Assembly (NCBI GenBank): GCA_028386065.3 | Contig: JAKUCV010007477.1 | Span: forward strand, 62,001 to 126,000 | DNA length: 64,000 nt | Source of the DNA: Turnera subulata | Lineage: Eukaryota > Streptophyta > Magnoliopsida > Malpighiales > Passifloraceae | Direction of reading: 5' to 3' | Notes under the pieces: model-generated | Told to the model about the DNA's origin: nothing | Database searches by the model: none | The model's input: only the letters and a program-made list of their open reading frames with translations | Program-made: the position numbers and the translations under genes | Part shown: one piece after another, positions 1 to 64,000 of the stretch | How positions within the stretch are numbered: position 1 is the first letter of the stretch | Layout: each line of letters starts with the position of its first letter

Positions 1-4
1 ACAT

Positions 5-1108
5 GTGAGTGTGAGAGGTGCGGTACAGGGCACTAACTCAGAGGAAACCGATAAAGTGCCGGAAGCTGATGCCCGATGCACTAAAAAGGTGCGACTGAAG
101 GAGCAAGAGATACAACCGCCACCGGACACCGCGATGCCGGAAATTGAGGCCGACACCAGCACTCTGCCCCCCTTCAATGGTGTGACGAACACAACTGCAG
201 AGGCAAATGGGTCCACCTATTTGGACATGGTGACTGGCAAGGGAGCTGAGAAGATTTCAATAGACCCATGGATTGACGAAGGAGAAGTAGAATATGAGGA
301 TGGGGACGTGATGATAATGGAGAAAAATGGGCAGCAGGTTGTGGCGCTTTCTGAGGCGTTTCGATCGAGACTTCGGAAACCATGGGAACGAGCAGTGGTT
401 GTCAAACTCATGGGGAGGGCTATTGGATTCAAAACCTTGCAATCTAAACTTCATACCTTGTGGCAACCAAAGGGTCTAATCAAGCTGATCGATTTGGAGA
501 ACAATTACTTTGCCGTGCGGCTTTGGGAGGAGGAAGATTATTTCAAGGCACTTCTGGAAGGGCCGTGGACAATCTTTACTCATGTGTTGTCGGTCCAACC
601 TTGGACTCCTGCATTCCGGGCATCATCTGAAGCCGTCAACAGCGTTGTCACTTGGGTAAGGTTCCTAGATTTTCCCCTTGATTGCTATCACTCACGAATA
701 CTGCGATCGATGGGTAATTTAGTCGGCAAAACTGTGAAACTGGAACGAAATTCAGAAAATCCATCCAGAGGGAAATTTGCCAAGGTAGCTGTCAACGTGG
801 ACATTACCAAACCGTTAAAAGGCACAGTGATTGTGGAAGGGGAGACCTACAAGGTAATCTATGAAGGGTTACCGGACATTTGCGGAGGTTGTGGAAGGAT
901 TGGTCACCTATCAACCCTCTGCCCCGTGAAGGTGAATAAGGACCCCCCGGCGAATCAATCTACCCCCCTGACGCACCCTGTGACACCACCAGCAGCCCCC
1001 ACGATGGGTGAGACAGCTTCGACCACATCCAGTTCGAAAAATCACAGGGAGGAACATGGAGTGTGGATGAATGCTCCAAGACGTTCCCGCCGACCACTTA
1101 AACGCTAG
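5..1108 (+). CDS. LINE ORF1 protein (DUF4283 plus CCHC zinc knuckle)
   Basis: An open frame of 367 residues with the features of plant LINE ORF1 proteins, which bind element RNA. Residues about 110-270 have the DUF4283 pattern, including a 'GPWTIF' core and a 'VTWVRFLDFPLD' stretch. A CX2CX4HX4C zinc knuckle (CGGCGRIGHLSTLC) follows near residues 293-306. After that comes a proline/threonine-rich tail and a basic C-terminus. The start is uncertain because the window begins here, so the true N-terminus may lie further left. The proline-rich region continues in broken frames to about 1900, which suggests the original ORF1 was longer and is now truncated by mutation. Confidence 0.8.
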   Translation: MSVRGAVQGTNSEETDKVPEADARCTKKVRLKEQEIQPPPDTAMPEIEADTSTLPPFNGVTNTTAEANGSTYLDMVTGKGAEKISIDPWIDEGEVEYEDGDVMIMEKNGQQVVALSEAFRSRLRKPWERAVVVKLMGRAIGFKTLQSKLHTLWQPKGLIKLIDLENNYFAVRLWEEEDYFKALLEGPWTIFTHVLSVQPWTPAFRASSEAVNSVVTWVRFLDFPLDCYHSRILRSMGNLVGKTVKLERNSENPSRGKFAKVAVNVDITKPLKGTVIVEGETYKVIYEGLPDICGGCGRIGHLSTLCPVKVNKDPPANQSTPLTHPVTPPAAPTMGETASTTSSSKNHREEHGVWMNAPRRSRRPLKR

Positions 1109-1947
1109 GCGGATGATCAACCAATGCCGAACCCGCCGGTGGCAATGCAGTTTCCAGGTAACCGCTACCAAGCCCTTGCAGTTGATGATTCCACTCCATA
1201 CCAATTTCACGGGAGCCAAACTAGCAAAGATGGACAGAAGCTCAACCAATACCCTACTCAAAACACACAAAACCCAAGCCCTTCACGACCAGTTAACCAC
1301 CAGAAAACCACTAAACCTTATTCTGCCAAACAAAAGCCTTTGGGGCCTCACAACACCCCCAAAACTCATCGCCAACCTCTCCACAATATCACTAATAACA
1401 CTACCGCAACCCCCCAACCGGCCCCCATCTCATCCATCACAGCCACGAACCTGCACCACTCGGCCTAAACTGGACCTGTTACCCCTAACCCACAACCAAA
1501 AATTATCCTTAAACACAATCCGGCTATTGTCACACTTGAACGACCACTCACAGACCTCCCCCTTCCTACAAAAAACAGACATACAGCCGTGAAGCTATCA
1601 GAAGCTAATCATGCTGACTTAGTGGGTGATACATCCTCTCTCCCACACCAATCCCACAACTCCTCCAACCCCCACACGCCCATTTACACCCACCACCAAT
1701 GCCCCTCTAAGCCTCTGCAGAGCCCCCAGACAGAAGGAGCAGAGACTATCAAGCTCCACCGGCACAACCTATGGAGATTGAACCCGGACCCAGCGCACCA
1801 CGCGATGACCCCCAAACTCCAATTGTAGGGGAGACCTGGGAGCAATCAAACCAAAGGCGACAAACAACACCGAAAGATGACATGGTTGTCGACCATGCAG
1901 ACTTCAGGACCCAGTAGCGGTCACCTACCCAAAACCTCATTTCTTTG

Positions 1948-4900
1948 ATGATACCCATATTGACATGGAACTGCCAGGGGGCACGAAAGAAAAGTTTTAA
2001 GAGGATGCTATTATAAACATGTAATATCCACAGACCTGAAGTGACTGTTATATTAGAGCCGAGAGTAAGTGGAGATACAACAGACAAGATTGCAAGAGGA
2101 CTGGGTTTCAATTCGTCGTATCGTGTAGAAGCTCGTGGCTTCTCGGGGGGAATTTGGTTGCTATGGGATGACACCCGGGTGAAAGTGCAAATCATATATC
2201 ACCACAGGCAACTACTTCATGCCCAAATATCCAATGGGAATTGTCAATTTCTTTCTACTGCGGTATACGCCAGTCCCCAAGAAAAATGGAGGAAGTTTTG
2301 TTGGAGAAACATTGAACTGCTGGCTGATTCTATAGCGGCACCGTGGCTGGTAGCGGGAGATTTCAATGCAGTACTAGAAGGTAGGGAGCGAAGTGATAAA
2401 TTTGGCAAACCTGGCACCTCGAATAAGGCTTTCCAAGAGTGTGTTGTGCAATCCCAGCTGCTGGATATGGGATTCACGGGGGGTCGTTTCACTTGGAGAG
2501 GGGGTGGACACAAGGCTAGGCTGGATAGATTCCTAAGTAACGAAGATTGGAGGTTGCTCTTCCCGGAAGCAACGGTATTTCACTTACCCTACACCTGTTC
2601 TGATCACAGACCTGTGGTCATCAAACAAGGAATTATGCCTCCTCCACCACAGGCCAGACCTTTTAAATTCCTTGCAGCATGGATGACCCATCCAGATTTT
2701 GAGGAGTTCATCCGTACTACATGGAACCAGAAATTGAATATAGTAGATGCAATTGAGGAGTTGACCCCCAAGCTACAGGAATGGAATAAAGTAGTTTTTA
2801 GGAACATTCACCGAAGAAATAGAAGACTCATAGCAAGGTTGGGGGGAATCCAACGGTTTTTGGAGAAAAAAAATTTTAGCTTCTTATCACAACTGGAAGC
2901 CGATCTAAGATTGCAATTGGATGAAGTCTTAGCGCAGGAGGAAATTCTGTGGGCGCAAAAGGCCCGGTGCAAGTGGATACAAGAAGGAGATCTCAACACA
3001 TCATTTTTCCACGCAACCACAATCATTCGCCGAAAGAGAAACAAGATTGAAGGTTTGAAAGATGAAAATGGCATTTGGATTTTTGATGATTCGGCCTTAA
3101 AAGAGATGGCGGTGAACTATTACAAGGAACTTTCCGGGAGGAGGGTAACGGGGCAGTACTTATCCCTCTCCCAAACCTGTTCCCAAAATTACAGAAAAAG
3201 AGGCTTGATGCGCTTATGCGGCCAATCACGGAAGCGGAAGTTAAAGATAACCTTTTCCAGATGGGCCCTTTGAAAGCCCCCGGACCGGACGGGTTCCATG
3301 CAATTTTCTACCAATCACATTGGAACTCGGTTGGTCCAAGTCTAGTGGAGTGGATGCGGAAAATTTTTGAGAATTCCTGGTGGGAACCCCAGCTAAACCA
3401 AACTCTCATTGTCCTACTACCCAAACTTGAGAAACCTGAGAGAATAACACAGTTTAGACTAATAGGACTCTGTAATGTGAAGTACAAGTTAATCACCAAG
3501 ATTATTGTGAACAGGATAAAACCTCTCTTGACCGAGCTGGTGGCACAAAACCAATCAAGCTTCGTTCCAAACAGACACATTACTGACAATATTTTAGTGG
3601 TGTAGGAAATCATCCACTCTTTAAAGAAGAAAAAAGGAGCGAAAGGGGCCATGGTTATAAAAATAGACCTAGAAAAAGCATATGACAGGATTCGGTGGTC
3701 TTTTTTTCAAGATACTCTGAAAGAAGCTGGATTCCCGCAACATTTGATATCACTGATTCTTCGTTGTGTCTCCACCTCCACGTTGCAAATCTCTTGGAAT
3801 GGAGCAACCTCCTCATCTTTCACTCCAACCCGTGGAATTAGACAAGGGGACCCTATTTCTCCATACTTATTTGTACTATGTATGGAGAAATTAGGCCACT
3901 TGATAACCTCCGCGGTCAGAAGAAAAATATGGAAGCCCATCACAGCCAGTAGAGGTGGACCTATACTCACACATCTCTTCTTTGCTGATGATTTGCTGCT
4001 TTTTGCAGAAGCCACGATGGACCAAACTCAGATAGTGAGAGGTTGTCTTCAACAGTTCTGCCAGATTTCGCGACAAAAAGTCAGCAACCAGAAATCCTGA
4101 ATTTTCTTTTCCAACAATGTCCCAGGATCCTATGCTTCAACCATAAGCTCTATTTTAGGCTTCCAAAGGACCAAGGATCTGGATAGGCACCTCGGTGTAC
4201 CAATCCTGCACGACCGAGTTTCAAGGAAGACTTGTAAGTACCTGGTTGACAAAGCACAGCTTAGATTAGCCAGCCGAATTACACTTGCCAAGTCTGTGCT
4301 TACAGCCCTTCCGGTGTACACTATGCAAACTACAAGGCTGCCCCGGTCCATTTGTGAGGAACTTGACAAATTGTGCAGGAGATTCATTTGGGGTTCGCAA
4401 CCAACCCAAAAGAAGATGCATATGCTTAGTTGGGATGTACTGTGCATGCCAAAAGCCAATGGTGGAGCAGGCTTAAAAAATATGAGGGTATTAAATGATG
4501 CTTTGGCAATAAAGCTAGCCTGGAAAATCATGGTGGATCAGGAGCACCTTTGGGTGAGAGTGGTGCGAAGTAAGTACCTAAGAAACTAGCCTCTAGCACC
4601 ATTGGTACTGAAACCCAAACCCGGGTCCAACCTTTGGTTGTCAATGCGCAAAATATGGCCGAAGTTCAGAGATGAGCTCTCTTGGAATGTCAAGAATGGC
4701 TGCTCGACCCTATTCTGGGAAGATCGATGGTTGTGCAGGGATCAAGCCTTAATTGAAGTGATACAGGACATACCCGCCAATATGCGTAATAAACCAGTTG
4801 CTGCCTTTGTTCTACCCGACGACAGTTGGGACTGGGCAGCCTTACACAATATCCTGCCAAATGATAGTAGAAATCGACTACTGACATGGCCATCACCGCA

Positions 4901-5998
4901 AAGGATTTCTGGAAGTGATCAAGTGTTATGGCTCCAGGAGGGCAAAGGCTCTTTCTCCGTTACTTCTGCATACAAATCCTTAGTGGGCCATGAGTGGAGG
5001 CCGGAGGAGTTATTGTGGAAGCTAGTTTGGAAGTGGAAAGGTCCCTTAAGAATTGCTTCCTTTCTTTGGCTACTGGGGCACAACCGCTTGATGACTAACG
5101 AAATGAGGGTGGCTCGCCATCTTGCTACTTCCGACTTATGCCCGAGATGTAATGCTTACAGTGAAACAATTTTGCATACAATGCGAGATTGTGAATATGC
5201 TTCTGACTTATGGCTGGCAGTAGGGGATGGGTCACTGCAACAAGATTTCTTCACGACCCCCTCCCAATATGGCGTAGTCACAATCTGGATCCCAGGTATG
5301 TTTCTGGTGATTGGATCATAACTTTTGGGACTCTTTGTTGGAAACTCTGGGCTTGGAGAAACCGCTTGGTGTTTGAACCTGATGATGCCGAAGTGCATAA
5401 CCCATACCACCAGATCAAAATCTTGGCACAATCCTTCATACGAGCTGCCAACAAGCCTAATCTAGCAAAAATGAAGGGTATTGACTTCACTAAACACCTG
5501 AGGAAATGGTTACCACCGATGCATGGGAGCTTCAAACTGAATGTGGCTTTAGAAGAGATCCCGGGCTCGTCGGATTTTGTGACAGGAGGTGTATGCAGAG
5601 ATGCCGAGGGAGCATGGATTTCAGGCTTCCATAGCAGAATCCAGGCCGAAACTATTTTCATGGCAGAATTGATCATGATCCAATACAGTTTGTCATTTGC
5701 GCATAGCCAGGGTTTTCGCAATATGATCCTCGAAACGGAAGCTGTATTGGTGAGGGAGTGGATTATAGACGAATTCCCATGGGAACAACCGTTTGTTGAC
5801 ATTATAAGTGTGATTAGATCCATACAGAAGGATTTTGTATTCTGGTATTTTGGATTTGTTGAATAGGAAGCCAATGCAGTGGCTCATACCTTAGCTCCAT
5901 TTTCAGTCCCGATTTGTCAGGGGCTAGTTGTATTCCACTCCCCTCCTAGTATAGTGTCTGACCTCATACAGGAGGAAAGGGGAATGATAGGTTTGTAA
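1948..5998 (+). pseudogene. LINE ORF2 (endonuclease-RT-RNase H), multiply broken
   Basis: The natural start is the ATG at 1948, which opens with the WNCQGA signature of L1 apurinic endonucleases. The frame is stopped by TAA at 2014, continues as endonuclease with 'AGDFNAVL' and 'SDHRPV' motifs (about 2340-2630), and shifts frame near 3140. The RT core has 'KAPGPDGFHAIFY', 'IRQGDPISPYLF' and an F-A-D-D catalytic box at 3981. Stops interrupt it at 3603, 4098 and 4587. A second frameshift lies near 5290. A zinc-binding region with C/H residues sits at about 5130-5200. The RNase H-like end (5510-5930) has lost the usual first Asp: the 'LNVDG' position reads LNVAL. A further TAG lies at 5864. Confidence 0.88.
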
Positions 5999-6065
5999 CT
6001 GCATCTATATGCTCTGTAACTCCCTTTCACATTAATACATCCCGCCATCCCGGTCGTTGACCAAA

Positions 6066-6215
6066 AAAAGACGAAAACTATAAATGAAGATCAATCTGTA
6101 GATAATCTTGTGCTTTATTTGAGCCAAAAGTAGTCAAGCACCATGAGGTTCAGCCATATATACAAGAGCCACTAGTGAGAAGGATGTGAATGTTCAATTA
6201 CAAACGTACAGAAGA
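6066..6215 (-). repeat. Fragment duplicated from the TIR gene upstream region
   Basis: About 150 bp resembling 33864-33990 and 53345-53475. Shared landmarks are the 'gatcaatctg' segment, 'gaggttcagccatatataca' and 'gagaaggatgtgaa'. The matching stretch at 53.3-53.5 kb is the putative leader of the TIR-NBS gene on the minus strand, so this is a detached piece of a related receptor locus next to the LINE 3' end. From 6216 to about 6515 I see only AT-rich sequence with no gene. Confidence 0.65.
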
Positions 6216-6515
6216 TGAAACATAATGATAAAAAGGTAGTTCTCTTTACCTTTGAAAAGCTTCCTCATTTTAGATTTTTTGTATTTTTGCTATGATTTGT
6301 CTGATTCTCCAGTTAACAAAGTGTCTATCCAAGAAAGACACGACAAGATTTGATTTAAAGAGTTGCTGCTTTTCAGTTTAAATTTTAAATTGTCTTTTGG
6401 ATGACTCGTTAAAATTAAAACATCCTTTTCACAACACTACCAATGGGTAAAAAGTAAAACCACACCCAAAATAAAAAACTTCCTCGGTATTATAAAAACC
6501 TCCAACATTGGCCAT

Positions 6516-7013
6516 CTCAATTTTTATGCGCACACTGGGACAAAGCTTTTCATGCATGCTACTCACACAAAGCTTGCCTTATTTTTGACCCCTTCACCTC
6601 TGAAGCACTTGCTTTGAGATGTGGCCTCCAATTTGCTTTTTGGCTCAGACTGCCCAAGCTAATTGTCGAGACAGACTGCCTTTCTTTATATAATCTTTTG
6701 ACTAGCAATTAGGATCCAGGCCTAGCTCCTCATGCTCTTTTGATACATGACATTAAGTTTTTAATGTCCTCTTTTGATGTTGTACTTTGCTCTTTTGTTC
6801 ATAGATCAGGAAATTCAGTAGCCCACACGCTAGCTAGGCAAGCTGGCTGTTTGCCAATGCCAACTTATTGGATAGCCAGCCCTCCTAACTGTATTATGGA
6901 GGGGCTGATACGTGATTGTAATTGGCAGCTCATACCTGCTCTCAAATGCTTGTATCTCTAAAATCATCAATCAATGAAATCAATCATCGTTTCACGATCA
7001 AAAAAAAAAAAAA
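6516..7013 (+). mobile_element. 5'-truncated LINE tail with RNase H-like end and poly(A)
   Basis: Plus-strand translation gives RNase H-like (RVT_3) sequence of a LINE ORF2. It includes 'LIVETDCLSLYNLL', an in-frame stop, then 'FVHRSGNSVAHTLARQAG', the conserved histidine-containing end of plant LINE RNase H domains. A 3' UTR follows and ends in a 13-base A run at about 7000-7013. Only the last ~500 bp of the element are present, typical of 5'-truncated LINE insertions. The exact 5' junction and any target duplication could not be fixed. From 7014 to 7312 there is no recognisable gene. Confidence 0.75.
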
Positions 7014-7317
7014 TTATGGGCACAGTGTTCTTTGCAAAAGAAAACCATATAGTCATTGATTCTAGGCCTTGCTTGGTGCGGCATGCGTTGATCATCTTTG
7101 GTGGGAGAGGAATAATTGAATTTCTACTCACTGCCATCACTCTCTCGGCTGTTGCCTTTTTGTGCCTTAACATACCTCAAACATCAACATCTATCACCAG
7201 AGCTGCAACAATTATGTGATTTTTGGTGTTTAAAGTTTTTGTTATGAAAATCTTGAATGAATGTTAGTTGTACCTACCATTGTGGCCAACAACCCAGCTT
7301 TGGTGTCTAGTCTATAT

Positions 7318-7951
7318 TGTTGAGTGGTTTCCTCCTTTGTGGGGACCACTGTAAATAAAAAAATAAAAAAAGGAGAAGATGCAGTGGTTGCAGAAGGTGG
7401 TGCAGTGGTTGTGGAAGTGTTGGAGCTGGTGCAAGTGGAGCAGTTAGTGAAGCTTTGCAAGTTGGTCCCTATAGTTATAAAATCTTACAATTTGGTCCCT
7501 GCGGAGTGCCTATAAATAGGCACTAATTCTTCTCTTCAAAGCATCCCAAGCATTCACAACAATTGTGAATAAGAGAGTGAAAGAGAGAGTGTGTGGGAGG
7601 AAAGAAAAATTGAGGAGAAAAATTCCCTTCTTAAAATTAGGGAGTGACAAAATAGTGAGAAAAAATACCTTAGGGGTATTTTTGACAAACACTTGAGAAA
7701 CACATTGTGGGGCACTATTTTGGGTAGAACTCTAGGTTTGTTATACCTCTAAAATTTAGGGAAGTCTCTCTTGTAAGCCTACTATTTTTATAGTGGAAGT
7801 TTTTCCGGTGGGATCGGGATTGTGGACGTAGCCCGGAATTTGGGTGAACCACGTTAAATACTGTGTGTCATTTATCTCTTTTTTTCCTCCACTTGTTTAT
7901 TTCCTTGTGAGGTGTTATTATTTCCGCAAGATAGTGCCACCGGGCCCAACA
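7318..7951 (+). repeat. Copia 5' LTR (634 bp)
   Basis: Runs from TGTTGAGTGG to GGGCCCAACA. It differs from the 3' LTR at only five positions, all substitutions. Contains the promoter TATA box described separately. Confidence 0.95.
7508..7522 (+). promoter_or_regulatory. Copia LTR TATA box
   Basis: The LTR contains 'gcctataaataggc', a TATAAATA box set inside a short inverted repeat (GCCTAT/ATAGGC). It lies about 190 bp into the LTR, which fits the U3/R boundary region. The same motif occurs in the 3' LTR near 12436. Confidence 0.6.
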
Positions 7952-7953
7952 AC

Positions 7954-7965
7954 TGGTAGCGGAGC
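7954..7965 (+). other. Copia primer binding site
   Basis: TGGTAGCGGAGC begins two bases after the 5' LTR. It resembles the common plant Met-tRNA primer site TGGTATCAGAGC with substitutions in the middle. The same 12-mer follows the 5' LTRs of both Gypsy elements here. Confidence 0.7.
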
Positions 7966-8228
7966 AGAAGGTTTGTGCTTTGTCAAGTGCAAGGTTGTGA
8001 ATTAATACACTGTGCAAGTGAATCCTGTCTAGGAGACTGGGTTTTAAGTGAACCTTTGTTCCTCCAGTCTTTCCTGGGGATTTATCTTGGAATGATAATT
8101 CTGTCTTAGGAGATCGGCTAGGCCATCTTTCCTGGGAATTATCGAATCAGTTCAATTCACTACTTGTACGGGCACTATTCACCGCAAGGATTTTCCTAGA
8201 TCGAGGAGCTAGTCAGTCTTTGATCCAG

Positions 8229-11200
8229 ATGGAGGCGAGGATAAACAAGATGATCACCCTTGATGGCACAAATTACCACTTATGGAGAAACAAGATGAAG
8301 GATCTCCTATTCGTGACGAAGATGCATTTACCGGTGTTCAGTACGGTAAAGCCTGAAGATAAGTCAGACGAGGAGTGGGAGTTTGAACACATCCAAGTCT
8401 GCGGCTATATACGGCAATTTGTTGAGAATAATGTTTACAACCACGTTTCTGGCATTGAGCATGCTAGAACACTGTGGGAAAAGCTCGAAGAATTATATGC
8501 CTCAAAGACAGGGAACAACAAGCTATTTTACTTGACGAAGTTGATGCAAGTAAAATACCAGGAAGGCAAAATGGTTGCAGATCACCTTAATGAGATGCAA
8601 GGGATCGTGGACCAACTGTCTAGCATGGGCATAAAATTCGACGATGAGGTGCTTGCTCTTATGGTCTTGGCGACACTCCCAGATTCGTGGGAAACCTTGA
8701 AGGTTTCAATCACAAACTCTGCACCTAACGGTGTCGTGAGTATGGCAACCGTCAAAAGTGGCATTCTGAATGAAGAGATGAGACGAAGAACACAAGGCTC
8801 GTCTTCTTCACAGTCAGAGGTACTGGCCACAGTGACGAGGGGGAGAAGCCAGAACAAAGGTCAAAGTAGCAGAGACAAGAGCAGAGGTAAATCCAACAAG
8901 TTCGCCAATGTTGAGTGCCATCACTGCAAGAAGAAGGGCCACATCAAGAAATTCTGCCGACTCTTCAAGAAAGAACAGAAGAAGAATAAAGGCAAAGATG
9001 TGAAGAAAGAAGAAAGCAGTGATGATGAAGCGAATTCTCTTGGAGAATTCAATGTTGTCTGTGATGATGATATCATCAACCTTACTATCCAAGAGTCAAG
9101 CTGGGTAGTTGATAGTGGTGCTACTGTTCATGCTACACCACGAAGAGAACTCTTCTCTTCTTACACTCCTGGTAATTTTAGGACTGTAAGAATGGGAAAT
9201 GATAAATTCTCAATGGTCGTCGGCAAAGGAGATGTTTGCCTAGAGACCATGAACGGGATGAAGCTGCTTTTGAAGGATGTCAGGCATATTCCAGATATGC
9301 GTCTGAATCTGATCTCTGTTGATAAGCTAGACGAAGAAGGTTTTTGTAATACCTTCTACAATGGTCAATGGAAGCTCACCAAAGGCTCGTTAGTGGTGGC
9401 ACGAGGTACAAAGGTGTCAAAGTTGTACGTGACCCAGGCAAAGGTTCCTCAGCATGATGTAAATGTTGTGGAGAACGACAGCCAAGTTCAGCTGTGGCAC
9501 AGACGCCTTGGACACATGGGTAAGAAGTCAATGGTGAAGCTGGTTAAGAAGAATGTTCTGTTAGGATTGAACCAAATCCAGTTGAAGAAGTGCGGTCACT
9601 GTCTAACTGGTAAGCAAAATAGAGTTTCTTTCAAGAGCTTTCCTCCTTCTAGAAAGAAAGATGTGCTAGAACTGGTACACTCAGATCTCTGCGGGCCTTT
9701 CAACAAGTCCCTTGGTGGTGCCCAGTATTTTGTGACCTTCATTGATGATCACTCACGGAAAACCTGGGCTTACACATTGAAGTCTAAAGATCAAGTGTTG
9801 CCAGTCTTCAAGCAGTTTCTAACTATGGTGGAAAGGGAGACAGGAAAGAAGCTGAAGTGCATCCGGACAGATAATGGCGGTGAATACATAGGTCCATTTG
9901 ATGCTTACTGCAAAGAGCATGGTATTCGGCATCAGTTTACTCCACCCAAAACTCCACAGTTGAATGGCTTAGCTGAGAGGATGAACAAAACTTTGATTGA
10001 GAGAACAAGATGCTTACTCTCTCACTTGAAGTTACCACAGGTCTTTTGGGATGAAGCACTACTCACAGCAGCTTATGTGCTGAACCATTCACCTTGTGTC
10101 CCTCTTCAGTATGAGGCTCCAGAGAAGGTGTGGTCAGGAAGAGACATCTCCTATGATCACCTACGAGTATTTGGGTGCAAAGCTCATGTCCACATTCCAA
10201 AGGATGAAAGAAGCAAACTGGATGCTAAGACAAGGCAGTGTGTATTCATCGGTTATGGCCAAGACATGTTTGGCTATAGGCTTTATGATCCAGTAGAGAA
10301 GAAGCTTATCAGGAATCGAGATGTTGTCTTTATGGAGGATCAGACCATAGAAGACATTGACAAAACAGAGAAGCCTAGTAATGATCTAGAAGAGTTTTAG
10401 TTACCTCTAATAGAGACGCCGAGACAAGTTAGAGATGATGTTCAGGATATTCATCCTGAAATTCCAGATGATCCTGCTGAAGATGAGCCAGCAGATGCTA
10501 TTGAAGATGATGGCAATGATGATGCTGCTAATGATGATTCAGCTAGTGATGACCCTCCTCCGCCATCAAGTAATTCTCCTTATCGCACAAGGTCCGGAAG
10601 AGCTGTGCAACCCTCTACTAGGTACTCTCCAAACGAGTATTCATTATTCACTGATGGGGGAGAGCCAGAAAGCTATGATGAAGCTGTTAGTGATGAGCAT
10701 AAGGAGAAGTGGATTCAAGCCATACAAGAAGAGATGAAATCCTTGCATGAGAACAAGACATTTGAGCTGGTGAAGCTGCCTAAAGGCAAGAGAGCTTTGA
10801 AAAACAAGTGGGTGTTCAAGATCAAGCATGAAGAGCACAGTCCACTTCCAAGATTCAAAGCAAGATTAGTTGTCAAAGGTTTCAGTCAAAGGAAAGGGAT
10901 TGACTTTGATGAAATCTTCTCACCAGTGGTGAAAATGACCTCAATCCGCACAGTGCTGGGATTAGCTGCGAGTCTTAACCTGGAGGTTGAGCAGATGGAT
11001 GTCAAAACAGCCTTCCTACATGGTGATTTGGAAGAAGAAATATACATGGAGCAGCCAGAGGGTTTCCAACAGAAAGGAAAAGAGGATTACGTTTGTAGAT
11101 TGAGAAAGGGCCTTTATGGCTTAAAACAAGCTCCGAGACAGTGGTATAAGAAGTTCGAGTCTGTGATGGAGCAGCAGGGCTATAAGAAGACTACTTCAGA

Positions 11201-12227
11201 CCACTGTGTGTTCGTTCAGAAATTTTCTGACGATGACTTCATCATCCTATTGCTCTATGTGGATGATATGCTGATTGTTGGCCGGAATGTTTCCAGAATC
11301 AACAGCTTGAAAGCACAGCTAAGCAAGTTTTTCGCCATGAAAGACTTGGGGCCAGCAAAACAAATTCTCTGGATGAGAATTGTTCGAGATCGACAAGCCA
11401 AGAAGATATGGCTGTCTCAAGAGAAGTATATAGAGAAGGTACTTCAACGATTCAACATGGATAAGGCTAAAGCAGTCAGCTGTCCTCTTGCTAACTACTT
11501 TAGACTAAGTCCTGAGCAGAGTCCATCTACTGATGAGGAGAAGAAAGAGATGGAGCGGATTCCATATGCCTCAACAGTGGGAAGCTTGATGTATGCCATA
11601 GTATGTACCCGACCAGACATTGCTCACGCAGTTGGAGTGGTGAGCCGATACCTTTCGAATCCTGGTAAAGAGCATTGGAATGCTGTCAAGTGGATTCTCA
11701 GGTATCTTCGAGGAACCTCCAAAATGTGTTTATGTTTTGGAGAAGACAAACCTGTGTTGGTTGGATACACCGATGCAGATATGGCTGGTGATGTTAATTC
11801 CAGAAAATCTACATCAGGATACATGATTAATTTTTCAGGGGGAGCTGTGTCATGGCAATCAAGGTTACAGAAGTGTGTTGCTCTGTCAACTACAGAAGCC
11901 GAGTTCATTGCAGCAACGGAAGCATGCAAGAAGTTGTTGTGGATGAAGAAGTTCTTAACTGAACTTGGTTTTTCGCAAGACAGTTACCAATTGTTTTGTG
12001 ATAGTCAGAGTGCTATCCATCTTGCGAAGAATGCCTCTTTTCATTCCGGTTCGAAACACATAGATGTGAGACACAACTGGATCAGGGATGTGCTAGAGAA
12101 GAAGCAATTACAACTCGAGAAGATCCATACAGAAGAGAATGGTTCTGACATGCTGACGAAGATACTTCCAAGGGGAAAGTTTGAATACTGCCGTGAAGCT
12201 GCCGGAATGGTGGATCCTCCCATGTAG
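8229..12227 (+). CDS. Copia Gag-Pol polyprotein with one in-frame TAG
   Basis: One frame of about 1,332 codons from the ATG at 8229 to TAG at 12225, broken only by TAG at 10398-10400 between integrase and RT. Order of domains: Gag of the UBN2/gag_2 type from residue 1; zinc knuckle CHHCKKKGHIKKFC (about 8916-8958); aspartic protease DSGA at 9111; GAG-pre-integrase HRRLGH; integrase with catalytic Asp at 9684, Asp at 9870 (RTDNGGE) and Glu at 9975 (GLAERMN); reverse transcriptase with YVDD at 11256; RNase H with GYTDADMAGD and CDSQSAIHLAKN. All key catalytic residues are present. An upstream TTG at 8220 is in frame, but the ATG is preferred. The TAG fits a CAG-to-TAG transition. The polyprotein drives reverse transcription and integration of the element. 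Confidence 0.93.
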
Positions 12228-12230
12228 TCA

Positions 12231-12243
12231 GAAAGGGGGAGAA
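12231..12243 (+). other. Copia polypurine tract
   Basis: GAAAGGGGGAGAA lies directly before the 3' LTR start at 12245 and just after the Gag-Pol stop. It is the expected primer for plus-strand DNA synthesis. Confidence 0.8.
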
Positions 12244-12244
12244 T

Positions 12245-12878
12245 TGTTGAGTGGTTTCCTCCTTTGTGGGGACCACTGTAAATAAAAAAATAAAAAAAGG
12301 AGAAGATGCAGTGGTTGCAGAAGGTGGTGCAGTGGTTGTGGAAGTGTTGGAGCTGGTGCAAGTGGAGCAGTTAGTGGAGCTTTGCAAGTTGGTCCCTATA
12401 GTTATAAAATCTTGCAATTTGGTCCCTGCGGAGTGCCTATAAATAGGCACCAATTCTTTTCTTCAAAGCATCCCAAGCATTCACAACAATTGTGAATAAG
12501 AGAGTGAAAGAGAGAGTGTGTGGGAGGGAAGAAAAATTGAGGAGAAAAATTCCCTTCTTAAAATTAGGGAGTGACAAAATAGTGAGAAAAAATACCTTAG
12601 GGGTATTTTTGACAAACACTTGAGAAACACATTGTGGGGCACTATTTTGGGTAGAACTCTAGGTTTGTTATACCTCTAAAATTTAGGGAAGTCTCTCTTG
12701 TAAGCCTACTATTTTTATAGTGGAAGTTTTTCCGGTGGGATCGGGATTGTGGACGTAGCCCGGAATTTGGGTGAACCACGTTAAATACTGTGTGTCATTT
12801 ATCTCTTTTTTTCCTCCACTTGTTTATTTCCTTGTGAGGTGTTATTATTTCCGCAAGATAGTGCCACCGGGCCCAACA
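12245..12878 (+). repeat. Copia 3' LTR (634 bp)
   Basis: Same length as the 5' LTR, five substitutions apart, ending CCCAACA and followed by the target duplication TATAT at 12879-12883. Confidence 0.95.
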
Positions 12879-13084
12879 TATATACACACACACTCTAGCA
12901 TGTGCATTATAACTCTCTGCAAGTCTTGCAAGTTTGTTCCCATAGCAGTGAACCCTCTCCATCTACATAGAAAAGTGCCCAGCTAGCAATACCAAGGCTA
13001 CATTTTCAATCCTGGATGTGGCTTGTTTAATTAATAAGATCATCAAGTTCATTATCAAGGTATTATATACCATAAATCATCTTT

Positions 13085-15016
13085 TATTTTATAACACGTT
13101 ATCAATACGAGTCTCTACTTTTATCATTTATATATATTTCTAAGGTGCTTATTACTACGTTATTAGCAAGATCATCAAGTTCACTAAGGTACTTATTTCT
13201 AAACTCTTCTTATTACTACTTTTATCATTTATATATAGGGTTAAACACCTTTTGTATACCTCGAGTTTTCCTTTTGTCTCGATCATATACCCCAGAGTTT
13301 CTCTGTCCCTTTTATGTACCCCGAGTTTTAATTTTTGTCCCTGTCATGTACCCGGGGCTGCCCAAGTGATGACATGGCCATTTACCGGGGTCCACTTGAC
13401 ACGTGTCGCAATTCTATTGGCAATACATGGATATTATTGTGGGCCCCACCTTATTTTCCAAATATTCTAGTTTGTGGGTCCCACAAAATTTCCACGTGGC
13501 GCTAATGGCAGATGGCCATCTCGTTCGGGCTCCCCGAGGTACACAAAAAGGACAAAAATTTAAACTCAGGGTACAGAAAAGGGACACAAAAACTCCGGGG
13601 TATACAATCGGGACAAAAAGAAAACTCGAGGTATATAAAAGGTGCTTAACCCTTTATATATATATAGTACTAGTACAACCGAAAAATTTATCGAGTAAGC
13701 ATACATATATTAAGTATTCTATATTGCTCAAAGATTTATTGAGTAAGCATATATATGTATATTACATTCTATATTGTTATTCTACTAATGCTGGCTGAAA
13801 GATTTATCGAGTAATTACGTATTCTATATTATCACTCTTATACTCTAATCATTTGTTTTATTCATTTTGTTATTATTTCACTATTGGTATTATGGCTAAT
13901 AATACAAAATTTGAATTTGAGATCCTTGACATTTTTGGAAGAAATTGTTTATCATGGGTAGTAGATGCTGAAATGCATCTAAATGCTAATGGTCTGGGAG
14001 ACCACTAAAGAAGGGTACAATGTCTTACTATCAAAGATCCTGTAGATCTTTGGAAGATTTTAAAAGAAATTTATGACCACCAGAAGATGGTTATTCTCCC
14101 AAAATTTTATTGCAAGTGTATGCATCTGAAGTTGCAAGATTTTAAATCAATGCATGAATATAATTCAGTTATATTTTGAATAAGTTCTCAGATGATATTG
14201 TGTGGAGAATATATTATTGATGTTGATACGAAAAAAATTATCTTTATGCATCAAATATGCTCCTACAGTAGCAATATGATGAAAAAGAATTCACGAAATA
14301 TTTGATTTAATCTCATACCTCATTGTGGCAGAACGGAGTAACGAGCTATAAATAAAAATTATTATGAATCCCGTCCAATTGACTCTGCTCCATTTCCTGA
14401 AGCAAATGTGACAGTATAATTATAATTGTGCCTGTGGCCGTGGACGTGGATGAAACCGTTCAATTACTATAACCGTAATGGTTACAAAAATGGCAAGGCT
14501 AAGAGTTTGCATTATGGATTCATTTTTTAAGAACATTTACATAGAGGTAAATGTTCTCATACATAAGTTTAAACAATTATTTATCTGTTGAGTACAACAT
14601 TGACTCTAAAATTTTAAACTTCATTATTGATGTTGACCCTAACACTCTCGTTCCAAGAGAACCACATACCACCCATGTTATTTTCTCCAGGAAGCTAAAA
14701 CCGATTTGTAGGAGGAAAACAGAATGGAATTACTCCATGATTTTCTTCATATTGCCACAAGGTTTCGGTGATCAATACCATGTTGGGCTTGTATTGATTC
14801 TTTAGTGGCAACCCAGACACTCTCGGGATACTCCGTGCCATCATGGAAACTTGATAATAACTACTCTGATTCAAAAATTGACAAGAAGGCTATAGCTGGA
14901 ATTCCTGAAGTCTATCAGAAATGAAAAATATAATAGAATTAGCTGAGCCATAGAAGAAAGCCATTAGGTTGCCTTGGTCCTCTAGGAAGAAATTTTCTTC
15001 CATAGGAGTTACAAAG
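13085..15016 (+). mobile_element. Degenerate Copia-family remnant, left part (copy 1)
   Basis: Sequence similar over long stretches to the interior of the element at 36173-44475. It opens with 'aacacgttatcaatacga', matching the post-LTR sequence of that copy. A decayed gag frame starts at 13890 (MANNTKFEFEILDIFGRN..., then LSWVVDAEMHLNANGLGD) and soon meets stops. The gag zinc-knuckle region follows at about 14370-14580. From about 14630 it matches the antisense insert at 38930-39400 of copy 2. The remnant is cut at 15016 by the Gypsy insertion and resumes at 32854. I found no LTR for it on the left. The 200 bp at 12884-13084 hold no recognisable gene. Confidence 0.7.
13238..13653 (+). mobile_element. 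MULE-like foldback MITE, copy 1 (416 bp)
   Basis: Begins GGGTTAAACACC and ends GGTGCTTAACCC. The two halves are long inverted repeats, each carrying the series 'cctcgagttt', 'tatacccc', 'atgtacc' and an ACACGTGTC-type motif on the left arm. It is flanked by the 10-bp direct repeat TTTATATATA (13228-13237 and 13654-13663). A 9-11-bp target duplication together with long terminal inverted repeats points to the Mutator superfamily. It has no coding capacity. Confidence 0.82.
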
Positions 15017-17550
15017 TGTAACAGCCCCAGGTAAAAAATTTATTTTTACCAGGACTGTTTAAGTTAATTCACAGTAATTTACCATTGATTTTAATCTTGG
15101 GTAATTAATTCGTGGTAAATCGAGCATTAGATTCTGAATCCGAGCCTTGTCCCACGTTCAGAATTTTTCTGCGGATTTTACGGACCAAAGTTGGGATTTT
15201 TTGGGTCCAAGAATCTTTAGAAAAGTCGGGTTTATCCTTGAGTTAACAGACCAGAAATAAAGATAAGTGGGTATATTGGATATTTTCTGGTCCAGGCGGG
15301 TCACACTTCACATGCAGCATAGTAACTGCATAATTGAGGATTCAATAATTCAGTCGCCTCTTCCTGTTATGCCTGTGATTAACCAGTTATTTTTCCGCCT
15401 ATTTAACGTGTGCTTCATCTGCCTCTATGCACACCACAACTACCCAGTACACACCATAACCACCATCACCTTACTCTCCTCTGCAACTTTCTCCTGCAAA
15501 AACTCAACTCTGCCAACCATCTTCCTACACTTCAAACCAGAAAAGAAAAAAATAATAAAACAATAAACAAGCAACACACACCATCCCAGCCGCCATGTCA
15601 CCCTCCCTCTCCCCTTCTTTTTTTCTTTTTCCTTCTCCACACCGCCGCCACCCGTGGCCGAGACTACCGTCCCCTCCACCTACAACCGTCGCCACCGAGT
15701 CACCAGTCGCCACCACCACTTTCCCTTCCTTCCTCCTCCCTCGCGGCCGCCCTTCCTGCTGCTCGTCGTTGCCGTCCAAGACGAGACGAACCCGACAAGA
15801 GCGAACTCGCCCCGCTGCCGACCACCTTCGCCCGATCTCCCAGCTCGCACCGCGCCACCTCGTCGCACTCCCTTGTCGCCGCGTGTCCTCGCCCAATCGT
15901 CGCCGCCGCTGCATCTTCCGAGGTGAGCTTGGGAAGAGATGACCAGGATGTGGGTCGCGGGTCGTGGGTAACCGGGTTGGTTTGATTGGGTTAGGTTGTG
16001 AGTTTTGTTGGGCTTGGTCTGATGGGTTTTGGGCTAGAAAGTTGGGTTTGGGCTGATGATTTGGTTTGGGCTAGCTGCGTGGGCCTGAGCTCATGTAGCA
16101 GACCAGGCCTAACCCTTGGGCCCGGTCCGAATAATAAAAAAAAAAAGAAGAAGAAGAATTCTGGAAAATATGATTATGGGAAGGAAAGTTAATTTTGGAA
16201 AAAAATATATATATATGGTAAAATAATTGTTAAGAGGGAAAATAATTTTAGAAAATATATATAGTGTATTATAATAATTATTTTGAGAAAAATAATTTAT
16301 GGAAAGGGTATTATCAAGGTAATAAAATACCAGAATAATATCCGGGTATAAGTATAAGTATAGTATGGTATTTTGACACTTGAAAATAAATGGTGAATTA
16401 TGATGATAATGGAGAATTAACCCGAGGGAGTAACCGAGACGAGTCAGTATTTATTTTTCGATACACAGTATTAGCATGGCATTTACATATCACCTTATGT
16501 GTGGATATTATTCGATTGATATAGGAGTTGGTAACGAGCAGTTTGCTGAGGAACCGGACTTGGAATCTGTTGGACAATTCCCATAATTGAGTAATCGGCT
16601 AAGGTGAGGATGGATAACCTTTGTTTTGTTGCCTGTAATACTTTGTGTGCTTTGTTGTTTGATTGAACTGCTGAGATGTTGATTGCTGTCTGTTTGACTG
16701 CTGTGGTTATCATTGTTGTTATTGGACTATTGTGTTGTGATTGATGTTGAACAATTGACTGTGGATAATTGAGAAAAGGAAAATGGAAAATAGAAATGGT
16801 TTGAAAATTAATTTTGGGTGCTATGGTCGGTTACTTGGTATAGTATTTTTTGGGATGTTGATCCCGGTATGGTAATTTTGGGTTGTTGAACCCGGTATGG
16901 TTATTTTGTGACGTGGTCCCGGTATGGTAAGATTTGATATGGTTCTCTTTGACCTGGCATCCGGAATTAATTGATAACCTGGTACGACCCTAGCTTGTCC
17001 AGTGACGGGGCCCGGAAGAAAATTGGAAATAATAATTAATATTCTTTTGGTCTTGACTCAGTATTGTTTGAGATGTGCTATTGCTTGCCTGTGATTTCTT
17101 TTAAGTATTATGATTGCCTGCATATCACTGTTTATCCTTTGTCGGTGAGCACTTCGGACTCACCCCTCGCCTGCAGGGTTTCATCCCGTAGGTTAAGTTG
17201 TTTCGTAGTTCAGGTACGACGTTCGATGGCTGCTGCTTTCTTCTCCACCTGACTCTAGATCCATACCACCGCTGCATGTGCATATAAGTCTTCTGCTGTT
17301 GTGTTATATATGTTGCTGTGTTGCTGCTTTTCTATATGGCTTATGATGATGTTTATACTGGATATGCTGCTGCTGTTGAGCTAGTGTGTGGTTTGAATAA
17401 TGGTCCCCGTGTAAGGGTGACGGATGATGTTTCTGTTGTACTTGGATTTATCGTGTAGTAATTTGACTACGATGTACTGTCTGTTCTATCAATAAGAATA
17501 GTTTCGATACGTGTTTACTGTGTACGGTAAATACGGGTCGGGGCACTTCA
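15017..17550 (+). repeat. Gypsy 5' LTR (2,534 bp)
   Basis: Long LTR typical of Del/Tekay elements. It contains a GC-rich CT-repeat section (15590-15930) with open frames that are not genes, an AT-rich section (16130-16400), and ends 'gggcacttca' at 17550. The 3' LTR is about 100 bp longer because of extra segments such as that near 32000-32056. Confidence 0.9.
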
Positions 17551-17553
17551 GTT

Positions 17554-17565
17554 TGGTAGCGGAGC
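17554..17565 (+). other. Gypsy primer binding site
   Basis: TGGTAGCGGAGC starts three bases after the 5' LTR, identical to the site in the Copia at 7954. Confidence 0.7.
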
Positions 17566-17671
17566 AGGCAGTAGGTCATTAGGGACATGATTATGATTGC
17601 ATGGTTGCTTGTTTGTGCATAAGATCTGCCGTGATATGAATGCATGCATATACATTCTCATATAGGTACGA

Positions 17672-19750
17672 ATGGATCCGGTTGGAGGGAATCAGCATGC
17701 TGGAGTTCGCCTAGATGACGATCAGATATCGGTGGATCAACCGCAACAAGTTGCGGGAGGTCCGAAACACCCTACGAATGTTCCTTTGGGAGACCCTATG
17801 CAGATGTTAAACGTGGTAACTCAGATTCTGCAAAGGCAAGATGCCAGAGATGCCCGTATCGATAGCATGGAAGCTCGGGAACAGGAAAATCAGGGACCTA
17901 TTGTGAATCCAGTGTATATGAAGCTGGAAAAGCTTGGGGCTGAGATTTTCACCGGTATCACTACACTACAGGATGATGATCAGTGGCTCCGTCAGATGAA
18001 TCGAGTGATGCTGAAACTGACATGCATGAATGACAAGTGGGCAAGATATGCCGCTGCTATGTTCAGAGGAGTTGCTGTTGATTGGTGGGAGTCTGCGACC
18101 AGAGATTTGCCAACGCCTATCACTATACCATGGAATCAGTTCATGAGTATGTTCTGAAGGAAGTTTGTTTCTAAGACGTACCAGGACCAGCTGAAGCGAG
18201 AGTTTCTGGGGTTACAACAGGGCGCAGAACAGACGGTTAATGAGTATGAGGTCCAGTTCAACCGCCTGTCTATCTACGCTAGTGAATTTGTGGCTACTCA
18301 GGAGGCTAGATGCCGACGTTTCTGGGATGGTCTTCGATCTGGCATCCAGACAGTCATGGGGTGCAAGGTCTGTGAGACTCACCAGGATATGCTATCAGAT
18401 GCCTTGAGAGCCGAGATTATTTGGCTGGGTAATGAGAGAGAGCAACAGGAGATATGCAAGAGACAAGTTGCACAGAGTTCTGGGGGACAGAACAAGAGGT
18501 TCCAGACACCTGCTAACCGATCAGGGTATGGACAGAGCAACTCTATGCCAGTGAGTTAGGGACGTGGATGGAACAACAATACTTACAACCGAGGTAGTTC
18601 TTGGACTCAGTCTGGAGGGACTTCATCTGGGAATACTCACCCGAGACTTCCTCTGTCTCAGGTGAGGTGCTATAAGTGTAACGAAGTTGGGCACTACAGA
18701 TATTCTTGTCTCAAGTTGGGAAGATCCGGAGGTACAACACCTACTCAGACAGTGCAAGCTTCAGTTGCCAGTGTTCCTAGTGGTTCTGGAGTTGGCCGAG
18801 GCTGAGGACGTGGAGCTGTTCCTGCTAGAACCAAGTCAGCCATGAACCAGAGTGCAGTTGTGCCGAGAGCATTTGTTATCACCGCTGATGAGGATCTGGA
18901 GAATGTCGATGTCATAGCAGGTATTTTTATAGTCTTTGGTAGTACTGCATATACTTTGATTGATCCTGGTGCTACGCATTCTTTTGTCACGTAAAGTTTT
19001 GCAACACAACATAACTGTACGGAAGAAAACTTAACTTGTCCGATGAGGGTTAGGTTACCTGCGGGTATAGTGGTCCGATTAACCCATGTGTGTAGAGATG
19101 TTTCGCTTTCGTACGATAATAAGGTTTTTCTTGCACGGTTGGTTGTGATGAACATGGGAGGTTTTGATATCATTCTGGGGATGGATTGGTTGTCGAGATA
19201 CAGTGCTTTGGTAAACTGTCGAACCAAGGAAGTGTTGTTGACTTCCGATGGTGGACGACAGGTTTTGTTGATAGGTATTGGGAGAGTTGCTACTACATGT
19301 ATTATCTCTGCTAATCAGGATGTCGGAATGAAGCCGCATGGTCCAGATGCCTTGTTGACTCACATCAAAGGCGAGGATGTTCAGACTCCAGTTTTGGGGG
19401 ACATCACAGTTGTCAGGGAGTTTCCAGATGTGTTTCTAGAGGATTTACCAGGATTGTCACCTGACAGAGAAGTTGAGTACACCATCGACTTGATGCCGGG
19501 AGTGACACCTATTTCGATGGAACCGTACCGGATGGCACCAACAAAACTCCAGGAGTTGAACAAGCAGTTAGATGAGCTGTTAGAGAAAGGTTTTATCAGT
19601 CCTAGTACATCACCTTAGGGATCACCAGTTCTGTTTGTAAAGAAGAAAGATGACAATCTGCGTATCTGTGTGGACTACCGCCAGTTGAATAAAGTGACAG
19701 TGAAGAACAAGTATTCGCTTCCCATAATTGATGATTTTTTCATCAGTTAC
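17672..19750 (+). pseudogene. Gypsy Gag, protease and start of RT (frame 1 of 3)
   Basis: Reads from MDPVGGNQHAG at 17672. The Gag region has 'FRGVAVDWWESATRD' and 'SKTYQDQLKREFLGL'. A zinc knuckle CYKCNEVGHYRYSC lies near 18670-18712. The protease shows LIDPGATHSF, where DPGA replaces the more usual DSGA. RT begins with '[20 protein letters not shown]'. The same frame is kept throughout, but stops fall at 18155, 18557, 18803, 18993 and 19616. The stop at 18803 sits in a Gly-Arg repeat where CGA must have become TGA, and that at 19616 replaces the Trp of a conserved S-P-W-G motif. A frame change near 19755 ends this segment. Confidence 0.85.
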
Positions 19751-19754
19751 AGGG

Positions 19755-20832
19755 AGCTACCGTGTTTTCCAAGACTGATCTTCGATCTGGATATCATCAA
19801 TTCAAGATTGCATAGAGGGACATACCGAAGACAGCCTTCCGTACTCGGTATGGTCACTTCGAGTTCACAGTGGTTCCTTTTGGCTTGACTAATGCACCTG
19901 CAGTTTTCATGTGCTTGATGCACTTGGTCCTGAACGAGTTCTTGGATAAGTTCGTGGTAGTCTTCATCGACGATATTCTGATATACTCCAAGAACAGGGA
20001 AGAACATGAAGAGCACCTGAGAGTAGTACTGCAGAGATTGCGAGAGAAAGAGTTGTATGCCAAGTTCAGCAAGTGCGAATTCTGGCTTGAAGAGGTAGCA
20101 TTCCTTGGACATGTTGTATTCGGAGATGGGATTAAGGTTAACCCAGCCAAAGTGAAAGCTGTTCTAGAGTGGGAGTCACCCAAGACGGTACCCGAAGTCA
20201 GAAGTTTTCTTGGCCTTGCAGAATATTACCGGAGATTCATTGAGGGTTTTTCTTTGATAGCCTGTCCTATGACCAAACTGTTGAAGAAAAATCAAGCATT
20301 CGTTTGGAGTGAAGCCTGCCAGAAGAGTTTTGATGAACTAAAGAAGAAGTTGACATCAACGCCAGTTTTGACAGTACCTAAGCTAGGAGTGGAGTATGTG
20401 TTGTTTTGCGATGCTTCAGGTCTTGGTTTGGGAGCAGTTCTAATGCAAGAAGGCTGAGTGATTGCTTATGCTTCGAGATAGTTGAGGCCACATGAGAAGA
20501 ATTATCCGACACATGATCTAGAGATGGCCGCAGTGATCCTTGCTTTGAAGATTTGGTGACATTACCTGTTCGGAGAGAGATGCCGGATTTTCACAGATCA
20601 TAAGAGTCTCAAGTACATCATGACTCAGAAGGAACTTAATCTGCGACAAAGATGTTGGGTTGAGTTGCTGAATGATTATGATTGTACTATTGAGTATCAC
20701 CCTGGAAAAACTAATGTTGTAGCTGATGCTTTGAGCCGGAGACAACCAGAAGATGCTTTCACGACCTACTCGATATCCTCACTTATCGAGTTAAGGAAGA
20801 TGGGAGTTAATTTGTCAGTTGATGAGACATGA
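19755..20832 (+). pseudogene. Gypsy RT and RNase H (frame 2 of 3)
   Basis: Continues the polyprotein in a new frame: '[13 protein letters not shown]', a TAG near 19822, '[16 protein letters not shown]', then the catalytic V-F-I-D-D box at about 19950-19980. The RNase H region follows with '[14 protein letters not shown]' and '[10 protein letters not shown]', then '[15 protein letters not shown]'. Stops at 20455 (CGA to TGA), 20479 (CAG to TAG) and 20557 (CGA to TGA) each fit one transition in a conserved Arg or Gln codon. A final frame change before 20979 leads to integrase. Confidence 0.85.
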
Positions 20833-20869
20833 ACTTTGTTGACACATATTGAAGTCAATCTAACCTGAG

Positions 20870-22337
20870 AGGCTGGATTGTAGAACTACAAGATGGAGAT
20901 CCCGACCTGATCAAGCTGAAGGAAGCATTCCGCAGTGGAAAAGAAGATAAGTTTCACATAGCAGAAGATAGTGCACTGATGCTGGGAAAACGTCTATGTG
21001 TACCCAGTATTGGTGACCTGCGCAGTCAGATTCTAGAAGAGGGACATATGACACCGTATGCTATGCATCTCGGGAGCACCAAGATATATCAGAATTTGAG
21101 AAGTCATTTTTGGTGGCCGCGAATGAAGAAAGATGTAGCAGAATATGTTGCTAAGTGCATCACCTGCCAGCAAGTGAAAGCTGAGCATCAGGCTCCAGCT
21201 GGAAAGATAAGATCGTTGACAGTGCCAGAATGGAAATGGGAGATGATCACTATGGATTTTGTGGTCGGATTACCGTTGACTCGGAGACAGTATGATGCTA
21301 TCTGGGTTATCGTTGACCGACTTACAAAATCAGCTCATTTTCTTCCCATTCGACAGACAGATACCTTGGATAAGTTGGTGAAGCAGTATGTTGCAGAGAT
21401 TGTAAGGCTACACGGAATTCCTAAGTCCATAGTCTCAGATAGAGATCCGAGATTCACATCATGGTTTTGGAAGAGTCTGCTAACAGCTTTGGGTACGAAG
21501 TTGAGTTTCAGTACCGCGTTTCATCCTCAGACAGACAGACAGTCAGAGAGGACTATTCAGACACTAGAAGACATGCTAAGGGCTTGTGCTCTTAACTTCA
21601 GTGGGAGTTGGGATCAGTATCTGCCTTTAGCGGAGTTTGCCTACAACAACAGTTTTCATTCTAGAATTGGCATGCCACCGTTTGAAGCTCTTTACGGAAG
21701 GAAATACCGAAGTCCAGTTTGTTGGGATGTAGAAGGTCTTCGTTTGATCGTTGGTCCAGATTTGGTTTAGCAGATAGTTGATAAGATTCAGACAGTCAAG
21801 CAGAGTATGAGAGCAGCATAGGACCGACAGAAGAGCTATGCTGATAAGCATCGTCGTGAGATGGAGTACCAGGTGGGAGAAAAAGTTTTCCTCCGAGTTG
21901 CACCTTGGAAGGGTGTTATCAGATTCGGGAAAAGAGGAAAGCTGAGTCCCAGGTACATCGGGCCGTATGAGATCGTGGAAAGGGTTGGACACTTGGCGTA
22001 CAGATTATCTTTACCAGAGGTGTTGTCACGGATTCACAACGTGTTTCATGTTTCCATGTTGAGGAGGTACAGATCAGATTCGAGTCATGTAGTTAGTACA
22101 ACTGATGTTGAGGTCGCAGAGGATCTTACGTATACAGAGTTGCCAGAGCAGATTCTTGCCCGAGAGGTCAGACAGTTGAGGAACCGAGTTATTCCGATGG
22201 TAAAGGTAAAGTGGAGCAAGCACTCTGCAAACGAGTCTATGTGGGAAGTCGAGGAGCATATGTGTTCTCAGTATCCGCACTTGTTCACAGCTTCGGAGAG
22301 AATTTCGGGGACGAAATTCTTTTTAAGGTGGGTAGGC
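20870..22337 (+). pseudogene. Gypsy integrase and chromodomain-like C-terminus (frame 3 of 3)
   Basis: The integrase zinc-binding part includes 'HLGSTKIYQNLRSHFWWP' and a C-I-T-C pair. The catalytic core has Asp in ITMDFVVGLP, Asp in VSDRDPRFTS and Glu in RQSERTIQTL, so the D-D-E triad survives. TAG codons at 21768 and 21819 both replace Gln in conserved positions. The tail has 'IGPYEIVERVGHLAYRL' (GPY/F module), 'IHNVFHVSMLRRY', and a chromodomain-like segment 'VKVKWSKHSANESMWEVE'. Such chromodomains steer integration toward particular chromatin. The frame runs 45 bp into the 3' LTR before stopping at 22380. Confidence 0.87.
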
Positions 22338-23682
22338 TGTAACAGCCCAGGTAAAAATTTTATTTTTACCAGGACTTTTTAAGTTAATTTACAGTAATTT
22401 ACCATTGATTTTAATCCTGGGTAATTAATTCGTGGTAAATCGAGCATTGGATTCCGAAACCAAGCCTTGTCCCACGTTTGGGATTTTTCTGCGGATTTTA
22501 CGAACCAAAGTTGGGATTTTTCGGGTCCAGGAATCTTCAGAAAAGCCGGGTTTATCCTTGAGTTAACGGACCAAAAAAAAAGATAAGTGGGTATATTGGA
22601 TATTTTCTGGTCCAGGCGGGTCACACTTCACATGCAGCATAGTAATTGCATAATTGAAGACTCAATAATTCAGCTGCCTCTTCCTGTTATGTCTGTGATT
22701 AACTAGTTATTTTTCTGCCTATTTAACGTGTGCTTCATCTGCCTCTATGCACACCACAACTACCTAGTACACACCATAATCACCATCACCTTACTCTCCT
22801 CTGCAACTTTTTTCCTGCAAAAACTCAACTCTGCCAACCATCATCCTACACTTCAAACCAGAAAAGAAAAAAATAATAAAAAAATAAACAAGCAACACAC
22901 ACCATCCCAGCCGCCATGTCACCCTCCCTCTCCCCTTCTTCTTTTCTTTTTCCTTCTCCACACCGCCGCCACCTGTGGCTGAGATTACCGTCCCCTCCAC
23001 CTGCAACCGTTGCCACCGAGTCACCAGTCGCCACCACCACTTTCCGTTCCTTCCTCCTCCCTCGCGGCCGCCCTTCCTGCTGCTCGTTGTCGCCGTCCAA
23101 GACGAGACGAACTCGACAAGAGCGAACTCGCCCCGCTGCTGGCCACCTTCGCCCGATCTCCCAGCTCGCACTGCGCCACCTCGTCGCACTCCCTTTTCGC
23201 CGTCGCGTGCCGTTCTTGTCGCCGCGCGTCCTCGCCCAATCCTCGCCGCCGCTGCATCTTCCGAGGTGAGCTTGGGAAGAGATGACCCGGATGTGGGTCG
23301 CGGGTCGTGGGTAACCCGGTTGGTTTGATTGGATTAGGTTGTGAGTTTTGTTGGGCTTGGTCAGATGGGTTTTGGGCTGGAAAGTTGGGTTTGGGCTAGC
23401 TGCGTGGGCCTGAGCTTATGTAGCAGACCAGGCCTAACCCATGGGCCCAGTCCGAATAATAAAAAAAAGAAGAAGAAGAATTCTGGAAAATATGATTATG
23501 GGAAGGAAAGTTAATTTTGGAAAAAAATATATATATGGTAAAATAATTGTTAAGAGGGAAAATAATTTTGGAAAATATATATAGTGTATTATAATAATTA
23601 TTTTGAGAAAAATAATTATGGAAAGGGTATTATCAAGGTAATAAAATACCGGAATAATATCCGGGTATAAGTATAAGTATAG
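22338..23682 (+). repeat. Gypsy 3' LTR, left part
   Basis: Starts TGTAACAGCC and matches 15017-16370 of the 5' LTR. It breaks after TATAG (23678-23682), where the nested element begins. The segment at 22916-23330 encodes proline/arginine-rich open frames in several phases that mirror those in the 5' LTR; they reflect base composition, not genes. Confidence 0.9.
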
Positions 23683-24436
23683 TGATACGAGCAAACCAAC
23701 ACCAAGTGGAACTCAAGAAGGTGATGACGCCATTAGCTTTCCTCAAGGACCAGTCACAAGGGCTCGATTGAAGATGATAAAGAATCGCATGCTACATTAT
23801 GCTCAAGCTTGGGTCAATCGGGAATTACAAGAAGATAAGTTGGAAAAGTTCAGAAAATAAATTTAAAGAGATTCCTAAGTTTGTGAGCATTTTGAAGGAT
23901 TCAAGTCAAAAGTAGCCATTTTTTACCGTTCAACCGGGAATTACTGCTCACTGCCGGAAATCACTATTCACCGCCGGAAATTACTATTCACCGCCGGCGT
24001 TTACTGTTCATTTTCAGGCTGGAAAACCACTTTGGAGCTGGAGATTCCCACTATTCAGATTGAGTGGACTTTCATTATTTGGTTTGTTGGTGTGCACTAA
24101 AGAAAACAAAAGAAAAAGAAAGCTAAATCATTGTGTTTTATGCTTTGCATTTTAAATTCAATCCTTTGCTTTTTGGCTTCTATAAAAGCCAACCATGTAT
24201 CAAGTTTGTAATCAGATTATGAATGNACTCTTTAGGATTGATTTCTCTTATCAAGTGTTATTACTTGTGGTGATTAATCAACTCCTTGTATTCCTCATTA
24301 TTTGTTGCCTAATCCTTTGAGTTTAGGAGGTGAAGAATAGGAATACTAAACCCTAGTTTGATTGGAGATTGGAGGTCTTGGGATCAATTAGTTGCAGAGG
24401 TGAACCTAGTGGAATTCTAGGGTTGCTGCTGCATCA
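23683..24436 (+). repeat. Nested element 5' LTR
   Basis: Begins TGATACGAGC and ends CTGCATCA. It includes a triplet of ~22-bp repeats 'actattcaccgccggaaatt' (23941-24010) and a TATA box (tataaaag at 24181). It lacks about 90 bp found in the 3' LTR, at a point where a single unknown base is recorded (24226), so the loss may be an assembly artefact. Confidence 0.88.
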
Positions 24437-24438
24437 TT

Positions 24439-24450
24439 TGGTAGCGGAGC
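24439..24450 (+). other. Nested element primer binding site
   Basis: TGGTAGCGGAGC, two bases after the LTR, the third identical copy of this site in the window. Confidence 0.68.
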
Positions 24451-24480
24451 TTACAGGTTCAATCAATCATACCTTGTGTT

Positions 24481-24615
24481 ATTCAATTCTTGTTGTTTAT
24501 TCAGTTGTTAAATTCTTGTTGTTCATACCTTGTGTTGTTAAATTTTTGTTGTTCATACCTTGTGTTGTTCAATTCTTGTTGTCCAAACCTTGTGTTGTTC
24601 AATTCTTGTCGTCAA
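24481..24615 (+). repeat. Tandem ~30-bp repeats in the leader
   Basis: About four direct repeats of a unit containing 'cttgttgttcataccttgtg' lie between the primer site and the palindrome array. Units vary at a few bases, for example 'ttcatacc' against 'tccaaacc'. Confidence 0.75.
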
Positions 24616-24632
24616 AAAAAAAAAAATGCTAC

Positions 24633-25105
24633 AACATCGATGTTTGGCATCAAAACATCGATGTTGACACAGTAAAATTTAAATTTTTGAAGCCAACGGT
24701 CACCAAACATCGATGTTTTAAACCCCAACATCGATGTTCTTGAGCTTCGACAAAAAATAAATTCTCTTCCCAGTAATTTGCAACATCGATGTTTTAAACC
24801 CCAACATCGATGTTTTTGAGCTTCTGCCAACAAAATTTGTGAAACCAATTTCAAAACATCGTTGTTTTCAATCCAACATCGATGTTAAAAAGCTTCTGCC
24901 AAAATTCTTTTGGAAACCCATTGTAAAACATCGATGTTTTCAACCCAACATCGATGTTTGTGAGCTTCGGCAAAATTTCTTTTTTGAAATCAATTGTCAA
25001 AACATCGATGTTTTGAAGCAATCATCGATGTTATAGATGTTCTGTCAAAAAATTTTTGAAAGCGAATTGTAAGAACATCGATGTTTAAAACCCAACATCG
25101 ATGTT
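24633..25105. repeat. Array of 14 AACATCGATGTT palindromes in seven paired units
   Basis: The 12-bp perfect palindrome AACATCGATGTT starts at 24633, 24654, 24706, 24727, 24782, 24803, 24854, 24875, 24927, 24947, 25001, 25021, 25074 and 25094. Twelve copies are exact. The copy at 24854 has one change (CGTTG) and the one at 25021 starts ATC. They come in pairs 20-21 bp apart, and the pairs repeat every 72-76 bp. Between the two members of a pair the sequence is mostly A-rich or C-rich, such as 'ttaaacccc'; between pairs it includes 'gagcttc' and 'caaaattt'. The array lies in the untranslated leader upstream of the gag frame. Confidence 0.93.
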
Positions 25106-25636
25106 TTTGAGGCTTCAACTATTGTTTACATAGTACTTGTACATTACAATTAGCTTTCTTTGGTCTTAGGATCTCTAGTTGGGGATAACTTCTTTCTTTC
25201 TGCTTATTTGATTGTCTTTCTTTCAGCTTTTCCAAGTTGAGTGATAATTGTTTCATATCATTCAATTGCTACAGTATTCCATCACATGCATTACCTTGTC
25301 CTTGTGTGTGATCTTTCTTCTTGTTTGTTGAAGTTGTGATTTGTTCTAGAAATTGTTTTCCTTTCATTCCTTCTTTAGGCTTTCATTGTTTCTGTTAATT
25401 AATTGTTGCAAGTTGATTGCTTGATGTTGTGATATCCAATCCTAATTTGTAAAGTTGAAGTAGAATCAAGAGAGGAAAGAGGTTGAGAGTTACATCCTTT
25501 GCCAAGAGTGAACAAACACGAGTGTAAACACGTGAGGAATTGTTTTACTAACAAGTATTCGCAGGTTGATATCATGGAATATTTTAGATGTGGTAGAGGA
25601 GGTTACAGAATGGAAGCCAAGAAATCAACTCCTGTG

Positions 25637-26277
25637 NNNNNNNNNNNNNNNNNNNNNNNNNNNNNNNNNNNNNNNNNNNNNNNNNNNNNNNNNNNNNNNN
25701 NNNNNNNNNNNNNNNNNNNNNNNNNNNNNNNNNNNNNNNNNNNNNNNNNNNNNNNNNNNNNNNNNNNNNNNNNNNNNNNNNNNNNNNNNNNNNNNNNNNN
25801 NNNNNNNNNNNNNNNNNNNNNNNNNNNNNNNNNNNNNNNNNNNNNNNNNNNNNNNNNNNNNNNNNNNNNNNNNNNNNNNNNNNNNNNNNNNNNNNNNNNN
25901 NNNNNNNNNNNNNNNNNNNNNNNNNNNNNNNNNNNNNNNNNNNNNNNNNNNNNNNNNNNNNNNNNNNNNNNNNNNNNNNNNNNNNNNNNNNNNNNNNNNN
26001 NNNNNNNNNNNNNNNNNNNNNNNNNNNNNNNNNNNNNNNNNNNNNNNNNNNNNNNNNNNNNNNNNNNNNNNNNNNNNNNNNNNNNNNNNNNNNNNNNNNN
26101 NNNNNNNNNNNNNNNNNNNNNNNNNNNNNNNNNNNNNNNNNNNNNNNNNNNNNNNNNNNNNNNNNNNNNNNNNNNNNNNNNNNNNNNNNNNNNNNNNNNN
26201 NNNNNNNNNNNNNNNNNNNNNNNNNNNNNNNNNNNNNNNNNNNNNNNNNNNNNNNNNNNNNNNNNNNNNNNNNNNNN
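25637..26277. other. Assembly gap (641 unknown bases)
   Basis: A run of N. The left edge matches 27631 and the right edge matches 29461 in the second internal copy. If the first copy is collinear with the second but lacks the MITE, the true missing length would be about 1,371 bp. Confidence 0.95.
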
Positions 26278-27567
26278 GAATTGACACTGTTTAAGGGAGT
26301 TGAGCATCAACTCTATCACAAGCTTGGAACGCATAGTCTATTGCCAAGGAGGAATGGGAAGTGGCAAATGAGTGTGGATTGCCGAGATGAACAATCACAA
26401 GTAAAGTATCGATTTCTTTTGTCCAATGAATGCATGACTATGTTGGTTCAATTTCATAGTGTTTATATGCATGTGTATTTAATTAACTTGCTTGATGAAT
26501 ACATATGTGCATTAATTAGGTCTGGTAATGCAGAATTTTTGATTGCATGTCATGAGTTGTTTCTTATAGTTCAGTTTCGTATTATATGTTTTAAAACTTG
26601 CAAACTAATTCGTGTTAAGTGTCTTATTGCATGGTTGATTTTTGGCAATACTATGCGTGTGGTTCTTGCAATATCTATTGATTTCACCATATGTGATGCA
26701 CATGTTCCAATCGCATTCTTTGATGCATGTGTTCGATTTGCATTACATGAAGTTGGACGATTACATATTGATTTCATGAATCTAAGGGATATTACACATG
26801 TTATTTACAAGATCCATAGACTTATGAATTTTATGGCAGGTCATTCATTTGATGATGTTTTACATGTGATCTGTTTGCAAAATGTGAAGTTGGTTATTAG
26901 ATATGTTACCCTCACATTGCATGGATTATTCGCAATTAGTTACTGCATATTGTTGCATGAGACTTCGAGTTGTTACTTGTTTTTGGATGTAGTACGTGTT
27001 GATGCATGTGTTTATTTCAGATTGAGTGTTGTATATGCTATGTTCGTCTTACGTTTAGATGTTTTGCATGCTGAGCCTGTCGAGATCTTAAAGGATGCCA
27101 TATATGATGAAGTTTCATTCTATTTCACATTGTTGTTGCATGGTAATCCTAGGATATTCATGTTTGATAGAGGCCCTAAGTTCTTGGATTATTGTTTGCA
27201 TGTGGCACAAAGAAAATTGGTGAGTAAATTGCTAATTCTTGCTTGTTTTCAAGCTAGTAGTGGTTTACCACTTGTTTTCTGGTTAATTGTCTTACTCTTA
27301 TTTTCTAAGTGGAATGCACGAGTTGATTCCGGGAGCAGCAAAATGCCATTCGATCCAGGAGTATGGAATTGGTTACTCTGTGACTTTGAAAGGGTCAATG
27401 ACAGTGCCTACACGGTGGATTCGATAGGTAAGTATGGAGTTAGTATGGCCATCATAGTCCCTAACGTAACTCCTTTTGATTTTCTAGGTTTTGATTCGAG
27501 GACGAATCTTTTTGAGGAAGGAGGGAATGATACGAGCAAACCAACACCAAGTGGAACTCAAGAAGGT
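26278..27567 (+). repeat. Partial internal duplicate of the nested element (copy A)
   Basis: Nearly identical to 29461-30756, with scattered substitutions and one 6-bp indel near 26571. It contains the 3' half of the long frame, the polypurine tract and the first 40 bp of an LTR (27528-27567), then jumps directly to the gag start codon region at 27568. It may be a real tandem duplication or an assembly artefact next to the gap. Confidence 0.85.
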
Positions 27568-27766
27568 CATGGAATATTTTAGATGTGGTAGAGGAGGTTA
27601 CAGAATGGAAGCCAAGAAATCAACTCCTGTGCACTATAGCTATGATGAAGATGAGTTTGATGGAGTATGGGGACATGACAGATTTGGAGAAAGAGGAGGA
27701 CGTGATAAAAGAACATATAGAAATCCAAGCTTTGATAGGACGGAAGGTGGAGCAAATCATGTTGAT

Positions 27767-28214
27767 GGGTTAAGCACCTTTTATATACATCGAGTTTTCC
27801 TTTTGTCCCGATCGTATACCCCGGAGTTTCTGTGTCCCTTTTATGTACCTCGAGTTTCAATTTATGTCCCTTTTGTGTACCTCGGGCAGCCCGGACGATG
27901 ACATGGCCATCTACCGGGGCCCACTTGACACGTGTCGCAATTCTATTGGCACCAAATGAATATTATTGTGGGTCCCACCTTATTTCTCAAATATTCTAGT
28001 TTATAGGTCCCACACAAATTTCCACATGGCACCCATGGCATTATGCCACGTGTCAAGTGGACCCGGGCAGATGGCCATGTCAGCGTCCGGGCTGCCCGAG
28101 GTACACAAAAGGGACATAAATTGAAACTCGAGGTACATAAAAGGGACACAGAAACTCCGGGGTATACGATCGGGACAAAAGGAAAACTCGAGGTATATAA
28201 AAGGTGTTTAACCC
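27767..28214 (+). mobile_element. MULE-like foldback MITE, copy 2 (448 bp)
   Basis: Begins GGGTTAAGCACC and ends GGTGTTTAACCC, with inverted arms of about 185 bp. Flanked by the 10-bp repeat TCATGTTGAT (27757-27766 and 28215-28224). It interrupts the gag frame of the nested element. The arms carry ACACGTGTC and CACGTGTC motifs. It is more similar to copy 1 (13238-13653) than to the large element at 41861. Confidence 0.9.
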
Positions 28215-30702
28215 TCATGTTGATAGGGATGTTGGATGCATCCAATTGAAAATTCTACCTTTCTATGGCAAGCTTGATCCTGAAGCATACTTGGAATGGG
28301 AGAAGAGAGTGGAGAAGTTCTTCGACTATCATAACTACTCCGAAGAAAGTAAGCTAAAACTAGTTGTTGCAGAATTTAGTGGTTATGCACGTGTTTGGTG
28401 GCATCAATTTGTTTTAGAGAGAAAAAGGTATGGAGAAGAGCCTATTAGTACATGGGCTGAATTGAAGAGGATTATGAAGAAGAGATATGCGCCTAGTCAT
28501 TATCTAAAGGAGCAGCAGCAAAAGTTTCTGACTAGGAGACAAGAGCCGATTTCAGTTCATTATGATGACTATATGGGTGACTTTTACGATAAAGAAGAAG
28601 AAGTATGGCATCGTGACCAATCTAGGAAAAGGGGAGGATGCAATGCACAAGACAGAAACTACCATAAGGAATATGCAAGAGAGGAGTATCAAACTGCTAG
28701 AGTTGAACACCCTAAAGAATACATTGAAGAGAAACGCCATAAAGAATGGCTTGAAGACAACAAAAGTTCCAGCAAGAGTCTAAAAGGCATGAGAGAAGCT
28801 GGTGCAAAACTTTTAAGGGCATTAGAAGCTTTGGCAAGGCGAGAAGAAGAGAGGAAGGCTGAGTGCCTTGCAAAAGGTGAGCTAGAGAGGAAGGATGAGT
28901 GCCTTGTAAAAGGTGAGGAAGAGAGAAAGGCTGAGAGCCTTGCAAAAGGAGAGGATGAGAGAAAGGATGAAAATCTTGCAAAAGGAGAGAAGAGCTCAAA
29001 AGAAAAATTTGAGGAGAAAGAAAAGAAAGAGAATACCGAGAGTGAGAAAGAAGTCTCAAAAGAAATTGTGTTAAAAGACTCAAATAAGAGAGAAGTGAGG
29101 GTTGAATATGGGAGGAAAAAGAGTTTGTTTGTACCTTTGTACAAGGAAGCTTGGTTTAAAGCTAACCTTAACCCTTATCTTTCTAGATGTGATATGTTTC
29201 TTTTGCAGGTCTCTAGGAATGCTTGTCCTAAAGGATTGTCGGACCAAGGGGAAGATGGAATTATACATGGGGCACCGATTACAATCACAAAGGAGCATCA
29301 GGTTTTAAGTTCCTATTCTATGACTTTAATGTTTAAATTGGATAACATGGTGAGTGATTTATATTGTTGTTCTACTGACTATCATCCATATAAGTTACTT
29401 GTTATGCCTATTTTTGTGGAACGAACTAATGCTTGTTGTAAGTTGATAGATCCAGGAGGAGAATTGACACTGTTTAAGGGAGTTGAGCATCAACTCTATC
29501 ACAATCTTGGAACGCATAGTCTATTGCCAAGGAGGAATGGGAAGTGGCAAATGAGTGTGGATTGCCGAGATGAACAATCACAAGTAAAGTATCGATTTCT
29601 TTTGTCCAATGAATGCATGACTATGTTGGTTCAATTTCATAGTGTTTATATGCATGTGTGTTTAATTAACTTGCTTGATGAATACATATGTGCATTAATT
29701 AGGTCTGGTAATGCAGAATTTTTGATTGCATGTCATGAGTTGTTTCTTATAGTTTGCATTCAGTTTCGTATTATATGTTTTAAAACTTGCAAACTAATTC
29801 GTGTTAAGTGTCTTATTGCATGCTTGATTTTTGGCAATAATATGCGTGTGGTTCTTGCAATATCTATTGATTTCACCATATGTGATGCACATGTTCCAAT
29901 CGCATTCTTTGATGCATATGTTCCATTTGCATTACATGAAGTTGGACGATTACATATTGATTTCATGAATCTAAGGGATATTACACATGTTATTTACAAG
30001 ATCCATAGACTTATGAATTTTATGGCAGGTCATTCATTTGATGATGTTTTACATGTGATCTGTTTGCAAAACGTGAAGTTGGTTATTAGATATGTTATCC
30101 TCACATTGCATGGATTATTCGCAATTAGTTACTGCATATTGTTGCATGAGACTTCGAGTTGTTACTTGTTTTTGGATGTAGTACGTGTTGATGCATGTGT
30201 TTATTTCAGATTGAGTGTTGCATATGCTATGTTCGTCTTACGTTTAGATGTTTTGCATGCTGAGCCTGTCGAGATCTTAAAGGATGCCATATATGATGAA
30301 GTTTCGTTCTATTTCACATTGTTGTTGCATGGTAATCCTAGGATATTCATGTTTGATAGAGGCCCTAAGTTCTTGGATTATTGTTTGCATGTGGCACAGA
30401 GAAAATTGGTGAGTAAATTGCTAATTCTTGCTTGTTTTCAAGCTAGTAGTGGTTTACCACTTGTTTTCTGGTTAATTGTCTTACTCTTATTTTCTAAGTG
30501 GAATGCACGAGTTGATTCCGGGAGCAGCAAAATGCCATTCGATCCAGGAGTATGGGATTGGTTACTCTGTGACTTTGAAAGGGTCAATGACAGTGCCTAC
30601 ACGGTGGATTCGATAGGTAAGTATGGAGTTAGTATGGCCATCATAGTCCCTAACGTAACTCCTTTTGATTTTCTAGGTTTTGATTCGAGGACGAATCTTT
30701 TT

Positions 30703-30716
30703 GAGGAAGGAGGGAA
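30703..30716 (+). other. Polypurine tract of the nested element, inside coding sequence
   Basis: GAGGAAGGAGGGAA lies directly before the 3' LTR at 30717 and is also read as Glu-Glu-Gly-Gly-Asn of the long frame. A second copy precedes the 40-bp LTR fragment at 27528. Confidence 0.8.
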
Positions 30717-31558
30717 TGATACGAGCAAACCAACACCAAGTGGAACTCAAGAAGGTGATGACGCCATTAGCTTTCTTCAAGGACCAGTCACGAGGGCTCG
30801 ATTAAAGATGATAAAGAATCGCATGCTACATTATGCTCAAGCTTGGGTCAATCGGGAATTACAAGAAGATAAGTTGGACAAGTTTGGAGATGAATTTAAA
30901 GAGATTCCTAAGTTTGTGAGCATTTTGAAGGATTCAAGTCAAAAGTAGCCGTTTTTCACCGTTCAACCGGAAAGTTACTGTTCACGCCGGAAATTACTAT
31001 TCACTGCCGGCGTTTACTATTCATTTTCAGGTTGGAAAATTCACTTTGGAGCTAAAGATTCCCACTAGTGTGGTTGGTGTGGTTGGTGTTAGTGTGGTTG
31101 GTGTGGTTGGTGTTAGTGTGGTTGGTGTGCATTAAAGAAAACAAAAGATGATTAGTGCTTGTTTAGTGCTTGTATTTAAAATTCAATCCTTTGCTTTTTG
31201 GCTTCTATAAAAGCCAACAATGTACCAAGTTTGAAATCAGATTGTATGAATGAAATTTGAGTGATTTTAAGGAAGCTAAATGCTTACCTTTGGAGTGTTT
31301 CTTGATTGAGTGATTCAATCAAAACAAGAGAGGGATTCTCTTGACTTTACTCTTTAGGATTGATTTCTCTTATCAAGTGTTATTACTTGTGGTGATTAAT
31401 CAACTCCTTGTATTCCTCATTATTTGTTGCCTAATCCTTTGAGTTTAGGAGGTGAAGAATAGGAATACTAAACCCTAGTTTGATTGGAGATTGGAGGTCT
31501 TGGGATCAATTAGTTGCAGAGGTGAACCTAGTGGAATTCTAGGGTTGTTGCTGCATCA
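30717..31558 (+). repeat. Nested element 3' LTR (842 bp)
   Basis: Begins TGATACGAGC in phase with the long frame, which ends with TAG at 30946. It contains two 'ttcacgccgg'-type repeats, a short GTGTGGTTGGTGTTA repeat expansion (31069-31128) not seen in the 5' LTR, and a TATA box at about 31206. Confidence 0.88.
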
Positions 31559-32853
31559 TATAGTATAGTATTTTGACACTTGAAAATAAATGGTGAATTA
31601 TGATGATAATGGAGAATTAACCCGGGGGAGTAACCGAGACGAGTCAGTATTTATTTTTCGATACACAGTATTAGCATGGCATTTGCATATCACCTTATGT
31701 GTGCTTATTATTTGATTGATATAGGAGTTGGTAACGAGTAGTATGCTGAGGAACCGGACTTGGAATCTGTTGGACAATTCTATAATTGAGTAATCGGCTA
31801 AGGTGAGAATGAATAACCTTTGTTATGTTGCCTGTAATACTTTGTGTGCTTTGTTGTTTGATTGAACTGCTGAGATGTTGATTGCTGGCTGTTTGACTAT
31901 TGTGGTTATCATTGTTGTTATTGAACTATTGTGTTGAGATTGATGTTGAACAATTGATTGTGGATAATTGAGAGAAGAAAAATGGAAAATGGAAATTGGA
32001 ATTGAATTTGAGATGATGATATAATTGTCACGTGGAAAGTAGTGGTACGACCCGATGGCTTGAAAATTAATTTTGGTATGCTATGGTCGGTTACTTGGTT
32101 TGGTTACTTAGTATGGTATTTTTTGGGATGTTGATCCCGGTATGGTAATTTTGGGTTGTTGTACCCGGTATGATAATTTTGGGTTGTTGAACCCGGTATG
32201 GTTATTTTGGGACATGGTCCCGGTATGGTAAGATTTGATATGGTTCTCTTTGACTTGGCATCCGGAATTAATTGATAACCTGGTACGACCCTAGCTTCTC
32301 CAGTGACGGGGCTCGGAAGATAAAATTGAAAATAGTAATTAATATTCTTTTGGTCTTGGCTCAGCATTGTTTGAGATGTGCTATTGCTTGCCTGTGATTT
32401 CTTTTAAGTATTATGGTTGCCTGCATATCACTGTTTATCCTTTGTTGGTGAGCACTTCGGACTCACCCCTCGCCTGCGGGGTTTCATCCCGTAGGTTAAG
32501 TTGTTTCGTAGTTCAGGTACGACGTTCGATGGCTGCTGCTTTCTTCTCCACCTGACTCCGGATCCATACCACCGCTGCATGTGCATATAAGTCTTCCGCT
32601 GCTGTGTTATATTTGTTGCTGTGTTGCTGCTTTTCTATATGGCTTATGATGATGTTTATACTGGATATGCTGCTGCTGTTGAGCTAGTGTGTGGTTTGAA
32701 TAATGGTCCCCATGTAAGGGTGACGGATGATGTTTCTGTTGTACTTGGATTTATCGTGTAGTATTTTGACTACGATGTACTGTCTGTTCAATCAATAAGA
32801 ATAGTTTCGGCACGTGTTTACTGTGTACGGTAAATACGGGTCGGGGCGCTTCA
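31559..32853 (+). repeat. Gypsy 3' LTR, right part
   Basis: Resumes the interrupted LTR with a second copy of TATAG and matches 16360-17550 of the 5' LTR, with extra segments at about 31999-32056 and 32150-32190. Ends GGGGCGCTTCA. Confidence 0.9.
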
Positions 32854-33484
32854 CAAAGAACCTAGATGAATAGAGCTCATCAACGAAAACCAAACTAGGA
32901 ATTCTTGCGAGCTCACTCGGTAATTCCTCTTGCTGCTCATTCACCACACTATATGCTAACCTATTTCTCTTTCCAAGTGAGGCACGCTCAACAAAGAAGA
33001 CAGTAGTCGGGGAAGGTATTTTTTTATCTCGCCGTGTTTTCTGAATCTTCCTGCTTTCACCACATAACTCTTCTCACTTCTCATAGTCTGAGCTTAAAAA
33101 GCAAGATGTCACTTTTTCAAAAGTGGACCCTTTTTTTTGTCTCCGGAAAGATCCAAGAGAAATTCCGGTGATTAGAAATTCAAATTATTCTTCACAAAAC
33201 TCCAAAGCTTTTTCAATCTTCAAGGATCTGCATTTTTGAAAAAGTTTGCTGACACATTAATAATTGTTCTGATTTTTCTGCCATCAATTATTAGTGGCGC
33301 AAAGTAATTTAAATTGGTACACAATAGCCTGTAGCTATCATATAACAGCCTGAAGTTGGCAAAATTTTTTCATAAATTCTTCTTCATAAATTTTTCCAAG
33401 CCAATGAATTTCCATGTGTTGGCTTGCTGCAGAGGAAAATTAATTATTCGACCTTCCTATGATGAGGTTGGCCTAGAATCACCA
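32854..33484 (-). mobile_element. Degenerate Copia-family remnant, right part (copy 1)
   Basis: Follows the Gypsy element after its duplicated CAAAG and matches 39405-40163 of copy 2, including the 'gaggaattcttgcgag' and 'caacaaagaagacag' stretches and the final 'gatgaggttggcctagaatc'. The antisense reading frame seen in copy 2 is broken here. The homology stops at 33484, where the duplicated TIR gene segment begins, so the right half of this copy is missing. Confidence 0.75.
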
Positions 33485-33485
33485 A

Positions 33486-33548
33486 CGTTGAAGTGGAGGC
33501 TTGTTGTTCTGCTGGGTTGTTCTTTTGCTTCTTCGGGTTGCACTCCAT
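33486..33548 (-). pseudogene. Truncated start of a TIR-NBS gene (about 21 codons)
   Basis: From ATG at 33548 the minus strand reads MECNPKKQKNNPAEQQAST, nearly identical to the start of the TIR gene at 53012 (MERNPKKQKNNPVEQQAST). The frame is then cut by the junction with the Copia remnant at 33485, before any TIR motif. It is a dead fragment of a duplicated receptor gene. Confidence 0.85.
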
Positions 33549-34302
33549 GATGTAGCTAGATTGGACAACTTACTGATATATATTCTTGTATCTACAGAAA
33601 AGAACCCGATGGATATTTTGTATTAGCTAGTGATTGATGTATTAGCTAGATATCTAACTACTGAAACAGGCTGTATGTATCTTTTGTCCAGGGAAAGGAT
33701 AGGTAGGCTATGTATAATAATTAAGACACAACTGGGCAGATAAACAGTTATAGTCACTCGGCAACTACTTCTCAAGATTTCTAACAAAAACAAAAGCTAT
33801 TATTTGGTATTTCATTTGGAGAGGAAGAGGAAATATATAAACAGCTTACCTATGGCCTAGACAAAAACTATAAATGATGATCAATCTGCACATAATCTTT
33901 TTGCTTTAATTGAACCAACAAGCACCAAGAGGTTCAGCCATATATACAAGAGCCACTAAAGAGAAGGATGTGAAATTTCAGTTACAATTGCACAGAAGAT
34001 CAAAGATGTTAACAAACTATTGCAGAGCTGGAGGGTACGTTCTCTCCTTAATCTCTCCAATAAATTGGCCTTAAAACATGTCTCAGTAAATATCGCCAGA
34101 ACAGAAAAGTAATCATGTGCTCTAAAATTGAATGATTCTGTAGAGATTAACAAGAGACCAATGAATGATTCTGCCCAATTTGAAGAACAGGATAACTAAC
34201 TAGAGAAAAGATATATTCATATGCATAATACGTACCTGTGCTGTGTTCTCCGCAAGATATTCCTCCAAAGATCATAGAAGGGAGTGATAATGAAAGAGCA
34301 GT
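33486..34302 (-). repeat. Segmental duplicate of the TIR gene 5' region
   Basis: Matches 52943-53790 over its length with small indels. It includes the putative leader exon that reads 'LVYMAEP' and a downstream stretch ending 'gtgataatgaaagagcag'. Homology resumes at 35192-36172 against 53936-54597, the intervening parts being later insertions. Confidence 0.85.
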
Positions 34303-35190
34303 GGTGATGGGAACTGCTCCCTTGAGCTCCAGTTTGTCTCTTCAGGTTGGTGCATGATGGGAATCAGGTTAGTTTTTGGTGTGATGAGTGGTCGGCATTG
34401 GGCTGTCTGAAGATTAGGTTCCAGCGACACTTTTGTTTATCAACTTTTAAGCATGCCTCCCTTACTGCGGTCAAGGCGACGGAGCTACTACAGTTGGATT
34501 CTAGTTGGGTCCTTTGTACGAATGGGAGAGGGCCGTCTGTGCCCAGCTGCGAGGGTTACTTGACGGGATAGTCTTCAATCAGGATAGGCGTGATGCCTGG
34601 GTATGGTTACATGACAAACAAGGAATGTATACGGTCAAGTCAGCCTACATTTCCTTGCACTCCAACGCCCATATCACTCCTCAACCTCTTGCCTGGGTGG
34701 GTTTTGCACCACCGAAGATTGAGTTCTTTCTATGGTTACTTTTGCATGAAGGGGTTATCACTAGAGAATTTCTTGGCCGCAGAGGTATCATACAGGTGGA
34801 AGACATGGTCTGTCCGTTCTGCCATACAGATTTGGAGGATATTCCACACTTGTTCCTTCTTTGCCCGACCATTGAGCCGATTTGGAAACGACTCTGTCGT
34901 TGGTGGGGTGTTTGCTGGGTCAACCCGGGTAATATTGCTGATTGGTTTATTCAGTGGCCAGGGGTCGCTGGTCATCGTCGGGCGGAGCAAGCATGGATGT
35001 TGCTCTGGTTTGCGTTGCTATGGACCACCTGGCTCGCGCGCAATGCGCTAGTGTTCACGGAGAAGCAGCTGCAGCCGGACTCTTTCTTTGATTTGGTTAT
35101 TACCCGTGCTTACTGCTGGTTCAAGTCTATTCATCCCCAGTTTCCCTATAATATAGGGGCTGTCCTCTCTTCTCCAGAGCCCTTTAGAGT
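34303..35190 (+). mobile_element. LINE ORF2 3' fragment (zinc-binding region)
   Basis: Plus-strand frames at 34347-34571 and 34505-35242 encode the part of LINE ORF2 beyond the RT. Seen are 'VSFWCDEW', then 'YTVKSAYISLHS', 'APPKIEFFLWLLLHEGV', and a C-P-F-C...H...C zinc-binding pattern (VCPFCHTDLEDIPHLFLLC). One frameshift separates the pieces. There is no poly(A) at the right end, and the codons after 35190 belong to flanking sequence, so only an internal fragment is present. Confidence 0.8.
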
Positions 35191-35216
35191 AGAAAAATAC
35201 GTAAACAAGTCTGTTT

Positions 35217-35703
35217 TTTTGAACAAACAAGAAAGCATTTAATTGATTATAAACAGGAGGTGGGTAAACCACCATTACATAAGGATTACAAAAGCACCAC
35301 GCAGATACAGATACTCCGAGAAGGAGAGACATGCTTGAGAAAGAGGGAAGGCGGTAGAAGTCCAAGGAATACACTACCGGCTCGAGCCCGCTCCCAAACT
35401 CGCCGAGTCCGGCTTCAGCGATCCACCCAGTAACCGGAGAACACATACCTGCATGGCCTGCAAAACTGGTTGCTAGAACTAGCAACAGGATGACCAGTAT
35501 CCTCAGATTTAGAAACAGATCTGATCTGGTAGGTAGAGCAAACCGACCTAAGTACAAAAACAAAGAAAAGAAAGAATAAAGAAAAAGAGAAGAGAAGTGG
35601 GAGAGGCTGCTCGTAGGCAGCCCCTCAAGGACCCGGTCGGAAGTGAGAAGAAAACTTTGGAGAATTCTAGAGAGAGGGAGAGGAGGAGAGAGGGGGAAAA
35701 AGT
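35217..35703 (-). mobile_element. 487-bp retroposon with poly(A) and 15-bp TSD
   Basis: The 15-bp repeat TAAACAAGTCTGTTT flanks it at 35202-35216 and 35704-35718. On the minus strand it starts with a CT-rich leader and ends in a short A run (seen as T7 at its left edge), the signature of target-primed reverse transcription. An open frame of about 170 codons runs through most of it, with a hydrophobic start, but no known domain is visible. It is probably a short non-autonomous LINE derivative or retrocopied transcript. Its leader shows no clear tRNA-like boxes. Confidence 0.7.
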
Positions 35704-36172
35704 TAAACAAGTCTGTTTCACAAGCACATAATGGTCAAATATATAGCATAGCAACTGAACGTTTGTTATCCCACCAGTTGGACTGTTTAAGCATTATTGG
35801 TACTTTATATTAGTTTTATACTCGCTTACAACTAAAAGCTCGAATAGGCTCCTAAACCTAACAAGTCGCGTTCCACTATGATAAAAAAAAAAGAATAATT
35901 CAAGCTCCACCTGAACTTGATAAAACCAAGTCGAATTCGAGTTATCATCTAGTCAATCTCCAATAGTTCGCTATTAATTGACTCATTTACAACACCAGAT
36001 ATGACCCTAACGTTATAACCTCAACATTTTTATACTTTTTTTTGGGTTCAAAACCTCAGCATTTGTACTTTTTGTTTTATCGAAAACCATAGATTTCATT
36101 CCTTTCCATTGATAATAAATGGGAAAATAGATAGATGAATACATTAGAAACACAAAAAAATAAATTAGAAGT
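35704..36172 (-). repeat. Segmental duplicate, distal part
   Basis: Matches 53945-54597, including 'agcattattggtactttata', 'attgactcatttacaac' and 'gatagatgaatacatta'. The Copia derivative inserted at its right end after GAAGT; the copy at 54590 reads 'ataaattagaagacacc' and lacks the insertion. Confidence 0.8.
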
Positions 36173-36369
36173 TGTTATAAAACAAAATGTGAATGTCATA
36201 TTTGGTTGGCCGCCTACCAATATTACTATATATATGTTGGCATCCATATATCAAAATAGAACATGGAATAAAAATTCAAGAGCAGATGCTCTCTTCCTCT
36301 TCCTGCTTCTCCTTCCCCCTATGTCTTCTTCTTCTCCAATTTCTTGCTTCAAACATATAATTTACAACA
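36173..36369 (+). repeat. Old Copia 5' LTR
   Basis: 197 bp; differs from the 3' LTR by several substitutions and small indels. It is followed by 'cgttatcagtagga', a post-LTR sequence also seen, in variant form, at 13091 in copy 1. Confidence 0.88.
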
Positions 36370-36856
36370 CGTTATCAGTAGGATAGTTTCTACCCAATTT
36401 TGAGGCATGAAACCAGTGCAAAAAACACACAAAACCAGTGCAAAAAACCAAAAAAAAAAAGGAAGAAGAGATGAACAGTACCGTCACCTTAAGGCTCGGG
36501 TTACTGTTCACTCGTAGGAGTTCCGCTCCGCCTCTCGTCACACCGCTGCCACCAGTCTGCTCGTTGTGCTATCGCCGACCTGAAGCCGCTGCTTCCTCCC
36601 GTTTCCGCCGCGACAAGCGCCGCCAAGAGCCGTCGACCCGACGAGAGACCCGCGGATCCTCTTCCCTGCGCCGCTGTCGACGGCACCAGCAGCGTCGCGT
36701 CGTTTTTCCACCACCCTCGTGTCGCCCCTCGTCCGCCGCTGCCGCGCTCGCCTTCTCCCTCGCGTTTGACGCGCCTGTCGCCGCTGCAACCCGCGAGGAG
36801 AGGACGGGTTTGAGCGACCCGTTTTTGACAAGCCGGGTCACGAATTGGGTTTGGGC

Positions 36857-37205
36857 GCTGGGTGTGAAGGCCCTCTCCCCGAGGGACCCACCATATTTAG
36901 GTATTGTTACATCACATCCCTCAGCCCACACCTTTTCAAGGTTTAATCCTTTACCATGCTGCAACACTAGGGATTCGAACTCGGGACGTGATGCTTTTTA
37001 TCCCCCTCAAGGAGAGCACCTTCACCAATTCAGCTGCAGATGAATTGGTGAAGGTGCTCTCCTTGAGGGGGATAAAAAGCATCACGTCCCGAGTTTGAAT
37101 CCCTAGTGCTGCAGCATGGTAAAGGATTTAATCGGGCGGAGGGAGTGATGTAACAATACCTGGATTTGGTGGGTCCCTCGGGGGGAGGGCCTTCACACTG
37201 GGCAT
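36857..37205. repeat. Large inverted repeat with tRNA-like boxes
   Basis: Two arms of about 170 bp (36857-37032 and 37041-37205) are near-perfect reverse complements around an 8-base spacer. Read outward from the centre, each arm has an A-box-like 'gctgaattggtgaagg', then a B-box-like 'gagttcgaatccc' (left arm, minus strand) or its mutated form 'gagtttgaatccc' (right arm). The spacing fits a polymerase III promoter of a tRNA-derived SINE. The structure could be two SINEs head to head or a foldback unit. Confidence 0.75.
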
Positions 37206-37559
37206 GGGCTGTGCAGCCGGGCTTGGCACTGTGCTGCTGGGCTACACTGTTCATACCCAGTCCAGCAGCACTGTTCTTAACTAGTCCACTAAAAAAACCT
37301 GGGCCGGTACTATTCATTGCCCGGTCCGTCAAAAAAATAAAAAACAGAAAAAAAGGGAAAGAAAAAGAGAAAAAAAGAAATGAAAAAGAAAAAAGGAAAA
37401 ACAAGAAGAGAGAAAAAAAAAAGCAAAAGAAAAAAGGGCTGGGTTGGGCTGGCTCGAACCTGTTGCACAGGCCTGGTTTTTTTTTCAATTGGGCCAGCAC
37501 TGTTCGACCCAGTCCGTTAAGGTAATCATTTCTAAATTTTTTCAATCCGCATTTGTTAA

Positions 37560-37835
37560 TTTAGTTAGTATTGAATATTGGCCGGATAAGCCGCCTTTTC
37601 TCTTTGTTGGCCGGCAAAGCCGCCTTGTTTCATTTGTTGGCCGGCTAAGCCGCCTTTTATCGAGTAAGCATATTTTATATTTTTATTTAAATTACGATTG
37701 GGCTGTTAAAAGGCCCATTGCATTTAATTTCTCGTTTTAATTTCATTTACGTTTTGCTTGGGCTCGTACGAGGCCCTTCATATTTATCTTTCGGTTATTT
37801 ATTTTTTAATTGGGCTAATCAATAAAAGGCCCATG
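37560..37835. repeat. Short repeats with GC hairpin motifs
   Basis: Three ~33-bp units carry 'ggccggctaagccgcc' or variants. They are followed by 'gggctgttaaaaggccc', 'gggctcgtacgaggccc' and 'gggctaatcaataaaaggccc'. Each can form a small stem (CGGC/GCCG or GGGC/GCCC) in an otherwise AT-rich leader. Confidence 0.6.
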
Positions 37836-37899
37836 TTTATTTATTTTAATTATGTCTTTTATTTAATTTTTGGAATTATGTGATTCGTTTTTCGCGGCC

Positions 37900-38860
37900 C
37901 TTAAAATTTTCGGAAGAAATTTATTATGGACGCTGAAATGCATTTAAATTCGAGTAGTCTGGAAGACTCAATTACAGAGGAACTAAAAGCAAAAATATGG
38001 CAAAGACCGGATGTCTTACTGCCAAAAAGATCCTGCAAATCCTTTATAGAAATATTGAAGAAAAACATAAACCGCCAGAAGATGGATATTATATGACCAC
38101 CACAAGATGGATATGACCAGAAGATGTATTTATCTTGCTTACCCTGAAGGTGCAAGTCGATATATATATTAAATATTTTTATTTTATTTTCTGTTTTATT
38201 ATTGATTGTTATATTTTATTACATTATGTTTACTTTACAGTATGTTATAATTGTTAATTTTTAAGGTGGACGTGAAATTATCGTCGACTCGAGCATTTGT
38301 CCTGGAGACAATGCAATGACGTATTCCGTATTTAATAAACGGAAATTATTCATGAAAGTATAATCTCACAATGAAAAAAGAGATTAATACGCTCCAAAAG
38401 AACATGGGTTTTAATGTGCTTCTGAAGAGCAATATTTCTCCTACCCAAATGTGCAACAGCATTCAAGAGGGAGTGGAAAACTGTATGTGAATGCTGTTGC
38501 ATCTACCTATACTATATACACCTCTACAACAGATCAATAAACTGTGAAGAACACAAGCTTAACTATAATCTTGAAGATCATATATTTACGCTCTGGAAAA
38601 GCATATACTCTTGAAGAGTACAAAATATACTTATATACAGTAATAAAATAAGTTATTATGGATCCCATTGGATTGATTTTGCTCCATTCCCTGAAGCGAA
38701 TGTAACAGTGTAATTATTAATTATGCTTGTTGCCGTAAATAGAAGATAAAATTGTTCTAACTATTATGACCATGAAGGTTATGACAATGGCAAAGCTGAA
38801 GGAAAAATGCGTATTACTATTGCATAAGGGAGTCATTACTTGAGAACATTCACATAGAGG
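37900..38860 (+). pseudogene. Old Copia gag remnant
   Basis: Decayed gag with recognisable 'FSEEIYYGR(D)AEMHLNSS' type sequence around 37910-37980 and later blocks ('ggatcccattggattgattttg', 'cctgaagcgaatgtaacag') that match the gag of copy 1 at 13890-14580. Stops and frameshifts are frequent and no product is expected. Confidence 0.6.
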
Positions 38861-38892
38861 AATTGTTCTCATACATAAGCTAAACAAATTAT

Positions 38893-39612
38893 TTATCGGT
38901 TGGATACAACATTGATCCTAAAACTCTGGGCCTCGTTATTGATGTTGACCCTAACACTGTCGTTCCAGGAGCCACCCATGTTGTTTTCTCCAGGTAGCTC
39001 AAACCGATTTGTAGGACGAAAATGGAGTGGTATTGCTCCATGATTCTCTGCAGGTTGCCACAGGGTTTCAGTAATCAGTACCATGTTGGGCTTGTACTGA
39101 TTCTTTAGATCCCTTAAGGTATGCACGAAATCTTGGGACCGCTTGGCCACTCCCCTGCAATTCCATAATAAAAGTCGTACCTTAAGCCATGTAGGCGGTA
39201 ACCCAGAAACCCTTGGGACACTCCGAGCCATCATGAAAACTTGATAATAGCTGTTTTGATTCAGAAATTGGCAAGATGGCTCTAGTTGAAACTCGTGCAG
39301 TCTATCAGCTATGAAAAACATAATTGAATTATCCGAGCCATAAAATGAAGCCCTTAGATTGCCTTGGTCCTCTAGGAAGAAAGTTTTTTCCATAGGAGTT
39401 ACAAAGAATCTGGATGAATATAGTTCATCAACAAACACCAAACGAGGAATTCTTGCGAGTTCACTCGGTAACTCCTCTTGCTGTTCATTCACCATGCTAT
39501 ATGCTAGCCTGTTCCTCCTTCCTAGAGAGGCACCCTCAACAAAGAAGACAGTTGCTGGGGAAGGCATTCTTTTATCTTTATGTGGTTTTTCTGAATCTAT
39601 ATGTTTCACCAC
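38893..39612 (-). pseudogene. Antisense LINE fragment: ORF2 endonuclease start behind an unknown frame
   Basis: A 239-residue minus-strand frame. The C-terminal third is the start of a LINE ORF2 endonuclease (LLLWNCRGVAKRSQDF, then 'KPNMVLITETLW'), which then ends abruptly. The first ~150 residues ('FFVEGASLGRRNRL', 'FYGSDNSIMFFIADRL') I do not recognise; their position upstream of the endonuclease would suit an ORF1 tail or a host-derived piece. The fragment preserves a LINE's 5' side and lacks its 3' side, the opposite of ordinary LINE truncation. The same block, interrupted, occurs in copy 1 (14630-15016 plus 32854-33484). Confidence 0.65.
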
Positions 39613-40369
39613 ATAATACTGCCCTCTTTTTTAGCCTGAGCTTTGATAGCAAGGTGTTAATTTTCAAATGTGGACCCTCTTTTATGTCTCCGAAAAGATC
39701 CTGAAGATTTTTCGATTTTACAACTCCAAAGTTGTTTTTTTGGGAAAAGTTTGCCTCCACATTTATTATTGCTCAATAATTCTGACCTTTTTCGACATGA
39801 GTGGCAGAAATAAGCCCAAAATTAACACATGTATAGCAGCCTGAAGCTAGCAAATTGAGTTATTAAACTTACCATATCCAGCCAGAAGCTGGAATGCACT
39901 AGCCTGAAGCTAGCAATTTTAAGTGTTTAAATACATAGTTTGCGCAGCCTGAAGCTGGCACTAACTTGAAGTTGGTTCATGGATTTATTGTTTGGCATGA
40001 CCGGTTGGGCCATCCCGGATCAATAATGATGCACGAAATTTATTTGGTCATTCATTGAAAAACCAAAAGTTTTTACAATCAATGAATTTCCACGTGTTTG
40101 TTTGCTGCGAAATTAATTGTTCGGCCTTCCTAAGATGAGGTTGGCCTAGAATCACCAGTAAGTTTGGGAATAATTCAGGGACATGTACGGGGACTAATAA
40201 ATCCGTCGTGTTGACCATCTAGGTAATTTTAATGATGCATCGACTAGATGGTCTATTGTGTGCTTGTTAGAGGCAAGTTGGCATTATGCGCGCTTATTTT
40301 AATGATTAAGCCACTTGCGGGTACACATCCCTAATTATGTTATAAGACTATATGTCTAGATAATAATGG

Positions 40370-40700
40370 TATATTTCTTCAATGGAAAATGTATATCATT
40401 GGCAATAAACCCAAAAAGATCTGGGCGAACATTTCCAATTGATTACAGGACCATTGCGATTGAAATATTACTGTTTTGTGAAAATGGTATTTTACATACA
40501 GCAGCACTTGTGTGCATCAAGCCAACAAGTTATCATAAGGTCTCCCCATTTAATTGGTTCACGGTCCCGAACCTAGTAACTCCCATCTTTGGACCATTGG
40601 TTGTACAGTATATGTACCTAATGCTCCACCACAGCATAGTAAAGTGGGTTTTTAAAGAAGATTGGGAATAGATGTTAAGTATATTGGGAATGTTGGTTAT
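40370..40700 (+). pseudogene. Old Copia integrase C-terminal remnant
   Basis: Plus-strand reading gives 'ILHTAALVCIKPTSYHKVSP' and 'TVYVPNAPPQ', which correspond to the end of Copia integrase and the conserved post-integrase block. A stop lies before 'RRLGI'. The product is not functional. Confidence 0.65.
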
Positions 40701-41239
40701 TAATTAGATGAAAAGTTTATCCAACATAAGAGGGAGGAAATAAGCAACTGGATCAAGATATTGAAATACATTATCAATGTATGATTGTTGATCCTCAAAC
40801 ATATTAGTATGAACTTGAAGTTCAAAAGATGATTCATTTGCAAGAAAATTGATATGCAATTGCCAGACACATAAAGTGACCAAATCTTATATACCAGCTG
40901 CAAATGCTCCTGTTCAAATTAATGTTTCAGAAGAACAAGTAAAGTATGCAAGAAGCGTAGAATATACTTGGTTTCAAAAATAAAATTCTCGATAGAGAAA
41001 AAAAAGGAGCAAAGAGATAAGATGGCCCCAGTAAAGCAAATAAGACCTCCAGTAGAGGTTCATATTAAAAGTCCTCAAGAAGAGGATAATCCTCCAGAAG
41101 AGGTTTTTCTGACACAATTGATAAAGTTCCAGAAGTAACTCAGGTACCTGAAATAAATGAGTATGATGAGCTCTCAATTACAGTGTCAGGAATAAGATGG
41201 AACCGACGTAAAATAACCGTCGACGGAATATTTATTTTA

Positions 41240-41700
41240 TATAGCGCTAAATATTATGAAAGAAAATGAGGATCATGAACCTATATCTATTGATGAATAT
41301 AGACGTAGAATGATTGGCCAAAATAGAGAAATATAATTAAGGCTGTGATAGACTCGCATGTGAAGCGAGGATTTTTTCGAACCTGTAGTCCGTACAACAA
41401 TGGTATAAAACCAGTCGATTATAAATGGGTGTTTGTGCGAAAAAGGGGGAAAGCACGACTTTCGCACAAAGCATAGCTTGTCGCATGTCGCACAAGATTT
41501 TGCTCGACGACTTGGTATTTAATTATGAGGAGATATACTCCCCTTTGGTGGATGCAATTATTTTAAGTGTTTTGATAAGTTTGGCAATATATGAGAAATT
41601 AGAAATGGGTCTAATGGATGCGGTTACAGCCTATTTTTTAAGGATCCATAAGTCATGACATATGCATGAGAATCCCTGAAGGATTCAAGTTTGCTTGAAG
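41240..41700 (+). pseudogene. Old Copia RT N-terminal remnant
   Basis: Blocks such as 'NIMKENEDHEPISIDE', 'YKWVFVRK' and 'SLAIYEKLEMGLMDAVTAY', then 'MRIPEGFK', match the Copia RT start, with frameshifts and stops between them. The catalytic YVDD region is displaced by the MULE-like insertion at 41861. Confidence 0.7.
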
Positions 41701-41819
41701 CAACTAATTCCCGGGAATATATAAATTTAAACTAAATTGATATTTACATGGTTTTAAACCAATTTGAGTATGCATAGTATAAAGAACATGCATGAATTTA
41801 TTATTGCTTATGTTGATGT

Positions 41820-41860
<41 letters not shown>

Positions 41861-41864
<4 letters not shown>

Positions 41865-43576
41865 TAAGCACTTTTTTGGGTCCTCGGGTTTCGCATTTGT
41901 CCTATTCCTATTCCCGCGAGTTTTGTTGTCCCTTTTAGGTACCCCGGGTTTCAGTTTTTGGCTCTTTTCTATACCTCGGGCAGCCCGACCGATGACGTGG
42001 CCAGTTGCCCGGGCAGACCCAACACGTGTCAATCTCCTATTGATCCATGTCGGGAAAAAAGTGGGGCCCACCTTATCCCTTAGATTTTTGTTTTCAGAAA
42101 AATTAAAAATTCTTTTTCCTATTTTTAAAATCCCTTACTGGCTGGTTGACCCGATTTTATTTCTAGTTTACCCGATATGACTGAATTAAAAGAAAACCCA
42201 CCCAATCAATTTAACTCCTATTTTATTCCATTACTTTCTTTTTCTAACACTTTTCTCTTCTCTTTTTCTCTTTTTTTTTTCCTCTTCTTCTTCCTTCCCC
42301 ACTCACCGGCACCCATGCCTCTTTTTTTTTTTCTTCTCTTCCTTCCCCCCCTCCTCTCGCGTGACCCCCACACCGCCGAGCAAAAACCACAAACCATGAG
42401 CTCTGATGCCGCCGTGTCTCCTCCTGCTCTGCCAAGAAAGATGCCTTCGCCAAACACGCCGAGTACCTCAACAACCTTGTTCTCTCTTCCTTCTTCTCTC
42501 CCTTCTCTTTTCTTCTTCACTCCCAACCGTCGCTCCTCCCTCCTCTCTTTTTTTTTCTCTCTTTTCCTCTTATCTCCTCCCTCCTCTCTTCCCCGTGAGG
42601 CCATCGCCTTTGTAACATCACGCCGCCGCCACCATCCGTTGCCGTAGTTCTGTCCATCGCCGCGGGAATGGTTATTCGCACTGCTGACGGAGACTCCGGC
42701 CGGAATCTCCTTACACCCGCCGTGTCTGGCGTTTTTCTCGTCGGAGCTTCAACGGTGGAAGGAGCACTAGTCGCCGCTGCAGGAGGAGCAGCCGTGGGAT
42801 TGGGAGCCGCCGCCATCTCTTTCTGGATAACCGTCGTTTTCCTCTTCTTTGATTTCGGGTTTTGATGGTTGATTATGTGTTTCTTTTCGTGGTGGATCTG
42901 GGTTGTGGTGGTGGGTCAGTTGTGTTGGTTGCTTGGCATGTTGGTGGTCGGGTTGCGGTCACCGGGAGCAGGTGTTTGTGGCCGGGCAGTGGTTGTTTGT
43001 GGCTGGAGGCAAAGGAGAGGCCGTGATGATTGGCCGACAGTGAAGAGCCATAGTGGTCGGAGGCAAAGGAGAGTGGTGGATAATTAACATGGGCTTACTA
43101 ATTATTAGATTAATTAAGGCATAATATGGTTTAATAATGTGGGTTAAATATATATACAATCCTAATAATGGATTAAGTAATAATTTTGTTAATAATTTCT
43201 AGGATAATACTTCGGTCCTAATTTTAAATTGATGTGGGTGGTTTTTTTTAACTCGAATTGAATTGGGCAAACCGGTAGTAAAATCGGGCCAACCAACTGG
43301 TATTTCAATTAAAAAATCGAAAAAAGAATTTTAGATTTTTCAAAAAATATAATTCTGTGGGATAAGATGGGCCCCACTTTTTTGTCGATGTGGACCAATA
43401 AGTGTCTGACACGTGTCGGGTCTGCCGGGCAGCTTGCCACGTCATCGGCCGGGCTGCCCGAGGTATAGAAAAGGGCCAAAAACTGAAACCCGGGGTACCT
43501 AAAAGGAACAGAGAAACTCATAGGTACACAAACGGGACAAACGTGAAACTCGGGGACCCAAAAAGGTGCTTAACCC
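41861..43576 (+). mobile_element. Large MULE-like element (1,716 bp) with non-transposase cargo
   Basis: Starts GGGTTAAGCAC and ends GTGCTTAACCC with inverted arms of about 340 bp. It is flanked by TATATATATA (41851-41860 and 43577-43586), in a (TA)n run. The arms share the layout of the two small MITEs but are longer. The central ~1 kb (42210-43230) is unlike the arms: a CT-rich leader-like stretch, a GC-rich part with an open frame (42668-42865, MVIRTADGDSG...) ending in hydrophobic residues, and a G-rich stretch. No transposase is seen. This pattern fits a Pack-MULE that captured host sequence, though I cannot name a source gene. Confidence 0.75.
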
Positions 43577-43859
43577 TATATATATATGTGTGTGTTTTTG
43601 TAATTTAAATATTATTGGAACTCTTGAAGAAACTTCCAAATACCGTGCTATGTTTCAAGAAAAGTTTTGAGATAAAAAAATCTCATAAAGTATTAGATTG
43701 GTCCTGGAGTATCCTGTCAAAGTACAATTTATATTGCTAGTAACATAAAGCCTGAAGCTTTAGACTTAAGCCTATTGGCAAGATATAGCTTTGTTCTAAT
43801 CTTCGGGGTATAACAGATATGGTATTATGTTAACCCTGTAAACCCGAAGAGAATATAGA

Positions 43860-44110
43860 TGGTCTTTGCAGATGCAGGTCCTTTATTTGATCCACATAAA
43901 GCACAGACGGACATCTGCTACAACTTTACACATAGAATTGCTATATCATCGGGACCACAAAAGCAAGATAACAAGGAAGATGTTCCAACAACAAATTATG
44001 AAGATAATACTGCCAACGCTGTCTAATTAAGGTAGTGCTATATCAAAAAAGATCGGACATGGAACCTGTCACCAAATATCACCGAAAGTTGACAAGGACG
44101 ATTGGCATGC
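43860..44110 (+). pseudogene. Old Copia RNase H remnant
   Basis: Contains the 'FADAG...FDPHKAQTDICYNF' block corresponding to the Copia RNase H motif (usually GYADAGYLSDPHKA...GYVF), followed by broken frames and the conserved 'tttttcccttcaccaag' 3' UTR. Non-functional. Confidence 0.65.
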
Positions 44111-44282
44111 AACGACATCAAGAAATCCAGAGAGGCCAAAATGAGGAGGAGTAGAATACACACTGCACTCTTTTTCCCTTCACCAAGTTTTTATCCCACT
44201 GGGTTTTTCTTGATAAGATTTTTAATGAGACAGTTCTCCCTAAGCGTATTCTATCCAATACACAATGACATTCAAAGGGGAG

Positions 44283-44475
44283 TGTTATAAAACAAATGTA
44301 AATGTCATATTTGGTTGGCCGCCTACCAATATTACTATATATATGTTGGCATCCATGTATTAAAATAGAACATGGAATAAAAATTCAAGAGCAGAAGCTC
44401 TCTTCCTCTTCCTGCTTCTCCTTCCCCCGGTGTCTTCTTCTCCAATTTCTTGCTTCAAACATATAATTTACAACA
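44283..44475 (+). repeat. Old Copia 3' LTR
   Basis: 193 bp, preceded by the polypurine tract AAAGGGGAG and followed by the target duplicate GAAGT. From 44476 to about 45299 I see no gene. Confidence 0.88.
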
Positions 44476-45299
44476 GAAGTAAAATATTATAACAACTAGA
44501 AAATCTGATAGCTATTAATCCTTCCTTACAACGAGAATGACAATATGGACTTGCAACACTTATGTGGGAACATGCAAATGCTGCCTCAACATGTATTCAA
44601 TTCATGTAAAGCAGTACATCATGCACAATCATCAACCGAAGTTGATAGTGGTGATGGAACATATATAAAGCATATTGATATGTAGGGTAGCAAGCTTCCT
44701 TGGATTTGGTAGTTTTGACACTCGAAATTAAAATAACGTAAAAACATCAACCAATGTTCCATTTGTAGCAAGAATGCTCTACAGTTCATCTGAGTTGCAC
44801 TAGTTTTCTGGAAACAGGAGAGTTGTCAGGGCAACTTTCTTAGGGGGTGTCTCACCAAAACTATGCAGTAGCTGCACTTTGGGTTCCAACAGAGGACATG
44901 AATAATGCAGAGGAATGATCCTAATACCGGGGGGATTTAGAGTGCCAGCCCCAAGTTGAGCCATCAGTGCTCCGCTTAAGAATTCCAGTTGGTGGAGCAG
45001 ACCAAGGTGGGGGAGAGGTTTTGGGTGCTGAAGGAGACCAGATTTCCATGGTGCTGGATTCTCAGTAAAAGGTCATTCCAAGAGTACGGGAAGCCATCAA
45101 ACTGGGGTGACTGAGTTCACAATTGCCGTTGCTGTAGTTTTCTTCATCTGCTGCAGTGTCTTGTCTTTCTTCTCTTGCTATTATCTCTTCTATTCCATCA
45201 CAAGACTGGATCAAAAGTAATGTACAATTATCAACTGATTGGTCCTACAACAGGAGGGTTCATCTATGCCGTGGAAACAACAGCGGAGCCAGCAGGATT

Positions 45300-45575
45300 T
45301 CCTCACCTACAGTTATGGTTGCAGTTGCCCACAAAAAGATACACAAATAATTTGCTCCATCAAATACATTTCCATACTCCAAAGCTATTCAAAAGATGAT
45401 TACACCAATGACGAACCTGCATGACTGATCATACCAACAAGTCAACCGAAACCAGTTATGCTACTGCAAGACTCTGAAATACGCATATTAAAAGAACTGT
45501 AACCAAATAAGAAAACAATCAAATTGTAAGTAGATAGAAATAGACAGACCTTAATCCAAACAACAACCGCAGAAA
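45300..45575 (-). pseudogene. 3'-end remnant of a third NBS-LRR gene
   Basis: Matches the 3' UTR of the LRR gene at 55780-56095: 'atggttgcagttgc', 'ctccatcaaa', 'aagctattcaaaagat', 'tactgcaagactc' and 'aaacaatcaaattgtaagt'. It ends at 'gaccttaatcc', the reverse complement of the GGATTAAGGTC stop context shared by both other genes. The coding part beyond the stop is missing, so this is the leftover of a deleted family member. Confidence 0.65.
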
Positions 45576-45704
45576 CTTGCTGCACAAATTCTGAAAATTT
45601 TCCCGAAACTCGATAAAATTAAGAAGACAAGAACACTAGATGATGAATTATGATTCTGACACAAAATGGTTGTTAAATTTGTGATTGAAGAACCTTGATT
45701 ACTC

Positions 45705-45947
45705 TCAAATAACACTTAGAAAAGTATGGATTAGAACATCAAACCTTGGCTTTGGAAATGCTTTAGTGAACACATCAGCAAGTTGGAATTCTGAAATGCA
45801 ATGCTCAACCAGAACCTCTCCTTCATTCTCTGTCTCTCTAATCACATGATACTGGATCTTAATGTGCTTAGTCCTCCCATGATCAATCGGATTCTTTACC
45901 ACGGCTACTGCAGACTTGTTATCACAAAGTAGAGTAGGCAACTCCTA
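45705..45947 (-). pseudogene. Copia RNase H C-terminal fragment
   Basis: A minus-strand frame of 78 residues, including '[15 protein letters not shown]', '[14 protein letters not shown]' and '[15 protein letters not shown]'. These are the final conserved blocks of Copia RNase H. No LTR or other pol domain is present nearby, so it is an isolated fragment. Confidence 0.85.
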
Positions 45948-46129
45948 GACATGATTCAAATCAACTAACAATATTCGCAGCCAAATTGATTGATTCACTG
46001 CAGTTGCTGCTATGACTACGTTAACACAAATAAAGAGAGATTACTTGGAAAATGTGAAAAGTCATTAAATTATTTCAACATGTGATAGATGGGTATATCC
46101 TTGAACAGGGAAAAAATCAGAATAGGCAT

Positions 46130-46480
46130 TTTAAGCAAACGGTTGGCCCCCAAAAAACTGAAATAACAGGATCACAACTACTGACATCAACAAGAAGCAT
46201 TCTAGAAAATCAAAATTGGGCTGGTACACAAAAGAGGATAAAATAAAAGCTGCAGTGTAACAGGATAGGGAAAGAGACACCATCAATAATAGTGCTTGCT
46301 CAATCAAAAGGTGCCGGGGCCATGGGTACTGCAACTCAACGTCCAAACTTCCAAAGCTATTCAAACGATTACACCAATGACCCTGCACGACTGAACAAAA
46401 CCAACGAGAACATGTCAACAAAACATGACATAATCTTCGCAAGATCATTATCTAAAGGCAAACACCTCTTTTTAATATAA
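46130..46480 (-). repeat. Duplicated NBS-LRR 3' UTR segment
   Basis: Matches 55670-55945, downstream of the second LRR gene ('caacaagaagcattctagaa', 'caaaaggtgcc', 'ccaaacttccaaagctattc'). It lies about 500 bp beyond the stop of the TIR-NBS-LRR gene and is probably its 3' flank. From 46480 to 46979 there is no other gene. Confidence 0.7.
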
Positions 46481-46979
46481 GGAGACAGACAGACAGACGA
46501 GAGTATTTTTGTATGCTTGATTTCACTGATTGATGATTACATGGAAGAGAAAGAAAAGCCATAATCACAACTCACAGCATGGGGTAAAAGCACAGCATAG
46601 CAAGCCGCACCACAACAGAACTTACTTGTGTACAATAAGAAGAAGACCAAACTCTCTCCAACCTCATTGTGTTTTTAAAACTAAAAAAAGCCTTAAGCAT
46701 TCAGGCAACTTTTCTATCAGTTGGAAAAACTGAAGTGTAGCAGATAAGAAGCCAAAAACTTCTGTGAAAAAGCTCCTCATCTTTTATGCTATTGCCTCAA
46801 AGCTTTCCCTGAAAACTTTTAGCATACCACCAAATGTGACAATCCCAACTAAGCTGCAATCATCCTCTATAACCCTAACTAAAAGGACTGTGACCAAATA
46901 AAAAAAACAACCAAATTCTAAGTGGACAGATTTAAAGACAAAACAATCTCTAATTAGAAACTGTGATCAGAGGCAGACC

Positions 46980-47877
46980 TTAGTCTGAATCCAAGTCCAA
47001 CTCATCACCGGAGGAACTATTATTGGAATGCTCCAGCTGCTCCAGCCCATGTTCTATCTGAAACTTCTCTAAATAGAACAAATTTATGGATTTAAAATGC
47101 CGGAGGATGCCATTATCCTTGGCAGTGGGATGGTCCCTCTCAAACTGTTCCAGCAACTCTTCAGAATCAGCAACGCCTTCTCGAAGAGATGGGAGAGGAG
47201 GAGCTATTGGTATCCTCTTTAGCATCGGACACCCAAAAACTAAAATTTTTTTGCAAGGACTGGCAAATCAGTGTCCCGTCACAAATGCTTGTGAGTTGTG
47301 GCAGATCAGAGATGAGTAATATGCTTAATTTGGGGAGACTTAATTGTGAAGTGATGTAGCTGGGCCCACTTTCTTCACTGTGAGGAGCTATTGGTATCCT
47401 CTTTAGCATCGGGCACCCAAAAACTTTAATTTCTTGCAACTACTGGCAAATCAGTGACCCGTCACAAATGCTTGTGAGTCGTGGCAGATCGTGAATCTCT
47501 AATATGCTTAATTTGGGGAGACTTAATTGAGAAGTGATGTAGCTGGGCCCAATCTCCCCACTTGCTATTATCTCTTCCATTCCTTCACATCGTCCTATTG
47601 TAAGATTTACTAGGTTCTTGAGGTTTTGCAGCAATCCCGGATGGAACAGCTTCTTTATTCGGTGACAGCTTAATGCCTCAAGCTCCTTGAGGTGAATAAA
47701 GATACTGCCATAGGATGGCATTACCAGTACATCAACAGATGATCCAGAAGAAGAGGGTGACACCAAACATTCTATTCCATCACAGCCAATGATCATAATA
47801 GACTTCAATCGGTTGCAACGCCTTCTCGAAGAGATGGGAGAGGAGGATCTATTGGTATCCTCTTTAGCATCGGACAC
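46980..47877 (-). pseudogene. Reduplicated and broken LRR C-terminus
   Basis: Downstream of the stop at 47805, the LRR end is repeated in pieces. 47440-47877 repeats the blocks 'MPSYGSIFIHLKELEALSCHRIKKLFHPGLLQNLKNL' (in part) to 'SICDGSLICQ' and then hits TAG. 47167-47439 repeats the last ~60 residues again. 46980-47225 carries what looks like the original end, 'PSLREGVADSEELLEQFERD', and an acidic tail closing with DELDLDSD before TAA. Frames differ between pieces. The gene probably once read straight from the main exon into the 46980 end, before internal duplication. Confidence 0.75.
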
Positions 47878-50254
47878 CCCAAAACTTTAATTTCTTGCAA
47901 GGACTGGCAAATCAGTGACCCGTCACAAATGCTTGTGAGTTGTGGCAGATTGCAAAAGTGTAATCTTCTTAATTTGGGGAGACTTATTTGAGAAGTGATG
48001 TAGCTGGGCCCACTTTCCTCACTTGCTATTATCTCTTCCATTCCTTCACAATGTTGTATTGTAAGATTTTCTAGGTTCTTGAGGTTTTGCAGCAATCCCC
48101 AATGGAACAGCTTCTTTATTCGGTGACACCTGGATACAGAAAGCTCCTTGAGGTGAATAAAGATACTGCCATAGGATGGCATTACCTGATGGGGTGCCTT
48201 AATGTCTACAAGGAGCCATAAGCTCTCCAAACAGTTAAGTTTCAATCTCTCAAGTTTATTAAGTACATCAACAGATGATCCGGAAGAAGAAGATGACACC
48301 AAATATTCTATTACATCACAGTTAAGGAGCTCAATAGACTTCAATTCGGTTGCGTTACTTACGGGAACTAATAAGCTCCTTGGACACTTGCAACGATTCA
48401 ACACCAGCTCCTCAATGCCTCGTGGAAGTTTATCAAATTGTCTGCTAATATCACATCCCCACACGCTAACACTTTTACCAGTTGGATATCTGCGCGTATT
48501 ACCCACCCCACTATTCACAAGAAGTTTGAAAATTACCAGTGGTTTCTCGTGCTTTTGGAACTGCAAATAACTGTTAAATCCAACAAAGCCTTCTTGAAAA
48601 CCACATACCAAAACTTCCAAATTCCTTAAGCCACCTACCTCCTCTCCTTTAACCATCCAATTGTGAAGTCCGAGGAATTGGAGACGGGAGAGATTTGGTA
48701 ATATACCGTCCGGAAAAACCTTCAGGCCACTGGAATAAATATTGAGATACCTGAGGTTGTGGAGCAACGCCATACCATTTGGCACTTCTTTAAGTTCAGT
48801 ATCATATAAATCCAAAGCCTTCAATTCTTGAAGCTTGGCAAGCAATGGCACATAGCTCAACTCGTAACAGCCAGCAAGGAACAAACCAGTGAGTCTCACA
48901 AGATCAGAGATGGAGCCAGGCAGTTCTTTAATGCCAGTATAAGAAAGATCAAGAACTTTGAGACCATTCAATTTCTCGAAAAGGGAATCCCCAATATAAT
49001 TTAACGGCCACTTTTCCGAACTCGTGCCTGGGGACTCATCGCAACCTAAGAAAAGAGTTGACAAATGAGGACAGCAGGGTGAGCAGCCAGAAGGAATGTT
49101 CTTGATGTCGTGGCGCATAAATGAAGCTCTATGCAAGTCTTTCCTCCACTTATCCACATCTGGCAATGCTCTTAATTGCTTACCAGCTTCCACCATCACA
49201 ACTGACCTTTTTCTCAATTCTTGAAGGGCAACATCCCTTATCAGGTCATGCATCTTCACAACTCTCCCCTTCCAAAAGAAAACATCCTTGCTGCTACAGA
49301 CTTCCAACAAGGAGAGGCTGCCTAGTTTATCAAGCATGTAATGGCCTTGATCAACCTCATGTTGTCTACTCTCCCCTTCTTCTATTATTCCCTCACAAAT
49401 CAACCGCTCTATTAACTTATTTCTTTCAATCTCAAAATCCTCTGGAAACAATGCACAATACAGGAAACATTCCTGTAAAGATTGATCTTTTATACTAGCA
49501 TAGCTTGTTCTCAGTACAGCGAATACCTGTTCTTCCATGTCATCATCTTTTCTGACTTTGGATTCTCTGAGTTGAGCTAATCTATACCTCCATTGCCCTA
49601 CATCATCCACTCCTTGCAAACTTTTTGCCATCACCTTAATAGCAAGCGGTAACCCTGCACATTCCTTTACAACAGATTTCACAAGTGCTTCATCATCTAT
49701 CTCAATATTCTCAATCTCCTTCTTGAACAAATCAAAAGCTTCTTCCTCCGAGAGAGGTTCTACTCTGACTTTATTCGTTTTGCAACCCATCTTTCTACAA
49801 ACTTCATCTGATCGGGTTGTAAAAACTAACTTGCATCCATTTGGCCCTACTGGAAGTCCCACATCCTTTGTATCAAAATGAACCCACAAATCATCTAAGA
49901 TAAGAATGAACTTTCGTTTTCTATTCAACTCCCCCATCAACTTTGCTGCCCTTTTCAATATATCATCCTCCTTTGAAATATCTACCTTAATAGCTTTGGC
50001 GATCCCTTCTTGTAACTTGTAAATGCTAAAATCCTGGGATACAGTAACCCAGTAACTTGGAGGGAAAGAGTCTGATCTTTCTTGAAGTTGATTGTATATA
50101 TGTTTCATCAATGTGGTTTTACCGACCCCTCCCATTCCATAAACTCCGATCTTTTCAACGTCAACTTTCTCTAGCAAAGAACAGATCTCATCCCTAGCTC
50201 TCTTAAATCCTTGACCGACCAATTCTGATGTGGGAAATTGATACTTTGCTGCCC
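47805..50254 (-). CDS. NB-ARC and LRR exon (RPS2/RPS5-like type) of a TIR-containing receptor
   Basis: About 815 codons starting at a CAG acceptor at 50255. Motifs in order: P-loop GMGGVGKTT (50138-50112), kinase-2 LILDDLW, RNBS-B KLVFTTRS, GLPL as CAGLPLAIKV, RNBS-D ECFLYCALFPED, and MHD as KMHDLIRDVAL. The final Trp of kinase-2 and the 'FLYCALFPED' form are marks of the non-TIR class. LRRs follow ('LKVLDLSYTGIKELPGSI', 'LKALDLYDTELKEVP'). All nucleotide-binding motifs look intact. The frame stops at 47805 after 'SLREGVATD', where a tandem duplication joins out of frame. Acts as an intracellular pathogen sensor by family knowledge. Expected to be joined to the two exons upstream. Confidence 0.9.
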
Positions 50255-52046
50255 CTGTCCATCAAATAGATATCATGTATTATTGACTGTGAACAAAATT
50301 TACATTAATTGATTTGAAAAAAAGACCATAGTAAGTAATTAATTTTAAATTGGCGTTACAATTAGCCAATCTTTGAGTTTAATATATAAAGCGTATATTC
50401 AATTATTCTTGAGGTGTATAATTATAATTGTGAGCCATACACATACAACCAATATCCAAATATCACCAAATATATACTATCTTAGTAAACAATTGAGTGA
50501 ATTATCTGTAAATGAGAGGGGAAAACCTCTTTAGGACTTTAGGTTATTCTTTAGACCTACAACTCTGAAACCCCTTAATCAAGATCTATTTTTTTTAATT
50601 GTTATACCAAATAAGTTCTTTTGTCAATTCTGGATGATAAATTAAAATTTTTTCCCCTCATATGCTCTTAAATATTTATTAAGGTCCTTCTTATTATAAT
50701 TCAAATTAACTAGGTCCTTAAATATTAAAAAATAAAAATCATAAATTTTTAAATCCTGAAATTTAAATTCTGAACACTAAATCTTAATCTTAAAACCAGA
50801 AATGGTAAACTATAAAGCCTAAAATCCCAGATATTATATCCTAAATCCTAAAATATTAAATCATAAATTCTTAAATATTAATTCTAAACTTTAAACCTTA
50901 AAATTTCAAAACCTATACTTTAAATCCTAATTTCTTTTTTTTTTGATAAGTTAAATCCTAATATCTTTAATATTAAATCATAAATCCTAACTTTTTTTAT
51001 ACTATTGATTGAGTTTATTCATATGAATATAATTATACGAATGAAGATGGCTAGTGAGCTAAGGGTGCTAAAAGGAGCATTACAATATGTGTTCCATGTA
51101 GCTCCAAGGGCAGAATACACTAAGCAAGACCAAGGAAATTCCTGCGAACACCCTTCCAGCATTTTATAGATGATATGTGTGCATATCATGTATAAATTAG
51201 GGTATAATTTCTCCTATTGACCTAGCATTAGTTAGATATCATGCATTTTGCTAGCTATTTTAGTTTAATTTTCACTGACATTGTCTTTGTTAATTGAGTT
51301 TTGCTTTTAGGAGCTTTTTGATGCAAATATACCTATTTTTCAAGGATTTTGAGCTCTTTAAAGGATTCTAAAAGACCTGAAGCCAATTGATTAAAGACGC
51401 CTATCCAAGAGTTCACAACAGAGTGACACTATCTGTGATGTTATCTGTCAATAGTCTAACTCTATTGCATTCACATATCAAAACTAGATTCTTGCGTCAA
51501 TTAATTCTGAAGATTTATTAAGAGATCCATTAAAGGCATGACTTTTAGATACTCTAATGAAGAAAGAATCATGCGGCATGTCTATTTAAAGAAGATCCTA
51601 GTAATATTAATTGTTGGAGATTAGCTAACTAAGCCAACTTTCAGAAATTAATGCCAGGGTTTTGGAGATATAAGAAGAAAAAAGACATCTTTTCGCTCTA
51701 CACACTGAAGGCTGGAGTAGGGATTTCGATAGAAACTTTTCTTCTTTTCCCTACACACTGAAGGCTGGGTTCATTTTGTCACCATGGATGTTTTTCCATC
51801 CTTTTACTTTGTTTCAGTATGAAGAGGAACCAAATAGATGAAAAAAAACTAAAACCCAACACATGGATGAATTCTAATTTTAGTGTCTAACACAATGATA
51901 AAACAAGTCTTTAATCCAACAAATAAACCAAGCAACAAATTTAATATGATCATCCTCAAACATTTGCAAGAAAGCTATGCACTTTCTTTAAATATGTGAA
52001 ATAGCAAACATTTAAATTTGACACCAATGCCCAATGGTTGCATTAC
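50255..52046 (-). other. Intron between linker exon and NB-ARC exon
   Basis: About 1.8 kb, GT-AG. At 50690-51000 it is very AT-rich with many 'aaatcctaaa'-like repeats. At 51690-51770 a short motif 'cacactgaaggctgg' is repeated. No open frame or coding remnant of a coiled-coil domain is seen, which matters because the NB-ARC type would normally be preceded by one. Confidence 0.65.
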
Positions 52047-52102
52047 CTGCGATGCATTCTCCAATCTTTTTGACAATTTTTCGAATTACCTTAGACTCGC
52101 TC
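52047..52102 (-). CDS. 56-bp linker exon between TIR and NB-ARC
   Basis: Preceded by 'tcttattgcag' and followed by 'gtaatg'. With the last two bases of the TIR exon it reads T-S-E-S-K-V-I-R-K-I-V-K-K-I-G-E-C-I-A and leaves one base to join the NB-ARC exon. This Ile/Val/Lys-rich stretch resembles the TIR-to-NB linker of ordinary TIR-NBS-LRR genes. Splice sites follow GT-AG and both phases match. Confidence 0.75.
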
Positions 52103-52491
52103 CTGCAATAAGACAAAATTGAAAAAGCTGGAACATTTTATTTCTCGCATGTGAAGAGGTGGGGAAAAAAAAATACAATAAAGGTTAAGCAAGGCAATCT
52201 ATATGGAAAGTTGACATAAATTTTTTAGCATTTAGAATATGATAAGTAGTCAATCTTCTGCCCTAGTGAATATTTATGTCCCCAGAAACTTCAGTTAGAA
52301 GATTGAGGCTTTTCATTTTGGTTATTTGAATTAAGAATATAATTTTGTACAAAAGAAAAACTCGCTAACTATGCTTCGATTTTTTGGTGTTATGCATGCT
52401 TCATGGGTATCATTTAATCATCCCAGCTAGTTTATATTAGGAATAGAAAAAATTTTGCAAAATAGGCACAAGGACGTTTACTTATACTTAC

Positions 52492-53012
52492 GTTTTATCT
52501 CCAACAACTATCCCTGAAAGGCCTCCAATTTTTGCTAGAGACTCTTTCCATTTCTTTGCTATCTCCTCCTCCGCGGAAGCCTGTTGGTGCTCAGCAAAAG
52601 AGTTAGCAAAACTCTTCTTTTGATGCCTGACATCTGATGGATCGACGTGATAGAAAACAGGCACAACATGATGTCCATCTTGTGTATGACGTCCCATGAT
52701 CAACACTAGTTCATTTAGGCACCATTTAGAGGAAGCATAGCCCTGAGAGAGTACAACTATGGATGATTTCGATTCTTGGATTGCTTTCGGTAGTTCCGAT
52801 CGAATTTCCGTCCCTAATTGAATCCCTTCCTCGTCGAAAAACACCCGATATCCTGCTCCTTCCAACTCTCTCTTGAGGTGATCAATGAAAGTATACCGTG
52901 TATCTTCCCCTCTGAAACTCAAGAATATGTCATAAGGAAGGCATGGCAACGTTGAAGTGGAGGCTTGTTGTTCTACTGGGTTGTTCTTTTGCTTCTTCGG
53001 GTTGCGCTCCAT
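52492..53012 (-). CDS. TIR-domain exon
   Basis: Starts at ATG 53012 and codes 173 residues plus two bases before a GTAAGT donor at 52491. A basic N-terminal stretch (MERNPKKQKNN) leads into the TIR domain: YDIFLSFRGEDTR, 'FFDEEGIQLGTEI' and 'SSIVVLSQGYASSKWCLNEL', then 'VVPVFYHVDPSDVRHQ'. The Glu of WCLNEL is at the position of the catalytic Glu of plant TIR NAD-cleaving enzymes, so activity is possible. If left unspliced, the frame ends four codons later. The spliced product with the next two exons is about 1,008 residues. Confidence 0.9.
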
Positions 53013-53930
53013 GATTTAGCTAGATTGGGCTACTTACTGATATATATTCTTGTATCTACACAAAAGAACCCGATGGATATTTTGTATTAGCAAGTGATTG
53101 ATGTATTAGCTAGATATCTAACTACTGAAACAGGCTACATGTATCTTTTGTCCAGGGAAAGGATAGGTAGGCTATGTATAATAATTAAGACACAACTGGG
53201 CAGATAAACAGTTATAGTCACTCGGCAACTACTTCTCAAGATTTGTAACCTGGTGACCCAAACAAAAACAAAAGCTATCATTTGGTATTTCTCAACATTC
53301 ACTAAATTATTTGGAGAGGAAGAGGAAATATATAAACAGCTTACCTGATCAATCTGCAGGTAATCTTGTGCTTTAATTGAGCCGGCAGTAGTCAAGCAAG
53401 CACCATGAGGTTCAGCCATATATACAAGAGCCACTAATGAGAAGGATGTGAAATTTCAATTACAAATCTACAGAAGATCAAAGATGTTAACAGACTATTG
53501 CAGAGCTGTAGGGGAGGTTCTCTCCTTAATCTCTCCAATAAATTAATTGGCCTTAAAACATGTCTCAGTAAGTATCACCAGAACAGAAAAGTAATCATGT
53601 GCTCTAAAATTGAATGATTCTGTAGAGATTAACAAGAGACCAATGAATGATTCTGCCCAACTTGAAGAACAGGATAACTAATTAGAGAAAAGATATAAAT
53701 CATATGCATAATATGTGTACCTGCGCTGTGTTTCCCACATGATCTTCCTCCAATGATCAGAGAAGGGAGTGATAGTGAAAGAGCAGTCAATCATGAATGG
53801 AGAAGAGAGAGCTGCGTCCAGGAAATTGCAGATAAGCTTCGTACAAAGACCAAAACTTTCTTGGAGGTTGAACTGTTGAAGTTCCACTACTGCACACACC
53901 CCACCACGGCCCACCCACTATTAAAAATTA
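53013..53930 (-). promoter_or_regulatory. 5' region of the TIR gene with possible leader exons
   Basis: Two candidate splice donors on the minus strand are shared with the duplicate at 33.5-34.3 kb: CAG|GTAAGC near 53345 (changed in the duplicate) and CGCAG|GTACAC near 53720. The first follows a short frame opening MALVYMAEPHGAC at 53434. They suggest one or two upstream leader exons, perhaps untranslated. No clear TATA box could be assigned. Confidence 0.4.
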
Positions 53931-54430
53931 AAAATCAGTAGAAAAATACGTAAACAAGTCAGTTTCAGAAGCACAGAATGGTTAAATATATAGCATACTA
54001 ACTAAACTTTTTTTTTTTTGAGAATCAAAGCAACTAAACGTTTGATATCCCACTTAAGCATTAAGCATTAAGCGCTATTAATACTCTTCTTTTTCTTTAC
54101 CAAATTACTAATACTTTATATTAGTTTTATATTCATTTACTATCAAAAGCTCGAGTAAGGTTGTAAGCCTAACAAGTCGAGTACTAGTAAACTTAAGCTC
54201 GACCCGAGCTTGATAAAAACCTAACAAGTCGCGTACTAGTAAACTCAAACTCGACCCGAATTTTATAAAACAGAGTTGAGTTCGAATTATCATCGAGTCA
54301 ATCTCGAGTAGTTAGCAATTAATTGACTCATTTACAACCTTAGGTACGACCTTAGCATTTATAACCTCAACGTTTTTATACCTTTTTCTTTTTTTTTGTT
54401 CAAAACCTCAGCATTGTTACTTTTTGTTTT

Positions 54431-54533
54431 TTTTTTTTTATACTAGAAAAGTATCCTCGTCGACACGAGACTAATCTCTCCCGGGCTTCGATCGGTACCT
54501 ATTAAGGTGGACACCCTACCAACTATGCATGCT
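54431..54533 (-). mobile_element. Short tRNA-like retroposon (SINE-like, ~103 bp)
   Basis: On the minus strand it opens 'gcatagttggtagggtg', an A-box-like stretch, then a B-box-like 'gatcgaagccc', and ends in a run of about 13 A. The matching place in the duplicate (36070-36105) lacks it, so it inserted after the segmental duplication. A target duplication could not be fixed. Confidence 0.6.
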
Positions 54534-54599
54534 CCATTGATAATAAATGGGACCATAGATAGATGAATACATTAAAAACACAAAACATAAATTAGAAGA

Positions 54600-54896
54600 C
54601 ACCGACCCTGCATCCTACGGCATGGTGTCAAATACTAATTACATCCCGGCATTAGACCCACCACCCCTGGTGGTCTTGTTATCTTGTTACGGATTAGCCT
54701 AAGCCTGTTGATATTCATTTAAAGTAGGGCTGGACTAGCCGTGGAGAAAAAAGCATAGAAGCTATTCTTTTGTAGATCACCTCAGTAGAGAGTTGGTTCG
54801 GGGCAGAGGGATATGCAGCCTCGGAATGACTCGAACTCTAGATGCCTTGGTTAAACTAGAAGAGTTCTAACCAACTAATCTAACCCATCCGGGTTA
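54600..54896 (-). repeat. tRNA-derived repeat with A and B boxes
   Basis: On the minus strand the region begins 'gggttagattagttggttag' (A-box-like, 54863-54888), followed about 35 bp later by GAGTTCGAGTC (B box, 54828-54838). Box spacing fits a tRNA promoter, but the sequence around them does not fold as a full tRNA by eye, so a SINE is more likely. From 54900 to about 55640 no gene is recognised. Confidence 0.55.
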
Positions 54897-55639
54897 CTTA
54901 ACATATGATTTTTTGTCCTTCATACCCGCCATTCCATAATACATTAAGCTTTATGAGGGTCCAATCGAGAGGCATACGGCTTGCGAGGTGCCCGGGGCCA
55001 TTCTCCATGATTCATAGTGAAATAGGACTTCGGCTTAATGGGGAACCTTTCCCAGTTCAGATCGGAAGTGATCGAGGATGGGGCTTTTCAACATTTAAGC
55101 AGGCCCTTCCTCCAATGGACAAACTAATAGTACTAAACAAAAAAAATAGCATATCAGTTTGAATCAGGGAGATCAAAATCAGACATTAACTTAGCTCTAA
55201 CAAACATCATTGTTTATATATGAGCAAGATCATGCAAGCACTCTGCTGGACAGAAAACAAATTAAAACTGGTGAGGAATACGCCATCTGTAGCACATATA
55301 ATTAATATCCTCTTCAAATGAGAACAATCTTTGAAAACAAGAAGAGTATTACTGGTCTATATATATCTGTCAGGCCTGTCAATGGATCAGCTGGTCATCC
55401 ATTGTTAGCATTGATACCATCAGTCATTAATTCCGCATTAATAAGAAGGACCAGACAGTAGTTGATGGTAAGTGTTGGTGTTGGTTTCCAGAGTTGATAG
55501 TATCAAATGATGCCAAATTACAGGACAGTGTGGTGTAAATCGATGCCAAATTCTGGAATTCCAGAATCTGATGAATACATTTCAATTGATCCCAAGACCA
55601 CTCTCTGTAAATTCATTACATATTCTCATTACTACTCTA

Positions 55640-56093
55640 TATCATTGAATATGCAAAGTTAAGAATAGATATTTTAAACAAACATTTGGCGCCCAAAGAC
55701 TGAAGTAACAGGATCACAACTAGACAAGTCAACAAGAAGCATTCTAGAAAATCAAAGTTGGAGTGGTGCATCAAGAGGATAAAAATTATGGTTGCAGTTG
55801 CACACAGAAAGAGACACCACCAACCAATACTTGCTCCATCAAAAGGTGCCAAGGCCATGAGTACTGCAAATCAAACGTCCAAACTTCCAAAGCTATTCAA
55901 AAGATCATTACACCAACGACTCTGCATGAGTGATCATACCAACAGAGAACAAGTCAACGAAACATGGCTACTGCAAGACTCGGAATAAGCCTAATTAAAA
56001 GAAGTGTAACCAAATAAGAAAAACAATCAAATTGTAAGTGGACAGAATCAAAGACAAAATCATGGGATTAGAAAGTGTGACCAGATGCACACC
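55640..56093 (-). other. 3' UTR and flank of the second LRR gene
   Basis: Follows the TAA at 56094-56096. Long stretches match 45300-45575 and 46130-46480, showing that the loci arose by tandem duplication including their 3' flanks. Confidence 0.7.
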
Positions 56094-57624
56094 TTAATCC
56101 AACTGATGCTCATCGCAGGAACTATAATCGTTTGAATCCAACTGATCCTCATTGTAGTAACTATAATCATTTGAATCCAACTGATCCTCATCGTAGTAAC
56201 TACAATCATCTGAATCCGACTGATCCTCATGGGGATAACTGATCCTCATCCGTTTAAACTGATCAGGCACATACTGGAGGATATCATTAGCACTGGGATG
56301 GTCCCGTTTAAACTGTTCCAGCAACTCTGTCGAATCAAAGCAGCCTTTTCGAAGAGAAGGGAGAGGAGGAGCTATTGGTAACTTCTTTAGCATCTGACAC
56401 TCAACAATTTCAAGTTTTGCTAGATACTCGCAAATCAGTGGCCCATCACAAATGCTTGTGAGTCGTGGCAGATCGTAAAGTTTTAGTATACTTAATTTGG
56501 GGAGACTGAATTCAGAAGTGATGTCGCTGCCACTTTCTTCATTGGCTATTATCTCTTCCATTCCTTCACATTTTTCTGTATGAAGATATTCCAGGTTCTT
56601 CAGGTTTTGCAGCAACCCCGGAGCGAACAATGTCTTCATTCTGTGACAATTGTACATACCAAGCTCCTTAAGATGACTGAAAATATTGCCATAGGATGGC
56701 AATACCTGATGGGGTGTGTTAATCTTTACGATGAAGCATAAGCTCTCCAAGTCAAAAAGTTCCAGTCTCTCAAGTTTATTAAGTACATCGATAGATGATC
56801 CCAAAGAAGAAGAAAACGACACCAAACATTCTATTCCATCACAGTAAGCGATGTTTATAATCTTCAATTCGGTTGCATACCTTATTGTAGGAACTAAGCT
56901 CTTTGGACACATGCAATCCTCTAACATTAGCTGTTCAATGCCTTGTGGAAGTATATCAAATTGTCTACTGATATCACATGTCTGCATCAAAACTCTTTTA
57001 CCATTTGGATTTCTGGCACTGTCAAGCATCTTAATCATATCACATCGCAACATCTCAACTAATATACCAATTGGCTCTCTGTCAATCTTACTATACTTAG
57101 AATTCACAACAAGATGGAAGCTTACTAGTGGTTTCTCATGTTTTTGGAATTGCAAATAACTGTTCAACTCTATTAAGTCTTGAAAACCACATTGCAAAAC
57201 TTCCAAATTCCTTAAGCGACCTACCTTCTGTCCTTTAACCATCCAATTGTGAAGTCCAGGGAATTGGAGACTAGAGAGATTTGGTAATATACCGTTGGGA
57301 AAAACCTTTAGATCATTGCGACTCATGTTGAGATACCTGAGGTTGTGGAGCGACACCATACCGTGGGGCACGTCTATAAGTGGAGTGTCATATAAATCCA
57401 GAGCCTTCAATTCTTGAAGCTTGGCAAGTGATGGTACATGCCTCAAATGGCGACAGTCCGAAAGGAACAACCCAGTGAGCCTCACAAGATTATAGATGGA
57501 ACTTGGCAATTCAGCAATCCAACTTCCTGAAAGACCAAGAACTTTGAGACCATTCAATTTCTCCAAAAAAGAATCCATAATATATCCTAACATCCAATTG
57601 CCGCTTAACAAAAGAGTTGACAAA
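56094..57624 (-). pseudogene. NBS-LRR gene 2, LRR part (3' of the LINE insertion)
   Basis: About 510 codons of leucine-rich repeats closely related to the gene at 47.8-50.2 kb ('LNGLKVLGLSGSWIAELPSSI', in part, and 'KALDLYDTPLIDVPHGM'). It contains an extra block absent from the other gene ('REPIGILVEMLRCDMIKML'). The C-terminus has three 13-residue acidic repeats (EDQLDSNDYSYYN type) before TAA at 56094. It is the continuation, in the same phase, of the NB-ARC part at 63032-64000; the LINE at 57625-63031 separates them. An ATG at 57635 lies in inserted sequence and is not the natural start. Confidence 0.88.
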
Positions 57625-57804
57625 AACATTATCACCTACATCACTCATGACAAATTGGAAAGAGTGTAATGAGTGCTTCTCTCTCTACTTTCTCTCTCTA
57701 AAAAAATCTCCATAGAATTTAGTTCTTTCAACGGATTTCTTTGGGGATTTCAGTGTTATTCAAATCTCCATGTTTAATTTCTGCTATCTCTTCCTCTAAT
57801 CATC

Positions 57805-59121
57805 ATGGCACCAGCATATCTCTTAGATGCCGCTGGCTTGGCTCGTGAGAAACCTCCTCTTGTGATGGATTTGGGGCAACTTCAGCTTCCAAACTCTAAA
57901 TCAGCATCTGCAAAGAACTCAAAAGGAAAAAGTATCATTTCGGTTCAATCTCCCATTGGTTTTGCCCCCACTGACTGTACTCTTTTGGATGAATCCCCAT
58001 CGGAGATATCAAATCCTCTCCCTAAGACGGATTTTCCCGCTATGGACACCACAGTTCTGGGTGTTCGACCGGAGACTGTAGATCCGAATTCTAAGTTTCA
58101 ATCTACGGGACCATCGAATGCCCCTTCGTCCTCCTGGTCCAAGGTTGTTTCTACTCCTTCAGTTTCTTCACCGCAACTCAATTTTATGAAACCCATTTTT
58201 ACTGGTGATAGTAACTTGCTCAGTATTCCCCTTGAAATGATTGAGATTGGCCGTAAAAAGTACTCCTGCTGTTTGATTGGACAATTTGTGGGCACTACTC
58301 CGAATTTAGGGCTCATCCATGCTATGGCGAATCGACTTTGGGGACGTGATGGTCCTATTTCAGTTTCCCGTTACAAAGAAGAGCTATTTTTGTTCCAGTT
58401 CCCAGATGATGCAGCCTATTCTCGAGCTTTTACTCGAGGGCCATGGCATATTGGTGGTGTGCCATTGATATTTCGACCTTGGACCTCTTCTTCTAAGAAG
58501 CTGGATTTCTCTAATGCTACTTTCCCTGTCTGGATCAAATTGAAAAATGTTCCAATGGAATTGCTTACTAAGGAAGGATTAAGTTACTTGTCCAGTGTCC
58601 TAGGTACGCCCCTCCACACTGATCAAGACTGTTCTAAGATTTTTAAGAGCGATTGTGTTAATGTTTGTGTACAAGTTGATTTCTCAAAGCCTCTGCTAAA
58701 CGAATTGAAACTTGATTTACATGGGAAAACTGTTATTATTGAGGTCATCTACTCTTGGAAATTGCCTCATTGTGATTTTTGTCACGGTTGGGGGCATCAT
58801 GAAATTGCCTGTTCTGAGAAGAAAGTTACAAAAATCTGGGTCCCTAAGCAAACTGCTGCTCCTCCCAAGCCCACACCCTCTCCCCCACATGTTGAGGAAT
58901 CTATTCCACCCTCTTCTACCACATCCCTTCCTGTCAGTCCTGCTGTTAAGTCTATCCCTGTCCTCCAAGCACAACCAGCAGACCATACCCCTGCTGCTCT
59001 CCCCTCCCATCCAGTTATACCTGATAATAAGCAAAATTCACTTTTTGAAACTCTACCAGTCTCTATTCCCCCCATATTTGCCTATTGTTTCTTGTTCCTC
59101 TCCTCTGATTCCAAGTCCTAA
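57805..59121 (+). CDS. LINE ORF1 (DUF4283 plus zinc knuckle)
   Basis: 438 residues from ATG 57805. After a Ser/Pro-rich N-terminus, the DUF4283 region spans about residues 135-310 ('RGPWHIGGVPLIFRPW', 'FPVWIKLKNVP'), and a CX2CX4HX4C knuckle (CDFCHGWGHHEIAC) follows near 328-341. The last ~20 residues are out of phase: after a 1-base shift near 59050-59095 the frame to 59254 reads KKPQVAPVLAQQPGKSKPKR and ends just before ORF2. The intact protein would have ended at 59254. Binds the LINE RNA by family knowledge. Confidence 0.85.
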   Translation: MAPAYLLDAAGLAREKPPLVMDLGQLQLPNSKSASAKNSKGKSIISVQSPIGFAPTDCTLLDESPSEISNPLPKTDFPAMDTTVLGVRPETVDPNSKFQSTGPSNAPSSSWSKVVSTPSVSSPQLNFMKPIFTGDSNLLSIPLEMIEIGRKKYSCCLIGQFVGTTPNLGLIHAMANRLWGRDGPISVSRYKEELFLFQFPDDAAYSRAFTRGPWHIGGVPLIFRPWTSSSKKLDFSNATFPVWIKLKNVPMELLTKEGLSYLSSVLGTPLHTDQDCSKIFKSDCVNVCVQVDFSKPLLNELKLDLHGKTVIIEVIYSWKLPHCDFCHGWGHHEIACSEKKVTKIWVPKQTAAPPKPTPSPPHVEESIPPSSTTSLPVSPAVKSIPVLQAQPADHTPAALPSHPVIPDNKQNSLFETLPVSIPPIFAYCFLFLSSDSKS

Positions 59122-59254
59122 AAAGCCTCAAGTTGCTCCTGTTCTTGCTCAGCAACCAGGAAAATCAAAGCCAAAAAGAGGACGAGGTCAAAAACCCAAA
59201 AATACTCCAGTCTTCCCCTCAAGGGTCCCAGTTGCTTCTTCTTTACCTCCTTAA

Positions 59255-62200
59255 ATGAAATGGCTCATATGGAATACTAGGGGCCACAATGACCCAGAAA
59301 AACAAAAAGAAGTATTAAAAGTTATTTCCAAGTATTCTGTTGATATTGTTTGTCTGATTGAGACCAAAATACAACCTGAACGAGCTGCTGAGGTTAGGAA
59401 ATCCTTTCTGCCGCAATGGCAATTTGCAAATAACTATCAGCATGCCCGTCTTGGACGTCTCTGGCTTCTCTGGTCTGATAAGGTGGTTCTCCATGTTCTT
59501 AGCTCTTCTGCTCAAATTTTGCATTGTTCTATTTCATGTCCAAGTGAACAATCAGCCTGCTATGCCTCTTTTGTCTATGGCTCAAATACTGCTCTTGAGC
59601 GATCTACTAATCTCTACTCTAGCTTCTCCAGCATTGCTTCAGCTGTTGGCTCTAAGCCTTGGTGTATTGCTGGCGATTTCAATATTGTTCGGTGCTCCTC
59701 TGAATCAACTTCTTCTATTTCACATATGCTGCCAGAAATCTCTCAGTTTAATAGTTCTCTTACACAAAATGGGTTGTTAGATCATCCTTTCACTGGTCCT
59801 CTCTACACATGGACTAACAGGCAACCTGCAAATCCAATTTTCTGAAAATTGGATCGATTTCTTGCTAATGCTGATTGGTTTACTGAATTCCCTCTTAGCA
59901 AAGTTGAGTTTCTTACTCTGGGAGTGTCTGATCATTGCCCTATTCTGCTTATCAGTAACCATTCAGTAAGTTCTGGGCCAAAACTTTTTAAGTTCTGCAA
60001 TTTTTGGATCTGACATCTACAATTTCTCTCTTCTGTCTCTAATGCTTGGTCTCAGCATTTTGAGGGGTATGCTATGTATCAAATTTGGCAAAAGCTAAAG
60101 CTACTCAAAGCTGAACTTCGGAAGCTACATAGGGCATCTTATTGTGATTTGTCAAACAAGATAACTCTAACAGAGAAGGAATTACAATCTGTGCAGAAAG
60201 ATCTTTTCTCTGGAAATATCTCAAATGATCTTTTGCTTGTTGAAAAATGTTTAATTCATTCTCTTACTAAACTCAAAGTTGCAGAAGAGTCTTTTATAAA
60301 GCAAAGATCTCGTATCTCTTGGCTTGCTTGTGGTGATTCAAATACCAAATTCTTTCACAATATGGTGAAAATTCGTAAAGCAAGAAATTTGATTCGCTCT
60401 ATTGTTACCCCTCCAGGGTCTTTACTAACTGATTCACTACAGATTGAGGATGCTATTGTTACTCATTATTCCAGTTTTTTGGGACAGCGGAACACTGACG
60501 TCACTCCTCCAACCATACCCTATCTTAAATCACTTCTGCAGCACACAGTCTCTCCTACTGATTCTCAAATACTTTCTGCTCCTATTACCCCTGTTGAGAT
60601 CAGGAATGCAATGTTTTCTTTGGGTTTAAATAAATCTCCTGGCCCTGATGGTTATACTACAGAGTTCTTCAAGGCTGCTTGGCCTATCATTGGAGAGGAC
60701 ACCATCAAAGCTGTTCAGGAATTCTTTTCCTCAGGCCGCCTACTTAAAGGTATAAATTCCACTACTCTTAGCCTGATTCCTAAAGTACCCAATGCTCAAA
60801 AGCTTACTGATTTTAGACCCATAGCCTGTTGTACAACACTTTATAAGTGTATCTCTACTGTTTTGGCCAATAGACTTCAAAAATGCCTTCCCTCTCTTAT
60901 AAGTAATAGCCAGACAGCTTTTATCCCTGGACGTCGAATTGCTGATAACATCTTATTGGCACATAAATTGGTCCATAATTATCACAAGCCAAATATATCT
61001 AGCAGATGTGCAATGAAAATTGATTTAATGAAGGCGTTTGATACTGTTGATTGGGGGTTCTTACTGAATGTATTGAAGGCTATGAATTTTCCGGATCAAT
61101 TTATTGTTTGGCTAAAAGCTTGCTTCACCACTACTATGTATTCAATTTCTATAAATGGAGCACTATGTGGTTACTTCAAAGGAGGAAGAGGAATGCGACA
61201 AGGTGATCCTCTTTCGCCTTACTTGTTTGTTCTCTCAATGGAGGTACTGTCTTGTCTCCTTACTAAAGCAGCAACTGATCACACCCTCCCTTATCATCCT
61301 AAATGTGATTTGCTAGGCATCACTTATCTTTGTTTTGCTGATGACCTTATGGTTTTCTCAAATGGAAGCCTACAAGCTGCTGAAACTATTACTCAATTAT
61401 TCAAGCAATTTTATATTTTTTTCTAGCCTCAAATTTAATCCTATCAAAAGTGAAGTGTTTTTAGCACGGGTACCTGAGCACTTAGCGTAACAATTTCTTG
61501 TTATTTGTGGCTTTACAAAAGGCAGTCTACCTGTAAGGTATCTTGGAGTTCCTTTAATTTCTGGGCGGCACACTTATGCCCATTGCTAACCCCTCATCAC
61601 TAAAATCACTGCCCGTATACAATCCTGGAGCTCTAAGTATTTATCCTTCGCAGGAAAACTCCAATTGGTGATCTCTGTTTTGTTCAGCATGCATGGACCA
61701 GTACTTTTATTCTTCCAACAAAAATCATCAAAGAGGTCGAAAAGCTCTGCTCCTCTTTCCTTTGGTCTGGCTCTGCTGCAAATGCAAAAAAGGCCAAAGT
61801 AGCATGGACTGAACTCACACTACCTAAGCAGGAAGGTGGTCTCGGTTTGAAGAAAATCAAGGAATGGAATCAGGCTAGTATTGCTCGCCATCTTTGGAGT
61901 ATAATGATGTGTGCTGGTTCACTATGGGTAGCTTGGGTCTCAACATATATTTTAAAGGGCCGCAGTATATGGAGCTTACCTCTTCCCTCAAACTGTTCCT
62001 GGAGCATTAGAAAGATTTTCAAACTCAGACCTTTATTTGTTACTGCTATTGCTCATTCCATAGGCTCTGGTGAAAAAATCTTTGTATGGTGGGATAATTG
62101 GCACCCACGGGGCCCCCTTCATCTCTTATTACCTGCTGATCAAATCCCTCGGACAAAAATCCCAATCCAAGCAAAAGTAAATACTTTGATCTCTGAAAAC

Positions 62201-62881
62201 TCTTGGTCTTGGCCAATTAGTCGAGTCCCCCTCATTACCAATCTGCAATAAATTGCAGAATCTTTAATTGTCCCCTCCTCTAGTCCTGATCTGATTTATT
62301 GGACTTTATCATCCTCTGGCAAATTCACTGTGAAAAGTGCTTGGCACTTCATCAGAGACAAAAGACCACGTGTTCCCTGGTTCAAATTACTATGGTCTAT
62401 GGGTTTTATCCCAAGACATAGCTTTATCAGCTGGCTAGCGATCCTGGATCGCCTTTCCACTCGGGATAGATTGCAGACTTGGGGAGTTATAACTGATGCT
62501 AGTTGTCTTTTATGTTCTAATTCAATTGAATCTCGTGACCATCTTTTCTTCTAGTGTCCTTACTCCTCTGCAGTTTGGTCTCGAATGCTCAATCTCTGTA
62601 ATGTCTCTCGACTTGTTGATTCTTGGCCAACAGAATTTAGCTGGGCTCAAAGATTTTTACAGAAGAGAACTTTGCAAGCATTGGTGTTACGACTTGCTTG
62701 GTGTGCTTCCATCTACCACCTTTGGCATGAAAGAAATGCACGATTTCACACTTGTTGCTCTCGGCCTTCGGATGCAATTGTAGCTGATATCTGTGCTGAC
62801 CTCAAGATGCGTTTTTATAGTCTCACAAATATTAAGTCTCGGAGACTTACAGTAGAGATGCAAGCTTTGTGTTCTTTCTAG
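59255..62881 (+). pseudogene. LINE ORF2 (endonuclease-RT), broken
   Basis: ATG 59255 follows the ORF1 region stop directly (MKWLIWNTRGHNDPEKQK). Endonuclease motifs include 'CLIETKI', 'CIAGDFNIV' and 'SDHCPIL'. Stops lie at 59843 and 60013 (both TGA). The RT is long and open from 60074 to 61426: 'KSPGPDGYTTEFFKAAW', 'IPGRRIADNILLAH', 'GMRQGDPLSPYLF', and the F-A-D-D box at 61334. A frameshift near 61418 and further stops follow. The zinc-binding end is at 62330-62560 ('CLLCSNSIESRDHLFF', then TAG). No RNase H is present. Confidence 0.88.
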
Positions 62882-63031
62882 GGGCATAAAATTTGTAGGC
62901 ACTAGTTGATTGTTTTTTCTGTTGTTCCATTATTGGTTTGTGCTGTAATTAAACAGTATGTACTTTGTTAGGGTCTCCCCTAACCAGAGTTTTTATGCAA
63001 TGAGAATATTGATTTGATTCTCAAAAAAAAA

Positions 63032-64000
63032 AAAAGAGTTGACAAATCAGGACAGCATGGTGAGTGGCCAAAAGAAATGTTCTCGACGTCGTAGTTGTTT
63101 ATAAATGAAGCTCTACGCAAGTCTTTCCTCCACTTACCCACATCAGGCAATGCTCTTGATTGCTTGCCAGCTTCAACCATTACAACTGACTTGTCTCTCA
63201 ATTCTTGAAGGGCAGCATCCCTAACCAAGTCATGCATCTTCACAGTTCTTTTTGTAGATTTCTGCCTATAGCCTTCCAACAAGCAAAGGCTTTCTAGTTT
63301 ATTAAGCATGGCATGGCCTTTATCAAATTCTTCTTGTCTACTCTCCCCTTGAATTATTCCCTCACAGATCAAGAGCTCTATCAGCATCTCTCTTTCAATC
63401 TCAAAATCGTCCGGAAACAATGCACAATAGAGGAAACATTCATGTGAAGATTGATCTTGTAAACGAACAAAACTTACAGCGAATACCTTTTTCTCCATGT
63501 CATCATCTTTTGTAAACTCTGATTTGATTAGTTGAGACAATATATGCCTCCATTCATGTACATCATTTACTCCTCTCATGCTTCTAGCCATCACCTTAAT
63601 AGCAAGTGGCAACCCGGCACATTCCCTTACAACAGATTTCACAAGTGCTTTATCATCTATCTCAATATTCTCAATCTCCTTGAACAAATATAAAGCTTCT
63701 TTGTTTGAAAGTTGCTCTAATCTGACTTTATTCTTTTTGCAACCCATCTTTTTACAAACTTCATCAAATCGGGTTGTAAAAACTAGCTTGCATACATTTG
63801 GCTCCACTGGAATTCCCACTTCCTTTGCATCAAAATCATCCCACAGATCATCTAAGATAAGAATGAACTTTCGTTTTCTGATCTACTCTTCCATCAACTT
63901 TGCTGCCCTTTTCTTCATATCATTCTCCTCTGAGATGTCTATGCTAGTAGACTTGGCAATACCTTCTTGTAACTTGTATATGCTAAAATCTTGGGACACC
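63032..64000 (-). pseudogene. NBS-LRR gene 2, NB-ARC part (5' of the LINE insertion), runs off the window
   Basis: Reads into the window from the right: VSQDFSIYKLQEGIAK, a TAG at 63883-63885, then LILDDLWDDF (kinase-2), KLVFTTRFDEV, CAGLPLAIKVMARS, ECFLYCALFPDD and KMHDLVRDAAL. It is the same RPS2/RPS5-like type as the gene at 47.8-50.2 kb. The stop replaces a Leu/Asn-containing stretch of the relative. The coding sequence breaks at the LINE junction inside 'CCPDLSTL' and continues at 57609. The P-loop and N-terminus lie outside the window, so whether it had a TIR exon cannot be seen. Confidence 0.88.

Follow-up and report, generated by a model that had tools for sequence, protein, structure and literature searches.

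A minus-strand locus in the window (the whole 64,000-nucleotide stretch of a Turnera subulata contig that was analyzed) is likely to be one copy of a chimeric NLR family, in which a TIR domain and a linker of TNL-derived type would be spliced in phase onto a CCG10-like body, with signaling through the TIR enzyme. The usual view assigns TIR and coiled-coil receptors to distinct lineages with distinct outputs, TIR enzymes working in tetramers and coiled-coil channels in larger rings. The original prediction, made from the letters of the DNA, had interpreted the locus as a chimeric immune receptor, and this interpretation was supported. The NB-ARC grouped with CNLs and not with TNLs, no coiled-coil exon was found upstream of it, and the same domain order recurs in many paralogues, in which splice phases are conserved and both halves are under purifying selection.

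Gene model at the locus

In silico splicing of the three minus-strand exons (Table 1), which join in phase, gave a predicted frame of 1,008 amino acids followed by a stop codon. The exon borders, lengths, and phases proposed originally were all reproduced, as was the reading of the join without a stop. The TIR exon is 521 nucleotides long and has the 3' border AAAAC/GTAAGT at 52492, the 56-nucleotide linker exon lies between TGCAG and GTAATG, and the third exon (2,450 nucleotides) follows a GGACAG acceptor at 50255. When the linker exon was omitted, the reading frame was lost.

The stop at 47805 in the window copy probably arose secondarily, since LRR units are duplicated in tandem there and the duplication severs a C-terminal tail of ~35 residues, which is kept in copy c3601_204 and missing from the window copy. 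In the second copy in the window, the NB-ARC and LRR parts are separated by LINE-like ORFs on the plus strand; its TIR exon is frameshifted and lies outside the window.

Table 1. Features of the predicted chimeric gene and neighboring elements (window positions)
Feature	Positions	Strand	Basis
Exon 1, 173 aa: TIR domain with start codon, phase 2 end, donor GTAAGT	52492..53012	minus	Exon model; Pfam TIR, residues 27-167; RPV1/RUN1 nearest solved relatives
TIR domain proper	52512..52934	minus	Pfam; Glu of CLNEL aligned to RUN1
Intron 1, 389 bp	52103..52491	minus	Exon model; copy comparison
Exon 2: linker mini-exon of 56 nt, SESKVIRKIVKKIGECIA, homologous to start of TNL NB-ARC exon	52047..52102	minus	Exon model; comparison with copies and TNL
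Intron 2, 1.79 kb, coiled-coil exon not found	50255..52046	minus	N-terminal-region and Rx-type queries; copy comparison
Exon 3: receptor body of RPS2/At4g27190 (CCG10-like) type (NB-ARC, winged helix, LRR), with stop at 47805-47807	47805..50254	minus	Exon model; Pfam; relatives; tree
NB-ARC domain	49497..50180	minus	Pfam match
Kinase-2 motif LDDLW (Trp, CNL type)	49884..49898	minus	Sequence; LDDVND in canonical TNL of genome
Winged helix WH_DRP, CNL type	49227..49451	minus	Pfam; WHD_ROQ1 in TNL of genome
RPS2-like C-terminal LRRs, PF23247	47856..48173	minus	Pfam
Duplicated LRR units, out of frame, and displaced C-terminal tail	46980..47804	minus	Sequence; comparison with c3601_204
Second, broken copy: NB-ARC part 62980-63882, LRR part 56094-57635	56094..63882	minus	Sequence; Pfam

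The TIR domain

The predicted protein begins, like members of the TIR-NLR (TNL) class, with an N-terminal TIR (PF01582; E, 2.3e-41; residues 27 to 167), the best solved relatives of which are RPV1 and RUN1. In the alignment with RUN1, the Glu of its CLNEL motif falls on a position occupied by Glu in 6o0w and by Ala in 7s2z. On these comparisons, the window TIR is an ordinary plant TIR carrying the catalytic-Glu motif.

All 16 copies with a TIR exon readable in frame keep the CLxE Glu. This argues against the very unlikely alternative that the TIR serves as an integrated decoy or bait instead of the executor, and that the NB-ARC-LRR part signals otherwise or via a partner NLR. In favor of a decoy, some poplar relatives of the window NB-ARC are named BED-type domain-containing, and additional N-terminal domains are known from all NLR subfamilies, according to parts of PMC8559963. 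However, the TIR is the sole N-terminal domain found, and it occupies the position of the coiled coil.

The NB-ARC/LRR body

Pfam matches in the body were to NB-ARC (PF00931; E, 1.3e-49), the winged helix WH_DRP (PF23559; E, 3.1e-10), and LRR_RPS2 (PF23247; E, 9.7e-19), and the NB-ARC comparison scored 194 bits for 9h2l, 104 bits for 6j5t, and 71 bits for Roq1. The canonical TNL of this genome has an LDDVND kinase-2 and a WHD_ROQ1 winged helix, whereas the window protein, with LDDLW and WH_DRP, has neither a kinase-2 ending in Asp nor a TNL winged helix.

In a tree of NB-ARC domains, from which the broken copies c3521 and c6760_127 and three TNL rows missed by the P-loop pattern were left out, 16 chimeras formed one clade (100/99) placed among CNLs, and 11 TNLs were separate at 100/100, with the chimeras outside the TIR-NLR clade; characterized RPS2 or RPS5 sequences were not among the taxa. 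Relatives of the window NB-ARC carry names such as At4g27190, At4g27220, RPS2, and SUMM2-like, and names or domains assign most of the 120 listed to this type. SUMM2 and At4g27190/At4g27220-like receptors are counted among the CCG10 receptors. The same class includes RPS2 and RPS5 (PMC12856790, in part), and the names of the relatives, the LRR_RPS2 match, and the tree put the window NB-ARC in the RPS2/RPS5/At4g27190 group.

The idea that the NB-ARC is that of a diverged TNL was rejected on the tree, the kinase-2 motif, and the winged helix. At the sequence level compared here, the body is CNL-type and RPS2/At4g27190-like in its NB-ARC, winged helix, and LRR. The non-TIR (RPS2/RPS5-like) NB-ARC originally proposed was borne out by Pfam, by LDDLW, and by the phylogeny against TNL and CNL sets.

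Search for a coiled coil

The N-terminal regions of 13 CNL relatives (about 8 coiled-coil, the rest BED-type or other) had no match within the window by tblastn, and when searched against 25 loci they gave only matches of 16 to 31 residues, with E values of 0.025 or worse. An Rx-type coiled-coil query against positions 50255 to 53500 gave only 7-residue matches (E, 7.5). A coiled-coil exon hidden in intron 2 was thus not found with G10-type or Rx-type queries. In these searches the window copy had neither the G10-type N-terminal coiled coil of CCG10-NLRs nor a TIR plus coiled coil before the NBS-LRR, the arrangement of the mixed TIR-CC-NBS-LRR (TCNL) class of genome surveys as defined in part of PMC4169499.

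The linker exon and the number of transcription units

In the canonical TNL of this genome, at C348, NB-ARC exon 2 opens with a stretch that matches the linker exon, and its acceptor and phase agree with those of the chimera linker exon. Between copies, identity was 84% in the linker exon versus 56 to 57% in adjoining intron stretches. Codon-position bias in the linker exon was weak (327 differences at position 1, 220 at position 2, and 335 at position 3), which counts against the fusion-family explanation.

The best 30 TIR matches in the genome included 17, the window's own counted, with the same NB-ARC downstream in the same orientation and 4 that precede another CNL body (RPP13-like). Five were broken or masked, without an NB-ARC within the 7 to 9 kb fetched; in two of these nothing of exon 3 remains beyond its first bases, two meet retrotransposon-like ORFs, and one runs into a masked stretch. 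The remaining four were viewed over 1.5 kb only. Recurrence in 17 of 30 TIR loci and exon conservation rule out a chance juxtaposition of two genes, and the predicted chimeric NLR family is one that has multiplied in clusters.

Eighteen copies were compared. In 16 of them the TIR exon has a phase 2 end, in 16 a scripted search detected a linker exon of 53 or 56 nucleotides flanked by both splice sites, and in 16 the AG acceptor of exon 3 is at the same position (c6760_13 was judged by eye from sequence context). A linker donor of a form that the script recognized was missing in two copies, and the TIR-to-NB-ARC distance is 5.8 and 6.1 kb in two copies; both observations count against the fusion-family explanation.

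It is unlikely that the locus consists of two transcription units, a TIR-only gene ending at the TAA in the intron 1 donor and a headless NB-ARC/LRR gene, with no fusion protein. The phase-2 donor GTAAGT does place an in-frame TAA directly after the TIR in 15 of the 18 copies, and retention of intron 1 would yield a TIR-only protein. Against two units, the exon 3 acceptor and a linker exon bounded by both splice sites are each retained in 16 of 18 copies, and the linker exon is conserved well above the adjoining introns. Furthermore, the first in-frame ATG in exon 3 of the window copy is the one inside the P-loop, and none lies upstream of it.

Selection and possible decay

Median dN/dS was 0.36 among 16 TIR exon sequences, 0.34 among 16 NB-ARC sequences, and 0.61 among 9 LRR sequences. 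The ratio exceeded 1 in none of the pairs used, which were nonindependent pairs with dS of 0.02 to 1.5, the broken copies c3521 and c6760_127 being left out. By this measure, both halves are under purifying selection. Exon 3 is open for at least 700 residues in 7 of the 18 copies and cut short, at 39 to 586 codons, in 5.

Because the window copy lacks its tail and exon 3 is short in those five copies, some or all copies could be decaying. Passive multiplication of the fusion, with no copy functional now, would also fit the broken second copy in the window and the five of the best 30 TIR loci without an NB-ARC in the stretch fetched. However, the low medians for the NB-ARC and TIR exon, the lack of any used pair above 1, and the seven copies with a long open exon 3 make a family wholly in decay quite unlikely.

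Probable exchange of front ends

The tree of the TIR and that of the NB-ARC disagree (p-AU, 0.014 and 0.0025, for clades named after the trees had been seen), and therefore the two halves have probably been exchanged between copies; the TIR tree was built without 4 of the 18 copies (c3521, c6760_127, c3094_11, and c3601_83), 5 of 14 TNLs, and L015, which were broken or missed by the patterns. The cassette ahead of the RPP13-like body at four loci is the same TIR cassette. Weaker NB-ARC matches at L038, L043, L048, and L049 were rejected as TNLs and are RPP13-like CNLs; in L048 the Rx_N is truncated (profile positions 27 to 89 of 93).

Comparison with known receptors

The CCG10-type CNLs (RPS2, RPS5, SUMM2, and At4g27190/At4g27220-like receptors) have the NB-ARC, winged helix, RPS2-type LRR, and tree placement in common with the chimera, but the chimera is without a coiled coil and has a TIR and TNL-type linker in its position. 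TNLs such as RPV1, RUN1, L6, and ROQ1 share the TIR, and the genome's own TNL also has the linker after it, whereas the NB-ARC, kinase-2, winged helix, and LRR of the chimera are of non-TNL type.

Annotated TIR-CNL fusions already exist in Populus, Salix, and Rosa. Populus TIR-CC-NB-LRR proteins (P0161 and others, several named RPP13-like protein 1) carry a TIR and TNL-type linker on a CNL body, and four loci of this genome have a body of the same kind. The Populus body is R13L1-type with the Rx_N coiled coil largely retained, in contrast to the CCG10-like body of the window copy, in which none was found. In Rosa P0121, P0122, and P0129 and Salix viminalis P0108, one or more TIR domains precede a CNL-type NB-ARC, with an RPS2-like LRR listed for three of the four; in the Rosa proteins the NB-ARC is distant and there is more than one TIR, and the Salix protein has its TIR within a longer N terminus. 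Their NB-ARCs fall elsewhere in the tree, which suggests that these fusions arose separately from this family.

Mixed TIR-CC classes have been counted in genome surveys (PMC4709456 and PMC4169499, each in part). A literature search, with most subscription papers outside its reach, found no study of such a TIR-CNL family, and no TIR-CNL fusion was found described in the accessible parts of PMC10138078, PMC9369113, PMC3335510, PMC4374887, and PMC10720953.

Proposed mechanism and implications

In the proposed mechanism, a TIR exon and linker exon would be spliced in phase to an RPS2/At4g27190-like NB-ARC/LRR exon without a coiled coil. The LRR may sense a pathogen effector, upon which the CNL-type NB-ARC would assemble a ring that gathers the TIR domains for NAD+ cleavage, and the signal would pass via EDS1 and helper NLRs instead of a coiled-coil calcium channel. 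Copies appear to have swapped TIR ends with one another and to have these ends in common with the RPP13-like CNL body. We infer that TIR NADase signaling is driven by a CNL switch; plant TIRs fused to another oligomerizing NLR, and so gathered on the NLRC4 wheel, do activate plant defense (PMC7414095, in part). TNL resistosomes are tetramers and CCG10 resistosomes have been reported as octamers (sections of PMC12856790), a difference that counts against the proposal in that TIRs on such a ring may or may not form active sites.

A broader, tentative proposal, doubtful as a whole, is that in this plant lineage the TIR and linker may be an interchangeable executor cassette on two unrelated CNL bodies, traded among copies, and that rings of CNL type (octameric on the CCG10-like body) may drive TIR signaling, with the TNL tetramer dispensable. 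The linker suggests a possible route of exchange, in which a TNL was broken just within its NB-ARC exon and the exon stub was retained as a phase-matched linker. A multicopy, constrained family with a TIR on a CCG10-like body would offer a natural experiment on oligomer size versus TIR signaling, and the same family would also probe how freely NLR front ends swap.

Structure of the predicted receptor gene

The predicted gene consists of three exons that, when joined, form an open frame of 1,008 residues; the reading frame is lost if exon 2 is left out. The coordinates, phases, and motifs of the original prediction were all recovered.

Exons of the predicted chimeric receptor gene in the window
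Feature	Position	Strand	Length (nt)
Exon 1, TIR	52492-53012	minus	521
Exon 2, short linker	52047-52102	minus	56
Exon 3, NB-ARC, winged helix, and LRRs	47805-50254	minus	2,450

The TIR half matched PF01582 (E = 2.3e-41), and its closest solved structures were RPV1, RUN1, L6, and Roq1. The Glu of the CLNEL motif, which we take to be the catalytic residue, aligned with a RUN1 position that is Glu in structure 6o0w and Ala in 7s2z. The half encoded by exon 3 matched NB-ARC, WH_DRP, and LRR_RPS2. In sequence comparisons with solved structures, the NB-ARC half was closest to coiled-coil NLRs (CNLs): it scored 194 bits against 9h2l and 104 bits against 6j5t (ZAR1, listed as RPP13-like protein 4), versus 71 bits against the TIR-NLR (TNL) Roq1. 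The last LRR units are duplicated in tandem at 46980-48345, with a main spacing of 461 bp, so that the open frame stops early and the C-terminal tail is out of frame. The window copy may be a slightly truncated allele.

NB-ARC phylogeny

Of 1,951 proteins that passed by NB-ARC, most of the 120 listed were, judging from their names or domains, CNLs of the At4g27190-, At4g27220-, or RPS2-like kind, and one of these 120, Salix viminalis P0108, had a TIR. In a tree of 54 NB-ARC rows, in which characterized RPS2 or RPS5 sequences were not included, 11 TNLs were separate (support, 100/100), and the 16 chimeras of this genome formed a single clade (100/99) next to At4g27190-type CNLs. The NB-ARC is therefore of the proposed non-TIR type, and this phylogeny, together with the in-phase joined frame, supports a chimeric TIR-plus-CNL-type receptor in gene structure and ancestry. 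TIRs are also combined with CNL-type NB-ARCs in Rosa (P0121, P0122, and P0129) and Salix (P0108). These NB-ARCs were located elsewhere within the CNL part of the tree, which suggests that TIRs were fused to this broad CNL class on more than one occasion. For this tree, the program warned of meeting long branches, Rosa rows included. The three Rosa proteins have several tandem TIR domains before the NB-ARC.

The family across the genome

One assembly (518.7 Mb; 7,125 contigs) was searched with the TIR exon; the search yielded 260 first-look candidates and scored 150 of them. Family counts start from TIR-exon matches, and CNLs of this NB-ARC clade without a TIR may also exist in the genome. The same NB-ARC type was found downstream on the same strand at 17 of the 30 best TIR loci (window copy counted), 5.8 and 6.1 kb from the TIR in two of the 17, and another CNL NB-ARC was found at four. 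NB-ARC was not found within the 7-9 kb examined at five (L002, L003, L015, L016, and L017), and four (L022, L024, L027, and L029) were examined over 1.5 kb only. Among these five loci without NB-ARC, L031 and L044 retain exon 3 only over its first few dozen bases, L032 and L046 lead into retrotransposon-like ORFs (by eye), and L045 leads into a masked stretch.

Transposable elements were abundant around these R genes. In one chimeric copy (L035, 2190-6467), a Copia-like ORF (by eye) is located between the TIR and the NB-ARC, which are 5.8 kb from each other, and the usual start of exon 3 is absent. A second family copy in the window (56094-63882) is split into parts, with LINE-like plus-strand ORFs between them (57778-59121, 60014-61426, and 61637-62251; type by eye) and a frameshifted TIR exon (in L047). 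Copia-like and Gypsy-like retrotransposon ORFs (type by eye) were seen at 8052-12227 and 18995-21770.

Conservation of splice structure and coding sequence

Eighteen copies were compared: the 17 loci with the TIR and the same NB-ARC, and one more on contig C1363. A TIR exon ending in phase 2, a linker exon of 53 or 56 nt with both splice sites, and an AG acceptor for exon 3 at the homologous site (one by eye) were each present in 16 of the 18, and phase was identical for both linker lengths. In seven copies, the open frame of exon 3 spanned 700 residues or more (one reaching the end of the stretch examined); in five, it was shortened to 39-586 codons, and in the remaining six, it was open up to the end of the stretch examined. 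Averaged over pairs from 15 or 16 copies, identity was 0.84 in both the linker exon and the last part of exon 1 and 0.82 at the start of exon 3; the intronic values were 0.57 for intron 1 and 0.56 and 0.67 for the start and near the end of intron 2. Linker-exon differences showed little bias by codon position (327, 220, and 335). The GTAAGT donor of intron 1 (52486-52493 and homologous sites), being in phase 2, places an in-frame TAA directly after the TIR in 15 of the 18 copies, so that retention of intron 1 would yield a TIR-only protein.

In working NLRs, dN/dS is usually low in the TIR and NB-ARC and higher in the LRR. Median pairwise dN/dS was 0.36 for the whole TIR exon (n = 16), 0.32 for its core (n = 14), 0.34 for the NB-ARC (n = 16), and 0.61 for the LRR (n = 9), and exceeded 1 in none of the pairs used, although the pairwise values are mutually dependent and may be distorted by exchange between copies. 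The Glu of CLxE was kept in all 16 copies whose TIR exon was readable in frame.

Origin of the linker exon

Contig C348 of the same genome carries a more divergent TIR locus (TIR 58% identical), which is a canonical TNL with kinase-2 LDDVND and a Roq1-type winged helix. In this TNL, the NB-ARC exon begins with the linker, and its acceptor and phase match those of the mini-exon (ATATGAGTTCGATGTAATTCAAGAAATCGTT in the C348 TNL versus GAAAGAGTCAGAGGTAATTCAAGAAATTGTC in family copy c3601_116). Homology with this one TNL suggests, as the simplest account, that a break shortly after the start of a TNL's NB-ARC exon left a stub, which would have persisted as a mini-exon through a GTAATG donor.

A second CNL body and probable exchange of TIR ends

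At four loci (L038, L043, L048, and L049), TIRs of the same clade are followed by an RPP13-like 1 CNL, with kinase-2 LDDVW in three and LDDAW in one. By frame, a same-phase junction is possible at TTAG|(A/G)A, the acceptor being our reading of the sequence. In L048, which has an R13L1-type LRR, the Rx_N coiled coil was matched over profile positions 27-89 of 93 only and thus lacks its initial part. Populus proteins such as P0161 have the same architecture, but their Rx_N match starts at profile position 5.

In a TIR tree of 44 rows, the 26 rows of this genome formed a single clade (100/100), within which TIRs from RPS2-like bodies, RPP13-like bodies, and broken copies were intermixed; well-supported branches alone require at least four label changes for the RPS2-like body and two for the RPP13-like body. 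Conflict between the halves was evaluated with 14 copies having both halves in the sets, in groups chosen after the trees had been inspected: the pair of the window copy and c6760_33, favored by TIR data, was rejected by NB-ARC data (p-AU, 0.014), and a four-copy group favored by NB-ARC data was rejected by TIR data (p-AU, 0.0025). From these comparisons, family copies appear to have exchanged TIR ends, and the same cassette appears to sit on the second, RPP13-like body.

Potential function

Plant TIRs fused to NLRC4, another oligomerizing NLR, are reported to activate defense in plants (PMC7414095). A published study (PMC12856790) describes the CCG10 resistosomes of RPS2 and WAI3 as octamers and those of TNLs as tetramers; in WAI3, the coiled coils are seated directly upon the NB domains and lack the LRR contact of other CNLs. 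A CCG10-like body with no such reliance on its coiled coil may tolerate a new N-terminus. That the RPP13-like fusion in L048 loses its coiled coil only in the initial part would fit a need to retain the contact between coiled coil and LRR, which we offer as a suggestion. Assembly of the NB-ARC ring would be expected to cluster the TIRs and switch on their enzyme, a putative NADase.

TIR-CNL fusions are a known kind, annotated in other plants, and genome surveys also count mixed TIR-CC classes (PMC4709456 and PMC4169499). The T. subulata family stands out by its amplification and apparent exchange.
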